From: Actinocorallia populi
GTDB lineage: Bacteria; Actinomycetota; Actinomycetes; Streptosporangiales; Streptosporangiaceae
NCBI RefSeq assembly: GCF_002995495.1
Contig: NZ_PVZV01000001.1
Span: 558,001 to 622,000 of the forward strand
Reading direction: 5' to 3'
Length of the DNA: 64,000 nucleotides
Shown here: piece by piece, positions 1-64,000 of the stretch
How the letters are laid out: each line of letters begins with the position of its first letter
How positions within the stretch are numbered: the first letter of the stretch is position 1
Position numbers and translations under genes: made by a program
Notes under the pieces: generated by a model
What the model saw: only the letters and a program-made list of their open reading frames with translations
Told to the model about the DNA's origin: nothing
The model's database searches: none

Positions 1-79
1 TGGCGATTCATCTGTTCTGCCGGTAATCATCATGTCCCGTTGAGGTAATGACACGGTCTGACCTGGTGATTACTGCCCC

Positions 80-475
80 ATGAACCGGCGATTTTGGCAA
101 GCTGAACGGGTGAGGATTTCGCCTGACCGGCAACGTTCCCGGATACGTGAGCGACTGGAGACGATCCACGCCCGATCGGAGAAATCCACGTCCTGGCGCG
201 GCACCGTCAGGTTCCTGCTGCAGCTGGTCAACCGCGACGGGCACGTGCCGGTGAAGACCAGGCTCACCAGGGAGGACCTCCTCTTCCTCGCCGAGGCGCG
301 CGAGGACGTCGCAGCCCTGTCGGAGATGGCGCTGCGCGTGCTGTGCCTGCACCGGCCCCGGCAGGGCGGCGGCCTGTCCAGCGACCCGGACACCCCGCTC
401 CGCCGCTGCCACACCTGCATGGTCAGCTGGCCGTGCGCCACCTACCGCGCGCTCAGCGAGCCCCTCGGCGGCTGA
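80..475 (+). CDS. small conserved actinobacterial protein with C-terminal Cys motif
   Basis: A 131-aa basic protein with no membrane segment or signal peptide. The C-terminal third carries a CxxC-x5-C arrangement ([17 protein letters not shown]), which looks like a metal-binding knuckle and resembles the tails of short actinobacterial hypothetical proteins. The N-terminal part is Arg-rich and charged. The ATG has no clear ribosome-binding site, so it may be leaderless. The 3' end overlaps the convergent histidine kinase gene by about 34 nt. Function is not recognised; metal binding is inferred from the cysteines only. Confidence 0.5.
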
Positions 476-1599
476 TCCCCGCCCAGCGGCAGCTCGATCG
501 TGAACCGGCAGCCGGGGCCGGTGTTGGCCACGGCTATCTCCCCGCTGTGCGCCTCGACGATGCCGCGCGCGATGGCCAGCCCCAGCCCGGCTCCCCCCGC
601 GCCGGGGGTGCGGGCGCTCTCGCCGCGGAAGGCGACGTCGAAGACCCTCGGCAGGTCGTCGGCGGGGATGCCGCCGCACCCGTCGGCCACCGAGACCAGC
701 GCCTTGCCGTCGCCGGCCTCCCCGATGATCTCGATGGAGCCGTCCGACGGGGTGTGCCGGATGGCGTTGGTCACCAGGTTGCGCAGCGCGCGGCCCAGCT
801 CGGCGGTGTCCACCTCCAGGGGAAGGCCCCGCGCCGCCTCTCCGTGCACGCGCACGCCCTTGGCGCGGGCGAGCGGCTCGGCCCCCGCGACGACCTCCGC
901 GACGAGATCGTCCAGACCGACGCGCTGGCGGGACAGCCGGAGCGTCCCAGAGTGGATGCGGGAGAGCTCGAAGAGGTCGTCCACCATCTCGGCGAGCCTG
1001 TCCACCTCCACGCGGATCCTCCCGTGGTAGCGGTGAACGGTCTCCGCGTCGACGACGACCTCGTCCTCAAGCGCCTCGGCCATGGCCCGCAGCCCCGCCA
1101 GAGGGGTGCGCAGATCGTGGCTGACCCAGGCGACGAGCTCCCTTCTGCTGCTCTCCAGCGCCTTCTCCCTGGCGTGGGCGGCTTCCAGGCGGGTGTAGGC
1201 GGCGTCCAGTTCGCGGGAGAGCTCGGCAAGCTCCGCGGGAAGCACCCGTTCCGGCATCGTGAAGGACTCCGCGCGCACGGCGGTGACGAGCGCCTGGTTG
1301 GCGTGGGCGAGCCTGCGCCCGAGCAGTATCGCGACGCCAAGGCCGACGAGCCCGGCGACGGCCACCACCGTCAAGGCCACGTCACGGTCGTGGGAGGAGA
1401 TGAACATCCGCAGCGTGATGGCGACTATCCCCGCCACGATGGCCGAGACCGTCGCCACCGCGACGACGGCCATCTGCACGGCCACCGGCCGAGCGCGCAC
1501 CAGACGCAGCACCGCGAGGCCGATCCCGCCGACGGCGAGCGCGCTCGCCGCGGATGTGGCGATGACGTCAAGGAGCGCTTCGAGAGGCAGCACCGTCAA
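442..1599 (-). CDS. sensor histidine kinase (OmpR-type partner)
   Basis: Membrane sensor kinase that would autophosphorylate and pass phosphate to the response regulator encoded just upstream. Three to four hydrophobic segments occupy the first ~95 residues, followed by a HAMP-like linker, an H-box ([11 protein letters not shown]) and a HATPase domain with N-box ([10 protein letters not shown]), G1 (DGCGGIP) and a Gly-rich lid ending [11 protein letters not shown]. The TTG start at 1599 overlaps the regulator stop as TTGA, suggesting translational coupling. A GTG at 1635 in the same frame would give a longer protein overlapping the regulator by 40 nt. The stimulus is unknown because there is little extracytoplasmic sequence. 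Confidence 0.9.
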
Positions 1600-2297
1600 C
1601 TCGCCGCGTCCCCGTACCGGTAGCCGACTCCCCACACCGTCTGGATACGGGCGGGGTTCGTCGGGTCGCCTTCGATCTTCTCGCGCAGGCGGCGGACATG
1701 CACGGTGACCGTGGAAGAGTCGCCGAACGTCCAGTCCCAGACGTGTTCCAGCAATTGTTCGCGCGTGAACGCCTGGCCCGGATGGCGCAGAAGGAAGGCG
1801 AGAAGATCGAATTCCCGTGCCGTCAAAGCGAGCGGTTCTCCGTTCAGGGAGGCTTCGTGCGCGCGGGTGTCCACCACCAGGCCGTCGTCACGGAGCACAC
1901 CGTGGCCGCTGGGGAAGAGGCCGCCCTGCGCGCGGCGGAGCACGGAACGGACGCGTAGCGCCAGCTCACGGGGACTGAAAGGCTTCACGATGTAGTCGTC
2001 GGCGCCGAGTTCGAGGCCGGTGAGGCGGTCCGATTCCTCGCCGAGCGCGGTCAGCATGACGACGGGGACGGGAGAGCGCTCGCGCAGCCGCCGGCAGACC
2101 TCCAGGCCGCCCATGCCGGGGAGCATCAGATCCAGGACGACGAGATCGGGTGGCGTGTCCGAGGCGCGGTCCAGGGCCGTCCGCCCGTCGGGGACGCATT
2201 CCACCTCGTGGCCGTCCCGGAGGAGATACCGCGCCACCACTTCGGCCACCGTCGGATCGTCGTCGACGATCAGGATGCGGCCGGTCACCTCGCTCAT
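1596..2297 (-). CDS. OmpR/PhoB-family response regulator
   Basis: 233 aa. The receiver domain (about 7-120) has the acidic pair in LIVDDD, the phospho-acceptor Asp56 in VVLDLMLPG, Thr in VVMLTA and Lys in YIVKPF. The C-terminal winged helix (about 135-228) carries the typical [21 protein letters not shown] helix and ends GVGYRYGD. It is the first gene of the pair with the kinase at 442-1599, and the two genes overlap. It probably activates or represses transcription on phosphorylation; targets cannot be told from the sequence. Confidence 0.93.
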
Positions 2298-2462
2298 GGT
2301 CCCTCACCGTACGGGCGAAGGAGACTTCGCATGCGAAAGCAGAAGAAAGCGTCATCACCCGGTAAGAAACGGGCGGAGGGTGGTGCCGTCGCGACCCGGG
2401 CGCCGGGCGCGGAGAGGTTGGAGGCCCGGAGTGCTACCGACGGGGGCACGACAGCACCCCGA

Positions 2463-2480
2463 GCTAAGGAGGACCTTAGC
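2463..2480 (-). terminator. hairpin overlapping a stop codon
   Basis: Perfect 7-bp inverted repeat GCTAAGG/CCTTAGC with a 4-nt loop. The right arm contains the stop codon of the ATP-binding protein gene at 2476-2478. No U-run follows. Likely a transcript end or stability hairpin. Confidence 0.4.
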
Positions 2481-2925
2481 GTGTCACTTGACGCAGTTTT
2501 TGCATCGGGGCCCCCGTTTCCCCGTCCGCGTACTCGGACGGGGCGTGCAGGTGCGCCCAGACGGTGCTGCCCTGGTCGTCGCGGCGGACGCCCCAGGACT
2601 GCGAGAGGATCTCGACGATGCCCAGCCCCCTCCCGCCGAGCGAGGAGAGCGCCGGCTGGCCCTTGCGCGGCTCGGTGACCGCCCCGCCGTCGGTCACCGC
2701 CAGTTCGACGGTGTCGCCCACTTTGATCCACGAGACCTTGACCTCGCCCTCGCCCCCGGGAAGGGGCCGGGCGTGCCGCAGCGCGTTGCTGAGCAGTTCG
2801 CTCAGTATCACCGCGGCGTCGTCCGCCACGTCCTCGGCGACGCCCCAGGAGGTCAGGTCGCGGTTGAGGCTCCGGCGGGCCGTCGAGACGCTGGCCGGGG
2901 CATGCGGAAGGTAACAGGTGCTCAT
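2476..2925 (-). CDS. ATP-binding protein, RsbW/SpoIIAB-like anti-sigma kinase family
   Basis: 149 aa, a single HATPase_c_2 domain. The N-box is in ILSELLSNALRHA, a G1-like loop in VTDGG, and a Gly-rich GGRGLGIVEIL near residue 110, followed by WGV. Family members in actinobacteria bind or phosphorylate anti-anti-sigma factors, but many copies are orphans as here. The ATG at 2925 is preceded by GGAGGTGAAGACG, an excellent ribosome-binding site; the frame is open further upstream but lacks one. The gene is monocistronic. No anti-sigma antagonist or sigma gene is adjacent, so its partner is unknown. The 247 bp upstream (2926-3172) presumably carry its promoter. Confidence 0.85.
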   Translation of the reverse strand: MSTCYLPHAPASVSTARRSLNRDLTSWGVAEDVADDAAVILSELLSNALRHARPLPGGEGEVKVSWIKVGDTVELAVTDGGAVTEPRKGQPALSSLGGRGLGIVEILSQSWGVRRDDQGSTVWAHLHAPSEYADGETGAPMQKLRQVTR

Positions 2926-3172
2926 CGTCTTCACCTCCTCCGCATCCCGCGTGGCTTTTGCGTCTTCTGTACGACCGAAATGCCCAGTTGGTGACACCCG
3001 GAAACCCGGGCGAAACGCGCGTTTCCTCAATGTGCGTGACACGGACCGGGAACTCACGACCAACCACCCCCGTACGTTGGCGCGAAGCGGTCAACTTACC
3101 GGTCTCCGTCCGTCGGTTGACGTCCGGGGTTGTGCACTTCAAGAGATTTCCAGCGATCGACCCGGTTACTCG

Positions 3173-5023
3173 TCACACGCACGTTTCGTCCGTCACATTC
3201 GCGAGCGGCAGGGCCAGCCGCAGCCGGGCGCCTCCCCCCGCGCGGGAATGGGCGCTGATGTCCCCTCCCTGGGCCGTCGCCAGCCGTTTGACGATGTAGA
3301 GGCCCAGGCCGACGCCGCCGAATCTGCGGCGGTCCCCCGCCTCACCCTGCACGAAGCGGTCGAAGATCCGCTCATGGTCGCCCTCGGCGATGCCCACGCC
3401 CTCGTCGTCCACGGTCACCACCAGCGATCCGTCCGCCAGCCCGGCCTCCACCGTGATCAGGCCCCCCGAGGGGGAGTACTTGCAGGCGTTCTCCACCAGC
3501 TGGCCCACGATGATGTCGGTGGCCATGGGGTCGCCCAGCGCCCGGGGCAGCCCCTCGGGGACCCGCACCTCCAGCCGGTGCAGCTCCGACAGCGGCTGGA
3601 AGGCCGGGACGACCCGCCGCAGCAGCCCGCCCAGGTCGAACGCCTCGCGCACCACCGGCAGCTCCTCCGCGCCCGCCCGGGAGCCCAGCAGCAGCTGCTC
3701 GACCAGGCGGCCCAGCGCCCTGGCCCGGTCGGCGATCGTGCCGACCGCCCGGCGCCGCTCGCCGTCCGGCAGCTCCTCCCAGCGGTTGACCAGGGTCTCG
3801 GCGAACCCCCGCACCACGGTGATCGGGGTGCGCAGCTCGTGGCTGGTCGTGGCCAGGAAGAGGTCCTTGGACTCCTCCAGCGCCTTGGCCGCGGTGACGT
3901 CGCGGAAGTCGATCACCAGCTCGCCGGTCTCCGGGATCGGCGCGCACAGGATGTCCAGCCAGGTGCCGTTGGCGAGCTGCAGGGTGACCTCGCCGCCGGG
4001 GTCGTGCTCGAACGGGAGCCGCCCGCCCAGGACCGCCTCGGGCGGCATCCCGGTGAGCCTGGCGGCCGCCGGGTTCCACTGGCAGACCCGGCCCCGGGCG
4101 TCCAGCACCGCGATCCCGTCGACGCTCGCGTCGATCACCGCCCGCTCGTGCGCCCGCTGGCGGACCACCTCCTGGTAGGCCATCACGTTGCCGACCGCGA
4201 CGCCCGCGTGCCCGGCCAGCAGCTCCAGCAGCTCCAGCTCGGTGTGGCCGGCCGAACGGCCCGCGAACAGCGCGTACAGCGCCCCGTAGGGCCGGTCGCC
4301 CAGGAAGGCCAGGCCCAGCGCTACCATCCGCAGGCCGGGCAGCGCCCGCCAGACGAGGTCGTCCAGCCGGGGCCGGGTGGCCAGCAGGACGGGCCGGTCG
4401 GTGCGCAGGATCTCCTCCACCAGGCTGGCGCGCAGCGCCACCGAGGTGCCGACGAGGTCGGCGGGCAGGCCGCGGGCGGACACCAGCCGCAACCGGTCGT
4501 CCTCGATCCGCACGAACCCCGCGGCGTCCGCGCCGGTGAGCTCCAGCACCGCCGCGGTGATCCGGTCCAGCACCCGTTCCAGGTCGTGCTGGGCGTTCAG
4601 GTCGCCCAGGATGTCGTTCAGCCGCCGGACGAGCCGCGCCTTCTCGGCCGCGACGTGCTGGTCGGCCTCGGTGACCCGGTGGAAGACGCTGACCCAGCCG
4701 AGCAGCGCGCCGTCGTCGTCCCGCAGCGCGCTGGTGTCGATCCGGACGTCGACCAGCCGCCGCTCCCGGGTGAGCCGCCGCGTCCCGATCGAGATCTGCG
4801 GCCCCTCCCGCACCCGCTCCAGCACGGCGTTGTGCTCGGCCTTGAGCTCGTCGGGGATGATCGGCACCATCCGCCCGAGCACCTCCTCGGCCTTCCAGCC
4901 GAACAGCCGCTCGGCGGCCGGGTTCCAGGCCGTGACGCACAGCCCCTCGTCGAAGGCCACGATCGGGTCCGCCGCGCAGCGGAGCACGGCGCTTGCCGTC
5001 GAGTCTGGGACGTCCGGGCGCAC
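3173..5023 (-). CDS. PAS-GAF-PAS sensor histidine kinase
   Basis: 616 aa, soluble. Order of domains: PAS (about 10-120, with NPAAERLFGW), GAF-like (about 140-285), a second PAS (about 293-380, with WNPAAARLTG), HisKA with His395 in TTSHELRTPITVV, and HATPase with QLVENACKYSP, VDDEGVGI and GGVGLGLYIVK. No response regulator is adjacent, so it is an orphan kinase. The PAS and GAF domains suggest sensing of a small molecule, redox state or light inside the cell; no Cys/His ligand pattern settles which. The frame starts at a codon 18 nt before the gap to the permease gene. Confidence 0.9.
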   Translation of the reverse strand: MRPDVPDSTASAVLRCAADPIVAFDEGLCVTAWNPAAERLFGWKAEEVLGRMVPIIPDELKAEHNAVLERVREGPQISIGTRRLTRERRLVDVRIDTSALRDDDGALLGWVSVFHRVTEADQHVAAEKARLVRRLNDILGDLNAQHDLERVLDRITAAVLELTGADAAGFVRIEDDRLRLVSARGLPADLVGTSVALRASLVEEILRTDRPVLLATRPRLDDLVWRALPGLRMVALGLAFLGDRPYGALYALFAGRSAGHTELELLELLAGHAGVAVGNVMAYQEVVRQRAHERAVIDASVDGIAVLDARGRVCQWNPAAARLTGMPPEAVLGGRLPFEHDPGGEVTLQLANGTWLDILCAPIPETGELVIDFRDVTAAKALEESKDLFLATTSHELRTPITVVRGFAETLVNRWEELPDGERRRAVGTIADRARALGRLVEQLLLGSRAGAEELPVVREAFDLGGLLRRVVPAFQPLSELHRLEVRVPEGLPRALGDPMATDIIVGQLVENACKYSPSGGLITVEAGLADGSLVVTVDDEGVGIAEGDHERIFDRFVQGEAGDRRRFGGVGLGLYIVKRLATAQGGDISAHSRAGGGARLRLALPLANVTDETCV

Positions 5024-5085
5024 CCCGTCATGGTGCCACCATCACCGGCCCGCCACCGGCCGACATGACGGGAACGCGATGGATC

Positions 5086-6486
5086 TCAGGCGCGCCGGCC
5101 GGCCCGCCCCGCCAGGAAGGCGGCGGCCCCGGCGGTCAGGAACGACAGCAGGGAGGCGCTCATCCAGGGCTGGGGCGTGAAGTGGAGCAGGCCCTGGACG
5201 TCGGTCCAGAAGCCGCTCCACCAGCTGACGGCGCCCGGATTGATCAGCTGGTAGACGGCGAAGCCGACGAACCAGGCGACGATCATGCTCCAGCGGGAGG
5301 GCGCGCCGGGGGAGGTGTCCCAGACCCCGCGGGAGCGCAGGAAGAAGTCCGCGGCCAGGACGCCGAGCAGGGGCACGAAGACCGAGCCGATCAGGCTGAG
5401 GAAGCCCGCGTAGTCGCCCATGTCCAGGCCCAGCGCCAGCAGGGTGATCAGGGCGCCGAGCGCGACGCTGAGGACGCGGCGGTCCAGGCGCGGCAGCAGG
5501 TTCTGGATGGACAGCGCCGTCGAGTAGACGTTGGCGAACGACTGGTCGGCCTCGCGGAGGACGAAGACGAAGAAGAACACCGCGCCGAGCGTCACGGTGA
5601 GGAACGGCTGGTAGACGCCCTCGCCCTGGACCGCGAACGCCAGGGCGAACAGGCCGAGGGTGTAGGCGATGATCTGGGTGAGCGCGTACGCGCCGCTCGC
5701 CGCCCCGAAGGCCGCCTTCTCGCTGCGGGAGTGGCGGGTGTAGTCGGCGGCCAGCGGCACCCAGGAGATCGAGACGGCCAGCGCGGCGTCGGTGGCGAGC
5801 CAGAACATGCTCCAGTCCGTGCCGAACGGCGCGCCGCCCGACGGGCCGGGGTTGGCCGTCAGGTCGGGCAGGCCCTCGCGGAAGAACTGGAGGTAGAACC
5901 AGCCGAGCGCGATGACCACCGCGACCGTCACGAACCGGCGCAGCAGCCGGACCGAGCCCAGCGGCCAGATCGTCAGGACGGTGGTCAGCACCCCGGCCAC
6001 CAGCACGAACAGCCAGCGGGGGCCGCCCCCGAACAGCTCCTCCGCCGCCTCGGCGATCACGATCAGCTCGAACGTGCCCCAACCGATGAGCTGGGCGATG
6101 TTCAGGACGGTCGGGACGTAGGAGAGCCGGGCGCCGAACAGGCCGCGCAGCAGCACCATCGCGGGGCGGCCCGTGCGGGCGCCCGGCACCGCCGACAGGC
6201 CGAGCATGAGCCCGCCGAGCAGCGTGCCCACGGCCATCGCGACGATGCCCGCGGCGATCGACAGCCGCAGTGCCCCGTCGGCGTCCGGCGCGAGCACCGT
6301 GTAGGCGCCGGAGAAGGCGAACAGGCTGACGCCCAGATTGGCCCAGAAGGCGCTCTGGTCCCAGAAGGACAAGACCCTGGGGGCGGGCTCGTCGAGTGTC
6401 AGAGGGGCCTCGTGAGCGTCCGGACGGACGGCCCCTCCGGCGCCGCGCGACGGTTCGTCGCCGTTTTCGAGCATGACAGCGGGCAT
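5086..6486 (-). CDS. cytX: NCS1-family permease under TPP riboswitch, probable hydroxymethylpyrimidine/thiamine-precursor importer
   Basis: 466 aa with about twelve hydrophobic segments and the NCS1 (cytosine/purine/allantoin permease) pattern: a charged N-terminus, FWDQSAFWANLGVSLFAFSG in helix 1, GRPAMVLLRGLFGARLSY in the loop after helix 2, and NIAQLIGWGTFELIVIAEA. The gene sits immediately behind a TPP riboswitch. Known NCS1 members with a THI-box leader (CytX) are thought to import the thiamine pyrimidine precursor, so that substrate is inferred from regulation, not from residues. The ribosome-binding site GGGAGAG is the 3' edge of the riboswitch. No other thiamine gene is nearby. Confidence 0.85.
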   Translation of the reverse strand: MPAVMLENGDEPSRGAGGAVRPDAHEAPLTLDEPAPRVLSFWDQSAFWANLGVSLFAFSGAYTVLAPDADGALRLSIAAGIVAMAVGTLLGGLMLGLSAVPGARTGRPAMVLLRGLFGARLSYVPTVLNIAQLIGWGTFELIVIAEAAEELFGGGPRWLFVLVAGVLTTVLTIWPLGSVRLLRRFVTVAVVIALGWFYLQFFREGLPDLTANPGPSGGAPFGTDWSMFWLATDAALAVSISWVPLAADYTRHSRSEKAAFGAASGAYALTQIIAYTLGLFALAFAVQGEGVYQPFLTVTLGAVFFFVFVLREADQSFANVYSTALSIQNLLPRLDRRVLSVALGALITLLALGLDMGDYAGFLSLIGSVFVPLLGVLAADFFLRSRGVWDTSPGAPSRWSMIVAWFVGFAVYQLINPGAVSWWSGFWTDVQGLLHFTPQPWMSASLLSFLTAGAAAFLAGRAGRRA

Positions 6487-6499
6487 GGTCGGGGCACTC

Positions 6500-6590
6500 T
6501 CCCTACGCCGGCATTACCCGGACAGGTTCATGCGGTCGGCGACACGCGGGGGTCGCCCTCTCAGCCCGGCCCTCGGCCCGAGCTCCCGCG
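6500..6590 (-). promoter_or_regulatory. TPP riboswitch (THI box)
   Basis: Read on the minus strand, the leader contains GGGCTGAGAGGG, then ACCGCATGAACCTGTCCGGG, then TAATGCCGGCGTAGGGA, the universally conserved THI-box blocks in the right order and spacing. The final AGGGAGAG doubles as the ribosome-binding site of the permease start at 6486, which suggests translational control: TPP binding would hide the site. Confidence 0.95.
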
Positions 6591-6636
6591 GTGAAATCAG
6601 ATCCCCCGAAGCATACTCATACGGGACGAACCGGAT

Positions 6637-6972
6637 CTAGGCCACGTAAGGCTCTCCGGCCTGCTCCGCGACCATCGGCCTGCCATGATGGGCCCATGCC
6701 ATCATCCCGCCGTCCACGTTGGAGGCCTGCCAGCCGGCGTTGTTGAGCGCCATCGTGACCTGCGCGGAGCGCCCGCCGACCCGGCAGATCACGTAGACCT
6801 CGCGGTCCCGCGGGATCTCGTCGGCCCGGTCCCGCAACCGGCTCATCGGAATGTGCACCGCGTCGGGCGCGTGCCCGGCCGCCCATTCCTCCGGTTCGCG
6901 GACGTCCAGCAGATATGCCTCCGGCGGCACCGCCGCGGCGTCGACGGACGGTACGTTGTCCCCGAAGCTCAT
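6637..6972 (-). CDS. rhodanese-like sulfurtransferase domain protein
   Basis: Single rhodanese domain of 111 aa. LLDVREPEEWAAGHAPDAVHIP is the conserved N-terminal motif, and the active-site loop CRVGGRS carries the catalytic Cys (residue 63 from this start). The C-terminus has NVDGGMMAWAHHG, the usual closing motif. Such proteins move sulfane sulfur or act as sulfur-carrier partners. The ATG at 6972 has GGGAG five bases upstream; a second in-frame ATG at 6984 lies inside that site's upstream flank. It diverges from the inhibitor-like lipoprotein gene. Confidence 0.88.
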   Translation of the reverse strand: MSFGDNVPSVDAAAVPPEAYLLDVREPEEWAAGHAPDAVHIPMSRLRDRADEIPRDREVYVICRVGGRSAQVTMALNNAGWQASNVDGGMMAWAHHGRPMVAEQAGEPYVA

Positions 6973-7021
6973 CAACACTCCCATGGATCTTCAGTTTCGA
7001 CCACGACGTGCGAGGTGTCCT

Positions 7022-7477
7022 TTGCCCAGATCGGCGGCCACGGCCCTCCTCCTGACCACGGCGACCCTGGTCGCGGCCGGCGCCTGCGGCGCGCAAAAGG
7101 CCGAGACCGGGGACTCTACCGTCGCGACCTCGGCGAGTTCTCCCGCGGCCCAGGTGAGCCGCCTCACCATCACGCTGAAGAAGTCGCCCACCTCCGCTCC
7201 GCAGACCTGGACGCTGACCTGCAATCCGCCGGGCGGCGACCACCCCGCGCCCAAGAAGGCCTGCGCGCAACTGGCCAAGACGGGGGCGAAGGCCTTCGCC
7301 CCGCCGCCCTCCGACGCCGTCTGCACCGAGATCTACGGCGGCCCGGAGCAGGGCACGGTCGAGGGCGTCTGGCGGGGCGCCAAGGTCCACGCCACCTACC
7401 AGCGCAAGGACGGGTGCGATCTGGACCGCTGGTCCAGGGTCAGCGAGCTCTTCGGCGAGCTTCCCCGCGTCCGCTGA
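7022..7477 (+). CDS. Streptomyces subtilisin inhibitor (SSI)-like secreted lipoprotein
   Basis: 151 aa from the TTG at 7022, which has GAGGTG at a good distance. It begins MPRSAATALLLTTATLVAAG followed by AC, a signal peptide with a weak lipobox at Cys22. The mature part shows SSI features: LTCNPPGG, the HPAPKKACAQL helix, VCTEIY, GVWRG and DGCDLDRW, with four Cys in the positions of the two SSI disulfides. In classical SSI the reactive bond lies in a CPMVY loop. Here the loop reads CTEIY, putting Glu at the presumed P1 site, so target specificity may differ or be lost. An ATG at 6983 is possible but overlaps the divergent rhodanese start. Confidence 0.75.
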   Translation: MPRSAATALLLTTATLVAAGACGAQKAETGDSTVATSASSPAAQVSRLTITLKKSPTSAPQTWTLTCNPPGGDHPAPKKACAQLAKTGAKAFAPPPSDAVCTEIYGGPEQGTVEGVWRGAKVHATYQRKDGCDLDRWSRVSELFGELPRVR

Positions 7478-7491
7478 CCCGTCCCGAAGCT

Positions 7492-7696
7492 TCGTCCACA
7501 GGCTCCAGCCGCTCTCCCACAGGGTTTTCCCCAGTTATCCCCAGGCCTGTGGAAGCCTGTGGACACAGCCTGTGGATAACTTGCGGTGAGGTCGGAAAAT
7601 CCGCCATCCGGACCGTCAAAGAATACCAAACCCAGACATAATCCCTGAAGTTTTCCCCTGGGGATATCCACAGCCCTTGTGGATAACTTTTCCCCA
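7492..7696. other. DnaA-box-like cluster in intergenic DNA
   Basis: Two perfect TTATCCACA boxes (minus orientation at 7571-7579 and 7678-7686), plus one-mismatch boxes at 7492-7500, 7535-7543, 7558-7566 and 7664-7672, and TTTTCCCCA variants near 7525 and 7688. They lie within 205 bp, with a relatively AT-rich stretch (7605-7650) between. There is no dnaA or dnaN in the window, so this need not be oriC; it may be a DnaA-binding/titration site near the origin. The rest of the 7478-7772 gap shows no gene. Confidence 0.6.
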
Positions 7697-7772
7697 GGGC
7701 GCCTCCGCACGCCCGAAGCCGGGTGCGGCCCGATCGGCTCGGTCCGCACCCGGCGGGATCGCCGCGCCCGGC

Positions 7773-10004
7773 TCAGGAGGTGAGGGCGGTGCGGAGGGCG
7801 ACCCGGGCCGGGAGGGCGGTGGCGACCAGGGCGAGGACGGCGGCCGCGAGGACGACCGCCAGCAGGGCCGGCGGAGGGATGTGGGGGCGGGCGATGCCGG
7901 TCATGCCCCGGCTGAAGGCGGTGAGGACGACCAGGGCTATGCCGGAGCCGAGAACCGCGGCGACCGCCGTGACGGCGAGGGTCTCCCAGCGGGACATGCG
8001 CAGGACCTGGCGCCGGGTGGCGCCGGACAGGCGGAGGAGCGCGAACTCGCGGCCCCGCTCGGCGGTCGACATGGCCAGGGTGTTGACGACGGCTATCGCG
8101 GCGAAGGCGATGATCAGGCCCATGGCCACGTAGTCGACCTCGGCGTTGCTCCGGGCGGGGGCGGCGGAGCCGCGGGGGTCGTCGACGTGGCGGGCGAGCA
8201 TGCCGCGGTCGAAGAGGAGGTCGCCGAAGGCCAGGTCGCGGGTGTAGACGGCGATCACCACGAACTCCCCCGGGGTGCCGTCGCCCAGCGTCAGCCGGAC
8301 GGTGTCGCCGACCTCGCGGTCCATGCGCTCACCGACGGCGACCGTGCGCTCGCCCAGGTCCGCGAGGTCCCCGGAGCGGACGCCCGGGTCCACGGCCCGC
8401 GGGTCGACTCCCTGCGCGGTGTACTTGCCCAGGCCGACCCGGACGGAGGTGTGGACGGCCGGCGCGGACGTCCTCGTACCGGCGCGGTGCTCGTCCTCGG
8501 CCGCCTTCTCCATGGTCGTCTGGGTGAACAGGATCGTGGAGGTCAGCGCGATCACCAGGGTGAGCGGCGCCAGCACCGACGCGAACCGGCGCGCCCTCGT
8601 CCCGAGGTTGGCCGCGGCCAGGTGCCCCACCGCCCCGTCGAGGCGCAGCAGCGGGCCCAGGACGGCCGCCGCGATCCGGGCGATCACCGGGCCGAGCACG
8701 GCGACGGCCATCGTCCACAGGAGCGCGGTGAGCACGACCACCGGGCTGGAGGCGGCCTCGGTGTCCAGCCCGCTCAGCACCAGCGTCAGGACGATCGAGC
8801 CGGCGAGGAGCACCGCCCCCGCCGCCAGACGGGGCAGACCCAGGCGCGCGGGCTCGAGCGCGGCCGCGCCGAGGGCCTCCACGGGGCGGATCCGGATGAC
8901 GCGCCGGGCCGAGAGCCGCGCCGCCGCCCAGGCCGTCAAAGCGGTCGCGACGAGCGCGATGCAGAGGGGGAACGGGCTGCGGACGAGTGCGAGGTTCTCG
9001 GGCATCGCGCCGAGGTCGACGAACCTCGTCCGCAACCACCCGGCGAGCAGCAGGCCCGCCGCCGTACCCGGCAGTGCCGCGGCGACGCCGACGAGCAGCG
9101 TCTCCCGGCCGATCAGCTTGCGGAGCTGACGGGGCGTGGCCGCCACCGCGCGGAGCACCGCGATCTCCCGCTGCCGCTGCTGGATCGTCAGGGCCAGCGT
9201 CCCCACGACCACCAGGACGGCGACCAGCAACGACGTCCCGCCCAGCGCCCCGCCGAGGCTGATGAGCCTGACCCGGGCGTTCTCGGCGCCGAGGAACTCG
9301 ACCTTGCCCCGCGCGTCACCGGTGTGCGCGGTGGCGGTGGTGCCCTCCAGCGCCCGGGAGACGTCCACGGCGGGAAAGACGCCGATCGCGGTGAGCATCC
9401 CCGGTCGTCCGGCCAGCCGCCGGGCCTCCTGCGTGGTGAAGAACAGGGCGGCCTGGTACTCCGGCTCCTGCCCGGTGATGCCGGAGACACGGTAGACGCC
9501 CGTCCCCAGATCCACCTCGTCACCGAGCGAGAGGCCCCTGGCCTCTGCGGTCCGCGCGTCGACGACGAGATCGCGCGCGTTCCGCGGAGCGGCGCCCTCC
9601 CGCAGGGTGAAGGGGGTGAGCCCGGCCGACTCCCAACCGTGCCCCCACGCCTGCGTGACGCCGGGCAGCCGCACCGGGAACGTGACCTCGGTGACGACGC
9701 GCTCCACCCCGGGCACGGCACCGATCCGGCCCGCGAGCTCCGCCGGGATCCACGCCCGCTCGGCGATCGGCTTGGCCTTCTCCTTGGTCTTGCCCTTCTT
9801 GACCTTGGTCTCCCGCACGTACTGGTCGCCCGAGACGACCAGGGGAGCGCCCGCGTACCGTTCGGGGGCGATCCGGCCGCGCAGACCGGTGTCCAGGAGG
9901 GTGCCGCAGGCCGTCACCAGCGCGGCGGCGCAGAACAACGCGAGGAAGGCGCCGGCGAAGGCGGCCTTGCGGGTGCGGAGCGAGGCGAGAACGAGACCCA
10001 GCAT
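7773..10004 (-). CDS. ABC transporter permease, FtsX/MacB type (two FtsX domains)
   Basis: 743 aa. An N-terminal helix (MLGLVLASLRTRKAAFAGAF) leads to a large extracytoplasmic MacB-like domain, then FtsX helices around TLALTIQQRQREIAVLRAVAATPRQL. A second half has the same motif, NTLAMSTAERGREFALLRLSGATRRQV, near the end. Ten hydrophobic segments in total is typical of the long actinobacterial type. The ATG shares one base with the stop of the ATPase gene upstream (TGATG), so the two are cotranscribed and translated together. The role is probably efflux of peptide or lipid-like compounds, or a sensing complex, inferred from family. The regulator/kinase locus next door is a plausible controller. 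Confidence 0.88.
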   Translation of the reverse strand: MLGLVLASLRTRKAAFAGAFLALFCAAALVTACGTLLDTGLRGRIAPERYAGAPLVVSGDQYVRETKVKKGKTKEKAKPIAERAWIPAELAGRIGAVPGVERVVTEVTFPVRLPGVTQAWGHGWESAGLTPFTLREGAAPRNARDLVVDARTAEARGLSLGDEVDLGTGVYRVSGITGQEPEYQAALFFTTQEARRLAGRPGMLTAIGVFPAVDVSRALEGTTATAHTGDARGKVEFLGAENARVRLISLGGALGGTSLLVAVLVVVGTLALTIQQRQREIAVLRAVAATPRQLRKLIGRETLLVGVAAALPGTAAGLLLAGWLRTRFVDLGAMPENLALVRSPFPLCIALVATALTAWAAARLSARRVIRIRPVEALGAAALEPARLGLPRLAAGAVLLAGSIVLTLVLSGLDTEAASSPVVVLTALLWTMAVAVLGPVIARIAAAVLGPLLRLDGAVGHLAAANLGTRARRFASVLAPLTLVIALTSTILFTQTTMEKAAEDEHRAGTRTSAPAVHTSVRVGLGKYTAQGVDPRAVDPGVRSGDLADLGERTVAVGERMDREVGDTVRLTLGDGTPGEFVVIAVYTRDLAFGDLLFDRGMLARHVDDPRGSAAPARSNAEVDYVAMGLIIAFAAIAVVNTLAMSTAERGREFALLRLSGATRRQVLRMSRWETLAVTAVAAVLGSGIALVVLTAFSRGMTGIARPHIPPPALLAVVLAAAVLALVATALPARVALRTALTS

Positions 10005-10735
10005 CAGTTCCACGCTCCCAGCCGGGTCATCCGGGCCGCGACGGCGTCGGCGGACGGCTCGTCCAGCTCGTCCACGATCCGGCCGTCGGCCAGGACGAGC
10101 ACCCGGTCCGCGAACGAGGCGGCAAGGGGATCGTGGGTGACCATGACGACGGTCTGGCCGGTCGCGTCCACGGTCTCGCGGAGCAGGGTGAGCACCTGGC
10201 GGGCGGTCACCGTGTCCAACGCGCCGGTCGGCTCGTCGCCGAAGACCACCTCCGGGCGGGTGGCCAGCGCCCGGGCGAGCGCCACGCGCTGCTGCTGGCC
10301 GCCGGACAGCTCGGCGGGCCGGTGCCCGGTCCGCTCCTTCAGACCCACCCGTTCGATCACCTCCGCCAGCCACGCCCGGTCGGGGCGCTTCCCGGAAAGG
10401 CGGAACGGGAGGGTGATGTTCTGCTCGACGGTCAGCGACGGGACGAGGTTGAACGCCTGGAAGACGAAACCGACACGTTCGCGGCGCAACTCCGTCAGCC
10501 GTGTCTCGTTCATCCCGGACAGCTCCGTCCCGCCCAGCCGCACCGAACCGGAGCTCGGCGTGTCCAGCCCCGCGGCGCACTGGAGGAACGTGCTCTTCCC
10601 CGACCCCGACGGCCCCATCACCGCGGTGAACCCGCCCCTGCGGAGCCCCACCGTCACCTCTCGGAGCGCCGCCACGGCGTTCCTTCCCCTGCCGTAGACC
10701 TTGCTCACCGCGTCCAGACGCACAGCTTCATCCAT
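10004..10735 (-). CDS. ABC transporter ATP-binding protein, MacB/LolD type
   Basis: 243 aa from the ATG at 10735; a GTG at 10765 is the alternative start. Walker A is GPSGSGKST, the signature is LSGGQQQRVALARAL, and Walker B is VVFGDEPTGALD with the switch His in VMVTHD. It powers the FtsX-type permease directly downstream, which it overlaps by one base. It diverges from the NarL regulator gene at 10822, with about 86 bp between them for both promoters. Confidence 0.93.
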   Translation of the reverse strand: MDEAVRLDAVSKVYGRGRNAVAALREVTVGLRRGGFTAVMGPSGSGKSTFLQCAAGLDTPSSGSVRLGGTELSGMNETRLTELRRERVGFVFQAFNLVPSLTVEQNITLPFRLSGKRPDRAWLAEVIERVGLKERTGHRPAELSGGQQQRVALARALATRPEVVFGDEPTGALDTVTARQVLTLLRETVDATGQTVVMVTHDPLAASFADRVLVLADGRIVDELDEPSADAVAARMTRLGAWN

Positions 10736-10821
10736 GGCAGAAAGCCTGCCGACCTGGGCGTTCACCGACCAGAGAGACGATCACCGATCGACCATGACAT
10801 TTTCACTGGTAGACCTGAGCC

Positions 10822-11427
10822 GTGATCAAGGTACTGCTCGCCGAGGACCAGCACGTGGTGCGCGCCGCCCTCGCCACCCTCCTCGACCTGGAGCCCGACC
10901 TCACCGTGGTCGCCCAGGCGGGACGCGGCGACGAGGTCGTCCCCCACGCGCTCGCCACCGCCCCCGACGTCGCCGTCCTGGACGTCGACATGCCCGGCCT
11001 GGACGGCCTGGAGGCCGCCGCCCTGCTGCGCGAGAGGCTCCCCTCCTGCCGGACGCTGATGCTCACCGGCAACGGCAGGCCCGGCCACCTCCGGCGCGCG
11101 CTGGCCGCGGGCGTCACCGGCTTCCTCCTGAAGACCGCCCCGCCCGACGAACTCGCCGAAGCCATCCGCTCCACCGCCGCCGGACGGCGGGTCCTCGACC
11201 CGTCCCTGGCCGCCGCCGCCTGGGACCTGGCCGACAACCCCCTCACCCCCCGCGAGACCGAGATCCTGCGCCTCGCCGCCACCGGCGCCGAACCCGACGA
11301 GATCGCCGCGACCCTGTTCCTCTCCCCGGGCACCGTCCGCAACAACCTGACGTCCGTCGTCACCAAACTCAACGCCCGAGGCCGCCCCGACGCCCTGCGC
11401 ATCGCCACCGAAGCCGGCTGGATCTAG
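10822..11427 (+). CDS. NarL/LuxR-family response regulator
   Basis: 201 aa. The receiver has LLAEDQ, phospho-acceptor Asp54 in VAVLDVDMPGLDG, Thr/Lys in LMLTGNG and FLLKTAPP. The HTH has TPRETEILRLAATGAEPDEIA and LSPGTVRNNL. The start is GTG (GTGATCAAGGTACTG), paralleled by the paralogue at 16736. It is convergent with the large kinase at 11534-13624, with a 106-bp gap, and divergent from the ABC exporter. The arrangement suggests it regulates that exporter, as an inference. Confidence 0.92.
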   Translation: MIKVLLAEDQHVVRAALATLLDLEPDLTVVAQAGRGDEVVPHALATAPDVAVLDVDMPGLDGLEAAALLRERLPSCRTLMLTGNGRPGHLRRALAAGVTGFLLKTAPPDELAEAIRSTAAGRRVLDPSLAAAAWDLADNPLTPRETEILRLAATGAEPDEIAATLFLSPGTVRNNLTSVVTKLNARGRPDALRIATEAGWI

Positions 11428-11533
11428 CCCCGAAGGGCCGTGCGTCCGCCCGGCCTCCAACCGGCGCGGCCCCGCCCCGGCCGCACCGGACCCCCGGCCC
11501 CGACCCACGGGCCCCGCGGGCTTCCACCGGGCC

Positions 11534-13624
11534 TCAGGTCGGTGCGGGGTCCGGTATCGGGCTCGTGGTCGGTGCCTGGGCCGGGTCCGTGGCCGGGGAG
11601 GCAGGGGGGACCGTCGCCTCGAGGCGGAAGAGGCCGGGCTCGGTGGTGACGGACAGGGTGCCGCCCAGTTCCGCCAGGCGGGTGGTGAGGTTGCCCAGGC
11701 CGGAGCCCGGGGGGCCGGTCCTTGCCCGGGGGGCGTCGTTCTCGACGGTCAGCGTCGTGGGGGTGGAGGCGATGCGGCAGGTGGAGGCGCTGCTGTGGCG
11801 CAGGATGTTGGTCACCGATTCGCGGACGACGATGCCGTAGACGGTGTCGAGCCGTTCGGGCAGGTCTCCGTGCGCCGCCTCGAACCGGGGGTCGATGCCG
11901 GCGCTGGTGAGGACGTCGCGGGCCCGGGCCAGCTCCCCGTCCAGAGTCGTGCCGCGGGAGGGCGCCAGCTCGCCCTTGGCGAGCTCGGCCATCTCGACGA
12001 GTTCGGCCAGCTCGCGGGCCGCCCGCTCGGGCGGCAGGCGGCGGGCGAGCTCGCCCTTGAGGAGGATCGCGGCCATGGTGTGACCGAGGATGTCGTGCAG
12101 GTCGCGGGCCGTGCGCAGGCGTTCCCGGACGGCCGCCGCCCTGGCCAGCTCCTCGCCGGCCTCCTGCATCTCCCTGATGACCTGGGCCAGGCGCACCAGC
12201 ACGAAGACGACGACACCGCTGACCAGGGTGCTGATCGTGTAGTTGGCCACCGCCGCCGGTTCGAGGCCGTGGCCGTGGGCGGCCCAGGCGACGCCCGCCA
12301 TGATGGCGAGCACGAACGGGACCGGCCTGGCGAACGCCACCATCAGCGTGCCGGCCAGGAAACCGGGGACGCCCAGCCACGTCTCGCCGAACCAGATCAT
12401 CGGCAGGTAGGCCAGGGCCGCCTCGGCGGCCAGCGACCACCGCCAGGCTCGAGGCCGTTCCGGTCCGCGCCAGCGCAGCACCAGGAAGGCGAAGGCCGCC
12501 AGGAAGACGGTCGCGAGGGCGAAGGACGGGCCCCAGGGGATCATGAGCAGCGCCTTGAGGCAGAACCCCGCCAGGACGGCCGTCAGCAGCGCGACCGACA
12601 GGCGGTGAGCCGCCGGGTCGGTGGGAGGCGGCTCCCGTTCGACGGCCGCGGCCTCGACGAAGAAGGTGCCGTCGGCTTCCAGGCCCGTGCGCGACGTCCC
12701 GCCCGCGGCCTCGATCCGCTCTCCGGCGCGCAGCAGCGCGTCGGTGCCCAGCGCGGCGTTCGAGACGCCGTCGTGGGAAACGCGGAGCCCCACCATGCCG
12801 TCGTCGCCGTTCCACGTCCTGATCGTGCAATGCGTGGCCGTGCCCTGCCGCACGACGTCCGTCACGGCCTCCCTCAGCACGATCGCGAGCAGCGTCCCGG
12901 CCGAGGCGAGCGGCTCCCGGTGGGCGGTGTCGACGGACACGCTGATCCCCGCCGACCTCAGCAGCGCCTCCGCGGTCGCCGTCTCGGGCCGCAGGGACAG
13001 GCTCCGCAGGTCCAGGGCCACCGCCCGGACGTCCGCCGCCGTCCTGCGCGCGCCCTCGATCATCCCCGCGACGAGTTCGGGGCGTTCCAGCGCGGCCCGG
13101 CCTTCGCGCACGATCTCCTCGAGCCCGCTGCCGAGCCGCCCGTTCAGCTCCTCCGCGAGCCGCAGCCGTTCCCGTTCGACCGCCGAGGCCGCCACCGCTC
13201 CCCGCGTCGCCTCGAGGTCCTGCGTCCGCCGCAGGAGGATGACCGTGACGGCGACGACCCCCGCCGTCAGCCCGACGGTGATGGCCGAGGACAGCGCCTC
13301 GCCCGGCGCGCGGACCGTTCCGACCACCAGGGCCGAGAGCAGGATCAGCGCGGCGGCCCCCCGCCGCCGCCCGACCGCGGCCATCCCGGCGACCGGCGCG
13401 GCCAGCGCGGGCGAGAGCCCGAACCCGAGCACGACCCCCAGCGCCGCGATCCCTTGGCCGAGGAGCAGCCGTTCGTCCTCCCGCCACCACAACCACGCGG
13501 CCTGCAGGCCGAGCACCGCCGCCACGCCCAGCAGCCCCCAGCCGCGGGCTCCCAGCAGATGCACCGCCCCGAACGCCCCCAGGACCACGGCCACCAGCGG
13601 CCGTGCCCCGCTCACGCGGGCCAA
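11534..13624 (-). CDS. tandem histidine kinase: degenerate kinase half fused to active HisKA_3 half
   Basis: 696 aa. The first ~325 residues contain membrane helices, then a kinase-like half with eroded motifs: LAEELNGRLGSGLEEI where DLHDxxGH is expected, and LREAVTDVVRQG in place of the N-box. A second set of about five helices (about 335-475) follows, then an intact HisKA_3 core with ARDLHDILGHTMAAI, RESVTNILRHSSAS and GSGLGNLTTRL. The N-terminal half is therefore likely a pseudokinase acting as a regulatory domain. The start is TTG at 13624; a GTG nine bases further in is possible. Convergent partner: the NarL regulator at 10822. Confidence 0.85.
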   Translation of the reverse strand: MARVSGARPLVAVVLGAFGAVHLLGARGWGLLGVAAVLGLQAAWLWWREDERLLLGQGIAALGVVLGFGLSPALAAPVAGMAAVGRRRGAAALILLSALVVGTVRAPGEALSSAITVGLTAGVVAVTVILLRRTQDLEATRGAVAASAVERERLRLAEELNGRLGSGLEEIVREGRAALERPELVAGMIEGARRTAADVRAVALDLRSLSLRPETATAEALLRSAGISVSVDTAHREPLASAGTLLAIVLREAVTDVVRQGTATHCTIRTWNGDDGMVGLRVSHDGVSNAALGTDALLRAGERIEAAGGTSRTGLEADGTFFVEAAAVEREPPPTDPAAHRLSVALLTAVLAGFCLKALLMIPWGPSFALATVFLAAFAFLVLRWRGPERPRAWRWSLAAEAALAYLPMIWFGETWLGVPGFLAGTLMVAFARPVPFVLAIMAGVAWAAHGHGLEPAAVANYTISTLVSGVVVFVLVRLAQVIREMQEAGEELARAAAVRERLRTARDLHDILGHTMAAILLKGELARRLPPERAARELAELVEMAELAKGELAPSRGTTLDGELARARDVLTSAGIDPRFEAAHGDLPERLDTVYGIVVRESVTNILRHSSASTCRIASTPTTLTVENDAPRARTGPPGSGLGNLTTRLAELGGTLSVTTEPGLFRLEATVPPASPATDPAQAPTTSPIPDPAPT

Positions 13625-13711
13625 ACCACCCGTCCCCCCACTCCGATCACCGCCCTCACGCGTTCATCCTCCCGCACCCCCACCCGCCCCTCCGGCCCCG
13701 ATCCCGAATCT

Positions 13712-13930
13712 GTGGATCGTCAGTGCGCGTCAGCGCACATCCAGTCACGAACAGCGCGCCGTCAGGCGCACGTCACTCTGTGGATCGTCCGGCGCGCGTC
13801 AGCGCACTTCCGGTCACGAACAGCGCGCCGTCAGGCGCACGTCCCTCCACGGAGCGTCCAGAGCACGTCGGCACGCGTCCGGCCACGGACAGGACGCCGT
13901 CCCTTCCACCGCGCGTCGGCGCACTTTTGG
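13712..13930. repeat. 68/69-bp GC-rich tandem repeat, intergenic copy
   Basis: Two close units start at 13712 and 13780, and a diverged third at about 13849, with a partial fourth to 13930. Each unit opens GTGGATCGTC, continues GCGCGTCAGCGCAC, CGGTCACGAACAGCGCGCC, and GTCAGGCGCACGTC. The same family occurs in frame inside the kinase gene near 18170-18330. The repeats fill most of the 394-bp gap between the kinase start and the EamA gene; no gene is supported here. Confidence 0.85.
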
Positions 13931-14018
13931 GAGAGAAGCCCTGGGGATGCCGATCCCACCCGTTCAGTCGGGGTACCCCCCAAAGCGATCAAGTGAGTCG
14001 AACGCTGAGGAACCCGCC

Positions 14019-15056
14019 ATGGCCGCCACCGCTCCGTCTCCGCCTCCGCCGGGCGGCGCCCTGCCCGCCGACCTGGCGCTGACCGCGCTGGCGCCCATGG
14101 CCTGGGGCACCACCTACGTCATCACCACCACCCTGCTGCCGCCCGACCGTCCCCTGCTGGCGGCCACCCTGCGCGCCCTGCCGGCGGGGCTCCTCCTGCT
14201 CGCCCTGGCGCCCCGGCTGCCGCGCGGGCCGTGGTGGCCGCGCCTCCTCGTCCTGGCCGTGCTGAACTTCGGCGCCTTCTTCCCGCTGCTGTTCGTCGCC
14301 GCCTACCGGCTGCCCGGCGGTGTCGCGTCGACGATCAACGCGCTCCAGCCGCTGCTCGTGGCGTTCTTCGCGTTCACCGTCACCCGGGTGCGGCCCCGGA
14401 CCGCCAGCCTGGTCGCGGCGGTCACGGGCGCGGCCGGGGTCGGCCTGATGACCCTGACGGCCGAGGCACGCCTGGACGGCACCGGCATCCTGTCCATGAT
14501 CACGGCGTTGACCCTGATGAGCCTGGCGATCGTCCTGAACAAGAAGTGGGGCCTGCCGGAGGGGATGGGCCTGCTGACGTTCACCGCGTGGCAGCTCTCC
14601 CTCGGCGGGGTCATGCTCGTGCCCCTCACCCTGGCCGTCGAGGGGCTCCCGGCGTCCTTCACCGCGGAGAACGCCCTGGGCTTCACGCTGATGGGCAGCT
14701 TCGGCACCGCCCTGGCCTACGCCCTGTGGTTCCGCGGCATCGAGCGGCTCCCCGCCACCTCCGTGGCGCTGCTCGTCCTGTGCAACCCCCTGGTCGCCAC
14801 CCTGGCGGGCTTCCTGATCCTGCACCAGACCCTGACCCCGGGCCAGCTCACGGGCTTCGCCGTCGCGCTCGGCTCCCTGGTGGCGGGCCAGCTCTCCCAG
14901 GCCGCCGCCACGCCGGACGGGGAGCCGCGCGCCGCGGTCAGCAGCGGGGATCGCCGTGCCTTACCAGCGACGCCGCGTGCCGCACCACCGCGTCCAGGTC
15001 GTCTCCGAGGGCTCCGGAGAGCCACTGGTGAGCCAGCTCCACCATCGCGCCGGTGA
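14019..15056 (+). CDS. EamA/DMT-family transporter
   Basis: 345 aa with ten hydrophobic helices in two EamA repeats: WGTTYVITTTLLPPDRPLL opens repeat one, LPGGVASTINALQPLLVAF closes it, and repeat two ends with VALLVLCNPLVATLAGFLIL. These are drug/metabolite exporters; the substrate is unknown. ATG at 14019 has GAGG upstream. The last ~40 residues are hydrophilic and overlap the convergent TetR gene by 119 bp, so the useful protein may end earlier in evolution. It is downstream of the 69-bp repeats. Confidence 0.85.
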   Translation: MAATAPSPPPPGGALPADLALTALAPMAWGTTYVITTTLLPPDRPLLAATLRALPAGLLLLALAPRLPRGPWWPRLLVLAVLNFGAFFPLLFVAAYRLPGGVASTINALQPLLVAFFAFTVTRVRPRTASLVAAVTGAAGVGLMTLTAEARLDGTGILSMITALTLMSLAIVLNKKWGLPEGMGLLTFTAWQLSLGGVMLVPLTLAVEGLPASFTAENALGFTLMGSFGTALAYALWFRGIERLPATSVALLVLCNPLVATLAGFLILHQTLTPGQLTGFAVALGSLVAGQLSQAAATPDGEPRAAVSSGDRRALPATPRAAPPRPGRLRGLRRATGEPAPPSRR

Positions 15057-15564
15057 ACATCGCGGCGCTCACCATCGCCTGACAGGGGTCGGTGTCCGGA
15101 CGGGACTGCGCGTTCTGCTGCAGGACCGCGTCCATCAGCGCGCTCTGGGTGTCCCTGCGCCGCGCGGTCAGCACCGGGTGGTCCCGCCCCTCGGTGAACA
15201 GCACCCGGCCCCGGCGCGGGTCGGCCGAGCTGAACTCCAGCACGCCGTGGACGCCGGCGCGGAGCCGTGCGGACAGCTCGTCCCCCGCCTCGTTCAGTTC
15301 GGCCAGCAGCCGCTCGGCCAGCTCCGCCGCCACCTTGTCGTACACGGCGCCGAGCAGTTCCCCGGTGTCGGCGAAGTTCTCGTAGAAGTAGCGGGCGTGC
15401 AGCCGCGCCTCCCGGCACACCGCGCGCACCGAGACGGCGGCCTCGCCGCCGGTGCCGAACAGCGCGAACGCCGCGGCCACCAGCAGGGATCGCCGCTCGC
15501 TGCGGCGGTCCGCCAGGGAGACGCCCGCCCAGCGGGTGGCCGACGGCCCCCTCTCGCGCACCAT
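14938..15564 (-). CDS. TetR-family transcriptional regulator
   Basis: 208 aa. The N-terminal HTH (about 20-65) includes SVRAVCREARLHARYFYENF, a TetR recognition helix with the YFYENF signature, and the rest is a helical ligand-binding domain. It starts at ATG 15564 (GTG 15567 also possible) behind AAGGTGGCG. It diverges from the MpaB-like oxygenase gene, and two matching operator-like palindromes lie between the genes, so it probably represses the oxygenase and itself. Its 3' end overlaps the EamA gene tail. Confidence 0.9.
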   Translation of the reverse strand: MVRERGPSATRWAGVSLADRRSERRSLLVAAAFALFGTGGEAAVSVRAVCREARLHARYFYENFADTGELLGAVYDKVAAELAERLLAELNEAGDELSARLRAGVHGVLEFSSADPRRGRVLFTEGRDHPVLTARRRDTQSALMDAVLQQNAQSRPDTDPCQAMVSAAMFTGAMVELAHQWLSGALGDDLDAVVRHAASLVRHGDPRC

Positions 15565-15587
15565 CACGCCACCTTATCCCGGCAACT

Positions 15588-15639
15588 CTGGCTACACATG
15601 TGACCAGAACTTCCCTAGACTGGCCACACCCGTAGCCAG
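15588..15639. promoter_or_regulatory. twin operator-like palindromes for the TetR regulator
   Basis: Two 20-bp sites with 8-bp arms: CTGGCTAC-acat-GTGACCAG (15588-15607) and CTGGCCAC-accc-GTAGCCAG (15620-15639). They share the consensus CTGGCYAC-N4-GTRRCCAG, and their centres are 32 bp apart, about three helical turns. They sit between the two divergent starts. Confidence 0.7.
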
Positions 15640-15652
15640 AATGGGAGTGGCC

Positions 15653-16684
15653 ATGTTCCCGACGTCCCTGCCCCTGCCCCACGAGCTGCTCACCCGGCCG
15701 CTGGCCGCCAAGTTCGACGATTTCTTCGACGCCCAGGTGCGCTCCCGCTACTTCAAGGGCCTCGACTTCGCCGGGCCCGAAGGCGACCCCGGCTGGTTCG
15801 GCCCGGACAGCGCCGTCTGGTACGTGCACTCGCACATGCCCGCCCTGGCGTTCGGCCTGGCGTGCGCGTCCTACATCGAGGGCCTGGACCCGAGCATCTT
15901 CTGGATGGCCGCCGACCACGTCCGGTTCGTCGTCCGGGACGCCGACGGCAAACCCACCGGGCAGATCGACCCGGAGGGCGCGGCCGTGCGCTTCGGCCAC
16001 TCCCTGTCGTTCTTCATCGGCACCGCCTACGGCTCCACCGAGACCGCCGAACGCCTCGCCCGCACCGTCCGGGCCATGCACCACACCGTCAAGGGAACCC
16101 GCCCCGACGGGCTCCCCTACGACGCCGACGACCCCGCCTGGCTGCGCTGGAACTACGCCACCGTCGTCTGGGGCATCGCCACCGCGCACGAGCGCTACCA
16201 CCCCCGCCCGCTCCGCGGCGCCGAACTCGACCGCTATTACGGGGAGTTCGTGCGCGTCGGCCACGCCCTGGGCGGCACCGACCTGCCCACCACCAAGGCC
16301 GAGACCCTCGACTGCCTGCACTCCTACCTGCCCAGGCTGGCCGTCACCCCCGGCAAGGCCGAACGCACCGGATCCAACCTGCGCGGCGCCAAGACAGGGC
16401 CGCTCGACAACCCGTTCATGGACTGGGCCATCCGCGACACCCTGCCCAGATGGGCCGCCCGCATGGTCATGTACCAGCGCCCCAACCCGGTGGAGCTGCG
16501 CGCCCGCCGCAGCGCCCTCTGGGCGGCCCTCAACTCCCTGCACGCCGTCACCGGCCCGCTGCCGGAGTTCCGCCAGGCCCAGGCCCGGGTCGCCGGAGGC
16601 ACCACCGTCCCGCACACCGAACCCGCCTACGCGCTCGGCAGCGACCCCGCGCGCACCAGGGAAGAGGTCGAGGCGGACGCTTGA
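15653..16684 (+). CDS. oxygenase MpaB-family (DUF2236) protein
   Basis: 343 aa, soluble, with no signal peptide. It has the DUF2236 layout: an N-terminal FPTSLPLPHELL region, AFGLACASYIEGLDPSIFWM, HHTVKGTRPDG with a conserved His pair, and DPAWLRWNYATVVWGIATAHERYH, the family's core motif. The family includes latex-clearing-protein relatives and MpaB, haem-dependent oxygenases that cleave C=C bonds; the true substrate is unknown. ATG 15653 has GGGAG at proper spacing (an in-frame ATG at 15641 overlaps it). Likely repressed by the divergent TetR protein. Confidence 0.85.
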   Translation: MFPTSLPLPHELLTRPLAAKFDDFFDAQVRSRYFKGLDFAGPEGDPGWFGPDSAVWYVHSHMPALAFGLACASYIEGLDPSIFWMAADHVRFVVRDADGKPTGQIDPEGAAVRFGHSLSFFIGTAYGSTETAERLARTVRAMHHTVKGTRPDGLPYDADDPAWLRWNYATVVWGIATAHERYHPRPLRGAELDRYYGEFVRVGHALGGTDLPTTKAETLDCLHSYLPRLAVTPGKAERTGSNLRGAKTGPLDNPFMDWAIRDTLPRWAARMVMYQRPNPVELRARRSALWAALNSLHAVTGPLPEFRQAQARVAGGTTVPHTEPAYALGSDPARTREEVEADA

Positions 16685-16735
16685 ACCCGCCATGATGGGG
16701 GCGGAAACTGCGTGACGGTGTCGCTGGGGGTGGCC

Positions 16736-17344
16736 GTGATCAGGGTGCTGCTGGCCGAGGACATGCACCTCATCCGGGGTGCGCTGGCCGCGCTGATCGA
16801 CCTGGAGGACGACATGCTGGTCGTCAGCCAGGTGTCCACCGGGGACGACGCCGTCACCCGGGGCGTCGAGCTGCGACCCGACGTGGTGGTGCTGGACATC
16901 CAGATGCCGGGACGGCTCGACGGGCTGGGGGCGGCGCAGGAACTGCGGGAGCGGGCTCCGGAATGCGCGCTGCTCATGCTGACCTCGGCGGGCAGGGCCG
17001 AGACGCTGCGCAGGTCGCTGGCGGCGGGCGCGCGGGGCTTCATGCTGAAGGACGCGCCGCCGGCCCGCCTGGCCGAGGCGATCCGGCGGGTGGCGACGGG
17101 CGAGACCGTCATCGATCCGGGCCTGGCGGCCGCGGTGATCACCGGGCCGCCCAACCCGCTGAGCCCGCGTGAGGCGGAGGTGCTGCGCAAGGCGGGAGAG
17201 GGCGCGGACCTCGCAGAGATCGCGAATGAGCTGTTCCTCAGCAAGGGGACGGTGCGCAACTACCTCGGCGCCATCGTCACGAAGCTAGACGCCCGCAACA
17301 GGCTCGACGCCGTCCGCATCGCCGCTGAGAACGGCTGGATATAG
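16736..17344 (+). CDS. NarL/LuxR-family response regulator (paralogue of the one at 10822)
   Basis: 202 aa from the GTG at 16736, chosen by analogy with the paralogue (GTGATC...) and a GGGGGTGG just upstream; a GTG at 16712 is in the same frame. Receiver motifs are LLAEDM, VVVLDIQMPG, LMLTSAG and FMLKDAPP. The HTH has SPREAEVLRKAGEG and LSKGTVRNYLGAI. The protein ends ENGWI, like EAGWI in the paralogue. It converges with and overlaps the kinase at 17285 by 60 bp. Confidence 0.9.
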   Translation: MIRVLLAEDMHLIRGALAALIDLEDDMLVVSQVSTGDDAVTRGVELRPDVVVLDIQMPGRLDGLGAAQELRERAPECALLMLTSAGRAETLRRSLAAGARGFMLKDAPPARLAEAIRRVATGETVIDPGLAAAVITGPPNPLSPREAEVLRKAGEGADLAEIANELFLSKGTVRNYLGAIVTKLDARNRLDAVRIAAENGWI

Positions 17345-19120
17345 GACGGTCAGCTCGTACTCGCCTCCGCTCCCTCCAGCGGAGAGCGTGCCGCCCGCAG
17401 CGGTCACCCGGGCGGTGAGATTGGCGGTCCCGCTACCGCTTCCCCTGACTTCGGAGGCTCCATCGTTGACGACCCGAAGCCCCTCCCGAGTGACCTCGAT
17501 GCGGCAGCGGGTGGCGGAACTGTGCCGCAGCACGTTGGTGACGGCCTCCCGCAGGACGATCGCCAGCAGCGCGTCGTCCCGTTCCGATGCCCGGTGGACG
17601 GCGACTTCGATACCTGCCGCTTCCAGCAGCGGCCGGGCCGAGTCCAGCTCGGCTGCGAGCGACAGCTGCGGATCCGGCTCCTCGGGGATGGCGCGCAACG
17701 CGGACAAGGACCTCCTGGCGATCGTCGCGATCTCCTCGAACTGCTCCCCGGCGGCCCGCGGCTCGAGTCTCCCGGCCAGCTCGGCTTTGACGGTGATGGC
17801 GGACAGCCCGTAGCCGAGAAGGTCGTGGACATCGCGGGAGATGCGCTTGCGCTCGTCCGCGGCGGCGAGCACGGCGAGCGCACGCCGCGCCTCCCGGGCC
17901 TGGAGCACCAGCGCCGTCTGTGCCGCCAGCCCGTAGAGCATCGCGGCGACGGCCACGGCGTTGAACGACCAGTAGAGGTTCTCGGCGGGGGAGTAGTCGC
18001 GAGCGGTCAGTACGACGGCCACCGCGGCGATGACACCCCCCGCCGCCGGCCACCAGGCCCGCCCCAGCGCGAGGAAACCCCCCGCGGCGAACCCGGCGAG
18101 CTGCGGATAGGCCTGCCCCGGATACAGGAGCACAGCGGCCGTGAGCCCGATCTGCGCCAACACCGTCCACGGCACGACGCGCGCCTGACGGCGCCCTACC
18201 CATGACCGAACACACGCTGACGCGCACTGAACGACCCATGGCACGACGCGCGCCTGACAGCACACCACCCATGACTGAACGCGCGCTGACGCGCACTGAA
18301 CGACGCGCGCCTGGCGGCGCGCCGCCCGCGACGGCGAGCGCTCAACGGTCCGCGGATCGTCCCGGGGCCGCGTGTGGAGTGGGTGTGGCAGGGCGTGGTG
18401 CAGTTGCAGGCCGAGGATTCCTGCGGCGAGCAGTGCGGGGGCGGGGCGTCCGCCCAGGTAGATGAGGGCGGTCACGAAGTATCCGGCATGCACGACGAGG
18501 AGGATCGGCAGGGCGAGGCCGGGGGTGAGGTCCGGTTCGGGGACGGGCTCCCCCGGCTTGGCCGGGACGGCGCGGGCACGCGCCGCGGCCTCGCGGGAGA
18601 CCTCGGCGATCCGTGCCGCGTCGCCGCGTCCGGCCAGGGCGATGACCGTGGACAGGGCCGTTCCCAGGGCGGTCTGCAGTTCGCGGGCCGCCCGTGCCCG
18701 CTCGGCGGCGACCGAACGGGCGGCGAGCTCGGCACGGGTGGCGTGGAGGGCGGCGCGCGTGTCGCCGAGCCGCGTCACCCCGAACAGGACGAGGCCCTGG
18801 CACACCGTGTTCAGCAGCGCGAGGGCGATCTCGAACGGTGTCGCGGGCGCGAGCAGCACCGCCGCCGCGGCCACGGCGGCGAACAGGCACCAGCGCGCGG
18901 CCCCGCGCAGGAGGAGCAGTGAGGACGCCGCGACCATGCCCGCCGCCGCGGGCCCCGCCCAGGGCAGGAGCAGGAGCTGCACCGCCAGCGTCCCGCGGCC
19001 GCGCCAGGGCGTCAGGCAGTGGAGCAGCTGGAGGGCCAGGACGAGGGCGAACGGGAGGCCGGGCACCGGATGGAGCGGATCGAAGGCGACGCCCGCGAGG
19101 ACCACCAGAACGATCAGCAC
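17285..19120 (-). CDS. tandem histidine kinase with in-frame 23-aa repeats
   Basis: 611 aa. Same architecture as the kinase at 11534: helices, a degenerate kinase-like segment (ARELQTALGTALSTVIALAG replaces the H-box), a second set of helices, then an intact HisKA_3 core with SRDVHDLLGYGLSAI and REAVTNVLRHSSAT and a GSGTANLTARV lid. Between the halves, residues about 260-318 are encoded by the 69-bp repeat family and read as 23-aa units (VVQCASARVQSWVVCCQARV and variants), rich in Arg and Cys and unlike the rest of the protein. Start GTG at 19120. Overlaps the convergent regulator gene by 60 bp. Its transmitter motifs are intact; whether the repeats affect function is unknown. Confidence 0.85.
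   Translation of the reverse strand: MLIVLVVLAGVAFDPLHPVPGLPFALVLALQLLHCLTPWRGRGTLAVQLLLLPWAGPAAAGMVAASSLLLLRGAARWCLFAAVAAAAVLLAPATPFEIALALLNTVCQGLVLFGVTRLGDTRAALHATRAELAARSVAAERARAARELQTALGTALSTVIALAGRGDAARIAEVSREAAARARAVPAKPGEPVPEPDLTPGLALPILLVVHAGYFVTALIYLGGRPAPALLAAGILGLQLHHALPHPLHTRPRDDPRTVERSPSRAARRQARVVQCASARVQSWVVCCQARVVPWVVQCASACVRSWVGRRQARVVPWTVLAQIGLTAAVLLYPGQAYPQLAGFAAGGFLALGRAWWPAAGGVIAAVAVVLTARDYSPAENLYWSFNAVAVAAMLYGLAAQTALVLQAREARRALAVLAAADERKRISRDVHDLLGYGLSAITVKAELAGRLEPRAAGEQFEEIATIARRSLSALRAIPEEPDPQLSLAAELDSARPLLEAAGIEVAVHRASERDDALLAIVLREAVTNVLRHSSATRCRIEVTREGLRVVNDGASEVRGSGSGTANLTARVTAAGGTLSAGGSGGEYELTVLYPAVLSGDADGVEPVAGV
18167..18332. repeat. 69-bp tandem repeats inside the kinase coding sequence
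   Basis: Units at 18167 and 18236 with exactly 69-bp period (for example GGCACGACGCGCGCCTGAC at 18171 and 18240), plus a partial third at 18301 after a 12-bp deletion. All length changes are multiples of three, keeping the kinase frame open. The reverse complement matches the units at 13712-13930. Confidence 0.85.
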
Positions 19121-19122
19121 TC

Positions 19123-19148
19123 ATGCACGATATGTCCCGATCGTGCAT
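19123..19148. promoter_or_regulatory. 9-bp inverted repeat between divergent genes
   Basis: ATGCACGAT and ATCGTGCAT, separated by 8 bases, lie between the kinase start (19120, minus) and the serine hydrolase start (19214, plus). The symmetry and position suggest an operator for an unidentified regulator. Confidence 0.5.
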
Positions 19149-19213
19149 TCTTCATGCCGGACCGGGGCGAGCGGCACTGATGCCGGACGCACCGCGCTCG
19201 GCAGGCTGAACGC

Positions 19214-21073
19214 ATGAAGACAACGGTCACCTCCGTGCTCGCCGTCCTCGGCCTGCTCGCGGCCCTCCCGGTCCTCGCCGCGCCCGCCCGCGCGCAGGAC
19301 GGCCTCGGCACGATGATCGACGGCGCCGTCCCCGGGCTGCTGGCCGAGGACGAGATCCCCGGCGCGGCCGTGGTCGTCGTGGAGGGCGGACGGACGGTGC
19401 TCGCCCGGGGCTACGGCCTCGCCGACGTCGCCTCCGGCCGCGCCGTCGACACCGAGACCCCCTTCCTCACCGGCTCGCTGGCCAAGGTCTTCACCGCCGA
19501 GGCCGTGCTGCGCCTGGTCGCGGAGGGCAGGCTCGACCTGCACGCGGACGTCAACCGCTACCTCACCGCCTTCCAGATCGAGGACTCCCATCCGGGACGC
19601 CCGGTGACCGTGGAGCACCTGCTCACCCACACGGCGGGCTTCGACGACGACCTCGTCGGCGTCGCCGAGGAAGACCCCGCGAAGCTCCCCTCGCTCGCCG
19701 AAAGCCTCGAGGATCGCCGGCCGCTCCGCGTCCGCCCGCCCGGCACCCGGATCGCCTACGACAACTACGCCTTCGCCCTGGCCGGGCACCTCGTCGAGGC
19801 GGCATCCGGCAGGCCGTACGCCCAGTACGTCGCCGAGAACGTCTTCGCCGCCCACGGGATGACCGGCTCGACCGCCGCGCTCCCGCACCCCGCCTCCGTC
19901 AGCGCGCGCCTCGCCCGCGGCTACCGGCCCGACGGCGATGGCCAGACCGAGCAGAAAGGCCAGTACAGCCCCTGGACCCCGTCCGGCACCGGTCCCGCCG
20001 TCACCCCCTCCGACATGGCCCGCTACATGATCGGCCAGTTGGAGCAGGGCCCCATCGCGAAGCGGATGCAGGAGCGCCGCTTCACCGCCGACGACCGGAT
20101 GCCCGGCATGGGATACGCCCTGGAGGAACGGCCGCGCAACGGCCGCCGGCTCCTCTACAAGGACGGAGACGTCCCCGGTTACCACAGCGCCATGGCCCTC
20201 ATGCCCGACCAGGAATTCGGCGTCTACGTCGTCTTCAACGGCGACGGCACGTCCGGCGCCGCCCCCTGGGACGCGCAGGAGCTCATCAACCGGATCGTCG
20301 ACCGGCGCTTCCCCGCCGCCCGGGCTCCCGCGCTCTCCCCGCTCACCACGGACGTCTCCGCCTACGCGGGCTCCTACCGCTCCACCCGCACCAGCCGGAC
20401 CAGCCTGATGAGGGCCTCGACCCTGTTCGCCCTCCCGACCGTCGAGGCGGGCCCCGGCGGCACCCTCACCACCACCGGGCTCTCCCCGGATCCCGACCGG
20501 CAGACGCAGCACTGGATCCAGGTCTCCCCCGGCCTCTTCCAGGAGCGCGACGGCCGGGCCCGCATCTCCTTCCCCGGCGACGGCGTCCTCGTCTCCTCCG
20601 CGCTGCCCGGCGAGGTCTACGAGAAGACCCCCTGGTACGACGCCCCGACCCTGAACCTCCCCCTGTTCGCCACGGGCGCCCTCGCGCTGCTCCTGACGGC
20701 CCTGGGTCTGCCCGTCGCCGCCGCCGTCCGCCGCGTCCGCGGCACCCGCTCACCGGTGCCCGCGCGGCTCGCCGCCCTCACCGCCTGGACCGGTGCCGTG
20801 CTGGCCACCGCCTTCCTCGGCGGATTCGCCCTGCTGATGGCGGACCCGAACGTCATCATGGCGGCGATCCCCCTGAACTCCCCGGATCTGGCCGCCCTGC
20901 CCGTCCTGGCCACCCTCGCGCTGGCCTTCACCGCCCCCGCGCTCCCCGCGGCCGTCCTCGCCTGGCGCGCCCGCTGGTGGAGCCCCGCCCTGCGCACCGC
21001 CTACACCCTGCTCACGGTGGCCGCTCTCGGTTTCTTCAAGGTCGCCTACGACCACAACCTCCTCCTCTTCTGA
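19214..21073 (+). CDS. membrane-anchored serine hydrolase, class C beta-lactamase/DD-peptidase fold
   Basis: 619 aa. A Sec signal peptide ends near APARAQ (residue 28). The catalytic domain (about 35-370) has S88-L-A-K91 in TGSLAKVFTA, the Tyr182-Asp-Asn184 motif in AYDNYAF, and a C-terminal DGDVPGYHSAM where the KTG-like strand is expected (HSG/GYHS variant). The region 375-470 is a beta-rich linker, and the last 150 residues hold about four membrane helices. Family members act as esterases, D-aminopeptidases or beta-lactamase-like enzymes at the cell surface; the substrate is unknown. A hairpin spans the stop codon. Confidence 0.9.
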   Translation: MKTTVTSVLAVLGLLAALPVLAAPARAQDGLGTMIDGAVPGLLAEDEIPGAAVVVVEGGRTVLARGYGLADVASGRAVDTETPFLTGSLAKVFTAEAVLRLVAEGRLDLHADVNRYLTAFQIEDSHPGRPVTVEHLLTHTAGFDDDLVGVAEEDPAKLPSLAESLEDRRPLRVRPPGTRIAYDNYAFALAGHLVEAASGRPYAQYVAENVFAAHGMTGSTAALPHPASVSARLARGYRPDGDGQTEQKGQYSPWTPSGTGPAVTPSDMARYMIGQLEQGPIAKRMQERRFTADDRMPGMGYALEERPRNGRRLLYKDGDVPGYHSAMALMPDQEFGVYVVFNGDGTSGAAPWDAQELINRIVDRRFPAARAPALSPLTTDVSAYAGSYRSTRTSRTSLMRASTLFALPTVEAGPGGTLTTTGLSPDPDRQTQHWIQVSPGLFQERDGRARISFPGDGVLVSSALPGEVYEKTPWYDAPTLNLPLFATGALALLLTALGLPVAAAVRRVRGTRSPVPARLAALTAWTGAVLATAFLGGFALLMADPNVIMAAIPLNSPDLAALPVLATLALAFTAPALPAAVLAWRARWWSPALRTAYTLLTVAALGFFKVAYDHNLLLF

Positions 21074-21080
21074 GGAGGAG
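21059..21080 (+). terminator. hairpin spanning the serine hydrolase stop codon
   Basis: CTCCTCCTC-ttct-GAGGAGGAG, a 9-bp perfect stem with a 4-nt loop. The stop TGA lies in the loop/right arm. No U-run. Confidence 0.45.
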
Positions 21081-21122
21081 GGCCGCCCGGACGGCACCGG
21101 GAGAAGCAGAAGGGCCATCTGG

Positions 21123-21350
21123 TCAGGGGCAGCACGCCCTCACGTACTGCTGCCCACGCCGGATGCCGTGCGCGGTCATGGCCTCGCTGATGTTCTCGAT
21201 GGACGCGGAGTACGTGGTGGCGGCCTCGGAGCCGTAGTGGACGCCGAGCGTCGAGATCACCGCGTCGTGCCCGGCCACCACGCGCTCCACCGCCTCGGGG
21301 TCCAGGGCGTCGGCCTTGGCGACGTCCAGGGCGGGATCGCCGACCGGGAA
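21123..21350 (-). pseudogene. fragment of an NAD(P)H-binding (NmrA/SDR-like) protein
   Basis: The minus strand encodes about 75 residues resembling the middle of an NAD(P)-binding protein: ALDPEAVERVVAGHDAVIST, LGVHYGSEAATTYSASIENI, SEAMTAHGIRRG. The nucleotide-binding N-terminus and the C-terminal half are missing, and upstream sequence in the frame is unrelated. It lies just outside the left repeat of the island, so it is probably a gene broken by island insertion or decay. Confidence 0.55.
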
Positions 21351-21409
21351 CGACCCCTGGCCCGAGCGGCTTGACGGGATATGGCGGCCTCGGCCGGACA
21401 CGATAAGAG

Positions 21410-21528
21410 CCGGTCGCCGGACACGGCCACGAAAGATCCCGGAAATGCCGAAGGGCCCCGACACGAAAGTGTCGGGGCCCTTCGGTCACGCGGTGGGCCC
21501 CGACTTTCGTCGGGGCCCCAGGGTGGGG
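21410..21528. repeat. left imperfect direct repeat of the island (possible attL)
   Basis: About 118 bp resembling 34589-34705 in the same orientation. Shared blocks include CCGGTCRCCGGAC, CGGCCACGAAAGA, CACGCGGTGGGCC, CGACTTTCGTCGGGGCCCCA and GGGTGGG. A hairpin at 21447-21486 has a 15- to 17-bp nearly perfect stem closed by GAAA, and a second hairpin (GGGCCCCGAC-tttc-GTCGGGGCCC) follows. The right copy abuts tRNA-Leu. Confidence 0.7.
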
Positions 21529-21623
21529 TACCGACGAAACCCTGTGACCAGCCGTTTCGCTCGGGCCGTCGTCAGCGGTTTCCACGCTAGGAAAGATCAT
21601 TTTCCACCCGCTTGAGCGGAAGA

Positions 21624-22551
21624 CTGAGCCTCTTTCATCCTCGGGTGGCTTGAGCGGTTCGGTGGTTCTGCAGGACGGCGATCGCTTTGACGAGGTGGCC
21701 GGCCTTGGCGGGGCTGCAGCGCAGCCTGTGCAGGATGCGCCATGACTTCAGCTGCGCGTTCGCGTGTTCGCCGGGCCCGCGCAGCTTGGCGTGCGAGCGA
21801 TTTGCCTGCTTCTGACCTGCAGGTTTGTTCCTGCCCTTGTACGGAGTGATGACGACTGCGGCCTCGGCACCCTGATAGGCCTTATCCGCCAGGGTGAGGA
21901 TCCCTGTCTTTTGCAGCTCGCGCAGGATGCCCCAGATGCGGGCGGCGGTCAGGTCGTGGATCTTGCCCGGCATCGCCCCGGACGTCCACAGGATCCGCCC
22001 GTTGGGCGCGGCTATGACCTGCACGTTCATCCCGTGGCACTGGTGTTTGACCGAGAAGTAGGGCCGGTCGGCCTTCACGCGGTCGGTGCGGATCAGGGTG
22101 CCGTCCAGAATCAGATGGCTCAGCCCGTCCTTCCGGGCCGCGCGCAGTGCTGTTGTGAGTTTGGGCGAGCGGGCCGACACAGGGCGACGACTTCGTCGAC
22201 GTAGCGCCACGCAGTCGCCTCCGAGACTCCGAATCCGGCTGCGAGCTGGGCGAACGTCTCGCCCTTGCGCAGGTGGACCAGCACCAGCAATGCCTGTTGG
22301 GCCGGGTTCAGGCGCCGCCACTGCGACCTGATCGCCCGGCGGTGGCGGCAGACGATGGCGGCCACGTAGTTCAGCATTGGGCGCGGCAAATCGACCGCAG
22401 CGCGGTAGAACAGCATCAGAAGCTCCTGGTGGGACAAGGTGATTGTGGTGATCAACCCGCCTACCAGGGGCTCCTCTGCGTCCAGGAGCGAATCCTCAAG
22501 TCGCGATCATGCCGTGACCAACGCCCGCCGCCGAGGATGAAAGACGCTCAG
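21624..22551 (-). mobile_element. IS5-family-like insertion sequence
   Basis: A 928-bp element with 21-bp terminal inverted repeats, CTGAGCSTCTTTCATCCTCGG, one mismatch apart (21624-21644 and 22531-22551). Inside is a two-frame DDE_Tnp_4-type transposase on the minus strand. No convincing target-site duplication is visible next to the ends. Size and transposase type fit IS5. Confidence 0.8.
21635..22455 (-). pseudogene. IS5-type transposase, frameshifted (HTH part and DDE part in two frames)
   Basis: The first reading frame (22455 down to about 22180) gives an HTH_Tnp_4-type N-terminus with FAQLAAGFGVSEATAWRYVD. The second frame (about 22180 to 21635) gives the catalytic part with LDGTLIRTDRV (first Asp), ADKAYQGAE (second Asp) and a late ANAQLKSWRILHRLR region near the expected Glu/His. 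A -1 shift near 22178-22185 (GCCCTGTGTCGG on the minus strand) would join them as VVAL-VSARSPKL. It may be programmed frameshifting or an inactivating deletion; no canonical slippery A-run is seen, which favours mutation. Confidence 0.7.
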
Positions 22552-22719
22552 TGATCACCAGCTGAACCAACGGCACCGCTGAAGGCTTGTTCGTTGAGGC
22601 CGTCGCTCCGCAGACGTAGCACTCGAGGGTGCCCTCGACCGGCCATCCCTGGTCTCGGCCTCAGCGACCAAATCCTTTGTCAGCAGGCTCTTACGGCCGG
22701 CTGAACCAGCCAACATCGG

Positions 22720-23610
22720 TTACCTGCAGCTGGTGGCCGACGACAGGTGGGTGAGCTTTTCGGGGTTGACGATGCCGTAAATGTGCCGCGCCCTGGCGGT
22801 GACGGCGTCCAGGTCCAATACCAGCACCGCGAGCAGCTCATCCTCAGCCGTCAGCAGCGCGGTGGGCTGGCTACCGGGGAGCCAGCGGGTGCGCAGGTGA
22901 CCATAGCGGGGGCCGAGCTTTGCGAGTAGGCGTGCCACCTTGGCCGCCCCGCTCACCGGGCGTAGGGCGGCCCGCACCGCGCCGCCGCCGTCGGTCCACA
23001 GGGTGACGTCGGGGGCGAGGACATCCATCAGGTCGCCGAGGTGGCCGCCGAGCGTGGCGGCCAAAAAACGCTCGGCGGCCTGGCGCGCGAGGTCGGGGTC
23101 TGCGGGGAAGCGCGGCCGCCGCGCCTGGACATGCTCGCGGGCGCGGTGGATCAGCTGGCGGGCCGCTGCGGGGGATCGCTCCAGGACGCGGGCGATCTCG
23201 GCGTGCTCGTAGCCGAATCCCTCGCGCAGCACGAAGGCCGCCCGTTCCAGAGGCGAGAGGGTCTCCAGCACCACCAGCAGGCCGAAGGTCAGTTCTTCTG
23301 CCCGGGAGACGGCCTCGGCAGGGTCGGCTTCGGTGGGGTCGGCTTCGGTGAGCAGAGGCTCCGGTAGCCAGGGCCCCACGTAGTCCTCCCGGGCCGCGCG
23401 CAGACGGCGCGAGCGTGCCAGTGCTTGCCGTACCGCGATGCGCACCAGGTACGCCTTGGGATGCTCGATCCGGTCGGCCTCCACGGAGGACCAGGCCAGC
23501 CAGGATTCCTGCACTACGTCCTCGGCGTCGTGCACGCTGCCCAGGATCTCGTAGGCGAGGGTGAACAACAGGTTCCTGTGTTGGTTGAAGGTGGTGTCCG
23601 CGGCGGCCAT
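22720..23610 (-). CDS. sigJ: ECF41-type sigma factor with SnoaL-like C-terminal domain
   Basis: 296 aa. Region 2 is at about 10-75 (AYEILGSVHDAEDVVQESWL), followed by a linker with WLPEPL. Region 4 is at about 120-175 (LSPLERAAFVLREGFGYEHA). A C-terminal SnoaL-like domain (about 185-290) has the DGGG motif (LWTDGGGAV). WLPEP and DGGG are the hallmarks of the ECF41 group, whose C-terminal extension regulates sigma activity without an anti-sigma factor. ATG 23610 has AAGGAGA. It diverges from a membrane protein and an NAD-dependent epimerase, fitting the known pairing of ECF41 genes with carboxymuconolactone decarboxylase, oxidoreductase or epimerase genes. The symbol reflects common usage for the family. 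Confidence 0.88.
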   Translation of the reverse strand: MAAADTTFNQHRNLLFTLAYEILGSVHDAEDVVQESWLAWSSVEADRIEHPKAYLVRIAVRQALARSRRLRAAREDYVGPWLPEPLLTEADPTEADPAEAVSRAEELTFGLLVVLETLSPLERAAFVLREGFGYEHAEIARVLERSPAAARQLIHRAREHVQARRPRFPADPDLARQAAERFLAATLGGHLGDLMDVLAPDVTLWTDGGGAVRAALRPVSGAAKVARLLAKLGPRYGHLRTRWLPGSQPTALLTAEDELLAVLVLDLDAVTARARHIYGIVNPEKLTHLSSATSCR

Positions 23611-23662
23611 CTGTCTCCTTGAATGCCATGTCCTGCCCATATAAGGCGGTTCGCGACCCAGA

Positions 23663-23701
23663 TGTGACATGTGCCCTGGATCACATGGCGTCCGTGTCAC
23701 G
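23663..23701. promoter_or_regulatory. possible divergent ECF41-type -35 elements
   Basis: TGTCACA on the minus strand (23663-23669) faces the sigma gene, and TGTCACG on the plus strand (23695-23701) faces the epimerase operon. ECF41 promoters are reported to use a TGTCACA -35 element. The -10 matches at proper spacing are only partial, so this is tentative. Confidence 0.45.
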
Positions 23702-23756
23702 TCCCCGGATGCGCCTCGCCTCTCATGAGCAGAGGCGAGGAAAGGAACCATGACAG

Positions 23757-24146
23757 ATGTCCAAGGACAGACTGGTCAAGGCCGTGGTGGTGCTGGCGGC
23801 GTCGACCATGCTGAGCACCGGATGCTGGGCCCGGCTGGATCCAGCGAGCTTCGCCCGTTTCGCCAACTGGCCCAATCACGTGCACTTCCTGCACGACGCG
23901 GGCGTGTTCCAGATCGGGATCGGGTTGATGATGCTGTGCGCCCTGCGCTGGCGCGACGTCCTGGCCGTGGTCCTGGCCGGTTTCGTGTTCACCAACACCT
24001 TCCATGCCGTCAACCACGCTTTCGACTTGCCGCTGGGTGGCAACGCCTCCGACCCGTGGACGTTGCTGGCGGTCTCCGCGATGGCGCTGGCGGCCTGGGT
24101 CGTGCGGATCCGGCAGCTGCGCGGCCGGGCGGAGGCGGGGTCATGA
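23757..24146 (+). CDS. small four-helix membrane protein in ECF41 operon
   Basis: 129 aa with about four hydrophobic helices (LVKAVVVLAASTMLSTG; HDAGVFQIGIGLMMLCAL; DVLAVVLAGFVFTNTFHAVN; TLLAVSAMALAAWVV) and conserved-looking His in NHVHFLHD and FHAVNHAF. The start at 23757 has AGGAA ten bases upstream. Its stop overlaps the epimerase start as ATGA. The position between an ECF41 sigma factor and its epimerase suggests a shared regulon. No function is recognised. Confidence 0.75.
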   Translation: MSKDRLVKAVVVLAASTMLSTGCWARLDPASFARFANWPNHVHFLHDAGVFQIGIGLMMLCALRWRDVLAVVLAGFVFTNTFHAVNHAFDLPLGGNASDPWTLLAVSAMALAAWVVRIRQLRGRAEAGS

Positions 24147-25087
24147 GGGTCCTGTTGGCCGGCGCGACCGGCGCACTCGGCTCCGCCCTGATCCCCGTGC
24201 TGCTGGCCGAGGGGCATCACGTGCTCGGCCTGACCAGGTCCGCCGCCAGCGCGGCCCGGCTGGCCACGCTGGGCGCGCAGCCGGTGCGAGCCGACATCAT
24301 GAACGTCGAGGAGTTGCTGACCGCCCTGGAAGGCCGACGGGCCGACGCGGTGATCCACCAGGCGACCGCCATCACCGGCGTGCCGTTCCTGCACCGGCAT
24401 CTGTACGCTACCGACGCGCTGCGCGAGCGCGGCACCGCCCACCTGCTGCGCGCCGCAGCCGAGCTCGGCGCCCGTCGCTTCCTCACCCAGTCGTTCTTCC
24501 TCGGGTACGGCTATCGCGACCACGGCGAGCAGTTGCTGGACGAGGACCACCCCTTCGCCGTCCGCACCGGCCACCGAGGCTTCGACCGGCACATGATCTC
24601 CCTGCGCAGCAACGAGGGCCAGGTCTTCGGCACCCCGGGCATCGACGGCGTCGCCCTGCGTTATGGCATGTTCTACGGTCCGGAGCCCGCCACCCGGCGG
24701 CTGATCCACCTCGCCCGGCGACGCCGGCTGCCCGTCCCGAGCCCCAGCGGTACCGTCTCGCTCGTCCACATCCACGACGCCGCCTCGGCCACCGTCGCCG
24801 CACTGCACCGGGGGCGCCCCGGCCAGCCGTACAACATCGTGGATGACCATCCGGTCACTTTTGAGGACTACTTCCGCGCCGTCGCACAAGCCGCGGGGGC
24901 GCCTCCTCCACGGCGGGTGCCCAGCAACCTCCTCACCGCGCTGCCGTACCTGCGCGCTCTGATGGTCACCACCCGCATCCGCTTGTCCAACCGGCGCGCC
25001 ATCGACGAGCTGGGCTGGACGCCCCGCTACCCCTCCTGCCGCGACGGCCTGGCCGCGCTGGTTGCAAGGACGGCCAGTGACCACTGA
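24143..25087 (+). CDS. NAD-dependent epimerase/dehydratase (extended SDR)
   Basis: 314 aa. Rossmann motif GATGALG at residues 7-13, ADAVIHQATAITG in the fourth strand, and C-terminal substrate-domain sequence (FGTPGIDGVALRYGMFYGP; YNIVDDHPVTFEDYF). The usual catalytic YxxxK is not evident: the expected place reads FFLGYGYRDHGE, so catalysis may be atypical. It is the third gene of the ECF41 module and probably a target of that sigma factor. ATGA overlap with the membrane protein gene. Confidence 0.88.
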   Translation: MRVLLAGATGALGSALIPVLLAEGHHVLGLTRSAASAARLATLGAQPVRADIMNVEELLTALEGRRADAVIHQATAITGVPFLHRHLYATDALRERGTAHLLRAAAELGARRFLTQSFFLGYGYRDHGEQLLDEDHPFAVRTGHRGFDRHMISLRSNEGQVFGTPGIDGVALRYGMFYGPEPATRRLIHLARRRRLPVPSPSGTVSLVHIHDAASATVAALHRGRPGQPYNIVDDHPVTFEDYFRAVAQAAGAPPPRRVPSNLLTALPYLRALMVTTRIRLSNRRAIDELGWTPRYPSCRDGLAALVARTASDH

Positions 25088-25256
25088 GTCCAGCAGAGGA
25101 CGACTCGTTCGAACTCCAGGACGCCCGGCAGGACCAGGTGGGAGTCCACGGACAGAACGGCCGAACGAACGAACCGGATCGGTCGAGCATCGGCTCATGG
25201 CGGCAGAACCGCGACATGACCAGGGCTCCGAAGTCAGGCGGCCCAAAGGGCGATCC

Positions 25257-25278
25257 TTCTCCCCCGTACGGGGGAGAA
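25257..25278. terminator. 22-bp perfect palindrome downstream of the epimerase operon
   Basis: TTCTCCCCC-GTAC-GGGGGAGAA at 25257-25278 lies 170 bp after the epimerase and about 100 bp before the next gene. It may act as a terminator or an operator. The remaining 25088-25374 interval shows no gene. Confidence 0.45.
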
Positions 25279-25374
25279 AGCGCCGGCGTTCCACACCGTG
25301 GGGGGATCTCGCCCGGTCGACGCCCCGCAAGACTCGAACGCGTCTAGATCAACACACTTGGAAGGCAGGTTCAG

Positions 25375-26370
25375 GTGACACAAGGTTCTGGTGAGTTTCC
25401 TGCCGAGATGAGTGCGCGCGCGCGATGGAGCGCGGTGCGCAGGCTCGCGGGCTATGCCGCGGCCCTCAGCATGTCGCTCTACCTGGCGGTCAAGCTCATC
25501 TGGGTCGCTGCGGCGCTGCTCGGGCACGGTCCGGACGACTACGGCACCGCCGACTGGGTGCTACTGAACATCGTCACCGTGGTGATGGCGATGACCGGGA
25601 TCGCACTGGGGCTGGCGCTGGCACAGCGATGGGGCCGTCGGCTGCCGGCCATGCCGGTGATCTTCTTTTCCTGGGTGGGTGCGGGCTTCCTGGTCCCGAT
25701 GCTTCCCTACTCGGTGATCAAAGGCGTCCTCGGCGCACTCGGGGTCGATCTGGGTGGCGGTGAGGACTCCGCCTCGGCTCCGCGAGGGGAGACGGTCTTC
25801 CTCACCATCGGCTTCGCCGGTATGGCCGTGGGGCTGGCCGTGGCCTTGCCGATCTACCTGAGGGAGAGATGGCCGAAGGCCTTCCTCGGCCGCGTCGGGG
25901 ACGGCCCTGCCCGCTCATGGGCCCTGGTCACGATGGCGATGGCGGTGGCTTCCGGGCTGGGACTGGCCTGGTCCTACTGGGCGCTGGGCGGGACGCTGGG
26001 CCTCGACCCGGCTCATCGCGACCGCTGGGATCTCAACGGGCGATTGCTGAACGCGAGTTCGGGACTGTGGGCCCTGCTCGGAGCTTGGAGCACCTGGACA
26101 CTCACGCGCTGCCGACCGGCCCGGCTTCGGCGGTGGATCCCCATGACGCTGGCCTTCGGGGCTTCAGGCTCGCTATTCGCGTGGAGCAGTTGGAAGCTGC
26201 CGATGGTGATCCTGCAGCCCGGAGGTTTCGTGACCGCCGAATACACGATGGTCGCAGTCATTCAACACGCCTTGGGCATCGCCGTCGGCCTGATCTTCAT
26301 GGCCGCCATCCTGCGTGTCGCCCGGAGAAAAGACAAAGCGCCGATAAGGAATACCACAGGACTCGAATAA
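25375..26370 (+). CDS. polytopic membrane protein of unknown function
   Basis: 331 aa with about eight hydrophobic helices, for example AALSMSLYLAVKLIWVAAAL, VLLNIVTVVMAMTGIALGLA, FFSWVGAGFLVPMLP, TIGFAGMAVGLAVALPIYL and a last one near HALGIAVGLIFMAAIL. Short charged termini, with no recognisable enzymatic motif. The start is GTG at 25375 (AGGTTCAG upstream); an ATG at 25408 is an alternative. It stands alone between two non-coding stretches of the island. It resembles actinobacterial hypothetical membrane proteins, but no family can be named. Confidence 0.75.
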   Translation: MTQGSGEFPAEMSARARWSAVRRLAGYAAALSMSLYLAVKLIWVAAALLGHGPDDYGTADWVLLNIVTVVMAMTGIALGLALAQRWGRRLPAMPVIFFSWVGAGFLVPMLPYSVIKGVLGALGVDLGGGEDSASAPRGETVFLTIGFAGMAVGLAVALPIYLRERWPKAFLGRVGDGPARSWALVTMAMAVASGLGLAWSYWALGGTLGLDPAHRDRWDLNGRLLNASSGLWALLGAWSTWTLTRCRPARLRRWIPMTLAFGASGSLFAWSSWKLPMVILQPGGFVTAEYTMVAVIQHALGIAVGLIFMAAILRVARRKDKAPIRNTTGLE

Positions 26371-27289
26371 GCGCCCTGCCCCAGTAACCCGGCTGGAGGA
26401 ATGTCCTCAATCCTAAGGACCACGGGTGGAAGAACCTCCGTCCCCGAGCGTGGGACGACTGGCCGCTGACCTGCTGCCCTCCGGCGTCAGCCGTCCATGC
26501 CGCCGTGCCCCGCCAGAGGAACCATGAGCCCACCGGCCGAACACCTTCGCGGTCCAGATCGACTCCCACGGCGTCAAGCGCCGCCGGGCCCGAGACATGA
26601 CATGCAGGTACAAGGTCGGCGACGCCCATCGACCGCACCGCCAGCAGCCCAGACCTCCAGACCACCGGGGAATCGAGGAGGAAGGTCACCTGGGCCCGGA
26701 AACCGGGAAAGACCGTGGGTTCAAATCCCGCAACGATCATTGCGAGTTTCGAGGGCGCCCTTGGGGCCTGGGCGAGCACACACCCGGACATGGAAGACGC
26801 ACACGGCGGCGAGACCGTCCCGGGCATAGAGCTGGAGCTCGTGGCCGACGACGCGCGGTGCGCGGCCCAGCTCGCCCGCCTGCTGGGCGTGCATCCCAGC
26901 TCGGTCAGCCGCACGCTGTCCTCCGCCGCCGGGCGAGGCATCTGCCTGCCCCCGCACACCGTCGACCCCGTCACCAAAAGGCGCTCTTTCTCCACCACGG
27001 CGTTCCTGGAGCCCAGCCCGCATAAGCCCAAAAGCCGCAATGAGCGGATCTTGAGTGTCCGATGTAACGGATACATCGCAAGCCGCGCGACCATCGTCGC
27101 GGCAGAGCCGCTGGTCAGCGTGTTGGGCAGGCTCTGATGTATGTGATAGCCATTCTTGTCCACGACACGTCTGCTTACGCTAGATGAAGGAATCCTTCAT
27201 CCGATGAAAGCGACCTACAGAACCATCGCACAGGCCCCGCCAGCAGAGACGCATGGCCATATAGGTGTTGAACCCATGGGGGTCAGCCC
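26371..27289. other. non-coding stretch with repeat and tRNA-like remnants
   Basis: About 920 bp with no convincing gene. It holds a tRNA T-arm-like sequence (GTGGGTTCAAATCCCGC, about 26717-26733, followed by AACGATCA) without a matching 5' half, and the left MITE-like repeat at 27007-27083. An open frame at 26715-27137 contains a short HTH-like stretch (CAAQLARLLGVHPSSVSRTL), but it begins in the T-arm-like segment and has no ribosome-binding site. Confidence 0.5.
27007..27083 (+). repeat. MITE-like repeat, left copy
   Basis: About 77 bp similar to the reverse complement of 28347-28431: both read TGGARCCCA..., CATAARCCCA, CRATGAG/CAACGAG, GATCTTGRGTG and then a CGATGTA...TACATCG hairpin (27060-27078 here). 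It brackets, with its inverted partner, the frameshifted VOC gene. Confidence 0.55.
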
Positions 27290-28146
27290 CTACGAGGGTC
27301 CTTGCGGAGGGCGAGTGCGCAGGTTCTTTCCCTTGAAAGGGCGTAGCAGGCTCTGGAAGCTCAGCAGGGAAGCCTTGCCGCGAGGCGGGCAGAGCAGAGC
27401 CAGGTGGGCGCCTTGCGGGTCGATCAGATCGCAGAACCGGCCCTGGTCCCGGTCGACGGGGGCGGTGCGGATCTGAGCGCAGACCTCGACCGCCCGGGCG
27501 GCGGCCTCATCGCAGTCGTCCACCGTGAAGTGCGGTACCCAGTGGGGCGCAGCCGTCGGCGGCCACCGATCACCCATGGCCATCGCGTCGGCCACGGGAC
27601 CGTCCCGGTCGGCCCACACCAGGCGGTCCTCGGACCGGCTCACCGACCTCCAGCCCAGGAGTTCCTCATAGAAGCCACAGGCGCCGACAGGTCACGGCTG
27701 GCCAACTCGACCCAGGACAAGGCACCAGGCTCGTCGACCACCGAGGCTCCCTGGTGGCGGTAGGGTTGCCACAGGCCGAACTCCACTCCCTCTGCGTCCT
27801 GGGCCAAGCCCAGCAGGCCCAGGTCCTCCATCTCGGTCGGCGGCAGCAGCACCCGCCCGCCGAGGTCCGGCACCCGCTGCAAGGACTCCTGCGAATCGGG
27901 GGTCTGGAAGTAGAGCAGCCAGGTCGCGGGTGAAGAAGAATCGGTCGTGGCCGACATCCCGCTCACCTCGCCTCCCGTCGGACCCGGCAGGGTGAAGACC
28001 GTGTAGTCGCCCACCAGATCACTGCTCAGCACATAGGACTCCCAGCCGAACAGCATCCCGTAGAACGCCTTGGACGCCTCGATGTCGGAGCTGTGCAGCC
28101 CTGACCATGACGGTCTGCCCCAGGCGTAACCGAGTACCTCCGGCAC
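27290..28146 (-). pseudogene. two-domain VOC (glyoxalase/bleomycin-resistance-like) protein, frameshifted
   Basis: From the GTG at 28146 (GGAGGTGGGG upstream), the first frame encodes one VOC domain: GRPSWSGLHSSDIEASKAFY, LFGWE, LGLAQDAEGVEFGLW, then SWVELASRDLSAPVA. It then runs out of frame near 27660. The second frame resumes exactly as FYEELLGWR..., PHFTVDDCDEAAARAVEV, and FCDLIDPQGAHLALL to 27290. One missing base at GTGGCTTCTAT explains the break. Intact homologues are tandem-VOC proteins of about 260 aa. It is either a decayed gene or a sequencing error; its lying within repeats favours decay. Confidence 0.75.
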
Positions 28147-28346
28147 CGAACCCCACCTCCCTGCCTCTCCCCGAGCGGCCCGGCCTCTGATCAGCACTCT
28201 CTCCCACCGATCGCCACGACCATCGCCAAAAACCCAAAATGGGCACATTGTCAGCAAAAGCCATTGAAATTAGATCAGAGAAGACGAAACCGGACTCCCC
28301 GGTTCGGGTGTCCGTAAGAGCGGTGTCATGGAGTGCACCCGTAACC

Positions 28347-28431
28347 CGATGTACCGAATAAGGGGCCGTTGCCCGGTACATCGACCACCCAAGATCTACT
28401 CGTTGTGGATCCTGGGTTTATGTGGGTTCCA
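28347..28431 (-). repeat. MITE-like repeat, right inverted copy
   Basis: Inverted relative to 27007-27083. A hairpin CGATGTACC...GGTACATCG (28347-28355 and 28375-28383) is followed by sequence similar to the left copy, ending GGGTTCCA at 28431. The larger loop here (19 nt) against 5 nt in the left copy shows they have diverged. Confidence 0.55.
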
Positions 28432-28905
28432 GCACTGGACCCCATCTACGCCCTGGCCTACCTGGGGTACCCGCTGCCGGGCATCCGATCGCCGGGCAGT
28501 TCAAGTTCGCTTCCGCCGGTACGACCTTCCCAAGAGGAAGGCATCGGCTGGGGATGGCTACTGGTGATCGGCGCGCTCGCCTTGGCCCTCGGCGGATGGG
28601 CTGCCATGTGGCAACGCAACCGCTAGACCTCCGGGTAGCCCTTCGCCAGTGGACCACTACTCCCGCAGAAGGATTGCGGGCATGGCATCCCTGCGGCCGC
28701 GGCCTGCAGCGGCCTCATCGATGCGAGTGAGGCTCCCGCTTTCCCCGCAGAAGCCGTGTAGGACAGCCCTGCAGCCGCTCTTGCAAGTGTCTTACCAAGG
28801 GATATCTGCATCCGGATCCGGGCTGGGAGGCAGCCGTAGCAGTGGGTTTCACTGCCTGCGTAAGCCCCGGATCGGCAGTGCTGCCACAACCGTGTGGAGG
28901 CGGTG
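28432..28905. other. intergenic stretch without a supported gene
   Basis: A frame at 28369-28626 could encode 85 aa with one hydrophobic helix (GWGWLLVIGALALALGGWAA), but it begins inside the MITE-like repeat, so it is doubtful. The rest, up to the winged-helix gene, shows no coding signature or clear repeat. Confidence 0.4.
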
Positions 28906-29796
28906 ATGCGAATGACCGCCCAGCGGCACCCCGGGAACGTTACGCTCTGCTCTGTGGTCAATTACACGCATTCGGTGAGCGCTTCCCGTCAGGCGTTCAC
29001 CGACGCGCTGGAGCACGTCGAGGGCGACATCCAAGTGCTTCAAGCTCGGCAGGCCGGTCTCCGCATCACTATCAGTGATGCGGAGACCGCCCTGGAGCGC
29101 TGCGAGAGCCGACTGGCCTTCCTGGCACAGTCCAAGGATGTTCTGACCCAGCTGGTCTTGGACACAGCGAACGCAGCGCAAGAAGCAGGCTCCTCCACCG
29201 GATCCGCCGATCCCCCGCCGACCGATGCGCAGTCCTCGGCCGATAGGGACGGGGAGCCTGCAGATGCCCCGCTCAGCCGTTGCGACCAGATCCAGGAGGT
29301 CGTCGACCGGCACCCCGATCGTGAATTCCGTCCCCGGGAGATCGCTGAGCTACTGGGCTGGAACGATGAGGGCAACGATGAGACCGCCAAGGTGCGGTCG
29401 TTGATGAAGTACATGGAAAAGCGCGGGCGTCTTCGCAAGAACGCCGACGGGGCCTACCAGTCGCTCGCCGCCTCCTCTCGGGCTGCGCAGAGCGGGCCCC
29501 ACCAGGAAGCCGACCCAAGTGGGGAAACGCCTTCAGCCGATGCTCCGGGCAGGTCCTCGCGCAGGTCCCGCACTCAGGCCGACTCCATCGATGTGTCCCA
29601 GGTGCTGGCGTACGTACGCGAGAGTCCCGACCGGAAGTTCCGGCCCCACCAGATCGCCGATGAACTCGCGATCCTGGACCAGGACGCGCTGCGCCGTGTG
29701 CTGAAGGAACTGGTCGAGCAGGGGCGGATGTCGGCGTGCTCGAGCGGGCGGTACCAGTACGTCCAGCAGCCCCACGCTTCGGGGAGGGCCATGTAG
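28906..29796 (+). CDS. coiled-coil protein with two winged-helix domains
   Basis: 296 aa from the ATG at 28906, which has GGAGG five bases upstream. Residues about 25-95 form a predicted coiled coil (ALEHVEGDIQVLQARQAGLR; DAETALERCESRLAFLAQSK), like a dimerisation arm. Two winged-helix repeats follow: CDQIQEVVDRHPDREFRPRE, and after a Ser-rich linker, VSQVLAYVRESPDRKFRPHQ. Each has the same xxxRpxxIAeLLG/DELAI core and ends with a GxYQ wing. This looks like a DNA-binding protein of an accessory region, possibly related to the recombinase-like module downstream. A U-tailed hairpin follows it. No named family. Confidence 0.7.
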   Translation: MRMTAQRHPGNVTLCSVVNYTHSVSASRQAFTDALEHVEGDIQVLQARQAGLRITISDAETALERCESRLAFLAQSKDVLTQLVLDTANAAQEAGSSTGSADPPPTDAQSSADRDGEPADAPLSRCDQIQEVVDRHPDREFRPREIAELLGWNDEGNDETAKVRSLMKYMEKRGRLRKNADGAYQSLAASSRAAQSGPHQEADPSGETPSADAPGRSSRRSRTQADSIDVSQVLAYVRESPDRKFRPHQIADELAILDQDALRRVLKELVEQGRMSACSSGRYQYVQQPHASGRAM

Positions 29797-29903
29797 ACGT
29801 GTGGCCATCTCACGGCAGAGACCATGAGATGGTCCCGAGTCCTGTGAAAAGGGGCTCGCCGCTGGGCTGCCACCCGGCGGCGAGCCGACACCGCAACCGT
29901 CAC

Positions 29904-29930
29904 CCCAGCACCGAATAGCTGCTGGGTTTT
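29904..29930 (+). terminator. Rho-independent terminator
   Basis: CCCAGCA-ccgaatagc-TGCTGGG followed directly by TTTT, 108 bp after the winged-helix gene. Confidence 0.7.
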
Positions 29931-29936
29931 CACCGA

Positions 29937-30002
29937 ACGGCAGGGCCACCCCCGACCATACCGGGCGATGTCCCGGTGTGGTCGCTTTTCGTGCCCTGCC
30001 GT
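29937..30002 (+). promoter_or_regulatory. nested inverted repeats upstream of recombinase-like gene
   Basis: An outer 10-bp perfect pair ACGGCAGGGC/GCCCTGCCGT (29937-29946, 29993-30002) encloses a 12-bp pair GACCATACCGGG/CCCGGTGTGGTC with one mismatch (29954-29965, 29972-29983). It would fold into a long bulged hairpin 50 bp before the GTG start at 30054. It could be a cruciform protein-binding site, a leader structure or an element end. Confidence 0.5.
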
Positions 30003-30053
30003 GAGCTAAGTGTGTCCGCCTTGTGGGCACTACGGCATATCACGAGGGGTTTT

Positions 30054-31136
30054 GTGAATCATTCGCCCGATTTCTCGGCTGTGAAGCGGCCCGGCTCCGA
30101 GGAACGTGGTCAGCACAGGAGAGCACCCGGCCGGGACACCGCCGAGCCCGGCGTCTTGGGCTATCGGTGGGAGATAGCTGCGGCGATTCAGGGGTTCCGG
30201 CCAGCGGAGTGGTCGGCGGCCTGGGTGACCACGGCGCAGGTGGTGCGGCGGATCGTCGCCGCCGTCGACCCGCCAGATCCCCAGCGGGCTCGGCAGCTGA
30301 TGCGGCTGGTGGCCCGTCTGGCGGCCTTCGTCTACAACGCCGGCCGTCCGGTCGGGTTCTCGACGCTGCTGGGCACAGAGCTGATCGACCGGTTCTGCGA
30401 GAGCGGGTGCGGTGGCCTCAGGCGCAGCACCCGCGAACAGTTCCGCAGGGAGCTGGAACGGCTGGCCCGCATCGTGTACGGCAGCAGCGGCCAGGCAGGT
30501 CTGTGGGTTTCGAGCAGGTGGCGCCCCTACACGGCGGTCGAGCTGACGGCGTTGTGGTGGTGCGCGACCGGCCAACGCACCGAGCAACTGAAGCGGGGGC
30601 ACCGGATGCTGCTGTGCCTGGGATACGGGTGCGGACTGCCGACGCGGAGAATTGTCGACCTGCGGGTCTGCGACGTGAGGTCTGCGGCCGAGGACGGGAC
30701 CGTCCGGCTCGACCTGCCGGGAGGCAGTGCGCCCGCGGTGTGCCTGCACGGCTGGGAGGACGTCCTGCGCGCCGAGATCACCGGGATGCGCCCGCAGGAA
30801 TACCTGTTCCAACCAGGGCGGGCCAGGCGGACGAGCGCTCTGGTCTCCGAACTGGTCCGCCGCTGCGAGCACACCGATGCCCCGCCTCTCCTGGTGAGCC
30901 GGCTGCACGCCACCTGGTTCACCGATCTGCTCCTGGCGCGTACGCCGTTCACTTCGATCGCCGCGCAGTGCGGCTCCGGTGAGCTGGCCCTCAAGACCCT
31001 GGCCCGGGTGCTTCCCTACCTGCCCGAAGCCGATCCCGGCCGGGCCGCGCTGCTGCTGCGCGGCCCGGCACCACAGCCCCCGGCCTCGCACCTGCCCGAC
31101 GTGCGCCGTCTCGAGGAGCGCACCGGGACGCTCTGA
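30054..31136 (+). CDS. tyrosine-recombinase-like protein lacking catalytic Tyr (copy A)
   Basis: 360 aa from the GTG at 30054, which has GAGGGG upstream. An N-terminal SAM-like core-binding region (about 75-150; STREQFRRELERLARIVYG) is followed by a region resembling an integrase catalytic domain: YTAVELTALWWCATGQRTEQ, LLCLGYGCGLPTRRIVDLRV and CDVRSA, then RLHATWFTDLLLARTPFTSI in place of the HxxR helix. The segment where Tyr is expected reads LARVLPYLPEA, so the nucleophile is not in place. It is a paralogue of the protein at 31749. Probably DNA-binding without strand exchange; this is inference. Confidence 0.65.
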   Translation: MNHSPDFSAVKRPGSEERGQHRRAPGRDTAEPGVLGYRWEIAAAIQGFRPAEWSAAWVTTAQVVRRIVAAVDPPDPQRARQLMRLVARLAAFVYNAGRPVGFSTLLGTELIDRFCESGCGGLRRSTREQFRRELERLARIVYGSSGQAGLWVSSRWRPYTAVELTALWWCATGQRTEQLKRGHRMLLCLGYGCGLPTRRIVDLRVCDVRSAAEDGTVRLDLPGGSAPAVCLHGWEDVLRAEITGMRPQEYLFQPGRARRTSALVSELVRRCEHTDAPPLLVSRLHATWFTDLLLARTPFTSIAAQCGSGELALKTLARVLPYLPEADPGRAALLLRGPAPQPPASHLPDVRRLEERTGTL

Positions 31137-31266
31137 TGGTGACCGGCTCCGCACAGCGATTCAGACCACCGGCCGCCCGGCAGCGCGGAAAAGACTGACG
31201 GTGTCCGCCCGCACGCCCGCAGCGGCGCCCGCTCGACCTCCGGCGTGCCCGGAAGATGAGGAACAC

Positions 31267-31623
31267 CTACCCATGCGATCCGCTGCCGTCTTCGAGGCTG
31301 CTGCCTTCGAGCAGGGCTCTTTCCGGGAACTCCGGCCACAGCCGCCGCTGCAGCGCCAACTCCAGGTTCGCGATCGTGATCAGGTCGGGCCACACCGCTC
31401 CGGCCAGGACGTTGGCGATCGTCTGCCGGTTCACACCGCTGAGGGCGCCCAGCCGCTTGGCGCTCACCGCCTGCTGGCCCATCGCCTCGGCCAGACGGGC
31501 CGCCAGCTGCTGGGCCACGCGCGCGCCGTGATGGTCGGCGAGGGCGGCCTGCGGCCAGTCGCCCTCGAGCACGTAGTCGCGGGGCCTTCTCGCACGAGAT
31601 TCGTCACCGGCCACGACCCACAT
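31267..31623 (-). CDS. XRE-family helix-turn-helix regulator
   Basis: 118 aa. The central HTH (QAVSAKRLGALSGVNRQTIA followed by NVLAGAVWPDLITIANLE) matches the Cro/C1 fold; the rest is hydrophilic. It starts at ATG 31623 with no clear ribosome-binding site, so it may be leaderless; a TTG at 31635 is in frame. It lies between two paralogous recombinase-like genes and diverges from the second, with about 125 bp between starts. It probably regulates the module and itself. Confidence 0.75.
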   Translation of the reverse strand: MWVVAGDESRARRPRDYVLEGDWPQAALADHHGARVAQQLAARLAEAMGQQAVSAKRLGALSGVNRQTIANVLAGAVWPDLITIANLELALQRRLWPEFPERALLEGSSLEDGSGSHG

Positions 31624-31748
31624 TGTGGACGACAAAGCCCAGACGAAACCGAAAAAGAGGTGCTAATGGTGTAGCACCCTCCGCAGTCCGGGCAGCTGTG
31701 ATCTTGAGGGGAAGATCTCCCTTCCTGGCACACCGACTGCGAGCGGAC

Positions 31749-32663
31749 ATGGCGGACAAGAACGGGGCGGCGATCGGGACCTACGCTCCGGCGGGCGACC
31801 CACCTGGGTGGCCGCGGGTGGCGGGGCAGGTGCGGGCGACCGTGGCGCTGGCGGCACCGGCCGTGCCGTATCCGGAGGACGAGCTGATGGGGGTGCTGGC
31901 CAAGCTGGCGCTGTTCGCCGACGCCGAGGGCTATCCGCTGGAGGCCGCCTCCTGGCTGTCGCGCGAGTACATCGAGCGGTTCGTGCTGGTGGGATGCGCG
32001 CACTTGGGGGAGGCCACGCGGGCGAACTACCGCTCCAAACTGCTGCGGCTGCGCGAAGCGGTGCTGGGAGGAGACTGCGCGAGCGGCACGCCCGCGCGGC
32101 TGTCGGGATCGGCGGCCTCGCGGCCCTACAGCCGGGCCGAGCAGGCCGCGCTGTGGGCGTGGGCGGCCGGGCAGCCCACCGAGGAGCTCCGGTGCGGGCT
32201 GAAGGTGCTGATGGCGCTCGGGCTGGGATGCGGCCTGGACTCCCGCGACGTCCTTCCGCTCCGCGCCCGCGACGTCCGCGCAACCGATGGGGTGGTCGTG
32301 GCGGTGCGGGGCAGACGCGCCCGGATGGTGGCCTGCCGCCGCCCTTGGGAACGGGTTCTGGCCTCAGAGGCCGCCCGCGTCAAGCCCGAGCGGTACCTGC
32401 TGCGGCCACAGGTGGCGAACCGGGGCGGCAACCTCGTCACCAACTTCGTCTCCCGCGCCCATCCCGCCCCCGGCACCCCGGCGCTCAAGACCACACGGCT
32501 GCGGGCGACCTGGCTGGTCTCCCTGATCGACGCAGGACTGCCACTACCGGTCATCGTGGCCGCCGCGGGCCTGCAGACCCTGCACGGCCTCAGCCGCATC
32601 CTGACCCACGTGCACAACGTCGGCCCGGAGGTCGCCGCGACGCTGCTGCGAGGACAGGAATGA
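31749..32663 (+). CDS. tyrosine-recombinase-like protein lacking catalytic Tyr (copy B)
   Basis: 304 aa from the ATG at 31749. Core-binding-like segment LGEATRANYRSKLLRLREAV; catalytic-domain-like segment YSRAEQAALWAWAAGQPTEE, LMALGLGCGLDSRDVLPLRA, VVVAVRGRRARMV; then TTRLRATWLVSLIDAGLPLP, matching the HxLRHT helix with His replaced by Thr but Arg kept. The terminal LSRILTHVHN aligns with the usual YTHV but has Leu at the Tyr position, and no Tyr follows. Its stop overlaps the start of the DDE gene (ATGA), so the two are probably translated together. Confidence 0.65.
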   Translation: MADKNGAAIGTYAPAGDPPGWPRVAGQVRATVALAAPAVPYPEDELMGVLAKLALFADAEGYPLEAASWLSREYIERFVLVGCAHLGEATRANYRSKLLRLREAVLGGDCASGTPARLSGSAASRPYSRAEQAALWAWAAGQPTEELRCGLKVLMALGLGCGLDSRDVLPLRARDVRATDGVVVAVRGRRARMVACRRPWERVLASEAARVKPERYLLRPQVANRGGNLVTNFVSRAHPAPGTPALKTTRLRATWLVSLIDAGLPLPVIVAAAGLQTLHGLSRILTHVHNVGPEVAATLLRGQE

Positions 32664-34465
32664 CCGCCCCGCTGCACGAGCCCGGCCTTCACGAAGAGGC
32701 CGTCGCCAAGACCTACCCGGGCGGTAAAGGCCACGGCTGGCTCAGCCTGCGGGAGGAACGCACCCAGATCTCCGATGGGGAAGTCCAGCGGGCTGTTGAC
32801 TTCGTCGCCGCCAGCGGCCTGCTGGAGACCTTCGAACCGCTCCTGGCCCGCAAGACCGGACGGCCCCGCACCTGCACCGTCGAAGGACTCCTGGTCGGCC
32901 TCCAGCTGGCCTGCCGCCAGAGCGGCGGCGGCCACCTGCACCTCAACCACGTCACCGACATCCTCTACTGGCGGATCGGCGAGCAGTGGCGACGCCGGTT
33001 CAAACTCCGCGACAAACCCGATGACCTCGATGGATTCGAAGCCGCCTACTCCGTGGTCCGCAGGATCTTCCACGACCTGCTGCGGCACCTGGACCCCTCA
33101 CCCCTGCCCAAGAATAGGCGCCTGCTCAAAACCGACGCCGCCCGCATCGAGAAGAACGCCGACCACAAGGCCCTGAACGCCCGAGATGAACTGCTGACCT
33201 TCGCCTGCAACCAGGTCCTGGAAGCCTCACTGCAGCCCGTCCGCCCGCTGCTGGAGGCCGCGGACGGCTCCCTGGGCCTGGACGCCACCGTCATCACCAC
33301 CCCCTCCCGAGGCATCCGCAGCAAAGGCCCCTACCTGTCGACCGACCCCGACACCGACTGATACGTCCGCCACGGCGACCACGCCGACCCCGACCACCCC
33401 AACCCCGCAACCCCTCTCCCGGAAGAGAACAGCACCCGCTCCCGCAAACCCAAGTACCTGTACGGCTACGACGCGGCCCTCGCCGTCACCCACGCCATCA
33501 CGCCCTCCGCAACACCACCACCCGGCGCGCCCCCGCTCCCCGCCCTGGTCCTGGGGATGAAGCTCGCACGGCCAGGCCACAGCCCCGGCGCCAACGGGAC
33601 CGCCGTCCTTGCCGACATCGTCCGCCGCGGATACCCCACCGGCTACGTGGCCGCCGACAACGCCTACAACAACTCCCTTCCCGAGCATTACCAGCTCCCG
33701 CTGCGCAGCCTGGGATTCAGCCCTGTCTACAACTACTCCGTAAAACAATTCGGCGTCCAGAGCCAGGTCTACGGAGCACTCCAGGTCGAAGGGTCCTGGT
33801 ACTGCCCGCACACGCCCCCTCAGCTGATCTCCGCGACCCAAGACCTGTACCGCCGCAAGAACGACCCCGCGAAGATCGACCAGGTCACCTGGCGCGCCCG
33901 CGCCGACGCCCGCACCCCCTACCAGCTCGCGCCCAAAGGCCGCGCCAAACCCTCAGACGGCCACCAGCGCTACATGTGCCCGGCCACCGCAGGCCGCCTC
34001 CAATGCCCCCTCAAACCCACCAGCATGGGCAAAAACCCCCGGCTGCCCCTCGTCGCCATACCTCCCAGCCCCGTCAAACCGCCCCTGATCTGCAAACAGA
34101 CCGCCATCACTGTGGCCCCCAAACACGGCGCCAAGCAGTGGCAACCCCTCACCTACGGCAGCCCCGAATGGCAACACGCCTACGCCACCTTGCGCAACGC
34201 CACCGAAGGCATGAACGGCTACGCCAAAGACGACGCCAGAGAAGCCATCGAACGCGCCCAAGGACGCCGCGTCCGCGGCATCGCAGCCCAAAGCCTCCTG
34301 CTGGCCTTCCAGCTCGCACACGCCAACACCAGAAAGATCACCATGTGGGCCGACAGCCTCCCCGGCCCCACCGGCAAACCACGCCGCCGCACACCCCGCC
34401 GACGAACCCGCAACCTCAGTGAGTGGACACCCAAGGGCTACATCGAAACCAGCCCCGCCACCTGA
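32660..34465 (+). pseudogene. DDE-transposase-like protein, interrupted by one in-frame TGA
   Basis: One frame of 602 codons with a single stop at codon 234 (TGA, 33359-33361). The first part (233 aa) has TCTVEGLLVGLQLACRQSGG, WRIGEQWRRRFKLRDKPDDL and the first putative Asp in GSLGLDATVI. After the TGA the frame continues with a second Asp in GYVAADNAYNN and a putative Glu in LRNATEGMNGYAKD, consistent with a D-D-E RNase H-like nuclease. The residue at the TGA would naturally be Trp (TGG) in a DxDWYVR context, so a point nonsense mutation is likely. It starts inside the stop of recombinase-like gene B. The N-terminal ATG reading is intact, so a truncated product may be made. Confidence 0.65.
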
Positions 34466-34588
34466 CCACAACACCCTCGACCGCCCGGACGCCCACGACG
34501 GCCTCCGGGCTTCAGCACGTCCGCAATCGAGTCACAACCAGGACATACCCGACAAGGCCCGCCCCTGGGTCAGGCTCCACCGGGAAAA

Positions 34589-34705
34589 CCGGTCACCGGA
34601 CGCGGCCACGAAAGACCATGTAAATGACGAACGGCCCCGACGCTTTCGCATCGAGGCCGTTCCGCCACGCGGTGGGCCCGACTTTCGTCGGGGCCCCAGG
34701 GTGGG
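34589..34705. repeat. right imperfect direct repeat of the island (possible attR)
   Basis: Matches 21410-21528. It contains a diverged first hairpin (GAACGGCC...GGCCGTTC, with changes relative to the left copy that keep pairing at two positions) and a second hairpin GGGCCCGAC-tttc-GTCGGGGCCC that would act as the terminator of the tRNA gene on the minus strand. The last four bases belong to the tRNA 3' end. The remaining 34466-34588 shows no gene. Confidence 0.7.
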
Positions 34706-34784
34706 CGAGGAGGGATTTGAACCCTCACACCCTTTCGGGCACACGGACCTGAACCGTGCGCGTCTGCCGTTCCGCCACTCGCCC
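34702..34784 (-). tRNA. tRNA-Leu (anticodon CAG)
   Basis: The minus strand gives a 7-bp acceptor stem GGGCGAG/CTCGCCC with discriminator A, an anticodon loop TTCAGGT closed by CACGG/CCGTG (anticodon CAG), a long variable arm (GCCCGAAAGGGTG), and a T-arm GAGGGTTCAAATCCCTC. Length 83 nt fits class II tRNA-Leu. CCA is not encoded in full. It is the likely integration target of the island to its left. Confidence 0.95.
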
Positions 34785-34913
34785 TTGCGATTGGCCGCTT
34801 TCGGCGGCGCTTGAAAAGATTAGCACGTCCCGGCGGGTGGTTTGCGAACGGCGGCGGGTCTTGAACCTTCCCCCGGATACGATCGTCTGACTAGCAGGGA
34901 GAGGAGGTGCCCG

Positions 34914-35654
34914 GTGGGCGTCCTACAGCGCTTCGAACGCCGGCTTGAGGGCATGGTCGAGGGTGCCTTCGCGCGGGCGTTCAAGTCCGAGCTGCAGCCG
35001 GTCGAGGTGGCCAGCGCGGTTCAGCGGGAGATGGACGAGCGCGCCGCGATCGTGGCGCAGGGCCGGACCCTGGTACCGAACGACTTCGTGGTGGAGATCT
35101 CGCAGCCGGACGGCCAGCGGCTGGAGGTGTACGCCGACAGCCTCAGCCAGGAGCTGGCCAACCTGGCCCGGGAGTACGCCAAGGAGCAGGGCTTCTCGTT
35201 CGTGGGCCCGGTGCGGGTGCGGTTCGAGCCCGCGGGCGACCTGAGCACCGGCATGTTCCGCATACGCTCGGGCGTCGTGCGTGGCTCGACCATCGAGAAC
35301 AACGAGATCCGCCGCCCCGCGTCCGACCACCCGCAGGGCAGGGGCAGCGCCTTCCCCGGCCGGCCGCGGCTCGACGTCACCACGGGCGACGGAGCCCACC
35401 AGTCCTATGACATCACCACACCGGTGACGCTCCTGGGCCGGGGGACCGACTGCGATCTGCGGTTGGTGGATCCCGGAGTATCACGCCATCACGCAGAGAT
35501 CCGTGTAGAAGGTCCCGAAATCGTGCTCGTGGATCTAGGGTCTACCAACGGCAGTTTCGTGAACGGTCAGCCGATTCGACGAGTTTCCCTCATCGACGGC
35601 ACCCGGATCACGATCGGCCGGACCAACCTCGTGTTCCGCCGCGACCGGGAGTAA
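34914..35654 (+). CDS. fhaA: FhaA, FHA-domain protein with DUF3662
   Basis: 246 aa from GTG 34914 (GGAGG seven bases upstream). The N-terminal DUF3662 domain (about 1-120; VGVLQRFERRLEGMVEGAFA, ELQPVEVASAVQREMD) is followed by an FHA domain (about 150-243) with LGRGTDCDLRL, GVSRHHAEI and DLGSTNGSFVNG, the phospho-Thr-binding motifs. In mycobacteria FhaA binds phosphorylated MviN and other PknB targets in peptidoglycan synthesis. It is first in the operon with fhaB, pstP, rodA, pbpA and pknB. The canonical DUF3662 linker is short here. Confidence 0.95.
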   Translation: MGVLQRFERRLEGMVEGAFARAFKSELQPVEVASAVQREMDERAAIVAQGRTLVPNDFVVEISQPDGQRLEVYADSLSQELANLAREYAKEQGFSFVGPVRVRFEPAGDLSTGMFRIRSGVVRGSTIENNEIRRPASDHPQGRGSAFPGRPRLDVTTGDGAHQSYDITTPVTLLGRGTDCDLRLVDPGVSRHHAEIRVEGPEIVLVDLGSTNGSFVNGQPIRRVSLIDGTRITIGRTNLVFRRDRE

Positions 35655-35663
35655 CACCCCTCG

Positions 35664-36209
35664 ATGATCACCTTGACGCTCATCAAGATCGCGTTCCTCG
35701 TGGTGCTGTGGCTCTTCGTCATCGCCGCGGTGGGCGTGATCCGAGCCGATCTGTTCGGCTCCCGGGCCGCCGAGCGGGCCGCCGACCGACCCCCCAGACA
35801 GCCCCGGCAGACGGCCCAGGAACGGGCACGGCAACAGCGTCAGCCGGAGGCTCCCCCCCAGCAGCGGCAGCAGCCGCAACAGCAGCAGCCCCCGCAACAG
35901 CAGTCACACGAGCCCTCCGCTCTGGTCGTCACCGAGGGTCCGCTGACCGGTACCCGGATCGATCTGGCCTCCTCCGGGCCGATCACCATCGGCCGCGCCC
36001 CCGACTCCACCCTGGTGGTCTCCGACGACTACGCCTCAAGCCGGCACGCCAGGATCTTCCGGCAGGACGCCGGCTGGATCCTGGAGGACCTGAACTCGAC
36101 GAACGGCACCTATCTGGGCCGTTCGAAGGTGGTCCCGGCCCGGCCCGTCCAACTCCCTGTCGGCGTCCCGGTGCGTATCGGCAAGACCGTAATCGAGTTG
36201 CGCAAATGA
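35664..36209 (+). CDS. fhaB: FhaB/FipA, membrane-anchored FHA-domain protein
   Basis: 181 aa. One N-terminal membrane helix (LIKIAFLVVLWLFVIAAVGV) is followed by a Gln/Pro-rich linker (about 45-85) and an FHA domain (about 95-180) with TIGRAPDSTLV, ASSRHARIF and DLNSTNGTYLG. In mycobacteria FhaB/FipA links PknB-dependent phosphorylation to FtsZ and FtsQ under stress. It starts nine bases after fhaA ends, and its stop overlaps pstP (ATGA). Confidence 0.95.
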   Translation: MITLTLIKIAFLVVLWLFVIAAVGVIRADLFGSRAAERAADRPPRQPRQTAQERARQQRQPEAPPQQRQQPQQQQPPQQQSHEPSALVVTEGPLTGTRIDLASSGPITIGRAPDSTLVVSDDYASSRHARIFRQDAGWILEDLNSTNGTYLGRSKVVPARPVQLPVGVPVRIGKTVIELRK

Positions 36210-37873
36210 ACACTCCACGTATCGGCATCCGCTACGCCGCCCGCTCCGACGTGGGCATGCTCCGCGAGGGCAACGAGGACTCCGGTTACGCCGGGTCCCG
36301 GCTGCTGGCCGTCGCCGACGGCATGGGCGGCCACGTCGGCGGCGAGATCGCCAGCGCCGCGGCGATCGAGACCCTGCGCCAGCTGGACACCGAGGTGCCC
36401 GCCGACCAGCTCCTGGTCGCGCTGGAGCACTCGGTCAAGGCCGCCAACGACCGGCTGCACCACATGGTGGAGGGCGACCCGTCCCTGCAGGGCATGGGCA
36501 CCACCCTGACCGCCATGCTCTGGTCGGGCAGCCAGGTCGCGCTCGCCCACATCGGCGACTCCCGCGCCTACCTGCTGCGCAACGGCGAGCTGTTCCAGAT
36601 CACCCACGACCACACCCTGGTGCAGTCGCTGGTCGACGAGGGCCGGATCAGCCTGGACGACGCCGCCACCCACCCGCAGCGCTCCCTGCTGCTGCGCGCC
36701 CTGGACGGCCGCAACGAGGTCGAGCCCGACCTCTCCCTGCGCGAGGCCCAGATCGGCGACCGCTACCTGCTGTGCTCCGACGGCCTGAGCGGCGTGGTCA
36801 GCGCCGAGACGATCCACCAGGTGCTCACCGCCCAGGAGACGCCCGACGCGGCCATCCGGCAGCTGATCGACCTGGCCAACCGCGGCGGGGGCCCCGACAA
36901 CATCACCTGCGTGGTCGCCGACGTGGTCGACCTCAACGCCGAGCCGCCCGTCCAGGACCGCCAGGTGCTGGCGGGAGCGGCGGCCAGCAAGGCGCAGGAG
37001 GCCGCGCAGGCCGCCCCGCCGCAGCAGCAGCGCCCCGCCGACACCCCGGCCCAGCGCGCCGCCGACCACCTGCGCGACACCCTGCCGCAACCGGCGCTCC
37101 AGCCGAGCGGCGACTACGTCCCGCCCCCGGCCCCGGCGCCCCACATGGCCGCGCCGCAGCCGTACCAGGCCGCCGGAGCCCCGCCCGCCGCCCCGCCTCC
37201 GCCGCCGCCCGTCGGCGCGCAGGGCGGGCCGCCCGGCGAGGCCCCCCCGCAGCCGGCCCCGCGCCGCCGCAAGCCCAAGCCCGCGCTGCTGCTCGGCGCG
37301 GTGGGCGTCGTCGGCCTGCTGGTGGTCGCCGCCGGGTACTTCGGCTACACCAGCCTGAACAGCGGCTACTACCTGGGCGCCGAAGGCCAGAAGGTCGTCG
37401 TCTTCGAGGGCACCAACAAGAGCCTGTTCGGCCTCCCACCCGCCTCCAAGGCCCCCAAGAAGGAGCAGCCGGCCCTCACCCTGGCCGACCTGCCGAACTC
37501 CGAACGCGACAAGATCCGCGACAGGTCCATCCACCACGACGACCTCCCCGCCATCAGGCGGGAGCTGGTCCGGCTGGAGGGCGCCTGCAAGATCAGCATC
37601 GCCGAGCGGCAGCCCGACACCGTGGTGATCGTCCGCGGGGAGGGCCAGCCCGGCTGCCCGGGCCTGGCCGCCCCGCTCGCCAAGGACCCCTCCTCCGGCG
37701 ACCAGCTCCCCCGGCCCGACCTGCAGACCCTGCCCCTGACCGCCCTCGAGGAGGCCAAGAGCAAGCAGTACCCGACGGTTCAGGACGCGGTCAAAGAGCT
37801 GACGGTCCTGGCGGAGCGCGCCGCGAGCTGCAAGACACCGCAGCCCAACCAGAGCAGCGACTGCCCCAAGTGA
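36206..37873 (+). CDS. pstP: PstP, PP2C-type Ser/Thr protein phosphatase
   Basis: 555 aa. The PP2C domain (about 5-240) has GNEDSGY, the metal-binding AVADGMGGHVGGE, ALAHIGDSRAYLLR, LLCSDGLSG and the terminal GGGPDNITCVV. A long Pro/Gln/Ala-rich linker (about 255-355), one membrane helix (ALLLGAVGVVGLLVVAAGYF) and an extracytoplasmic tail of about 170 residues with Cys follow. It dephosphorylates PknB and its substrates, counteracting the kinase encoded at the end of the operon. The ATG lies in the fhaB stop. Confidence 0.96.
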   Translation: MNTPRIGIRYAARSDVGMLREGNEDSGYAGSRLLAVADGMGGHVGGEIASAAAIETLRQLDTEVPADQLLVALEHSVKAANDRLHHMVEGDPSLQGMGTTLTAMLWSGSQVALAHIGDSRAYLLRNGELFQITHDHTLVQSLVDEGRISLDDAATHPQRSLLLRALDGRNEVEPDLSLREAQIGDRYLLCSDGLSGVVSAETIHQVLTAQETPDAAIRQLIDLANRGGGPDNITCVVADVVDLNAEPPVQDRQVLAGAAASKAQEAAQAAPPQQQRPADTPAQRAADHLRDTLPQPALQPSGDYVPPPAPAPHMAAPQPYQAAGAPPAAPPPPPPVGAQGGPPGEAPPQPAPRRRKPKPALLLGAVGVVGLLVVAAGYFGYTSLNSGYYLGAEGQKVVVFEGTNKSLFGLPPASKAPKKEQPALTLADLPNSERDKIRDRSIHHDDLPAIRRELVRLEGACKISIAERQPDTVVIVRGEGQPGCPGLAAPLAKDPSSGDQLPRPDLQTLPLTALEEAKSKQYPTVQDAVKELTVLAERAASCKTPQPNQSSDCPK

Positions 37874-37904
37874 CGACGCGCGTGAGGAAGGGACTCCAGC
37901 AGCC

Positions 37905-39449
37905 ATGACTGAGGTAGCCACGCCGACGGCCGCGCGGCCACGCCGGGCGGCGTCCCTCGGCCTGCTCGTCTTCGCGCTCGTCGTCACCATCGCGGGCTTC
38001 GCCCAGGTCGGCCTGGCCCGCGACGGCAGCCTGCCCACCAACATGTTCGGGTACGCGCTGGCGATCGTCGCGCTGGCCGGCGTCTCCTACTTCGTGATGC
38101 AGAAGTGGACGCCGTACGCCGACCCGCTCCTGCTGCCCCTGGCGGTCCTGCTCAACGGCCTCGGCCTGATGATGATCTACCGCATCGACCAGACCACGAC
38201 CACGGACTTCCCCGAGGAGAAGGCCAGGTTCGAGGCGGCCAACCCCGGTCAGGAGTACGTGCCGTTCGGCGTGGGCGCCGACATCATGGGCCAGCTGATG
38301 TGGACGGTCCTGTCCATCGGCCTGTTCATCGCCGCCCTGATCCTCGTCAAGGAGGTCAAGGCCTTCCAGCGGTACCACTACACGCTGGGCGCGGTCGGCC
38401 TCGTCCTGCTGATGCTGCCGATGGTCCCGGTGATCGGCACCGAGCTCAACGGCGCCCGGATCTGGATCAAGCTCGGCCCGTTCTCCATCCAGCCCGCCGA
38501 GTTCTGCAAGATGGCCTTCGTGGTGTTCTTCGCCGCCTACCTGGTGAAGAAAAGGGCGGCGCTGTCCCTGGTCAGCCGCAAGATCTGGCTGCTGGAGCTG
38601 CCGCGCTCGCGCGACCTCTACCCGATCCTGGGCTTTTGGATCCTCACCCTGATGGTCCTGGCCGTGGAGAACGACTTCGGCACCGCGCTGCTGTTCTTCG
38701 GCCTGTTCGTCAGCATGATCTACATCGCCACGGGCAAGGCGTCCTGGGTCTTCATCGGGCTGAGCCTGTTCATCGGCGGCGTGCTGATCATCTACATCGG
38801 CGCCCAGCTGATCGGCATCGACCACATCAACCAGCGCGTCGAGATCTGGCTGTCGCCCGAGAACTACTTCGGCGGCGGCTGCAAGCTGCCCGACGGCACC
38901 GTCGACAACATGATGGACGCCAAGCCCACCTGGGACGAGTGCATGGCGGCGGGCGGCAGCTACGCCGAGAGCGACCAGCTCATGGCCGGCCTGTACGCCA
39001 TGGGCGAGGGCGGCGTGCTGGGCACCGGGCTCGGCCAGGGCCAGCCCTACCGCACCCCGCTGGCGTTCAGCGACGAGATCTTCACCTCGCTCGCCGAGGA
39101 GCTGGGCCTGACCGGGATCATGGCCCTCCTGATGCTCTACGTCCTGCTGGTGGAGCGCGGCTTCAAGGTCGCCATCGCCACCAAGGACGAGTTCGCCAAG
39201 CTCTTCGCGGGCGGGGTGTCCTTCGTCTTCGCCCTCCAGATCTTCGTGATCACCGGCGGTGTCACCAAGCTGATCCCGTTCACCGGCCTGACCACGCCGT
39301 TCCTCTCCCAGGGCGGTTCGTCACTGCTGGCCAACTGGGTGCTGATCGCCCTTCTGATCCGGCTCAGCCACGAGGCGCGCAAGCCCGCCCCGGTGGCGAT
39401 CCAGGACGAGGGCATGACGCAGATCGTCAACGTGGGGAACCTGCGATGA
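37905..39449 (+). CDS. rodA: RodA/FtsW-family (SEDS) peptidoglycan glycosyltransferase
   Basis: 514 aa with about ten to twelve helices. SEDS motifs include GTELNGARIWIKLGPFSIQPAEFCK (in part), LAVENDFGTALLFFGLF, the large periplasmic loop with LGTGLGQGQPY, and PFTGLTTPFLSQGGSS near the end. It polymerises lipid II strands, pairing with the PBP encoded directly downstream (ATGA overlap). The loop after the seventh helix contains an unusual insertion with two Cys (GGGCKLPDG ... WDECMAAGGS) found in some actinobacterial homologues. Confidence 0.96.
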   Translation: MTEVATPTAARPRRAASLGLLVFALVVTIAGFAQVGLARDGSLPTNMFGYALAIVALAGVSYFVMQKWTPYADPLLLPLAVLLNGLGLMMIYRIDQTTTTDFPEEKARFEAANPGQEYVPFGVGADIMGQLMWTVLSIGLFIAALILVKEVKAFQRYHYTLGAVGLVLLMLPMVPVIGTELNGARIWIKLGPFSIQPAEFCKMAFVVFFAAYLVKKRAALSLVSRKIWLLELPRSRDLYPILGFWILTLMVLAVENDFGTALLFFGLFVSMIYIATGKASWVFIGLSLFIGGVLIIYIGAQLIGIDHINQRVEIWLSPENYFGGGCKLPDGTVDNMMDAKPTWDECMAAGGSYAESDQLMAGLYAMGEGGVLGTGLGQGQPYRTPLAFSDEIFTSLAEELGLTGIMALLMLYVLLVERGFKVAIATKDEFAKLFAGGVSFVFALQIFVITGGVTKLIPFTGLTTPFLSQGGSSLLANWVLIALLIRLSHEARKPAPVAIQDEGMTQIVNVGNLR

Positions 39450-40960
39450 ACAAGTCGATGAACGACCAGCTCAAGCGGGTGGCCCTGGTCGGGCTGGCAC
39501 TGATCGCCGTCCTGATGATCAACGCCAACTACATCCAGGCGTTCCAGGCCAAGGACCTGCAGACCCACGCGCTGAACAACCGGCAGCACCAGGGCATCTT
39601 CCTGCGGAACCGGGGCGACATCTACTCCGCGGACAAGGTGAAGCTCGCCTTCTCCGAACCGCTGAGCCCCGGCAACAAGAAGTCCAAGTACCAGCGCAAG
39701 TACATCAAGAACGCCGAGGTCTTCGTCCCCATCACCGGGTACTTCACCAGCAACCTGAGCAAGGCCGGGGTGGAGCTGTCCTTCGACTCCATCCTGGACG
39801 GCCAGGACGAGCGGCAGACCGCCACCTCCTGGATCAAGACCCTGGCCGGAGAGAAGCCGCTGGGCGGCAACGTCTACACCACGGTCGACGCCAAGGCCCA
39901 GCAGGTGGCCTACCAGCGGCTCACCTCCCAGGCCCTGACCCGGGGCGCGGCCGTCGTCATCGACGCGGAGACCGGCGCGGTCAAGGTCGCCGTGGGCTTC
40001 CCGTCCTTCGACCCGAACACCGTCGCCGACGTCCAGAAGCCGGACGCCGTCGCCGCCGCCCTGGACAAGCTGACCAAGGACCGGCAGCAGCCGATGGTCA
40101 ACAAGGCCTACGCCGAGCTCTTCCCGCCCGGCTCGTCCTTCAAGACCGTGGTGGCCGCCGCCTTCCTCAGCCAGAACGGCAACAGCATGGAGACCCCGGT
40201 CCCCGCTCCCATCAGTACGCCGACCGGCGGCAGCAAGCCGATCACCAACAGCCATGACGACGGCATCAACTGCGGCCTCGCGACAGCCCCGCTGATCAGG
40301 ACCTTCGCCCACTCCTGCAACACCACCTACGCCCTGCTCGGCGCCGAGGACCAGTACCTGGGCAACGAGGCGGTGCGTTCCCAGTCGGAGAAGTTCGGGT
40401 TCTACAAGCGGATCCCGATCGAGGACGACCTGTCCGCCCCGGCGTCGGAGTACCCGCACAACGTGCAGAACCGCGACGAGATCCTGCGCGGCTCGTTCGG
40501 TCAGGGCGAGACCAAGACCACCCCGCTGCAGATGGCGATGATCGGCGCGGCGATCGCCAACGGCGGCGAGATGATGAAGCCGTACCTGGTCGACAAGGCC
40601 GTCGCCCGGGTCGAGGGCGACGACGGCAAGCCCGAGGAGGCCGGCACCATCTACAAGGCCGACCCCTCCGCGATGGGCAAGCCGATCAGCAGCGACTCCG
40701 CCGGTCAGCTGCAGGAGATGATGCGCCGGGTGATCACCGACGGCACCGCCGGTGTTCTGCGGGGCCGCAACATCGCGGGCAAGACCGGTACCACCGAGCT
40801 CACCGCCACCCGAGGTGGCGCCTGGTTCGTCGGGTTCGCTCCGGCCGACAAGCCCAAGTACGGCTTCGCGGTCTTCGTCGAGGGCAGCACCGACCTCTAC
40901 GGCGCCAGCTCCGCGGGCCCGATCGCCGCGGACATCATCAACGCCCTGAACCAGAAGTGA
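39446..40960 (+). CDS. pbpA: PbpA, class B penicillin-binding protein
   Basis: 504 aa. Short cytoplasmic tail, one membrane helix (residues 11-28), dimerisation domain (about 40-150) and transpeptidase domain (about 160-500) with S230-S-F-K233 (PPGSSFKTV), the SCN motif in HSCNTTYALL and KTG in AGKTGTTEL. It crosslinks glycan strands made by RodA. It begins inside the rodA stop. PbpA is a known PknB substrate in mycobacteria. Confidence 0.96.
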   Translation: MNKSMNDQLKRVALVGLALIAVLMINANYIQAFQAKDLQTHALNNRQHQGIFLRNRGDIYSADKVKLAFSEPLSPGNKKSKYQRKYIKNAEVFVPITGYFTSNLSKAGVELSFDSILDGQDERQTATSWIKTLAGEKPLGGNVYTTVDAKAQQVAYQRLTSQALTRGAAVVIDAETGAVKVAVGFPSFDPNTVADVQKPDAVAAALDKLTKDRQQPMVNKAYAELFPPGSSFKTVVAAAFLSQNGNSMETPVPAPISTPTGGSKPITNSHDDGINCGLATAPLIRTFAHSCNTTYALLGAEDQYLGNEAVRSQSEKFGFYKRIPIEDDLSAPASEYPHNVQNRDEILRGSFGQGETKTTPLQMAMIGAAIANGGEMMKPYLVDKAVARVEGDDGKPEEAGTIYKADPSAMGKPISSDSAGQLQEMMRRVITDGTAGVLRGRNIAGKTGTTELTATRGGAWFVGFAPADKPKYGFAVFVEGSTDLYGASSAGPIAADIINALNQK

Positions 40961-40970
40961 CGGACACGCG

Positions 40971-41183
40971 ATGACGGTTACACCCGTGGAGACTCCGGTC
41001 ACACCCGAGCCGGGGGAACGAGCCCCCGCATCCCCCGCAGGACCGCGCTCTGAAGCCGCCGGGCCGTCGGTAACGATTACCACAACGACGCCTCATCACG
41101 AACCCAATCCCGAAAGCACTACCACTCGGGCGCTAGGTTCGGGTAACAAGGTTCGACTCGGATCAAAGGACTGCGAGACATGA
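40971..41183 (+). CDS. possible 70-aa Pro/Thr-rich small protein coupled to pknB
   Basis: The frame from ATG 40971 to a TGA that overlaps the pknB start codon (ATGA at 41180-41183). It encodes a low-complexity, Pro/Thr/Glu-rich peptide (VTPVETPVTPEPGERAPASP) with no recognised domain and a weak ribosome-binding site. The overlap type matches other junctions in this operon, but it could be chance. Doubtful as a real gene. Confidence 0.3.
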   Translation: MTVTPVETPVTPEPGERAPASPAGPRSEAAGPSVTITTTTPHHEPNPESTTTRALGSGNKVRLGSKDCET

Positions 41184-43120
41184 CACAGCCTCGGCTGCTT
41201 GGCGGCCGTTACGAGCTCGGTGCCGTCATCGGGCGCGGAGGCATGGCCGAGGTGTTCCGTGCCCGCGACCTTCGGCTCGACCGCACCGTGGCGATCAAGA
41301 CCCTCCGCACCGACCTGGCCAGGGACGCCACGTTCCAGGCCAGGTTCCGGCGCGAGGCCCAGTCGGCGGCCTCGCTCAACCACCCGTCGATCATCGCGGT
41401 GTACGACACCGGCGAGGACGACTTCGACGGCCAGCCGGTGCCCTACATCGTGATGGAGCTCGTCGAGGGCCACACGCTGCGCGAGCTGATCCGTCCGGAG
41501 AACGGCCAGGAGCGGCGGCTGCGGCCCGAGCGCGCCCTGGAGATCGTCGACGGGATCCTGCGCGCCCTGGACTACTCCCACCGCGGCGGGATCATCCACC
41601 GCGACATCAAGCCCGCCAACGTCATGCTGACCCGTGACCACGAGGTCAAGGTGATGGACTTCGGCATCGCCCGCGCGATGTCGGACTCGGCGGCCACCAT
41701 GACCGCGACCGCCCAGGTGATCGGCACCGCCCAGTACCTGTCGCCCGAGCAGGCGCGCGGCGAGCGCGTGGACGCCCGCAGCGACCTGTACTCCACCGGC
41801 TGCGTGCTGTACGAACTGCTGACCGCCCGGCCGCCCTTCCAGGGCGACTCGCCGGTCGCGATCGCCTACCAGCACGTGCGGGAGGAGCCGATCCCCCCGT
41901 CCCAGCTCGACCCGGAGATCCCCCAGTGGGCCGACCGGATCGTGCTGAAGGCGATGACCAAGGACCCGGCGCACCGCTACCAGAGCGCCTCGGAGTTCCG
42001 CGCCGACATCCAGCGGGCGATGCAGGGCGTGCAGGTCGCCTCGCAGAGCACCTCGACCATGGTGGTGCCGCCGATGGCCGGCACCCAGGTGATGGGCCAG
42101 GTCCCCGGCAACCCGACGCGGGTGCAGCAGCCGGTCGGCCCCGCCACCTACGCGGGCCAGGGCGGCTACGACGACCTGCCGCCCGTGCGCTACGACGAGG
42201 CGACCCAGCACGGCGGGGGCGGGCGGCGCCGTGCCGCCTCCCACGACGACGAGCCGGGCAAGAAGGCGCAGAAGGCCGCGTTGTGGCTGCTGCTGGGGGT
42301 CGTGGTCGTCGGTGTCTTCGCCGGTCTGGCCGTGCTGCTCACCAGTGGCGGCGACGACGGCGGCGACGACCCCGCCGCGAACCTCGTGGCGATCGAGCGC
42401 GTCGACGGCATGTCCCAGGATGAGGCGACCAAGGCCCTCCAGGGCCAGGGTTTCACCGTCGACGCCAAGGAGCAGGCCAGCGACTCCGTGGCCAAGGGCA
42501 AGGTCATCGGCACCGACCCCGCGGGCGGCCAGGAGGTCGAGAAGGGCAGCGCCGTCACCCTGTTCGTCTCCATCGGCAAGGAGAAGGTGTCCGTGCCCGG
42601 CAACCTCGTCGGGCGGCCCTTCGACGAGGTCCAGAAGATCCTCCAGGGTGAGGGCTTCCTGGTCCAGTCGCAGGAGCAGAGCAGCGACTCGGCCGAGCCC
42701 GGCACCGTCCTGAAGGTCCAGCCGGGTTCCGGCCGGACGGTGAACAAGGGCGCGACGATCAACGTCACCGTCGCCAAGGCCGTGGCCAAGGCGGTCGTGC
42801 CCGACCTGCTCGGCGCCGACGAGGTCACCGCCAAGGCGCGGCTCAAGGACGAGGGCTTCAACAAGGTCGAGTTCACCCAGGCACCGGCAGAAAACGGGGC
42901 CGCCCCGGGCACCGTCTTCAAGACCAACCCGATCGCGGGCACCGAGGTCCCGGTGAGCACCACCATCGTGGTCTACATCGCCGCGCAGCCGGAGGTACCG
43001 CCGGAGCAGACGCAGCCGCCTGTTCCCACCGATCCGAACCAGCCGGACCCCGGCCAGCAGCCCGACCCGGGCCTGCCGCCGGAGGAGGACGGCGACGACA
43101 CCGACCCCTTCGCGCCGTGA
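41180..43120 (+). CDS. pknB: PknB-type Ser/Thr protein kinase with PASTA domains
   Basis: 646 aa. The kinase domain (about 10-275) has a Gly-loop GRGGMAEVF, Lys40 in VAIK, HRD at 140-142 (IIHRDIKPANVML), DFG at 160-162, and an activation loop with T174-M-T176 as autophosphorylation sites. One membrane helix (about 371-395) leads to three PASTA repeats (about 405-605), then a Pro-rich end. It senses muropeptides or lipid II and controls growth and division. AAAGGA precedes the ATG. Last gene of the operon; two strong terminators follow. Confidence 0.96.
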   Translation: MTQPRLLGGRYELGAVIGRGGMAEVFRARDLRLDRTVAIKTLRTDLARDATFQARFRREAQSAASLNHPSIIAVYDTGEDDFDGQPVPYIVMELVEGHTLRELIRPENGQERRLRPERALEIVDGILRALDYSHRGGIIHRDIKPANVMLTRDHEVKVMDFGIARAMSDSAATMTATAQVIGTAQYLSPEQARGERVDARSDLYSTGCVLYELLTARPPFQGDSPVAIAYQHVREEPIPPSQLDPEIPQWADRIVLKAMTKDPAHRYQSASEFRADIQRAMQGVQVASQSTSTMVVPPMAGTQVMGQVPGNPTRVQQPVGPATYAGQGGYDDLPPVRYDEATQHGGGGRRRAASHDDEPGKKAQKAALWLLLGVVVVGVFAGLAVLLTSGGDDGGDDPAANLVAIERVDGMSQDEATKALQGQGFTVDAKEQASDSVAKGKVIGTDPAGGQEVEKGSAVTLFVSIGKEKVSVPGNLVGRPFDEVQKILQGEGFLVQSQEQSSDSAEPGTVLKVQPGSGRTVNKGATINVTVAKAVAKAVVPDLLGADEVTAKARLKDEGFNKVEFTQAPAENGAAPGTVFKTNPIAGTEVPVSTTIVVYIAAQPEVPPEQTQPPVPTDPNQPDPGQQPDPGLPPEEDGDDTDPFAP

Positions 43121-43147
43121 GACACCGCTGAGGCGGATGGAGACGCA

Positions 43148-43180
43148 CAAGAGCCCCGGACTTCGAGTCCGGGGCTCTTG
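43148..43180 (+). terminator. strong hairpin after pknB
   Basis: CAAGAGCCCCGGACT-tcg-AGTCCGGGGCTCTTG, a perfect 15-bp stem with a 3-nt loop, 27 bp after the pknB stop. It likely ends the fhaA-pknB operon. Confidence 0.85.
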
Positions 43181-43232
43181 CGGCGTTCAGGGGCCGGGAG
43201 CGGTCGTCCTTCCGCGGCCTGAGGCACGAAAA

Positions 43233-43271
43233 GAGGGCTTCCGCCACTCGGGGGCGATGGCGGAAGCCCTC
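43233..43271. terminator. bidirectional terminator between pknB and pabA
   Basis: GAGGGCTTCCGCCA/TGGCGGAAGCCCTC, a 14-bp perfect stem with an 11-nt loop. The right arm overlaps the last codon and stop of the convergent glutamine amidotransferase gene. Confidence 0.75.
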
Positions 43272-43923
43272 ATACGGTCTTCGTCGCGGCAGGGCCCGTC
43301 GTTACGGTTTCCGGGAAAGAACTTGAAGAAAAAACTCCTCCGGATCGGAGCGAACGCAGCCAGGTGCGCAGCAGCGCGTGCCCGTGCTCGCTGAGCACCG
43401 ACTCCGGGTGGAACTGCACGCCTTCCAGCGGGGCCGTCCGGTGCCGCAGACCCATGATCACGCCGTCGGAGGTGGTGGCGGTGATCTCCAGCTCGTCCGG
43501 GACCGTCCGGGGGTCGACGGCCAGCGAGTGGTAGCGGGTGGCGCGGAACGGCGACGGCAGGCCGGCGAAGACGCCGCGTCCGGCGTGGTGGATCTCGCTG
43601 GTGTAGCCGTGGACGACCTGGGGGGCGCGGGCGACCCTGGCTCCGAAGGAGTGCGCGAGCGCCTGGTGGCCGAGGCAGACGCCCAGGACGGGCGGACCGC
43701 CGTACCGGGCGGCGGCCAGCAGCTCCAGGCAGACACCGGTGCCGGCGGGGTGCCCGGGCCCGGGGCTGAGCAGCACCCCGTCCATCCCGGAGGCGTGCTC
43801 CGGGCGGGCCTCGTCCCGGTCGAGGACCAGGCAGTCGGCGCCGAGCTCCCGCAGGTACTGGACGAGGTTGTAGACGAAGCTGTCGCGGTTGTCGACGACG
43901 AGGACGCGCTCAGCCGTCCTCAT
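43270..43923 (-). CDS. pabA: anthranilate/aminodeoxychorismate synthase glutamine amidotransferase subunit
   Basis: 217 aa, class I glutamine amidotransferase. Nucleophile Cys83 in LGVCLGHQALA, His172 and Glu174 in QFHPES. It starts DNRDSFVYNLVQYL, as PabA/TrpG proteins do. The C-terminus beyond residue 190 is a Ser/Thr-rich extension. It supplies ammonia for p-aminobenzoate (folate) or anthranilate synthesis; its place beside pknB is conserved in actinobacteria. No synthase component I is adjacent. Overlaps the small membrane-protein gene upstream by 14 nt. Confidence 0.9.
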   Translation of the reverse strand: MRTAERVLVVDNRDSFVYNLVQYLRELGADCLVLDRDEARPEHASGMDGVLLSPGPGHPAGTGVCLELLAAARYGGPPVLGVCLGHQALAHSFGARVARAPQVVHGYTSEIHHAGRGVFAGLPSPFRATRYHSLAVDPRTVPDELEITATTSDGVIMGLRHRTAPLEGVQFHPESVLSEHGHALLRTWLRSLRSGGVFSSSSFPETVTTGPAATKTV

Positions 43924-44077
43924 CGATGGTCCCCTGGTCGAACTGGATCTGGGGCTCCACCCAGGGGAAGACGACGTACCACAGCAGCGCCGTCAGGGCG
44001 AGGGCGAGCGCCAGGGCGATCGCGGACTTGGCGAGGGGGCTCTTGGCGGGGAGGTGACGCCAGATCCACAGGTACAT
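43910..44077 (-). CDS. 55-aa single-pass membrane protein between srtE and pabA
   Basis: ATG 44077 has AAGG eight bases upstream. The product begins MYLWIWRHLPAKSPLAKSA, has one hydrophobic helix (IALALALALTALLWYVVF), and ends in an acidic tail (WVEPQIQFDQGTIDEDG). The start is ten bases after the sortase stop, and the end overlaps pabA by 14 nt, so it is part of the same transcript. Short actinobacterial proteins of this shape occur between sortase and pabA genes. The function is unknown; it may assist the sortase or divisome. Confidence 0.8.
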   Translation of the reverse strand: MYLWIWRHLPAKSPLAKSAIALALALALTALLWYVVFPWVEPQIQFDQGTIDEDG

Positions 44078-44086
44078 GGGGTCGCC

Positions 44087-44734
44087 TTACTTCTGGCCCC
44101 CGTCGTTCACACGGGGAAGCTGCCGGTCGAGCTCACCGAAGATGATGAGCCGCTGGGCCGCAGAATACTTGGGATGGCACGTGGTGAGCGTGATCAGCCT
44201 CTTCTTCGGCTTGCGGCCGGGGCGGAAGGGCACCGGCGCGGTCACCTCGACCCGGGTCGGCGCGACGATCTGGCTGCCGGTCACCCGGTAGACGTACTGG
44301 GTCCGGCGGGTGTCGATGAGGATCTCGTCGCCGTCCTTCAGCCTGTCGACCTTGTTGAAGGGGGCGCTGTAGGTCGTGCGGTGCCCCGAGACCACGAAGT
44401 TGCCGATCTGGCCGGGCATCGCCGTCCCGGCGTAGTGGCCGGGGCCGCGCCGCAGATCGGCGGGGGTGGTGCCCTCCACGATCACGAACCGGTACTTCGC
44501 CCCGAACCTCGGGATGCGGATCAGCGCCATGCCGTCGCCGAGCTTCACCTTCTCCCGGGTGACGTCGGCCGCGGTGGGCTCGGACCACCTGGCGTCCAAC
44601 TGCTCGGCCAGCGACGTCTGCTGGGCCTGGGTGTAGCGGCCGGTGCCCCACAGCGTGTAGGTCACGAACAGCAGCACGACCAGGCCGAAGGTGATGAAGA
44701 TCTCGCCCAGCGCCTTGATGAATCCGCGCATCAC
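44087..44734 (-). CDS. srtE: class E sortase
   Basis: 215 aa. One N-terminal membrane helix (about 10-28) is followed by the sortase barrel with His118 in VVSGHRTTYSAPF, Cys186 in ITLTTCHPKYSAAQ and Arg195 just after. The TLTTC(H/T)P motif with Tyr (PKY) is typical of class E enzymes, which attach LAXTG-type proteins to the wall of high-GC Gram-positives. It probably starts at M1 or M2 (44734 or 44731). It diverges from crgA, with about 150 bp between. Confidence 0.92.
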   Translation of the reverse strand: MMRGFIKALGEIFITFGLVVLLFVTYTLWGTGRYTQAQQTSLAEQLDARWSEPTAADVTREKVKLGDGMALIRIPRFGAKYRFVIVEGTTPADLRRGPGHYAGTAMPGQIGNFVVSGHRTTYSAPFNKVDRLKDGDEILIDTRRTQYVYRVTGSQIVAPTRVEVTAPVPFRPGRKPKKRLITLTTCHPKYSAAQRLIIFGELDRQLPRVNDGGQK

Positions 44735-44883
44735 CTCAGTCCCCTCACCTGGGTCAACCTACCAGCGGCACGCGTGGTGGCCCGGGACGCTGCGCTCACG
44801 CGCGGGGAGCGATTAGAATTCAGCGGACTAGACGTTTGCGCGGGAGTAGACGCGCGACCCCGCGTTCGTTGAGGAGACTATCC

Positions 44884-45141
44884 GTGGCCAAGTCCAAGAC
44901 CCGCAAGAAGGCCGTCTACACCCCGCCGGTGCGGGCCGAGAAGGCCGCGGTCACCCCGCGCTGGCTGGTGCCCGTGATGATCGCCGCCTGGCTGATCGGC
45001 CTGGGCTGGATCGCCACCTACTACGTCGCGGCCAGCACCGCCTCCGACGTTCCGCTGATCAGCGAGCTGGGCAACTGGAACCTGGGCATCGGCTTCACTC
45101 TGATCATCTTCGGAGTGATCCTGTCCACCAAGTGGCGGTAA
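44884..45141 (+). CDS. crgA: CrgA, cell division protein
   Basis: 85 aa from GTG 44884 with GAGGAG upstream. A basic N-terminus (MAKSKTRKKAVYTPP) is followed by two membrane helices (WLVPVMIAAWLIGLGWIATYYV and NLGIGFTLIIFGVILSTKW). CrgA in streptomycetes and mycobacteria recruits division and lipid-II-linked proteins to the septum. A strong terminator follows. Confidence 0.96.
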   Translation: MAKSKTRKKAVYTPPVRAEKAAVTPRWLVPVMIAAWLIGLGWIATYYVAASTASDVPLISELGNWNLGIGFTLIIFGVILSTKWR

Positions 45142-45184
45142 CCTCTACCCACGTATCGCGTGGTTCAATCCACGAATGTTTTCC

Positions 45185-45223
45185 ACAGCCTGGGGACAAC
45201 GGTTCGCGCCGTCCCCAGGCTGT
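45185..45223. terminator. bidirectional terminator between crgA and the rhomboid gene
   Basis: ACAGCCTGGGGAC/GTCCCCAGGCTGT, 13-bp perfect arms with a 13-nt loop, midway between the two convergent genes. It is flanked by TTTTCCACA and TCGTCCACA, which resemble DnaA boxes. Confidence 0.8.
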
Positions 45224-45320
45224 TCGGTTCGTCCACAGACCGACGTACACCCGCCGCTCGTGACCGGTCGTCCGCCGGCGCGCGCCCGATGACGTCGGCA
45301 CGCGCCGGACGGCCCGGCGC

Positions 45321-46178
45321 TCAGGCCAGCGCTGCCGTGCGCAGCACCGTCAGCACGAGCAGCAGGACCGCGACGGCGGCCGTCGCGCCGAGCTGGACCG
45401 CGGTGCGGTGCCGCCGGGGCGCGTACGCGTAGGCCATCGCCAGCGCCCCGCCGGTGAACAGTCCGCCCAGATGGCCCTGCCAGCTGATGTTCGATCCCCC
45501 CAGCAGCGGGATCACGAAGGTGAACGCCAGGTTCAGGATGATCACGAAGGCGATCGGCCTGATGTCCATGTTCATCCGGCGGGAGATCACGAAGATCGCC
45601 CCGAACAGGCCGAAGATGGCGCCGGACGCCCCCGCGGTGTTGGACAGCGGCGGCGAGGCGAGGTAGACCAGCGCCGAACCGCCCAGCGCGCTCATCATGT
45701 ACAGGGCGAGGAAGCGCGTCCGGCCCAGCCACAACTCCAGGGACTGCCCCACCGCCCACAACGCCCACATGTTGAGCACCAGGTGCGCCACCCCGTGGTG
45801 CAGGAACGCCGAGGTGAGCAGCCGGTAGTACTCGCCCTCCGCCACGAGCGGCGGGATCAGCCCGAAGTCGTAGCGGATCAGGTTCGCGTCCCCCAGCCCG
45901 TACTGCAGGAGGAACACCGCGACGTTGACCGCGATGAGCGCGTACGTCAGCCGCGGCACGGTCGCCACCTCGCCGCCGAAGCGGCCCTGCGCGCGCCGTA
46001 CGTCGCGGTTGCCCTCGCGGACGCATTCGGGGCACTGGAAGCCGACCGACGCCTCGATCATGCAGTCGGGGCAGATCGGCCGTTCGCAGCGCGTGCAGCG
46101 CACGTACGTCTCGCGTCCGGGGTGCCGGTAGCAGCTGGGCACCCCGGCCTGCTGGGGAGCCGGGGGAGTGTCTGTCAC
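45321..46178 (-). CDS. rhomboid-family intramembrane serine protease with N-terminal zinc ribbon
   Basis: 285 aa. Residues 16-52 form a Cys-rich B-box-like zinc ribbon (CYRHPGRET; CTRCERPICPDC; CPEC), then six to seven helices with catalytic Ser185 in TAGASGAIFG and His236 in WQGHLGGLFTGG. Starts at GTG 46178 without a clear ribosome-binding site, 13 bp after the cyclophilin gene, probably cotranscribed. This order (cyclophilin-rhomboid-crgA) is typical of actinobacteria. Substrates unknown. Confidence 0.93.
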   Translation of the reverse strand: MTDTPPAPQQAGVPSCYRHPGRETYVRCTRCERPICPDCMIEASVGFQCPECVREGNRDVRRAQGRFGGEVATVPRLTYALIAVNVAVFLLQYGLGDANLIRYDFGLIPPLVAEGEYYRLLTSAFLHHGVAHLVLNMWALWAVGQSLELWLGRTRFLALYMMSALGGSALVYLASPPLSNTAGASGAIFGLFGAIFVISRRMNMDIRPIAFVIILNLAFTFVIPLLGGSNISWQGHLGGLFTGGALAMAYAYAPRRHRTAVQLGATAAVAVLLLVLTVLRTAALA

Positions 46179-46191
46179 GTCAGTGCAACGG

Positions 46192-46719
46192 TCAGCGGCG
46201 CTCGATCGTCACCGTGTTCAGCACGACGTCCTTCAGCGGACGGTCGCCGGGGGCCGTCTCGACCTTGCCGATGGCGTCGACCACGTCCTGGCCCTCGACC
46301 ACCTCGCCGAAGATGGTGTGGCCGCCGTTCAGCCACGGGGTCGGCACGGTGGTGATGAAGAACTGCGAGCCGTTGGTGCCCCTGCCGCCCTGGAGGCCCG
46401 CGTTGGCCATCGCCAGCAGGTAGGGGCGGTCGAACTTGTTCTGCGCGTGGATCTCGTCGTCGAACTTGTAGCCGGGGCCGCCGATGCCCTTGCCCAGCGG
46501 GTCGCCGCCCTGGAGCATGAAGTTGTCGATCACCCGGTGGAAGATCGTCCCGTTGTAGAGCGGGGTCTTGGAGACGGCACCGGTCTCCGGGTGCTTCCAC
46601 TCCTTGGTGCCCTCGGCCAGACCCACGAAGTTGGCCACCGTGTTGGGCGCCAGTTCCGGGAACAGCCGGATGACGATCTTCCCGTGGCTGGTGTTGAACG
46701 TCGCAAGTGTCTCGGCCAT
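46192..46719 (-). CDS. ppiA: cyclophilin-type peptidyl-prolyl cis-trans isomerase
   Basis: 175 aa from ATG 46719 with AGGAGGAGCT upstream. It has the cyclophilin core: GTIFHRVIDNFMLQGGDP (active-site Arg and Phe), GTNGSQFFITT, and HTIFGEVVEG. Cytoplasmic, no signal peptide. It accelerates folding of proline-containing chains. Confidence 0.95.
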   Translation of the reverse strand: MAETLATFNTSHGKIVIRLFPELAPNTVANFVGLAEGTKEWKHPETGAVSKTPLYNGTIFHRVIDNFMLQGGDPLGKGIGGPGYKFDDEIHAQNKFDRPYLLAMANAGLQGGRGTNGSQFFITTVPTPWLNGGHTIFGEVVEGQDVVDAIGKVETAPGDRPLKDVVLNTVTIERR

Positions 46720-46873
46720 AGCTCCTCCTGATGTTGTCAGCGCCGACCCCGTCATCCTGCCACGCCCTCCGGGCGGTGCGTTCACAAGGTGTGACGTGTG
46801 CCGAGGGCAGGTGTGACGTCCGGGGTGGAGGGAAGGGAGTTTTCAGGATCGTCAGCTATTCGGGGGAGGAAAC

Positions 46874-47602
46874 GTGTCCATGCGCCGTTCCATTCGGAGA
46901 ACGCCCAAGGAGGTCAACCGGAGGCTCCGCTTCAGGACCAGGGGCGTGACCGGGGCCATGCACAACTCCAGCATGCCCGGCCTGCGCCGACCGATGGGGA
47001 GGAAACCCCGCGCCGCCGTGACCGGGGCCCTGGCCAAGTCCCAGCTGAAGTCCCGGGCGCGCACCGGCGTGTCGCGCGCGCGTACCGGGGCGTCCCAGGT
47101 GCAGACGAAGATGCACCGCACCCACACCGGGATGAACCAGGCGCAGACCGGTGCCACGAAGGCCGTCGCCTGGATGATCCCGGCCTCGATCGCCGCCCGC
47201 CGGATGGCGTCCCACCGGATGACCGCGGCCCGCGGCTGGACCGCGCCGCGGATCGAACGCGCCGCCGTCTACTTCAACGGCAGCATGGCGCCGAAGATCG
47301 GCTCAGCGCTGAGCGGCACCGCCGCCTGGATCGAGCCGGCCAAGCGCCGCCGCAACACCCGCAACACCATGCTGGGCACCCTCGCCGCCTGCGCGGCGGG
47401 CGCCACCGTCGCGATGATGATGACCCGGCGCCGGCACCAGATGGAGCACCTGCTGGAGCCGGAGGAGAGCCTGGAGTCCGAGCGCCACCGGCAGGAGCAG
47501 ACGCTCTCGGGCTCCTACAGCCCCTCCGCCGGGCAGAACGCCTCCTACGGCGGCGGTTCGGTCTCCGGCACCCGGGGCGTGGGCGGCATCGCGCCCGAGT
47601 GA
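46874..47602 (+). CDS. Arg-rich membrane-associated protein, DUF5324-like position
   Basis: 242 aa from GTG 46874 (GGAGG close upstream). A highly basic N-terminal half has irregular repeats of the type ARTGVSRARTGASQVQT, HTGMNQAQTGATKAVAW, resembling helical 11-mer repeats. One hydrophobic segment follows near 175-190 (MLGTLAACAAGATVAMMM), then an acidic-to-Ser/Gly-rich tail. In other actinobacteria an apolipoprotein-like DUF5324 protein sits at this place beside cyclophilin; relationship inferred from position and repeat style. Possibly DNA- or membrane-binding. Confidence 0.65.
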   Translation: MSMRRSIRRTPKEVNRRLRFRTRGVTGAMHNSSMPGLRRPMGRKPRAAVTGALAKSQLKSRARTGVSRARTGASQVQTKMHRTHTGMNQAQTGATKAVAWMIPASIAARRMASHRMTAARGWTAPRIERAAVYFNGSMAPKIGSALSGTAAWIEPAKRRRNTRNTMLGTLAACAAGATVAMMMTRRRHQMEHLLEPEESLESERHRQEQTLSGSYSPSAGQNASYGGGSVSGTRGVGGIAPE

Positions 47603-47626
47603 TCCACGGGGTGACCTGTGCTTCCC

Positions 47627-47662
47627 GGGCTACCCGCCCTACCGGCGGGTAGCCCATTTTTT
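47627..47662 (+). terminator. Rho-independent terminator
   Basis: GGGCTACCCGCC-ctacc-GGCGGGTAGCCC followed by ATTTTTT. Classic form; ends the upstream gene. Confidence 0.9.
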
Positions 47663-47676
47663 AGGTACATGTACCT
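47663..47676. promoter_or_regulatory. 14-bp perfect palindrome before the acetyltransferase gene
   Basis: AGGTACATGTACCT starts directly after the terminator U-run and ends 7 bp before the ATG at 47684. It may be an operator or may sequester the start region. Confidence 0.5.
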
Positions 47677-47683
47677 TTGCCCC

Positions 47684-48439
47684 ATGTTCAAGGATGGCGC
47701 GCGCCGGCTGGCCGGAGAGGCCGTGCACCGGGCCTACGCACTGATCCGCAGGCTGGGCGAGATCAGCCCCGCCTCCCCCGGGGGCAAACGCTTCCACCAT
47801 CTGGGCGAGGGCGCCTGCATCGCCTTCCCCCAGGGCGCCATCTTCGGTGAGCCCTGGATCTCGGTGGGCGCGCACACCCTGGTAGGCACCCACGTGTCCA
47901 TCTCCGCGGGCTTCGTGCCGGGCCTGGACCTCGGACCCGACGTCATCGTCAGGATCGGCGGGAGCTGCTCCATCGGCCGGGGCACCCACATCGTCGGCCA
48001 CCAGTCGATCGTCATCGGCGACGACGTCTTCACCGGGCCCTACGTCTACATCACCGACCAGAACCACACGTACGCGCAGACCGACGCGCCCATCGGCCGG
48101 CAGTGGCCGGAGAACAGCGCGGTCGAGATCGGCGACGGCTGCTGGCTGGGCACCGGGTCGATCATCCTGCCGGGGACCCGGCTGGGCAGGAACGTGGCCG
48201 TGGCCGGCGGCGCGGTGGTCCGGGGGGAGTTCCCCGACAACTGCGTGATCGCGGGCGTGCCGGCGAAGGTCGTCCGCCGGTACGACGCCGAGGAGGGCTG
48301 GCTGCCGCCGCTGAAGAACCGCCCGGCCGCCACCGCCGAGGAGCTCGCCCTGCTGTCCCTGGACGGCCTGCGCGGCCTCCAGGAGCTCCAGGACCGCATC
48401 CGCGAGGAGGACACCGCCAGGCGCGAGCAGGCGGGCTGA
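47684..48439 (+). CDS. left-handed beta-helix acyltransferase
   Basis: 251 aa from ATG 47684; an ATG at 47669 inside the palindrome is possible. Hexapeptide repeats run through ISVGAHTLVGTHVSISAGF, VRIGGSCSIGRGTHIVGH, IVIGDDVFTGPYVYITDQNH (catalytic His) and IGDGCWLGTGSIILPGT, VAVAGGAVVRGEFPDNCVIA, as in maltose/galactoside O-acetyltransferase relatives. It probably acetylates a sugar or antibiotic-like acceptor. Convergent with a polysaccharide deacetylase 20 bp away, an interesting functional pairing but no proof of a link. Confidence 0.88.
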   Translation: MFKDGARRLAGEAVHRAYALIRRLGEISPASPGGKRFHHLGEGACIAFPQGAIFGEPWISVGAHTLVGTHVSISAGFVPGLDLGPDVIVRIGGSCSIGRGTHIVGHQSIVIGDDVFTGPYVYITDQNHTYAQTDAPIGRQWPENSAVEIGDGCWLGTGSIILPGTRLGRNVAVAGGAVVRGEFPDNCVIAGVPAKVVRRYDAEEGWLPPLKNRPAATAEELALLSLDGLRGLQELQDRIREEDTARREQAG

Positions 48440-48458
48440 CCCGGCGGCCCGCGCGCCT

Positions 48459-49286
48459 TCAGCGGCCCAGGTACTTCTTGCCGGGTTTCGGTTTCTTCAC
48501 GCCCTCCGACGCCGCCAGGACGTCCGAGACCGACGCCAGGGTCAGCCCCTTGCGCCGGGCCGCCTCGAGGATGCGCGGGACGGCGTCCACGGACGTGGGG
48601 TGGATGTCGTGCATGAGGATGATCGAGCCCCGGCGCAGCCCCTTGACGGCGCGGCGCGCGACGACGCCGCTGTCGCGGTTCTCCCAGTCGTTGGTGTCCA
48701 CGCTCCACAGGATCACCGCCATGCCGTCGTCGCGGGCGTGCCGCTCGACCCGCTTGTCGGTGGCGCCGTAGGGCGGCCGGAAGAGGGTCGGGGGGAAGCC
48801 GAGCACGCTCTTGATGGCGCGGTTGGTGGCGTCCAGCTCGCGGTCGACGGCCTTGTCCGGTTCGCTGGTGAGCTGCAGGTGCTTCTGGGTGTGGTTGCCG
48901 ACCTCGTGCCCCTCCTCGGCCACGCGCAGCAGGACGTCGGGGTACTGCGCGGCGTTCAGGCCGATGACGAAGAACGTCGCCTTCGCCTTGGCCCTGGCGA
49001 GCATGTCCAGCAGCCGCTCGGTGTCGGGGCCCGGACCGTCGTCGAAGGTCAGCGCGACGCACCTGAGCTTGCGGCAGTCGGTCTTCGGCCGCTCGAAGGT
49101 GGGGGGCAGGGTCGGCAGCGGCGGGAGCAGCGGTTCCTTCGGCCGCTCCGCCTCGCGCTTCTTCTCAGCCCAGGTCCACTCGATCCGGTGGGCGTCGCTC
49201 GCCGATCCTCCCGAGACCAGCATCAGCCCCATCAGGCCGGCGACACCGATCGCCAGCCGCCTGCCCCAACGCACAGCTCCCCGCAT
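48459..49286 (-). CDS. secreted polysaccharide deacetylase (NodB domain)
   Basis: 275 aa. N-terminal signal/anchor (LAIGVAGLMGLMLVSGG). The NodB domain has the catalytic Asp pair in LTFDDGPGPDT, metal-binding HTQKHLQL (HxxxH), RPPYGATD and a C-terminal LMHDIHPTS. Such enzymes remove N-acetyl groups from peptidoglycan or chitin-like polymers outside the membrane. Cys71 and Cys76 may form a disulfide. Confidence 0.93.
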   Translation of the reverse strand: MRGAVRWGRRLAIGVAGLMGLMLVSGGSASDAHRIEWTWAEKKREAERPKEPLLPPLPTLPPTFERPKTDCRKLRCVALTFDDGPGPDTERLLDMLARAKAKATFFVIGLNAAQYPDVLLRVAEEGHEVGNHTQKHLQLTSEPDKAVDRELDATNRAIKSVLGFPPTLFRPPYGATDKRVERHARDDGMAVILWSVDTNDWENRDSGVVARRAVKGLRRGSIILMHDIHPTSVDAVPRILEAARRKGLTLASVSDVLAASEGVKKPKPGKKYLGR

Positions 49287-49366
49287 TCCTCGCGGCCGTC
49301 ACGACCATCGGAGTTGAGAACTCTGTCACCATAAACGGCGAGAAAGCCCTAGAAGCAAGAAATGCT

Positions 49367-49398
49367 ACAGGCCGGGCCCTCATCCGGGCCCGGCCTGT
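49367..49398 (-). terminator. hairpin downstream of the DEAD-box helicase
   Basis: ACAGGCCGGGCCC/GGGCCCGGCCTGT, 13-bp perfect arms with a 6-nt loop, 21 bp beyond the helicase stop on the minus strand. Confidence 0.8.
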
Positions 49399-49419
49399 AC
49401 GGTCGGTGCTGCCTGAGAC

Positions 49420-50979
49420 TCAGGCGGTGGTCGAACGGCGCTGGCGGTAGGGGCGCTCGCCGCCGCCCGAGGTGCCGCCCGAGGGGTTGCCGCCCGCGTG
49501 CCGGCCCGTGCCCCGGTGGGCCCGGTTGCCGCCGGCCTCGCGCTCGCCGCGCTCCCGGTACGGACGGCCGCCGCCGCGCTCGCCGTCACGGCCGGCCGCC
49601 GCGTCACGGCCCGCGTCGCGGCCGCCTTCGAAGCCGCCTTCGCGTCCGCCCCGGTAGGGACGGCCGCCGCCACCGCCGCCACCGCGGCGCGGGCCGCGGC
49701 CGAAGCCGCCCTGACGGCGCGAGGAGCGCTTCTCCTGCTCGGGGATGATCGGCTCGGGGATGGGCACGCCGGACGGCTCGCGCGCGCCGGTCAGCGCGAC
49801 CAGCGACGGGTCCATCGAGGTGACCTTGAGCCGCTCGGCGTTGATGCCGGCGCGGCGCATCATCGAGGTGGTCGCCCGCACCTGGTGGGAGAGCACCATC
49901 GTGACGACGGTGCCCTTCTCGCCCGCCCGCGCGGTGCGGCCGGCCCGGTGCATGTAGTCCTTGTGGTCGGCCGGCGGGTCGACGTGCAGCACGAGGGTGA
50001 CGTCGTCCACGTGGATGCCGCGCGCGGCGACGTCCGTGGCGACCAGGACGCTGATGCGGCCCTCGCGGAACTCGGCCAGCGTACGGGTGCGCAGGTTCTG
50101 CGACTTGCCGCCGTGCAGGCCGGCCGCGCGCACGCCCACCGAGGTGAGCTGCTTGGCGATCCGGTCGACGCCGTGCTTGGTGCGGGCGAACAGGATCGTC
50201 CGGCCCTCGCGGTTGGCGATCTCGGCGGTGATGGTGTTCTTCTCCTTCGGCGGGACCAGGAGAAGGTGGTGCTCCATCGTGTCGACCGTGTCGTTGACCT
50301 CGCTGAGCGCGTGGGTGACCGGGTCGTTGAGGTACTTGTTGACCAGGACGTCGACCTCGCGGTCGAGGGTCGCCGAGAACAGCATGCGCTGGCCGCCGGG
50401 CCGCACCTCGTTGAGGATGTCCGTGACGTCGGGCAGGAAGCCCATGTCGGCCATGTGGTCGGCCTCGTCCAGCACCGCGATGCGCACCTCCGACAGGTCG
50501 CAGGCGCCCTGGCGCATGAGGTCCTTGAGGCGGCCGGGGGTGGCCACCAGGATCTCGACGCCGCGGCGCAGCGCGTCGATCTGGCGGGGCATGGAGGTCT
50601 GGCCGATGACCGTCTTCATCCGCAGGCCGACGGCGCGGCCGAGCGGCTCGATGACGGTCTGCACCTGCTGGGCCAGCTCGCGGGTCGGCACCAGGATCAG
50701 GCCGAGCGGCCGCTTCGGCCGGGCCTGCTGGTGGGCGAGCAGGGTCAGCAGGGGGAGGCCGAAGCCGAGGGTCTTGCCGGAGCCGGTCTTACCGCGGCCC
50801 AGGATGTCCCGTCCGGCGAGCGCGTCGGGGATCGAGGCGGCCTGGATGGGGAAGGGGTGGGTGATGCCGTTGCGGGCGAGGGAGTCAACCAGCGCGGCGG
50901 GCAGGCCGAGCTCGGCGAAGGAGGGCAGGATCTCTTCTTCCGTGGTGGGGGCGGGCAGGGCAGGGGATACGTCTGACAC
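49420..50979 (-). CDS. DEAD-box RNA helicase with RGG-type tail
   Basis: 519 aa from GTG 50979 with GGAAGG upstream. Q-motif PFPIQ, Walker A KTGSGKT (64-70), PTRELA, DEAD in VLDEADHM, SAT in LFSATL, and HRAGRTARAG. The last ~100 residues are Gly/Arg-rich (RRGGGGGGGRPYRGGREGG), an RNA-binding tail. Probably ribosome assembly or RNA decay, often cold-induced; the leader of about 180 nt upstream fits post-transcriptional control but shows no known motif. Confidence 0.93.
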   Translation of the reverse strand: MSDVSPALPAPTTEEEILPSFAELGLPAALVDSLARNGITHPFPIQAASIPDALAGRDILGRGKTGSGKTLGFGLPLLTLLAHQQARPKRPLGLILVPTRELAQQVQTVIEPLGRAVGLRMKTVIGQTSMPRQIDALRRGVEILVATPGRLKDLMRQGACDLSEVRIAVLDEADHMADMGFLPDVTDILNEVRPGGQRMLFSATLDREVDVLVNKYLNDPVTHALSEVNDTVDTMEHHLLLVPPKEKNTITAEIANREGRTILFARTKHGVDRIAKQLTSVGVRAAGLHGGKSQNLRTRTLAEFREGRISVLVATDVAARGIHVDDVTLVLHVDPPADHKDYMHRAGRTARAGEKGTVVTMVLSHQVRATTSMMRRAGINAERLKVTSMDPSLVALTGAREPSGVPIPEPIIPEQEKRSSRRQGGFGRGPRRGGGGGGGRPYRGGREGGFEGGRDAGRDAAAGRDGERGGGRPYRERGEREAGGNRAHRGTGRHAGGNPSGGTSGGGERPYRQRRSTTA

Positions 50980-51184
50980 GTACAGCCTTCCGAGAGGGGG
51001 GCACGTCTCGGGAGGCCCCCTGTGCCGGCGGCACGTGAATGAGGAGGGTCGCTGCAAGGACGAGCCCGGCGGCCGACGAGCGGCACGCCGTGAAATGGGT
51101 GAACACTGGACTAACGTCGGGAGAACCAGCTTTATGCCATGTTCTCCACAACAGCTGTTCAGCATACCCGCCTTCGCTCCGGGG

Positions 51185-51565
51185 CTAGGACGTTCCGTCG
51201 CGCCGCGCCGCCCTGTCCCTGCGGGCGATCAGGGTCTCCACCTGCCCGTTCAGCTTCGCGCCCGTGGGCCAGCCCACGTAGTGCGTGAGGAAGATGACGA
51301 TCTCCCGCAGCTCGGCGGCGTCGAGCTCGCCGTTGTCCAGGGCGGCGGGGAACTGGAGGTCCAGCACGTCGTGGAGGTTCTGCCCGGCCAGCAGGCCGAT
51401 GAGCAGCAGCCTGCGCTCGCGCATGGACAGGCCCTCGCGGGTCCAGATCTCGGCGAAGAGGTGGTCGACGGTGTAGCCGAAGAACTCGTCACCGGGGCTG
51501 TCGGTGACGTCGAAGCCGTAGACCTCGGCCATCTTGCGCAGGCCCAGTTCACGCCGTTCGGTCAC
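51185..51565 (-). CDS. carboxymuconolactone decarboxylase (CMD) family protein
   Basis: 126 aa, all-helical, with MRERRLLLIGLLAGQNLHDV and ELREIVIFLTHYVGWPTGAK, the CMD signature. The CxxC of the AhpD branch is absent, so it is closer to the decarboxylase type. Overlaps the upstream dehydrogenase gene by 17 nt, so the two are cotranscribed. Confidence 0.9.
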   Translation of the reverse strand: MTERRELGLRKMAEVYGFDVTDSPGDEFFGYTVDHLFAEIWTREGLSMRERRLLLIGLLAGQNLHDVLDLQFPAALDNGELDAAELREIVIFLTHYVGWPTGAKLNGQVETLIARRDRAARRDGTS

Positions 51566-52382
51566 GGGACACCCCCAGGGATTCGGGCAGCAGTTCGGCG
51601 GCGAGCTCGGTCAGCGGGGTCCGCACGCCCAGCTCTTCGGCCAGCTCCATGGCCAGGGCCAGGTCCTTGTCGCCCAGGGCCAGGACGTGCGAGTAGACAC
51701 CGTGCAGGGGGTCCTCGGGGTCCAGGGGGCCGGTCTCGGACCTGAGCATGATCGAACCGGGTCCGCCGGTGATCGCGTCGCTGTGCCGCACCACCCGGGC
51801 GAGCCTGCGCAGGGAGACCCCGGCCGCCTCGGCCAAGCGCTGCGCCTCCCCCGCGGCGGTGAAGGCGACGAAGTGCAGCAGGTTGCGGGCGAGCTTGGCG
51901 TGGGTGCCCGCGCCGACCGGCCCCATGTGCACGGTCAGGCCGGACCACGGGGCGAAGGCCTCCTCGCAGCGGGCGAAGGCCTCCTTCGAGCCGCCGACCA
52001 TGACGGCGAGGGTGCCCTGGTGCGCGCCGAGGAAGCTGCCGCTGACGGGGGCGTCGACGACCTCCACCCCGTACGGCCCGGCCTCGGCGGCCAGCTCGAC
52101 GGCGGTCTGGGCGCGGACCGTGGAGTGGATCGCGATGACCGACCCGGGGGAGAGCAGCGGCAGCAGGACCGCGCAGACCTCGCGCACCTGGGCGTCGTCG
52201 CGGACCATCAGCCCGACGACGCCGGCCTCGGCGACGTCCTCCAGCCGGCGGGCGCCCCTGGCGCCCTTGTCCACCAGCTCCTGGACGGCCTCCGGGCGCA
52301 CGTCGTGGACGATCACGCCGCGCTCCACCAGGTGTCCGGCCATGGGGGCGCCCATCTGGCCCAGGCCGACGAAACCGATCAT
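51549..52382 (-). CDS. beta-hydroxyacid dehydrogenase (3-hydroxyisobutyrate dehydrogenase family)
   Basis: 277 aa from ATG 52382 with GAGGTG upstream. Rossmann motif GFVGLGQMGAPMA, substrate-binding DAPVSGS, and catalytic Lys in GTHAKLARNLL. It reduces or oxidises short beta-hydroxy acids or succinic/tartronate semialdehyde with NAD(P). Operon with the CMD protein suggests a small catabolic step; substrate unknown. Confidence 0.93.
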   Translation of the reverse strand: MIGFVGLGQMGAPMAGHLVERGVIVHDVRPEAVQELVDKGARGARRLEDVAEAGVVGLMVRDDAQVREVCAVLLPLLSPGSVIAIHSTVRAQTAVELAAEAGPYGVEVVDAPVSGSFLGAHQGTLAVMVGGSKEAFARCEEAFAPWSGLTVHMGPVGAGTHAKLARNLLHFVAFTAAGEAQRLAEAAGVSLRRLARVVRHSDAITGGPGSIMLRSETGPLDPEDPLHGVYSHVLALGDKDLALAMELAEELGVRTPLTELAAELLPESLGVSRDRTA

Positions 52383-52507
52383 CGATGCACCTCGCCGGGA
52401 ATCGCGGACTGTGACGACCAAACGATTGTTTTGGACACCTGTCCAGATTACAGTCCAGGACCGCGGGCGGCGCAAGGGCTCGCCGGCACCGAACCGCGCC
52501 GGGGCGG

Positions 52508-53089
52508 TCAGGAGCGGCGGAGGTAGGGCTCCAGGAGCTCGTGGGCGAGGGCGCTCGCCTTCTCCTCCGAGAGGGCGCCGCTCTCGAGCATCAGGGACGC
52601 GCGGTGGACGACGGCCTGGATCAGCTCGCCCATCTCCCCCGGGTCCGCGCACCCCAGAGCGGCGAGCGCCTCGTCCAGCGGGGTGCGCAGCCGGTCGTGC
52701 AGGACCTTGCTGGACTCGGCCAGGAACTCCGCGCGGGCAAAGGCGGCCAGCCCCCGGGCGATCGCGTGCTCACCGGACGCCACCAGGTGGAGGTTGGCGT
52801 CCACATAGGCCAGGGCGCGGTCCGCCGGGGTGGACGCCTCCTCGATCCGCGCCGCGACGTAGGCCGCCCACCGGGGGAACATCTCGACGACGACGGCTTC
52901 CAGAAGGTCGTCCTTGGAGCCGAAGTACTGGTAGATGCTGGAGCGCGCGAGACCGGTGCGCTTGGCGACGGCGGCCAGGCTCGGGGCCTGGCTCCCGCCC
53001 TGGGCGAGGATGTCCCGTGCCGCGTCGAGGATGGCCTTGCGCTGCATGGCGCGGTGCTCCGCGACGGTGGCCGCCTGGATCTTCGGCAC
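52508..53089 (-). CDS. TetR-family regulator at the end of the ABC operon
   Basis: 193 aa from GTG 53089 with GAGGAG upstream. HTH: SLAAVAKRTGLARSSIYQYF. It is 19 bp after the ATPase gene and in the same direction, so it is third in the operon. The twin palindromes before the permease gene are its likely operators, giving autoregulation. Confidence 0.9.
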   Translation of the reverse strand: MPKIQAATVAEHRAMQRKAILDAARDILAQGGSQAPSLAAVAKRTGLARSSIYQYFGSKDDLLEAVVVEMFPRWAAYVAARIEEASTPADRALAYVDANLHLVASGEHAIARGLAAFARAEFLAESSKVLHDRLRTPLDEALAALGCADPGEMGELIQAVVHRASLMLESGALSEEKASALAHELLEPYLRRS

Positions 53090-53108
53090 GGGACTCCTCA
53101 CTTCTCCG

Positions 53109-53819
53109 CTATTCGACGCGCGTGAGCCTTCCGTCGACCATCTCGTGGACGGTGTCGCAGTGGCCCAGCACATCATGGTCGTGCGTCACCATGATGGCGG
53201 CCACTCCATGTTCCCTGGTCTCGCGGGCGAGCAGTGCGACGATCTCGTGGCTGCGCTGCCGGTCGAGCGCGGCGGTCGGCTCGTCCACCAGGAGCAGGCT
53301 CGGGCCGGTCACGAGCGCGCGGGCGATGCCCACCCGCTGGCGCTCGCCTCCGGAGAGCTGGTGCGGGCGCCGCTTCGCCTTCTCGGCCAGCCCGACCTCG
53401 GCGAGCAGCTCCAGCGGGTCGCGGCCCGCCTTCCCGCCGAACTTCACGGGCAGGCGCAGCTGGTCCTCTGCCGTCAGCGCCGGGATCAGGTTGCCGGACT
53501 GGAAGACGAACCCGACGGCCTCCCTGCGCAGGGTCGTGCGCTCCCGCCTGCCGGCGACCGTCATGTCGCGCCCGGCGACCATCACGGTGCCGGAGGTGGG
53601 CGTCGTGAGGCCGCCCGCGACGGCCAGAAGGCTGGACTTCCCGGCCCCGGAAGGCCCGACGATGGCGGCGAACTCCCCCGGTTCCACGATGAGGGACACC
53701 TCGCTCAGCGCGTTGATGACGTCCTCGCCGTCACCGATCTGCAGGTTCACGTCCCGCATGACGAGGCCCGACGTGTTCTTCTCGGACCGTGCTCCGGGCA
53801 CGGTTTCGGCCGGCTTCAT
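53109..53819 (-). CDS. ABC transporter ATP-binding protein (DevA/LolD type)
   Basis: 236 aa. Walker A GPSGAGKSS, signature LSGGERQRVGIARAL, Walker B LLLVDEPTAALD, switch His in VTHDHD. Overlaps the permease stop by 4 nt. The substrate is unknown; drug or lipid export is plausible from its TetR control. Confidence 0.93.
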   Translation of the reverse strand: MKPAETVPGARSEKNTSGLVMRDVNLQIGDGEDVINALSEVSLIVEPGEFAAIVGPSGAGKSSLLAVAGGLTTPTSGTVMVAGRDMTVAGRRERTTLRREAVGFVFQSGNLIPALTAEDQLRLPVKFGGKAGRDPLELLAEVGLAEKAKRRPHQLSGGERQRVGIARALVTGPSLLLVDEPTAALDRQRSHEIVALLARETREHGVAAIMVTHDHDVLGHCDTVHEMVDGRLTRVE

Positions 53820-54964
53820 CGGCTGCCTCCCAGGGCGGTCAGGGGATCGACTGCGGTGATGCGCAGCACCGCGCCGAGCGCGCCCGCCACGCCGAGCAGG
53901 ACGAGCAGCGCGGAGGCGGCCGCGACGGCCCCGGCCTCCAGCGCGAACGGCGCGGTGCCGCCGATCAGGTTGCCGAGCCCGACGCCGGCGGCCACACCGA
54001 CGCCCACCGACAGGATCAGGAGGATGAGCGCCTGGGCGAGGGCGTCGCGCAGCAGGTAGCCGGTGGACGCGCCCATCGCGCGCACCACGGCGATCTCCTG
54101 CCTGCGCTGGATCGTCAGGACGGTGAAGAACGCGCCGACGACCAGCGCGGAGATGGCGTAGAGGAAGACCTCGATGAGCTGCAGCGTCGACGTCTCGGCG
54201 CTGTAGCCGGGGGAGGCGCCGAAGGACTCCTCCAGGGTGAGGCTCTCGGTGCCGGCGGCCAGGTCCCCGGCCCGGAGGTCGGCGGACCCGCCCTTCACGG
54301 CCACCGCGGTGATCTCCCGGTAGGCGCGTTCGGGCACCTCGTCGCCCGGCCGCGCCCCGACGTGCACCTCCTGCCAGGTGCGCAGCGGCACGTAGGCGAC
54401 GTCCACGTGCCCGTAGGTGTGCTGGTCGGCGAGCGTCCCGACGACCTTCAGCTCGGTTCCGATCCGGTCGATCGTGATGGTGTCGCCGAGCCTGATGCCG
54501 TCCTCGACGGCCGTCCTGCTGACGACGATCCCGGCGGGGGCGCCGTCGCTCAGCCGCGCGCCCTCGTCGACCGCGGGCGAGAGGTAGGAGCCGGGCTCCA
54601 CGCCGAACAGCGCCAGGTCGATCTCGACGCCGCCGCCGCTGCGCCCGTTGACCAGGACGTTCCCGAACGGCGCGGCGTCCTCCACCCCCTCCCGTCCGGC
54701 CCAGGTCCCGACCGCGGAGGTCTCCACCACGCTGCGCGAGAAGGCCGACGCGTGCTGCACCCCCCTCTCGAACGCGAAGGAGGTGGCGGGCAGCCGCTGC
54801 AACCCGGACACGCCGTCGTTGACCAGCCCCACCGACAACCCGGACAGCAGCACCATGAGAACGGCGATCAGCGCCACCACGGCGCCCATGAGCCCGAACC
54901 GGGCACGGGCGAACTTCAGCTCCCTGAGCGCTAGGAACACGGGCTCCGCCTCTCGGACGGGCAT
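53816..54964 (-). CDS. ABC transporter permease, FtsX/DevC type
   Basis: 382 aa with an N-terminal helix, an extracytoplasmic MacB-like domain (about 45-260), and three C-terminal helices containing FFTVLTIQRRQEIAVVRAMG, the FtsX motif. First gene of the operon. Starts at ATG 54964 only 3 bp from the first TetR operator, perhaps leaderless. Confidence 0.9.
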   Translation of the reverse strand: MPVREAEPVFLALRELKFARARFGLMGAVVALIAVLMVLLSGLSVGLVNDGVSGLQRLPATSFAFERGVQHASAFSRSVVETSAVGTWAGREGVEDAAPFGNVLVNGRSGGGVEIDLALFGVEPGSYLSPAVDEGARLSDGAPAGIVVSRTAVEDGIRLGDTITIDRIGTELKVVGTLADQHTYGHVDVAYVPLRTWQEVHVGARPGDEVPERAYREITAVAVKGGSADLRAGDLAAGTESLTLEESFGASPGYSAETSTLQLIEVFLYAISALVVGAFFTVLTIQRRQEIAVVRAMGASTGYLLRDALAQALILLILSVGVGVAAGVGLGNLIGGTAPFALEAGAVAAASALLVLLGVAGALGAVLRITAVDPLTALGGSR

Positions 54965-54966
54965 TT

Positions 54967-55007
54967 TATCGACATCATGTCGGCATCGTATCGACGCATT
55001 GTCGACA
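54967..55007. promoter_or_regulatory. twin operators upstream of the ABC-TetR operon
   Basis: TATCGAC-atcat-GTCGGCA (54967-54985) and TATCGAC-gcatt-GTCGACA (54989-55007), 22 bp apart, two helical turns. Consensus TATCGAC-N5-GTCGRYA. Position overlaps the likely promoter. Confidence 0.7.
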
Positions 55008-55066
55008 ACCTGCGCGACCCCCGTTCCCGGCGCTCCGGCACGGCGGCCGCCCCGTCCGAAAGCCCC

Positions 55067-55141
55067 TCAGGCGGTCTTCGGAGTGGCCCGCATGCCCACG
55101 TAGCAGACTCGGGAGCCGTCGCCGAGGGTGGCGCGCGGCAT
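55067..55141 (-). CDS. possible 24-aa peptide after the regulator gene
   Basis: A short frame, MPRATLGDGSRVCYVGMRAT followed by PKTA, begins 19 nt after the response regulator stop with AGGA about ten bases upstream. One Cys. Too short to judge; could be a fragment of a lost gene. Confidence 0.2.
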   Translation of the reverse strand: MPRATLGDGSRVCYVGMRATPKTA

Positions 55142-55160
55142 GCGGTCGCCGTCCTGGGGC

Positions 55161-55811
55161 TCAGCCCCCGTCGTGTTCCCGGACGAGGATGGCGGCCTGG
55201 ACGCGCGAGCGCAGGCCCAGCTTCGTCAGGATGTGGGAGACGTGGGACTTCACGGTCGTCTCGCTGATGTACAGGCGCCGTGCGATCTGCTGGTTGGACA
55301 GGCCCTCGCCGAGGCAGGCGAGGACGTCACGTTCGCGTTCGGTGAGCCCGTCCAGGCCCCGCGGCGCGGGCTCCGCCCCGGATTCGGGACGGGGCGCGGT
55401 GCGGGCGAACCGGGAGATCACCCGGCGGGTCACCTCCGGGGCCAGCACGCCGTCGCCCCGTGCCACCGCCCGTACCGCCTCCACCAGCTGCGCGGCCTCG
55501 ACGGACTTGATCAGGAAGCCCGCGGCTCCGGCCTGCAGGGCGTCGTAGACGTACTCGTCGAGGTCGAAGGTCGTGAGGATCAGGACCTGGCACACCTCCT
55601 CCCGGACGAGGATCCGCGTGGCCTCGATGCCGCCGCCGGGCATGCGGACGTCCATCAGCACCACGTCCGGCCGCAGCCGCCGGGCCATCCGCACCGCGCT
55701 CTCGCCGTCGGCGGCCTCGCCGACGACCTCGACGTCCTCGGCCCGGTTCAGCACGAGCGCCAGCCCCTGCCGCACCGCGGCGTGATCGTCCGCGACCAGG
55801 ACCCTAACCAT
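55161..55811 (-). CDS. NarL/LuxR-family response regulator
   Basis: 216 aa. Phospho-acceptor Asp54 in [24 protein letters not shown] with [20 protein letters not shown] and [13 protein letters not shown]. It overlaps the kinase stop upstream by 8 nt. Together with the kinase it may control the divergent DUF418 gene. Confidence 0.94.
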
Positions 55812-57030
55812 GCCGCTCCCTCTTCTCTCCCAGCGGGAGTACCGCGTGGACCCTCCAGCGGCCGCCCTCCGGCCGCGCCGTGACCGTCCCCTTGATCGCC
55901 GCCGCCCGCTCGCGCATGTTGAGCAGGCCGGTGCCCCCGCCGGACAGGGCCGGCTCCCCGCCGCGCGCCAGCTCGTTGACGACCTCCACGTGCAGGTCGT
56001 CTCCGTCGGGGAACACCCTGACCCACGACCGGGCCCCGGCGGCGTGCTTGACGGCGTTGGTCAGCGCCTCCTGGACGATCCGGTAGGCGGTGAGGTCCAC
56101 GGCGGCGGGCAGGTCGGGCGGCGGGGCCTCGCCGTCCCCGGCGGCCATGGCGACCCGCAGCCCGGCGGCCCGCGCCGAGTCCAGCAGGAGGTCCAGGTCC
56201 GCCAGGCGGGACGGGGCGACGTCGGAGATCCGGTGCTCCAGCGGATCCTGGCTGCGCAGCAGCTCGATCATGGCGCGCATCTCCCGAAGGGCCTCCACGC
56301 TGTTCTGCCGGATGGCGCGCAGGACGTCGTCGACGAGCTCCCGCTCGTCCTGCTCGGGATCCACCGCGCCGGACTGCAGGGCGATGGCGGACAGATGACC
56401 GGCGATCACGTCGTGCAGGTCCCGCGCCATCCGGGCCCGCTCCTCCGCGACGGCCGAGCGCCGGTCGAGCTCGGCGATCACGGCCTGCTGCTCCGCCCGG
56501 AGCCGCTCCGCGTCGGCCGTCTCGCGCTCCTGGCGCACCGCCGTGGCCCACCACACCGGCACGAACAGCAGGTCCAGCATCAGCAGGAACACCAGGACGG
56601 CGATCTGCCGATCCTGCGCGGTGACGAGGAGCAGCACCGTGACCGCGGCCATCAGCACGACGATCGTGCGCACGAGCAGGCGGTTGACGGCCTTGGAGGC
56701 GTGAAGGGCCGCGCTGTGGAGCAGTTCCCACAACGCCAGCAGCATGGGGATGCTGAAGCCCATCAGCAGGTCGGCCATGCCGCACAGCAGGCCGGCGCCG
56801 AGCGCGGGCAGCGGCATGATCCTGCGCACCAGCACGGCGGCGCAGGCCCCCGCGAGCGGGACCAACCGCCACGGGGCGGAGACCTCCCACGGCGCGGACG
56901 CGCTCGCGTCCCACAAGAGGGACTCCCAGCCGGTCGCGCAGAGCGCCGCGCCCAGAACGAACAACCCCGCGGCGGGCAGGACGTCCTTCCGGCGGAGGCT
57001 CCGGTCCCGCGGGATCCCGATAATGGACAC
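55804..57030 (-). CDS. HisKA_3 sensor histidine kinase
   Basis: 408 aa. About five helices in the first 165 residues, a short coiled coil, H-box MARDLHDVIAGHLSAI, then HATPase with QEALTNAVKHAAGA and GGGTGLLNMRERA. NarX/DesK-like layout. Pairs with the regulator at 55161. Intergenic 57031-57182 separates it from the divergent DUF418 gene. Confidence 0.93.
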   Translation of the reverse strand: MSIIGIPRDRSLRRKDVLPAAGLFVLGAALCATGWESLLWDASASAPWEVSAPWRLVPLAGACAAVLVRRIMPLPALGAGLLCGMADLLMGFSIPMLLALWELLHSAALHASKAVNRLLVRTIVVLMAAVTVLLLVTAQDRQIAVLVFLLMLDLLFVPVWWATAVRQERETADAERLRAEQQAVIAELDRRSAVAEERARMARDLHDVIAGHLSAIALQSGAVDPEQDERELVDDVLRAIRQNSVEALREMRAMIELLRSQDPLEHRISDVAPSRLADLDLLLDSARAAGLRVAMAAGDGEAPPPDLPAAVDLTAYRIVQEALTNAVKHAAGARSWVRVFPDGDDLHVEVVNELARGGEPALSGGGTGLLNMRERAAAIKGTVTARPEGGRWRVHAVLPLGEKRERHG

Positions 57031-57182
57031 ACGGTCATGAAACCACGGTCATCGCCGGTTCCCTCGCCTGTTTCCCCTGCTCGGACGGCATCTCATCCGA
57101 AAGTCGGAGGCGCGGAACGGAAGACCTCCGAAGTGATGGCACCGTCCCCTCCCAACCGCCGAAGACGCGGCGGGGGCTCCCG

Positions 57183-58397
57183 ATGAGACTTCCGATTATG
57201 AGCTCCATCAGCAGGCCCGACACCGCTGTCCCACCCGTGAAGGCCTCCTCGCCCGCACCGGCCGGCGCAGGCCGGCGCATCGACGTGCTGGACGTCCTCC
57301 GCGGCATCGCGATCCTCGGCACGCTCGGCACGAACATCTGGCTCTTCACCCACCCGGCGGGACCGCCGAGCGCCTTCTCCCTCCTGCCCGAGAGCGGCTC
57401 CACCGTGGAGACCGTCCTCCGCTACCTGACGAACGGCAAGTTCCTGGCACTGCTCACCCTCCTGTTCGGCGTGGGACTGGAGCTTCAGTACCGGTCCGCG
57501 CTGCGGAAGGGGAAACGCTGGCCCGGCCGGTACCTGTGGCGGACGGCCCTGCTGTTCCTGGAGGGGGCACTCCACTTCGTCCTCGTCTTCGAGTTCGACG
57601 TCCTGGTCGGCTACGCGTTCATCGCGCTGATCGTCGCCCACCTGATCGGCCGCGGTGAGCGGAGCGTGCGCAGGTGGATGGTGGCGATGGGGACGGTCCA
57701 CCTGGCGCTGATCTCCCTGCTCACCCTCGCCCTGCTCACGGCGAACGCCTCCGGCGGCTCGTTCGGCGACCCGGGCCTCTATGCCACGGGCTCCTACGCC
57801 GAGCAGGTCGAGATGCGACTGGACCGATTCGTCCTGTACCGCTTCGAGACGCTTCTCGTGATCCCCATGGGCGTCGTCCTCTTCCTCCTCGGCTCCCGCC
57901 TGCTGCGGGCCGGCGCGTTCGAGAACGACGAGCGCGGCACCCGCCTCCGCAACCGTCTGATGCTCGTCGGCCTAGGTGCGGGCGCCCCGCTGAACCTGGT
58001 GACCGCCTTCGCCGGTCCCGAGTGGTTCCTGGTGGACCGCTACGTGCTGCCCCCGCTGGTGGCCGTCGGCCTGCTCGGCCTGGTCACCACCCTGGCTCTC
58101 CGCGCCACCGGCGCCCCCGGGCCGCTCCGCCGCGGGGTGACGGCCGTCGGCCGGACCGCCCTGTCCGGCTACGTGTTCCAGAACCTGGCCGCCTCCGCCC
58201 TCTGCTACGGCTGGGGCCTGGGCCTCGCCGCCCGGCTCGACTGGGCCCGCCCCTGGTGGCCCGTGCTCGCCTGGGCCGCGATCGTCACCGCACTCCTCGT
58301 GCTGTCGTCGTTGTGGTTGCGGAGGTTCAGCCGGGGACCGCTGGAGCTCGTCTGGCACTGGGCGTACCTGGCCCCCCTGCGCGGGAACCGTTCCTGA
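57183..58397 (+). CDS. DUF418 membrane protein (YeiB-like)
   Basis: 404 aa with about ten helices. Starts RRIDVLDVLRGIAILGTLGTN, the DUF418/acyltransferase-3-like signature, and the C-terminal domain has WFLVDRYVLPPLVAVG, RTALSGYVFQNLAASALCYG and FSRGPLELVWHW, a strong DUF418 match. Function unknown; related to membrane acyltransferases. Diverges from a two-component system that may regulate it. Confidence 0.9.
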   Translation: MRLPIMSSISRPDTAVPPVKASSPAPAGAGRRIDVLDVLRGIAILGTLGTNIWLFTHPAGPPSAFSLLPESGSTVETVLRYLTNGKFLALLTLLFGVGLELQYRSALRKGKRWPGRYLWRTALLFLEGALHFVLVFEFDVLVGYAFIALIVAHLIGRGERSVRRWMVAMGTVHLALISLLTLALLTANASGGSFGDPGLYATGSYAEQVEMRLDRFVLYRFETLLVIPMGVVLFLLGSRLLRAGAFENDERGTRLRNRLMLVGLGAGAPLNLVTAFAGPEWFLVDRYVLPPLVAVGLLGLVTTLALRATGAPGPLRRGVTAVGRTALSGYVFQNLAASALCYGWGLGLAARLDWARPWWPVLAWAAIVTALLVLSSLWLRRFSRGPLELVWHWAYLAPLRGNRS

Positions 58398-58431
58398 GAC
58401 CCCGCCTCCCGCGAGGGCGTTCCACGAAGGA

Positions 58432-58458
58432 CCGGCGGCACCGCACCGGTGCCGCCGG
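58432..58458. terminator. bidirectional terminator
   Basis: CCGGCGGCACC-gcacc-GGTGCCGCCGG, 11-bp perfect stem, between the convergent DUF418 and regulator genes. Confidence 0.75.
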
Positions 58459-58480
58459 CGGCCGTCCGGCGGGACGGACC

Positions 58481-59128
58481 TCAGCCGGAGGAGCGCAGGA
58501 GCCGCACCACGGCGGCGACGCGGCGGTGGCGGGCGTCGTCGTCGGGCGGCAGGCCGAGCTTGGCGAAGATGCGCTGGGTGTGCTTCTCCACGGCCCCGAC
58601 GGTGACCACCAGCGCCTCGGCGATCGAGGTGTTGGAGCGGCCCTCCGCCATCAGCGTGAGCACCTCGCGTTCGCGGGGGGTCAGGCCGGCGAGCGGGTCG
58701 CGCCGCCGGTCCATCAGGCCGCGCACGACGGCCGGGTCGAGCACCGTCCCGCCGTCGGCCACGGTCTCGAGCGCCTCCAGGAATTCGTCGATCTCGCTGA
58801 CGCGGTCCTTGAGCAGGTAGCCGGCGCCGCTCGGGTCACCGGCGAACAGGTCCTGGGCGTAGGGGACGACGACGTACTGCGAGAGCACCATCATCCGCGC
58901 CTCCGGCCAGGACCGGCGCACCTCCAACGCGGCCCGGAGCCCTTCGTCGGTGTGGCTGGGCGGCATCCGGACGTCGACGATCCCGATGTCCGGGCGTTCC
59001 CGCAGCATCGCCTCGACGTACGAGGGGCCGTCGCGGACCGCCGAGACCACCTCGTGCCCGGCCTCGCCCAGCAGCAGTTGCAGGCCCTCGCGCAGCAGCG
59101 CCGAGTCGTCGGCCACGACCACGCGCAT
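58481..59128 (-). CDS. NarL/LuxR-family response regulator
   Basis: 215 aa. Asp in IGIVDVRMPP, VLSQYV, YLLKDRV; HTH LTPREREVLTLMAEGRSNTS with VGAVEKHTQRIFAKLGL. Its ATG shares a base with the kinase stop (TGATG). Pair with the kinase at 59128. Confidence 0.94.
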   Translation of the reverse strand: MRVVVADDSALLREGLQLLLGEAGHEVVSAVRDGPSYVEAMLRERPDIGIVDVRMPPSHTDEGLRAALEVRRSWPEARMMVLSQYVVVPYAQDLFAGDPSGAGYLLKDRVSEIDEFLEALETVADGGTVLDPAVVRGLMDRRRDPLAGLTPREREVLTLMAEGRSNTSIAEALVVTVGAVEKHTQRIFAKLGLPPDDDARHRRVAAVVRLLRSSG

Positions 59129-60426
59129 CAGCGCCGGTCCACCGGGATGCAGGCCCGCACCAGGGTCGGGCCGCCGGGCGGCGAGGAGACGGTCAGCTCG
59201 CCCTCGGCCGCCTCGATCCGCCGGGCCAGCCCGGCCAGGCCGAGCCCCTTGCCCTCGTGCGCGCCGCCGACGCCGTCGTCGGACACCTCCACCACAAGCC
59301 CCATACCGGACATGGTGACATGGACTTCGGCACCGCCGGCCCCGCTGTGCTTGGCGACGTTGGTGAGCGCCTCGGCGACCACGAAGTAGGCGGCTGTCTC
59401 CACGTGCGGGGGCAGGCCGTCCGGCACGTCCGCCCTGACCGTCGCGGGGACCGGGCAGCCCTGGGCCATCTCCTCCACCGCGGCGGCCAGCCCGCGGTCC
59501 ACCAGCAGCGGCGGGGCGATGCCGCGCGAGAGCGACCGCAGCTCGGCGACCGTCTCGGTGGCCTGGCGGCGGGCGTCCTCGATGATCTGCCCGGCCCGTT
59601 CGGGATCCTTGTGGACCTGGCGGCGGGCCCGGCCGAGGTCCATCGCGAGCCGCACCAGCCGCTGCTGCGGACCGTCGTGGATGTCGCGCTCGAGACGGCG
59701 CAACGAGGCCGACTCGGCCACCCGCGCCGCGTCGCGCGAGTCCTGCACCCGGTCGACCTGGCCCTGCAGTTCCGCGCGGCCGCACAGCAGCGCCGCGGCC
59801 GGGCCGGCGTGCGTCAGCGCGGCCACCCGCATCATCCAGGGCAGGGTGAGCAGCGCGAAGACGCCGAATCCGGTGTTCAGCATGATCTCGGGCTCGCGTC
59901 CCTCGCCCAGCCCGATGAGGGACGCCAGGGTGACGGAGTCGTCGTCCAGGGGCAGGAAGCGCTCCCAGTACCAGTAGGTCAGCCCGCCGCCGACGGCCGC
60001 CCACCAGGCCACCACCAGCGAGAACGCGATCGTGCCGGTCACCAGGCCCACCAGCGACCATGCGACGTCCAGCCAGCTCTGCGGGTCGCGCAAGGGGGTG
60101 AGGACCCGCCGTATGAAGCCTTCGTCCGCGCGGGACCGGAGGTGGCGGGGCTCGGGCGCGGACCGGCCCAGCATGCCGCGGAGGCGCAGCCGCTCGGCCA
60201 CGGCGAACCCGCGCGCGATCAGCACCCCCAGCGTCATCAGCGCGAGCCCGACGCCCAGGACCGACAGCCCCGCCCCGGTCGCGAGCACCGGCAGCACCAC
60301 CACGAAGGCGGCCAGGGAGATCGGAAAGGCCGTGAGCGCGTAGGCGGAGTCGAGCAGGACACGCCTGGCACCGCGAATCCGGACCGGAGGCCGGTCGAGC
60401 CGCATCGTGGTCGTCATGCCCCTCAT
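59128..60426 (-). CDS. HisKA_3 sensor histidine kinase
   Basis: 432 aa. Two groups of helices (about 30-75 and 120-200), DHp with ERDIHDGPQQRLVRLAMDLG, HATPase with EALTNVAKHSGA and GKGLGLAGLARRI. The HDGPQQ form is typical of actinobacterial sensors paired with NarL regulators. An ATG three codons in (60417) has AGGGG just before it and could be the true start. Confidence 0.92.
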   Translation of the reverse strand: MRGMTTTMRLDRPPVRIRGARRVLLDSAYALTAFPISLAAFVVVLPVLATGAGLSVLGVGLALMTLGVLIARGFAVAERLRLRGMLGRSAPEPRHLRSRADEGFIRRVLTPLRDPQSWLDVAWSLVGLVTGTIAFSLVVAWWAAVGGGLTYWYWERFLPLDDDSVTLASLIGLGEGREPEIMLNTGFGVFALLTLPWMMRVAALTHAGPAAALLCGRAELQGQVDRVQDSRDAARVAESASLRRLERDIHDGPQQRLVRLAMDLGRARRQVHKDPERAGQIIEDARRQATETVAELRSLSRGIAPPLLVDRGLAAAVEEMAQGCPVPATVRADVPDGLPPHVETAAYFVVAEALTNVAKHSGAGGAEVHVTMSGMGLVVEVSDDGVGGAHEGKGLGLAGLARRIEAAEGELTVSSPPGGPTLVRACIPVDRR

Positions 60427-60514
60427 ACTTCTCGCCGCCCGAATCGCACGCTATCCGGCCAGCCCGACACTTCCGGGATCCCGCCCCCGCGACGACCGCG
60501 ATCCTGGCGTTCGC

Positions 60515-60703
60515 CTACCTCCCGCCGATGACGCTCCGGTAGATCCCGTACGCGGCCTCCAGCCCGCCCACGACCATCAGCACGACACCGAGCTTGGTCA
60601 GGGTGACCACCGGCGTCTCGACGTCACCGGTGAACCGCCAGAGCAGCAGCCCGATCACGAAGGTCACGACTCCCCAGAGCAGTGCCTTGGCATCCTTGTT
60701 CAT
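60515..60703 (-). CDS. small two-helix membrane protein (DUF5708-like)
   Basis: 62 aa from ATG 60703. Begins MNKDAKALLWGVVTFVIGLL, second helix LTKLGVVLMVVGGLEAAYGIY. Matches my recollection of short DUF5708 actinobacterial proteins. Role unknown. The upstream extension of the frame is low-complexity and unlikely to be coding. Confidence 0.7.
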   Translation of the reverse strand: MNKDAKALLWGVVTFVIGLLLWRFTGDVETPVVTLTKLGVVLMVVGGLEAAYGIYRSVIGGR

Positions 60704-60807
60704 CGCCGTTCCCTCTCCCTCGGTGCCGGATCCGCCGCTCGAAATCCTCGCAACGTCCGGCGCGGAGCACACCCTTCGAAAGGAGGAGACGTGCTTCCGC
60801 CGCCCCG

Positions 60808-61410
60808 TCAGCGGGTGGAGAAGATCCGGTCGAGCTGGTGGTCGATGAGGCTCAGGGCGGACTCGGAAGTGCGCTGGCCGAGCAGCATGCCGGTCTGCAG
60901 CCCGTCGGCGGCCGCCAGGAGGAGGGCGGCTTCGCGGCGCGCGTCGACGTCCGGCGGGACGTGGCCCTGTTCCCGCGCTCCGGTGATCAGGGCGGTGATC
61001 AGGTCCTCCAGGGCCGGGGGCGCGTTGCGGGCGATCTCTCCCAGGCTCTCGTCGCGCAGCATCCGGACGAAGTAGGCGACGTACACCAGGTGGCGGGTCC
61101 GGCGCTCTTCATCCAGGGGGAGCAGTTCCATCAGGACTCCGCGCAGGACCGCGCGGGGGGCGGGGTCGTCGCCCAGGGCCGCCACGCGCTCGCGTGCCCG
61201 GTGCTCGGCGTCGGCGTTGAGGATCTCCAGGGCGGCGAGCAGGAGGTCGTCGCGGGTGCCGAAGTAGTACTGCAGCAGCCGCGCCGAGACCGCCGCCTCG
61301 GCGGCGACCTGCCGGAGCGTCACGTCCTCCAGGCCGCCGCGGGCCGCCAGCCGCCACACGGCCTCGGCGATCTGCCGGCGGCGCCGGTCGTGGTCCACCT
61401 GTCGGGGCAT
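60808..61410 (-). CDS. TetR-family regulator
   Basis: 200 aa from ATG 61410 with GGAGGATC upstream. HTH LEDVTLRQVAAEAAVSARLL followed by QYYFG. Divergent from a 70-aa membrane protein gene; two strong palindromes between them are its probable operators. Confidence 0.92.
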   Translation of the reverse strand: MPRQVDHDRRRRQIAEAVWRLAARGGLEDVTLRQVAAEAAVSARLLQYYFGTRDDLLLAALEILNADAEHRARERVAALGDDPAPRAVLRGVLMELLPLDEERRTRHLVYVAYFVRMLRDESLGEIARNAPPALEDLITALITGAREQGHVPPDVDARREAALLLAAADGLQTGMLLGQRTSESALSLIDHQLDRIFSTR

Positions 61411-61453
61411 CCCTGATCCTCCGTGCCGTGCTGCGGGACTCCGCCCGGAACCG

Positions 61454-61500
61454 TTTTGGTGCGATCGTACCAAAACATGCTATGGTTCGATCGAACCATA
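61454..61500. promoter_or_regulatory. twin palindromic operators (TetR)
   Basis: Site 1 (61454-61475): TTTTGGTGCGATCGTACC plus AAAA, 22 bp with one imperfect pair. Site 2 (61481-61500): TATGGTTCGATCGAACCATA, perfect 20-bp palindrome. Both share GGT-CGATCG-ACC cores. They lie between the divergent starts. Confidence 0.85.
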
Positions 61501-61522
61501 AAGAGGAAGAGGGGATCCCGGC

Positions 61523-61735
61523 ATGAGGTACGTGATGTGGCAGGTCGTCGGCATGGTCCTGCTGGTGCTGGGCGCGCAGGGCGGCATCCGGCTCCTGGCC
61601 GACCGCGACGACGCGGGCCTGCTGGGCCCCGTCGCCGACGGCTTCGCGCCACTGATCACCGGCTACGTGGTGATCGCCCTCGCCGGCGCTCTCCTGGCGG
61701 GCTGGGGCGCCTCCCGGACGAAGAAGGCCGGGTGA
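61523..61735 (+). CDS. small membrane protein under TetR control
   Basis: 70 aa, two hydrophobic helices (VVGMVLLVLGAQGGIRLLA; ITGYVVIALAGALLAGWGA). AAGAGGAAGAGGGG upstream of ATG 61523. Placement behind the twin operators suggests a target of the divergent TetR protein. No known function. Confidence 0.75.
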   Translation: MRYVMWQVVGMVLLVLGAQGGIRLLADRDDAGLLGPVADGFAPLITGYVVIALAGALLAGWGASRTKKAG

Positions 61736-61871
61736 CGGAGTGCCGGTCCGAGTCGCGGCGGACGCCGCCTGACCACCGACACGCGCACAGGGCCTTCCGC
61801 GGCGATCACGCCGTGAAGGCCCTGTTTCACGCGGCCGCAGATCCGCCGCCGCAGGGTCGGAATTCCGGCCA

Positions 61872-62390
61872 TCAGGCGAAGGAGACGGCGGCCAGCGCGA
61901 TGAAAGAACCGGCGAAGACCACCGTGTTGCGGATGTAGGTCTGGACGCGCACCCAGCCGGGGAAGGCGTCCTCGGCAGCCTTGAGGAAGGGCGCGACCTC
62001 GACGCGGGCCAGCTCCGGGTCGCCCTTCCGCCGGAAGGCCGCCTGCACGGACTTCACCGCGGTGAGGTTGCTGTAGACGATCACCACGTTCATCAGCAGG
62101 ACCAGCGAGGAGAAGACCCAGGTCAGCGGCCGGGCCAGATCGGCTCCGGCGAGGCCCAGCACAGCAGTGGTGATCATCACCGCGGCGACGGCCACCGGAG
62201 CCGCGGTCTCGTGGCCGGCGGCGTCGAACCGGAGCCCGTTCTCCTCCAGCACCTCGGGCCGGACGCTCTGGCGGCGGAGCTCGGCCACCGCGGCGGCCTT
62301 GGCAGCGGGCCCGAAATGGTGGCGGACCAGCGGGATGCTGACGAAGACGGCGGCGACGAGCAGCTGCATGACGGCGGCGAGGGTGTTCAC
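61872..62390 (-). CDS. membrane protein of unknown function
   Basis: 172 aa, four hydrophobic helices, starts GTG 62390 (GGGAGAG upstream). Polar loop with AAKAAAVAELRRQSVRPEVL. Located behind the first of three MerR-type operator repeats and divergent from the merR gene, so likely its target. The interval 61736-61871 holds no gene. Confidence 0.75.
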   Translation of the reverse strand: MNTLAAVMQLLVAAVFVSIPLVRHHFGPAAKAAAVAELRRQSVRPEVLEENGLRFDAAGHETAAPVAVAAVMITTAVLGLAGADLARPLTWVFSSLVLLMNVVIVYSNLTAVKSVQAAFRRKGDPELARVEVAPFLKAAEDAFPGWVRVQTYIRNTVVFAGSFIALAAVSFA

Positions 62391-62404
62391 GGGCTCTCCC
62401 TGAG

Positions 62405-62487
62405 TTGCACTTAGTTCAACTGGCTGGCAGGCCCACCATAGGCCGCTACTTGAACTAAGTGCAATAGCGTTCTTGCACTTAGTTCAA
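62405..62487. promoter_or_regulatory. three copies of a 15-bp operator
   Basis: TTGCACTTAGTTCAA occurs at 62405-62419 and 62473-62487, and inverted at 62450-62464. Each has internal dyad symmetry (TTGMAC-N3-GTKCAA). Placed between the divergent membrane protein and merR genes; likely MerR-binding sites. Confidence 0.85.
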
Positions 62488-62552
62488 GAACGGTGAGCCC
62501 GGTGGCCTTCCGAGCTTGAAACTCCCCCAGGGGGAGGTGCCAGGGTGAGGGC

Positions 62553-63470
62553 ATGGACGGAGAGCACCGCTACTCGATCGGAGAACTCGCGCGGATGAGC
62601 GGGTGCACGGTGAAGGCCGTGCGGTTCTACTCCGAGCGGGGGCTCGTACCGGAAGCCGGCAGGACGGCGTCCGGGCACCGGCGGTACGGGCCGGAGGCCG
62701 TGGCACGGCTCGGCCTGGTGCGGACCCTGCGCGACCTGGGGATCGACCTCGCCACCGTCCAGAAGCTCGTCGACCGCGAAATACCTGCCGCCGAGGTCGC
62801 CGCCGCCCACGCCGAGGCCGTCGCCGTGCAGATGCGGGTGCTGCGGCTGCGGCACGCGGTGCTGTCCGCCGCCGCCCGGCGCGGTTCCCCACCCGAGGAG
62901 ATGGATCTCATGCACCGGCTCGCCCGCCTGTCCGCCACCGAACGCGCCGGCCTCGTCGCCGACTTCCTCGCCGACGCCTTCGGCGACGACGGCACCGACC
63001 CGCTCTCCCGCGTCCTGCGCCGTTCGCTGGCCCCCGAACTCCCCGACGACCCTACCTCCGAACAGCTGACGGCCTGGGTGGAACTGGCCGAACTCACCCA
63101 GGACCAGGATTTCCGCTCCCTGATGCGCGACCTGTTCACCGACCACGCCGACCAGCACCCCTCGGCCCCGCCCCGCAAACACGCAGTCGCGCTGATAGCC
63201 GAGGCCGTCCCCCCGCTGCTCGCCGCCGACGCCGATCCCGCCTCCCCCGAGGCCGCCCAGACCGTCGCGGACATCACCGCCGCCTACGCCGGCTCCCGGA
63301 ACCTCCCCGACGACGCAGCCCTGCGCGAGCGCCTCGCCGCCGCCCTGACCGCCGCGAACGACCCGCGCCGCGAGCACTACCTGGATCTGCTCTCCATCGT
63401 CAACGGCTGGCCCCCGCCCCGGCACCCGCGCCGCGAACTCGCCTGGTTCCTCACCGCCCTCACCGCGTGA
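62553..63470 (+). CDS. MerR-family regulator
   Basis: 305 aa. N-terminal HTH YSIGELARMSGCTVKAVRFY, SGHRRYGPEAVARL; coiled coil from about 75; a long helical C-terminal domain (about 110-305) of the TipA/SkgA-like size but unrecognised ligand type. Probably autoregulated through three repeats just upstream. Confidence 0.9.
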   Translation: MDGEHRYSIGELARMSGCTVKAVRFYSERGLVPEAGRTASGHRRYGPEAVARLGLVRTLRDLGIDLATVQKLVDREIPAAEVAAAHAEAVAVQMRVLRLRHAVLSAAARRGSPPEEMDLMHRLARLSATERAGLVADFLADAFGDDGTDPLSRVLRRSLAPELPDDPTSEQLTAWVELAELTQDQDFRSLMRDLFTDHADQHPSAPPRKHAVALIAEAVPPLLAADADPASPEAAQTVADITAAYAGSRNLPDDAALRERLAAALTAANDPRREHYLDLLSIVNGWPPPRHPRRELAWFLTALTA

Positions 63471-63548
63471 CCGCGACGAGCCGAGGCCAGACGTCCTCAC
63501 CGACCGGCGAGTCCAGCACCAGCCCATACGCCCGCCCCGCAAGCCGGA

Positions 63549-63569
63549 CCCTGTCGTACTCCGACAGGG
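63549..63569 (+). terminator. possible terminator after merR
   Basis: CCCTGTCG-tactc-CGACAGGG, an 8-bp perfect stem with a 5-nt loop, about 80 bp after the merR stop. No U-run. Confidence 0.4.
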
Positions 63570-63711
63570 CACGCCCCGGCGTGCTGTGGGCGGGCCAGGA
63601 CCACGGACGGCTCTACCGGTCACCGCGATCCGTTCCCGGAGGGTGAGCAGGCGGGGCGTAGGGGCCGCCAGGCTCCGTAGCGCCGCCGTGCACGGACAGG
63701 CATGCCGGGGT

Positions 63712-64000
63712 TCAAGCGGGCTGGCCGGGGGCGGGGATGGCGTGTTCGGCGGCTCGGCTGACCTCTTCCCAGGACGCCCAGGTGTCCATGCGGCGGCGGG
63801 AGATGTCGAAGGCGAGGTCGTAGACCATGCTGCCGAGGAGGAGGCGCAGCGGCGGGTCGTCGGAGGCGACGAGCTTCATGACGGCCTCGGCGGCCAGGCG
63901 GGGGTCGCTGTCGACCGAGCCTTCGGCCCACTGCTTCTGGAGTTCGGCGCGCAGCGGGTCGTACGCCTCCAGCGGCTCGGTCATCGTCGTGCCGGTGGAG
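63712..64000 (-). CDS. C-terminal part of a short-chain dehydrogenase (SDR), cut by the window edge
   Basis: About 96 codons on the minus strand, open to the right edge. Reads STGTTMTEPLEAYDPLRAEL, then DPRLAAEAVMKLVASDDPPL and LRLLLGSMVYDLAFDISRRR, the typical end of SDR family proteins with the GSxTTM-like motif after the substrate loop. The start codon and NAD-binding half lie beyond the window. 63471-63711 shows no clear gene. Confidence 0.7.
   Translation of the reverse strand, partial: STGTTMTEPLEAYDPLRAELQKQWAEGSVDSDPRLAAEAVMKLVASDDPPLRLLLGSMVYDLAFDISRRRMDTWASWEEVSRAAEHAIPAPGQPA

Follow-up and report, generated by a model that had tools for sequence, protein, structure and literature searches.

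Dispersed 69-bp double-hairpin repeats in Actinocorallia populi and their in-frame occurrence in a sensor kinase gene

The 69-bp repeats present at two kinase loci of the window (the whole 64,000-nucleotide stretch of Actinocorallia populi DNA analysed here) very probably belong to a family of small, dispersed repeats that is private to this genome, has spread as a parasite-like element and is tolerated in frame in at least three genes. We envisage that a non-coding element would have spread by inserting beside TCCA(C)-like sites, chiefly in intergenic gaps, with local tandem duplication then enlarging the arrays; that at least three genes have tolerated an insertion would be explained by a net length divisible by three, by an antisense reading of the units that is mostly stop-free and by the flexible loop in which the site lies. 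The sensor kinase HK2 would thereby have gained a 61-residue, Arg/Cys-rich segment between two membrane helices. Insertion beside TCCA(C) may have proceeded via an enzyme that is now absent or by microhomology-driven copying.

The repeat family in its own genome and beyond

The intergenic array (13712-13901, minus strand; units at 13712-13778 and 13780-13847 and a degenerate unit at 13850-13901) lies in the divergent gap between the HK1 gene and an EamA transporter gene, and the inverted array (18166-18350, plus strand; units at 18166-18238, 18241-18303 and 18304-18350) lies in frame within, and antisense to, the HK2 gene. Tandem Repeats Finder gave a period of 69 at 13714-13901 (2.7 copies) and at 18167-18304 (2.0 copies). 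The 13712 array is 74% complementary to the kinase array over 124 nt, and the five main units at the two loci score 37-66 bits (E 8e-19 to 8e-10; unit model, 260 kb), which bears out the proposal of the initial annotation that both belong to one family. An array is indeed present in the span given there for the kinase locus, 18167-18332, although a third, degenerate unit takes it to ~18350. A weak single unit on the plus strand (45232-45291; 24.3 bits, E 7e-6 in 260 kb and 0.02 genome-wide) has probably decayed. At L144 and L145, 20-21-bit matches inside genes are probably due to chance.

Own-genome BLAST located 17 places with one array as query and 12 with the other, and the unit model gave 77 matches at E<=0.1 (best E 3e-19, top score 72 bits). 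With genes called by a custom codon-score script, 31 of the 34 arrays of at least 24 bits are intergenic and three are intragenic, the examined DNA being ~86% coding. The significance that had been attached to the paralogous regulator/kinase loci is not sustained, since the family is genome-wide, the genes flanking its arrays are mostly unrelated housekeeping genes, and HK1 (11534-13594, minus strand), a double-module kinase paralogous to HK2, has no insert. The LuxR-type response regulators RR1 (10822-11427, plus strand) and RR2 (16712-17344, plus strand, overlapping the 3′ end of HK2) are likewise paralogues. When 18150-18335 was used as the query, G000:C1:548265 (78%, E 1.6e-21) outscored 13720-13843 (74%, E 8e-16), and the 13712 array is therefore no nearer to the kinase units than others are.

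Among 59 relatives, the best match to the unit model reached 22.2 bits, versus 72 in the own genome. Matches at E<=0.01 occurred in 24 of 60 genomes, 23 of which are relatives with 1-3 matches of ~18-22 bits that we read as noise; M. fusca has one match of 24.1 bits. A 341-genome family search, in which 14 candidates were scored per genome and the own genome gave 17 matches, such that sparse families would escape, returned no second carrier and two single matches (E 9e-5) in two other genomes. Nor was a second carrier found in 84,980 genomes scanned with a strict pattern, which in the own genome caught nine stretches in 8 of 40 sources; the same pattern gave no match in viral contigs, and no match to the family was found as plasmid or phage cargo.

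These searches bear on the proposal that the kinase insert is an ordinary lineage-specific linker, expanded by slippage within the gene and resembling other loci by GC-rich chance, a reading that we find scarcely credible. The tandem 23-residue units and the frame-keeping length resemble in-gene minisatellite growth, and GC-rich DNA matches weakly everywhere, as in the 23 of 59 relatives; however, the proposal is refuted by own-genome matches of up to 72 bits (E 3e-19), mostly outside genes, and chance likeness is ruled out by the peak of 22.2 bits in relatives of similar composition. The covariation of the hairpin stems, the lack of coding bias in the insert and the lack of similar peptides in orthologues, all described below, also argue against it.

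It is conceivable, albeit unlikely, that the arrays are functional intergenic elements under selection (bidirectional terminators, mRNA-stabilising hairpins or protein-binding sites), the coding copies being accidental. Nearly all arrays lie in gaps, each unit has two conserved hairpins, the spacers are conserved, and such roles are widely proposed for REPs in the sections of PMC3733652 drawn on here. Against this, the intergenic contexts (19 tandem, 8 divergent and 4 convergent, versus 17, 9 and 8 for window gaps of at least 100 bp) reveal no enrichment of convergent gaps (4 of 31 arrays), arrays in tandem gaps have no orientation bias (10 sense versus 9 antisense), Rfam gave no match for the seven loci submitted, and the relatives searched lack comparable matches. 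A terminator role in particular is unsupported by the gene contexts of the arrays.

In-frame copies in HK2 and other genes

HK2 (17285-19120, minus strand) is a double-module sensor histidine kinase (HisKA_3) with a 611-residue open frame. Its net insert of 183 nt (61 residues) agrees with the initial annotation in being a multiple of three, but it is not a multiple of 69; and the insert, which had been placed between the two halves of the kinase, does lie inside HK2 but within the second membrane bundle, where it falls in the loop that joins helix 226-243 to helix 317-332. The Arg/Cys-rich segment between the two membrane helices is predicted to be disordered and is probably unstructured. It is without host codon bias, the codon score per codon being -0.23 versus +0.33 and +0.24 for the flanks. 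The insert is absent from all 14 aligned orthologue rows, which extend down to ~77% identity and of which 12 are distinct, L086/L178 and L088/L176 looking identical; 11 (L172-L182) of 39 kinase loci were taken into this alignment and the other 28 left out. That a spreading repeat became coding in the kinase is thus upheld, given the many copies elsewhere and the absence of the peptide from the orthologues. We infer that the insert is neutral.

Other in-frame insertions occur in an MFS transporter and in a secreted DUF11/CARDB protein. The 48-nt MFS insert is missing from each of the nine aligned orthologue rows (nine loci out of 32 relatives with an MFS match), and the insert of ~40 residues in the secreted protein is lacking in two genus-mate homologues that are only 41-42% identical. 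Stop codons interrupt 56 of the 102 sense frames of the units versus 21 of the 102 antisense ones, and each of the three intragenic arrays runs antisense to its host gene. The insert lengths (183 nt, 48 nt and ~40 residues) do not correspond to whole units; deletions must therefore have followed. A DUF2786 protein (L141), 12 residues longer than in genus mates, was considered as a fourth coding insertion, but was set aside as ambiguous because orthologues have ancestral coding sequence resembling half of the match.

Unit structure, insertion sites and array growth

The unit of ~69 bp comprises TCCAC, hairpin 1 (GYGCC-TGAC-GGCRC), the spacer CCCGTGGC, hairpin 2 (GYGCGC-TGAC-GCGCRC) and GATCCAC. 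Both hairpins have TGAC loops, and their stems covary, with 25 doubly changed cells versus 13.6 +/- 3.1 on shuffling (0 of 500) and 84.2% pairing versus 16-62% for the slid structure. The covariation is modest, and the units are related by descent; the signal is weaker in the other register of hairpin 2, and the RNAalifold covariation term for 22 units is nearly nil (-0.09), detection having needed 55 units and the named structure. A reading of the TCCACA spacer as a DnaA box, where TTGTCCACA or TTATCCACA edges three arrays (L119, L123 and L130), was provisionally set aside, the consensus being GATCCACA.

The HK2 insert lies between GTCCAC (18165-18170, plus strand), which encodes a conserved Trp-Thr on the minus strand, and GGTCCGC (18347-18353, plus strand), with GTCC copies at 18165-18168 and 18348-18351 standing 183 nt apart. 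At the empty site, the four nearest orthologues have one GTCCA; a target-site duplication and the TCCAC with which the unit itself ends would give the same pattern. In the MFS genes of both genus mates, GATCCAC stands at the empty site; TCCA is missing in one HK2 orthologue (G002) and in several MFS orthologues, and the TCCAC site is defined from three genes. Dispersal looks like hairpin-element insertion at TCCA(C)-like sites.

Such sites raise the possibility, to our minds an improbable one, of a MITE or REP moved in trans by an HUH (Y1) transposase inserting 3′ of TCCAC; because the unit carries its own target at its end, successive insertions would yield arrays in head-to-tail order. The empty sites of the kinase and MFS genes have an ancestral TCCA(C), which accords with this, as does the rarity of strict TCCAC, present in just 3% of 24-nt stretches drawn at random from the window. 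REP/IS605-type ends are typically hairpins adjoining a fixed short motif, which the units resemble. However, a Y1 transposase gene (Y1_Tnp, PF01797) is matched nowhere in this genome (versus matches in 5 of 14 control genomes), such that the enzyme would need to have been lost or to be of another family; and, unlike the terminal inverted repeats of a MITE, which were not found, the unit ends are direct TCCAC copies. Nor is a transposase among the families listed (25 of 108) for 63 flanking genes, and that no mobilising enzyme was found counts against our preferred reading as well. Resemblance is also much stronger between neighbouring units than between units from separate arrays (median identity 0.88 for 17 pairs versus 0.67 for 1404 pairs), which favours local duplication over serial insertion. 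The term "minisatellite-like" used in the initial annotation thus fits the growth of the arrays, but not their dispersal.

Beyond the parasite-like spread that we prefer, the family might be confined to one actinobacterial lineage, recently active and self-targeting, its unit ending in its own insertion motif TCCAC; mobilised by a non-Y1 mechanism, it would turn non-coding hairpin DNA into new in-frame protein segments, the 69-bp period letting the kinase loop vary by 23-residue steps; this stronger proposal we consider doubtful.

Comparison with known repeat systems

Outside Rickettsia and the hosts in which REPs are usually found, the family provides a clear case of protein sequence captured from an intergenic repeat, for which empty sites have been sequenced and source copies can be identified. 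As a single-species family, it lends itself to testing how short repeats disperse when no transposase is known, and how proteins tolerate or exploit donated peptides.

The Mycobacterium tuberculosis leuA 57-bp VNTR is described in part of PMC2704214 as a coding tandem repeat that contributes dispensable amino acid repeats, its unit length being divisible by three. The kinase insert is likewise a coding tandem repeat with such a unit, and it derives from a dispersed family. Mycobacterial interspersed repetitive units (MIRUs), which were originally described in a two-component operon (according to a title cited in PMC2704214), are, in the portion of PMC12548453 used here, dispersed short repeats of actinobacteria that are regarded as mobile, inserting at start codons and having a coupled ORF. 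The present repeats are also short and dispersed in an actinobacterium; in contrast, only 4 of 31 intergenic arrays overlap a called gene start or come to within 5 nt of one, and each unit has two covarying hairpins.

GTAG REPs, according to the relevant part of PMC3733652, are intergenic hairpins whose termini can give stop codons to flanking ORFs, and the intergenic hairpin arrays in L114 and L117 similarly furnish stop codons for flanking ORFs. Unlike GTAG REP/RAYT systems, however, GTAG occurs in 1 of 55 units and CTAC in 5 of 55, and a Y1 transposase gene is absent.

By analogy, the family would work like the Rickettsia palindromic elements (RPEs) or REPs, although it has neither the GTAG tag nor a Y1 transposase. 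In the sections of PMC3733652 and PMC10969869 considered, RPEs and CGTC REPs are short dispersed palindromic repeats, mostly intergenic and in frame in unrelated protein genes, CGTC REPs have no dedicated transposase, and repeat clusters in Thauera and R. conorii encode 43-82 amino acids. The repeats reported here differ from both in forming double hairpins in 69-bp tandem units, in having no sequence match elsewhere (strict pattern, 84,980 genomes) and in their actinobacterial host, a group without mention in the consulted part of PMC3733652; with respect to the unpaired CGTC tag that CGTC REPs have at one end of the stem-loop, CGTC (as GACG immediately 5′ of hairpin 1) is exact in 22 of the 51 units with letters there (AACG in seven), and is partly base-paired, its last G lying in the stem model. 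They share with RPEs and CGTC REPs the dispersal of short palindromic repeats, with 77 matches and covarying hairpins, and with RPEs the in-frame insertions that are absent from orthologues, as in the kinase (14 of 14 rows) and the MFS transporter (nine of nine).

A repeat family in the Actinocorallia populi genome

The initial annotation placed the intergenic array (window 13709-13901; 69-bp unit, 2.7 copies) and the array within the sensor kinase gene HK2 (window 18167-18304; 69-bp unit, two copies) in one family and took the second to be coding. Both proposals are borne out: the arrays are inverted repeats (74% over 124 nt), and the kinase array, which continues to ~18350 through a third, degenerate unit, lies inside an unbroken 611-aa frame. 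A single weak unit (window 45232-45291, 24 bits) has probably decayed.

Within the own genome (8.25 Mb, 25 contigs), 17 and 12 places match the two arrays (BLAST, E<=0.001). The search for more units succeeded: a sequence-only model, R1, made by aligning 22 units from the BLAST loci, has 77 matches at E<=0.1, the best at 72 bits (E 3e-19). Because R1 was built from own-genome units, relatives serve as a negative control. Scores in 59 relatives were <=22.2 bits, with no match in two genus mates; a family-wide run over 341 genomes with strict filters returned the own genome and two single matches (E 9e-5), and a single 24-bit match came from five whole genomes reached via named loci, Microtetraspora malaysiensis and M. 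fusca among them. A degenerate pattern had zero matches in genome_contigs (84,980 genomes, the own genome perhaps excluded) and in viral contigs, and plasmids and phages gave no match.

Unit structure and genomic position

In orientation A, the unit comprises TCCAC, nine variable bases, hairpin 1 (TGAC loop), a spacer of approximately CCCGTGGC, hairpin 2 (TGAC loop) and TGAACGATCCAC. When 55 units are aligned to R1, this two-hairpin structure gives 84.2% standard pairs; with the structure slid, pairing is 16-62%. Doubly changed cells number 25 versus 13.6 +/- 3.1 in shuffled alignments (0/500 as high), covariation that supports the hairpins, short of proof, since kinship of units alone can beat shuffles without structure. 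Array neighbors are more alike (median identity 0.88, 17 pairs) than units across arrays (0.67, 1404 pairs), which argues for local growth of arrays. The largest array (L120:2533-3119; 587 bp), with a DivIVA-like gene on one side and a gene matching no Pfam family on the other, has 8 scored units that are much diverged from one another.

Genes were called by codon score in 39 stretches fetched around the 39 arrays beyond the window. Units scoring >=24 bits occur in 34 arrays. Three of these arrays lie inside genes and the other 31 between genes, some of the latter running <=19 nt into a gene end; the coding fraction of the DNA examined is 0.86. Of the 31 intergenic arrays, 19 lie between genes in tandem (10 in sense and 9 in antisense orientation), 8 between divergent genes and 4 between convergent genes, counts that do not indicate a terminator role. 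Flanking genes are mainly housekeeping, their families differing from array to array, and transposases are absent among the 25 listed of 108 flanking-gene families. Arrays cluster to some extent (13 neighbors <=50 kb versus 6.0 expected; 4/5000 simulations as high, with the extents of two contigs assumed). They are often close together on contigs C1, C8, C11 and C13, and several close pairs are inverted, e.g. C1:571712/576166, C11:116032/121718 and C13:46026/53877. At L114:2427-2434, L117:2526-2533 and L142:2462-2469, the initial TCCAC of the array includes the final His codon of the upstream gene, which gets its stop codon from the unit (TCCACTGA, TCCACTAG).

Inserts within genes

Orthologues of HK2 (window 17285-19120, minus strand; HisKA_3 domain) were aligned, among them sequences from Microtetraspora, Streptosporangium, Nonomuraea, Actinoallomurus, Murinocardiopsis and Marinactinospora, and, on the question of whether they lack the insert, all 14 aligned rows (12 distinct) do. 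HK2 reads RPRDD, 61 additional residues, then WT, where most orthologues have RPRH-xx-WT; the empty site in the four nearest is, in orientation A, GTCCAGGCGGCGTGCCG or near it. GTCC copies lie at window 18165-18168 and 18348-18351, 183 nt apart. In the HK2 frame the insert scores -0.23 per codon and its flanks +0.33 and +0.24, as would be expected if non-coding DNA had recently been captured. An AlphaFold2 model (10 sequences; mean pLDDT 76.9) places the insert in a loop (pLDDT 30-66) between membrane helices 226-243 and 317-332; it is most likely a tolerated passenger.

HK2 and the adjacent response regulator gene RR2 (window 16712-17344, plus strand) share 60 bp at their convergent 3' ends (17285-17344). 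HK2 and its insert-free paralogue HK1 (11534-13594, minus strand) each resemble two fused membrane-plus-kinase modules, and just a weak HATPase_c match remains in the first module of HK1.

An MFS transporter (L131) has 16 additional residues that 9/9 aligned orthologues lack, with GATCCAC at the exact point in both genus mates. A secreted DUF11/CARDB protein (L116) carries two 23-aa units at the signal peptide/mature domain junction; homologues in two genus mates lack them, at just ~41-42% identity. A DUF2786 protein (L141) is an ambiguous further case. The unit is read antisense in all three clear cases, which can be explained by stops closing fewer antisense than sense array frames (21/102 versus 56/102).

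Spread and comparison with known repeats

The simplest reading that fits is that a small hairpin element would insert next to TCCA(C)-like sequence, with tandem duplication afterwards. Because TCCA occurs ~2-5 times per kb in orthologous kinase genes, its presence at two independent empty sites is improbable by chance. No Y1 transposase was found in the own genome; the element may have been moved by an enzyme since lost or by copying driven by microhomology.

Our search of the open-licence literature found no actinobacterial counterpart of the 69-bp family. Published accounts describe REPs within genes, repeats donating stop codons and transposase-less CGTC REPs (PMC3733652), in-frame RPEs (PMC10969869), MIRU insertion at start codons (PMC12548453) and a 57-bp coding VNTR in leuA (PMC2704214). 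As to a CGTC tag, GACG adjoins hairpin 1 on its 5' side in 22 of the 51 units with sequence at that point and AACG in 7, its last G being paired in the stem model. The A. populi repeat differs from the GTAG REP/RAYT system in being without both the GTAG tag and a Y1 transposase, whereas it works like the RPEs; we file it with the REP/RPE kind.

Follow-up and report, generated by a model that had tools for sequence, protein, structure and literature searches.

A gene module of Actinocorallia populi that joins degenerate tyrosine-recombinase (YR)-like proteins to a DDE transposase is probably the transposition unit of a transposon specific to tRNA 3′ ends, in which a dead YR would read the 3′ half of the tRNA gene and the DDE enzyme would carry out insertion. 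At the level of sequence, the elements display terminal inverted repeats (TIRs), a 5-bp target site duplication (TSD), and placement in a fixed orientation against tRNA or tmRNA 3′ ends; from the analyses below, we infer that the dead YR, here termed B, serves as the target selector. The first-pass annotation had proposed that a DNA-binding pair works with a DDE enzyme in a transposon or a defense-like unit. The TIRs, 5-bp TSD, and tRNA targeting bear out the transposon, but the defense-like alternative finds no support: PADLOC returned no match for A (the paralogue of B), B, or DDE, and only weak HTH matches for the XRE and winged-HTH (wHTH) proteins.

In the mechanism that we propose, B (together with A where present) would recognize the tRNA 3′ half (T-arm/acceptor), as tRNA-specific integrases do, and would position the IS1182-like DDE transposase at the target; the transposase would cut at the TIRs and attach them to target strands staggered by 5 bp. 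For the divergent XRE protein and the coiled-coil/wHTH protein, a role in regulation or as an end-binding accessory is probable. With the duplication starting at base 73, immediately beyond the acceptor stem, insertion leaves the tRNA intact; the purpose of the dead recombinase is most likely to locate tRNA genes without harming them.

The element in the window

Within the window (the whole 64,000-nucleotide stretch analyzed), the element spans 13,173 bp (21525–34697), with the gene module at its tRNA-proximal end. The coordinates of all four module genes were confirmed: A (30054–31136, + strand), a degenerate YR-like protein; an XRE/HTH_3 regulator (31267–31635, − strand) that is divergent from B and kept in the main clades; B (31749–32663, + strand), the catalytically dead YR-like protein proposed as target selector; and a DDE transposase gene of distant IS1182 type (32660–34465, + strand), whose ATG at 32660 lies inside the B stop codon in an ATGA overlap. 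A and B are indeed paralogues (38% identity) that carry RLHATW/RLRATW, with Leu occupying the Tyr position. A gene for a coiled-coil and wHTH protein (28894–29796, + strand) is a recurrent upstream neighbor. The DDE-like gene reported earlier is real, but 32660–34465 is not one intact gene, because an in-frame TGA (33359–33361) stands where relatives have Trp; with its DDE frame thus broken, the window copy is probably immobile.

At the left end (LE), the first TSD copy (AGGGT on the + strand, 21520–21524) is followed by the 15-bp TIR GGGGTACCGACGAAA (21525–21539, + strand), which is 13/15 identical to the right-end (RE) repeat GGGGCCCCGACGAAA (34683–34697, read on the − strand), an imperfect hairpin. 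The right TSD copy (34698–34702) starts at the discriminator base 73 (34702, − strand) of the intact target gene, tRNA-Leu(CAG) (34700–34784, − strand), and directly downstream of this tRNA the RE supplies a terminator-like hairpin (34625–34665, − strand; folding z = −4.6) that is also found in most related elements. The cargo comprises genes for an IS5-type transposase (21635–22321, − strand), an ECF-type sigma factor (22720–23751, − strand), an epimerase (24143–25087, + strand), a membrane protein (25375–26370, + strand), and a glyoxalase-like protein (27640–28257, − strand). Next to the left TSD copy lies an RE from an older member of the family (21410–21519; a 118-bp direct repeat, 83%), left by an earlier insertion at the same tRNA site; such double use of one site is seen also in genomes G017 and G005. 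The element ends at 21525 and 34697 and the adjoining tRNA-Leu(CAG) fall outside 29937–34465, the interval covered by the first-pass annotation.

Placement at tRNA and tmRNA 3′ ends

The class-wide search for relatives was a single-protein search. The B-DDE pair recurs at approximately 35 loci in Actinomycetes, and because of this recurrence its order is beyond chance; no relatives were found in viral contigs and phages. The expectation that gene order would be conserved in other genomes was upheld, the order being XRE(−)-B(+)-DDE(+), often with the coiled-coil/wHTH gene upstream, and related elements measure 5.9–23 kb and carry cargo along with B, XRE, and wHTH genes. The A/B pair, previously taken as the defining feature, is not supported as such: most relatives carry a single B, with two copies in the window, G500, G199, G375, and a Rhodococcus plasmid, and fused copies in G187 and G217. 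Among the relatives searched, a DDE gene lacking B was seen only in damaged copies or where a contig ends.

At 23 loci, selected by protein homology only, an intact tRNA or tmRNA gene has its 3′ end 108–278 bp from where the DDE gene stops, with identical orientation throughout (the DDE 3′ end faces the tRNA 3′ end) and with nine tRNA species plus tmRNA as targets. We applied a far-end test that has no free parameter, in which the TSD is the 5 bp read from base 73 and the TIR must score at least 12/15. The far end was recovered at 9 loci, compared with none when the reading was shifted to bases 69–72 or 75–77, one at base 74, and a rate of 0.44% at random positions. Roughly half of the loci examined yielded no convincing far end, and the significance of the TIR and TSD at single loci is modest for several of them. 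Plasmid-borne copies in Streptomyces and Rhodococcus, and the G338 copy, do not lie at tRNAs, and a TIR/TSD search on the plasmid copies (L019–L022) fixed no ends.

The RE repeat follows tRNA-Leu(CAG) in 7 of the 151 family genomes, where three variable bases separate CAC from GGGG; the same-genus genome G001 retains CCCACCCT and then continues into unrelated sequence. The GACGAAA motif was considered as the host's own tRNA terminator and ruled out, because it recurs with the element at different tRNA species, because the three-base spacer from CAC to GGGG is variable, and because G001 lacks it. RE-like repeats that stand without B or DDE at tRNA-Leu in G002, and possibly in G026, are probably remnants.

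It is conceivable, though rather unlikely, that the DDE protein itself recognizes the tRNA gene through a preference for stem-loops or palindromes, leaving B as an accessory in end-binding, synapsis, cointegrate control, or regulation. Some IS1182-family elements, such as IS1272, do target inverted-repeat structures (PMC5678879), and the target species, which tracks the B tree (9 changes versus 12.1 in shuffles, 0.2%), also shows a correlation with the DDE tree; because the two trees are broadly congruent, phylogeny does not reveal whether B or DDE determines specificity. Against recognition by DDE, none of 30 ordinary IS1182-type loci checked is placed at a tRNA in this manner, IS1272 replaces its inverted repeat without a TSD (PMC5678879) whereas here a 5-bp TSD lies outside the acceptor stem, and B is the one extra gene retained across all lineages.

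Much less probable still is that the module travels within ordinary islands that a canonical YR has integrated at tRNA genes, with DDE and B as passengers at the att end. YRs are well known to use tRNA 3′ ends as attachment sites, and three copies adjoin only tRNA 3′-half fragments, an observation that we also count in favor of the main reading; however, the boundaries are TIRs and a 5-bp TSD read from base 73, not long direct repeats of the att type, the gene pair beside the tRNA is B-DDE and not an active integrase, and the RE repeat is common to different tRNA species.

The B and DDE protein families

Under the reading that we favor, with B guiding the transposase, B would be a YR that has lost catalysis and kept DNA recognition. 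The earlier suggestion of a YR-like fold was not refuted, B being YR-like. A and B are kin to the YR superfamily by sequence, and kinship of fold is probable: the B-family profile matches XerA (PDB 4a8e, E = 1.5e-9), as well as XerD, and the PHROG "integrase" (E = 5.9e-8), and in a Foldseek search with a poor AlphaFold model of B (pLDDT 64), which we count as weak support only, the top 29 matches were all Cre/Xer (E ≥ 0.008). What sets B apart from XerA, XerD, and the integrases is the loss of the catalytic set. An active YR needs R-K-H-R-H/W-Y, of which the second Arg (R-II; 37 of 38 members) is the sole conserved catalytic residue here. We regard it as highly improbable that B is an unusual active recombinase with a shifted nucleophile (for example, a cointegrate resolvase) that leaves insertion to DDE, given that, although Tyr occupies the expected position in 10 of 38 members and Arg stands at R-I in 7 of 39, the β2/3 Lys, His-II, and His-III are absent from every one of the 39 family sequences and none has the complete R-K-H-R-H-Y set of an active recombinase.

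The transposase conserves D208, D333, and E516 in an alignment of 17 members, as expected of a DDE transposase, and matches Pfam DDE_Tnp_1/_1_6. The NCBIfam model NF033551 (transpos_IS1182) is matched by 5 of the 17 (best E = 3.8e-13), far below its curated cut-off of 270 bits, and does not match the window copy; DDE reads as a distant IS1182-type transposase that lies outside the IS1182 family proper. An AlphaFold model of DDE (two-sequence input) was discarded (pLDDT 30).

Relation to known systems and implications

The main known cases of protein-guided DDE transposition are Tn7-like elements, where an AAA+ regulator is required. In both Tn6022 and the elements described here, a DDE transposon encodes an inactivated YR-type protein; for B the inactivation is observed and the selector role proposed, TnsF of Tn6022 being likened by description. 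TnsF was shown experimentally to be the target selector of this Tn7-like element (Faure et al. 2023, PMC10293859), and we take it as a precedent for the role proposed for B. However, Tn6022 encodes TnsA, TnsB, TnsC, and TniQ, whereas the transposase here is IS1182-like rather than TnsB-type, and a Pfam search found no AAA+ or TniQ gene in the window cargo or the tested ORFs of the compact G005 and G448 elements. TnsF, whose target is comM, bears zinc fingers at its N terminus, whereas B has no zinc-finger match and its targets are tRNA 3′ ends. Tn7-like CASTs that home to tRNA genes via TnsD share protein-guided insertion beside a tRNA, but insert approximately 30 bp downstream and use TnsAB, TnsC, and TnsD (PMC10293859). 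In some casposons (PMC4046053), the target duplication likewise overlaps the last bases of a tRNA gene and leaves it intact; casposons, however, use a Cas1 integrase and PolB with no DDE/YR-like pair, and no Cas1-type integrase was matched among the scanned ORFs of the window element, which is not a casposon. With IS1182-family insertion sequences, the likeness is distant transposase homology, below the family cut-off; the elements here differ in being larger and cargo-bearing, with B, XRE, and wHTH genes, tRNA specificity, and a 5-bp TSD.

This transposon family is previously unannotated, and a literature search that covered few subscription journals and preprints found no description of a B-DDE unit at tRNA ends. 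Our judgment is evenly balanced as to whether it forms a separate class of target-specific transposon, with an IS-type DDE enzyme guided by a dead YR to tRNA and tmRNA 3′ ends without an AAA+ protein. Such a class would have changed targets among nine or more tRNA species and tmRNA, and a small, exchangeable protein that binds DNA would determine the target. If true, a two-protein system of dead recombinase and IS-type transposase would be a second, simpler route to guided transposition, able to insert at one exact base beside many different tRNA genes, and dead YRs would have become target selectors on more than one occasion. Such a system might offer a compact tool for tRNA-locus insertion in actinomycetes, and B-DDE elements would account for "hypothetical" genes beside actinomycete tRNAs.

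Genes of the module and their relatives

The four genes claimed by the first-pass annotation are all present where it had placed them: the paralogues A (30054-31136) and B (31749-32663), an HTH_3/XRE gene between them on the opposite strand (31267-31635; presumably a regulator, judging from position and family), and a DDE transposase frame that begins within the stop codon of B (at 32660). That annotation had missed a TGA codon (33359-33361) that breaks the DDE frame; close relatives carry an aromatic residue, mostly Trp, at this position, in the motif DPDxxWYVRxGD (alignment A2), so that the gene in the window looks like a nonsense-mutated transposase. The element is a damaged copy with cargo (a sigma factor, an epimerase, a glyoxalase-like protein, and a membrane protein). 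Near its left end lies an IS5-type (DDE_Tnp_4) transposase gene (21635-22321, minus strand), possibly a nested insertion.

Searching with B or DDE in the family, the class, plasmids, and named genomes yielded about 35 loci, all from Actinomycetes, with hosts including Actinomadura terrae and plasmids of Streptomyces and Rhodococcus. At nearly all of them B is directly followed by DDE, the exceptions being contig ends or damaged copies (an IS256-like gene within the DDE frame and B lost in G059, a frameshifted B in G036, and only a DDE remnant in G503). Conservation of the module order in other genomes extends to the B–DDE pair, and only at some loci to a second B-type gene, which occurs in the window, in three further genomes (G500, G199, and G375), and on a Rhodococcus plasmid; in G500, as in the window, an XRE gene separates the two, and G187 and G217 encode fusions of two B domains. 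Most main-clade loci have a divergent XRE gene, and about ten, the window included (28894-29796), have a coiled-coil/winged-HTH gene upstream. Contig C121 of G217 (L075, L076) holds three family copies in 61 kb, two of them with the fused double-B protein. Loci L025 and L066 are the same element in two genomes (95.8% identity over 5.7 kb), though in one copy the terminal 125 bp on the tRNA side are missing, and the G448 element carries a CHAT-domain cargo protein (L072, 4279-5514).

Placement at tRNA 3' ends and element boundaries

With loci picked solely by protein homology and tRNA/tmRNA genes called by ARAGORN, the 3' end of an intact tRNA or tmRNA gene faces the DDE stop codon at 23 loci, 108-278 bp away (Leu-CAG, Leu-GAG, Ala-CGC, Ala-TGC, Ser-CGA, Val-CAC, Met-CAT, Gly-CCC, Lys-TTT, and tmRNA). 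Three more (L032, L034, L035) adjoin fragments that comprise just the 3' half of a tRNA; the fragments start near the anticodon loop and resemble att remnants of other islands. Chance placement would occur at roughly 0.2% per locus (about 60 tRNA genes x 300 bp in 8 Mb). In these relatives, 30 loci of ordinary IS1182-type transposases were compared: two tRNAs in all lay within 1.5 kb of them, neither in the DDE-facing arrangement. Placement at a tRNA does not hold for G338, for four loci on plasmids, or for an extra copy in G217. At one locus with no tRNA, L020 (plasmid of Streptomyces sp. NBC_00057, ~10515-10800), the right end lies about 60 bp or less from a type I-E CRISPR array; on the other side are cas genes and another array.

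The sequence at the window tRNA 3' end reappears 13.2 kb away. Read from the tRNA, the near end is CGCCC-ACCCT-GGGGCCCCGACGAAA and the far end TTTCGTCGGTACCCC-ACCCT-GGGGCCCCGACGAAA, which delimits an element at 21525-34697 with terminal inverted repeats (TIRs; 13/15) and the target-site duplication (TSD) ACCCT. The second right end, at the far end, is that of an older element inserted at this tRNA site. Between the element and host synteny lies additional accessory DNA of about 14 kb (7475-21519), which ends in that older right end, whose left counterpart was not found; a TPP riboswitch (6482-6599, minus strand; Rfam RF00059) is an ordinary host feature. G017 and G005 have the same end structure, with TSDs ACTCT and, at a tRNA-Ala, ACCAG. 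G001, of the same genus, reads tRNA...CCCACCCTGGTCAGG, without the right-end repeat.

As a rule, the TSD begins at the discriminator base, base 73. Taking the 5 bp from base 73 as the TSD, with zero free parameters, and requiring the family TIR at the far end, we recovered the far end at nine loci: the window (13,173 bp), G017 (11,165 bp), G005 (7,270 bp), G443 (8,505 bp), G187 (18,308 bp), G375 (15,557 bp), G503 (5,862 bp), G216 (11,719 bp), and G367 (22,934 bp), which are not wholly independent of the rule, since it was spotted on some of them before being tested on all. Starts at bases 69-72 and 75-77 recovered no far end, base 74 gave one (G448, 7,396 bp), and random positions attain the far-end score in 0.44% of trials. 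Under a looser TIR/TSD test significance is modest at several single loci, and the remaining loci yielded no convincing far end. The junction tRNA-Leu(CAG)-CAC-three variable bases-GGGG...GACGAAA occurs in 7/151 family genomes by pattern search. Right-end-like repeats with a hairpin at tRNA-Leu in G002 (L116, 1812-1890) and G026 (L119, 957-1020), where B and DDE were not found, are probable solo remnants.

Of the earlier reading as a transposon or defence-like unit, the transposon half is upheld by the TIRs and 5-bp TSD, while A, B, and DDE matched no defence protein in PADLOC. The loci form a real family of tRNA-3'-end-specific transposons, undescribed as far as could be found; the literature searched contained no description of such a B–DDE element.

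Identity of the transposase and of B

The DDE proteins share D208, D333, and E516 (A2) and match Pfam DDE_Tnp_1 and DDE_Tnp_1_6 weakly; 5 of 17 match NCBIfam IS1182 (best 3.8e-13), well below the cut-off. The element is a distant relative of IS1182 and, by the curated threshold, not a member. NCBI labels the plasmid copies "hypothetical protein."

Queried singly against Pfam and NCBIfam, A and B gave nothing useful. A B-family profile built from 20 relatives (alignment A1) matched XerA (4a8e, E=1.5e-9) in the PDB and also XerD, the comparison proposed at first pass, in line with the recombinase-like kinship claimed there. The profile also retrieves bona fide integrases of other genomes with weak E-values, and six B-family members match a PHROG integrase family. 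B was also modelled with AlphaFold from a shallow set of three sequences (pLDDT 64). The N-terminal domain of the model is helical, and the best 29 Foldseek matches, all Cre/Xer (E at least 0.008, low TM-scores), hint at a shared fold. When catalytic positions were mapped onto XerA, Arg was present in 7/39 proteins at R-I and 37/38 at R-II, Tyr in 10/38, and the Lys, His-II, and His-III residues in none. Since the catalytic set is nowhere complete, B is a dead tyrosine-recombinase relative, decayed to varying degrees among members.

Target choice and the flanking tRNA

Placement, orientation, TIRs, the 5-bp TSD at base 73, B–DDE pairing, and loss of catalytic residues in B are established at the level of sequence. 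The first-pass proposal that a DNA-binding pair works with a DDE enzyme agrees with that pairing; beyond it, B probably recognises the tRNA 3' half and guides the DDE enzyme there. Within the same superfamily, integrases specific for tRNAs read this half, and the copies beside 3'-half fragments suggest that it is sufficient. Guidance is further suggested by the absence of ordinary IS1182-type transposases from tRNAs and by target tRNA species following the B tree (9 changes versus 12.1 in shuffles, 0.2%). The DDE protein itself could instead carry the specificity, its tree being broadly congruent with that of B. Guidance by B would have a precedent in Tn6022, for which TnsF, an inactivated tyrosine recombinase, is the experimentally shown selector (PMC10293859), although TnsABC/TniQ were not seen here, the transposase differs, and the present family is not a member. 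Nor does it belong with casposons, which are similarly placed (PMC4046053), but Cas1 was not found here and the transposase is again different.

In most right ends the first 28 bp fold into an imperfect hairpin. At 33-108 bp from base 73, most also have a strong hairpin resembling a terminator (z about -4 to -7), whose sequence differs between elements. Insertion would thus displace the native tRNA terminator and supply its own, so that the target tRNA would presumably keep working.
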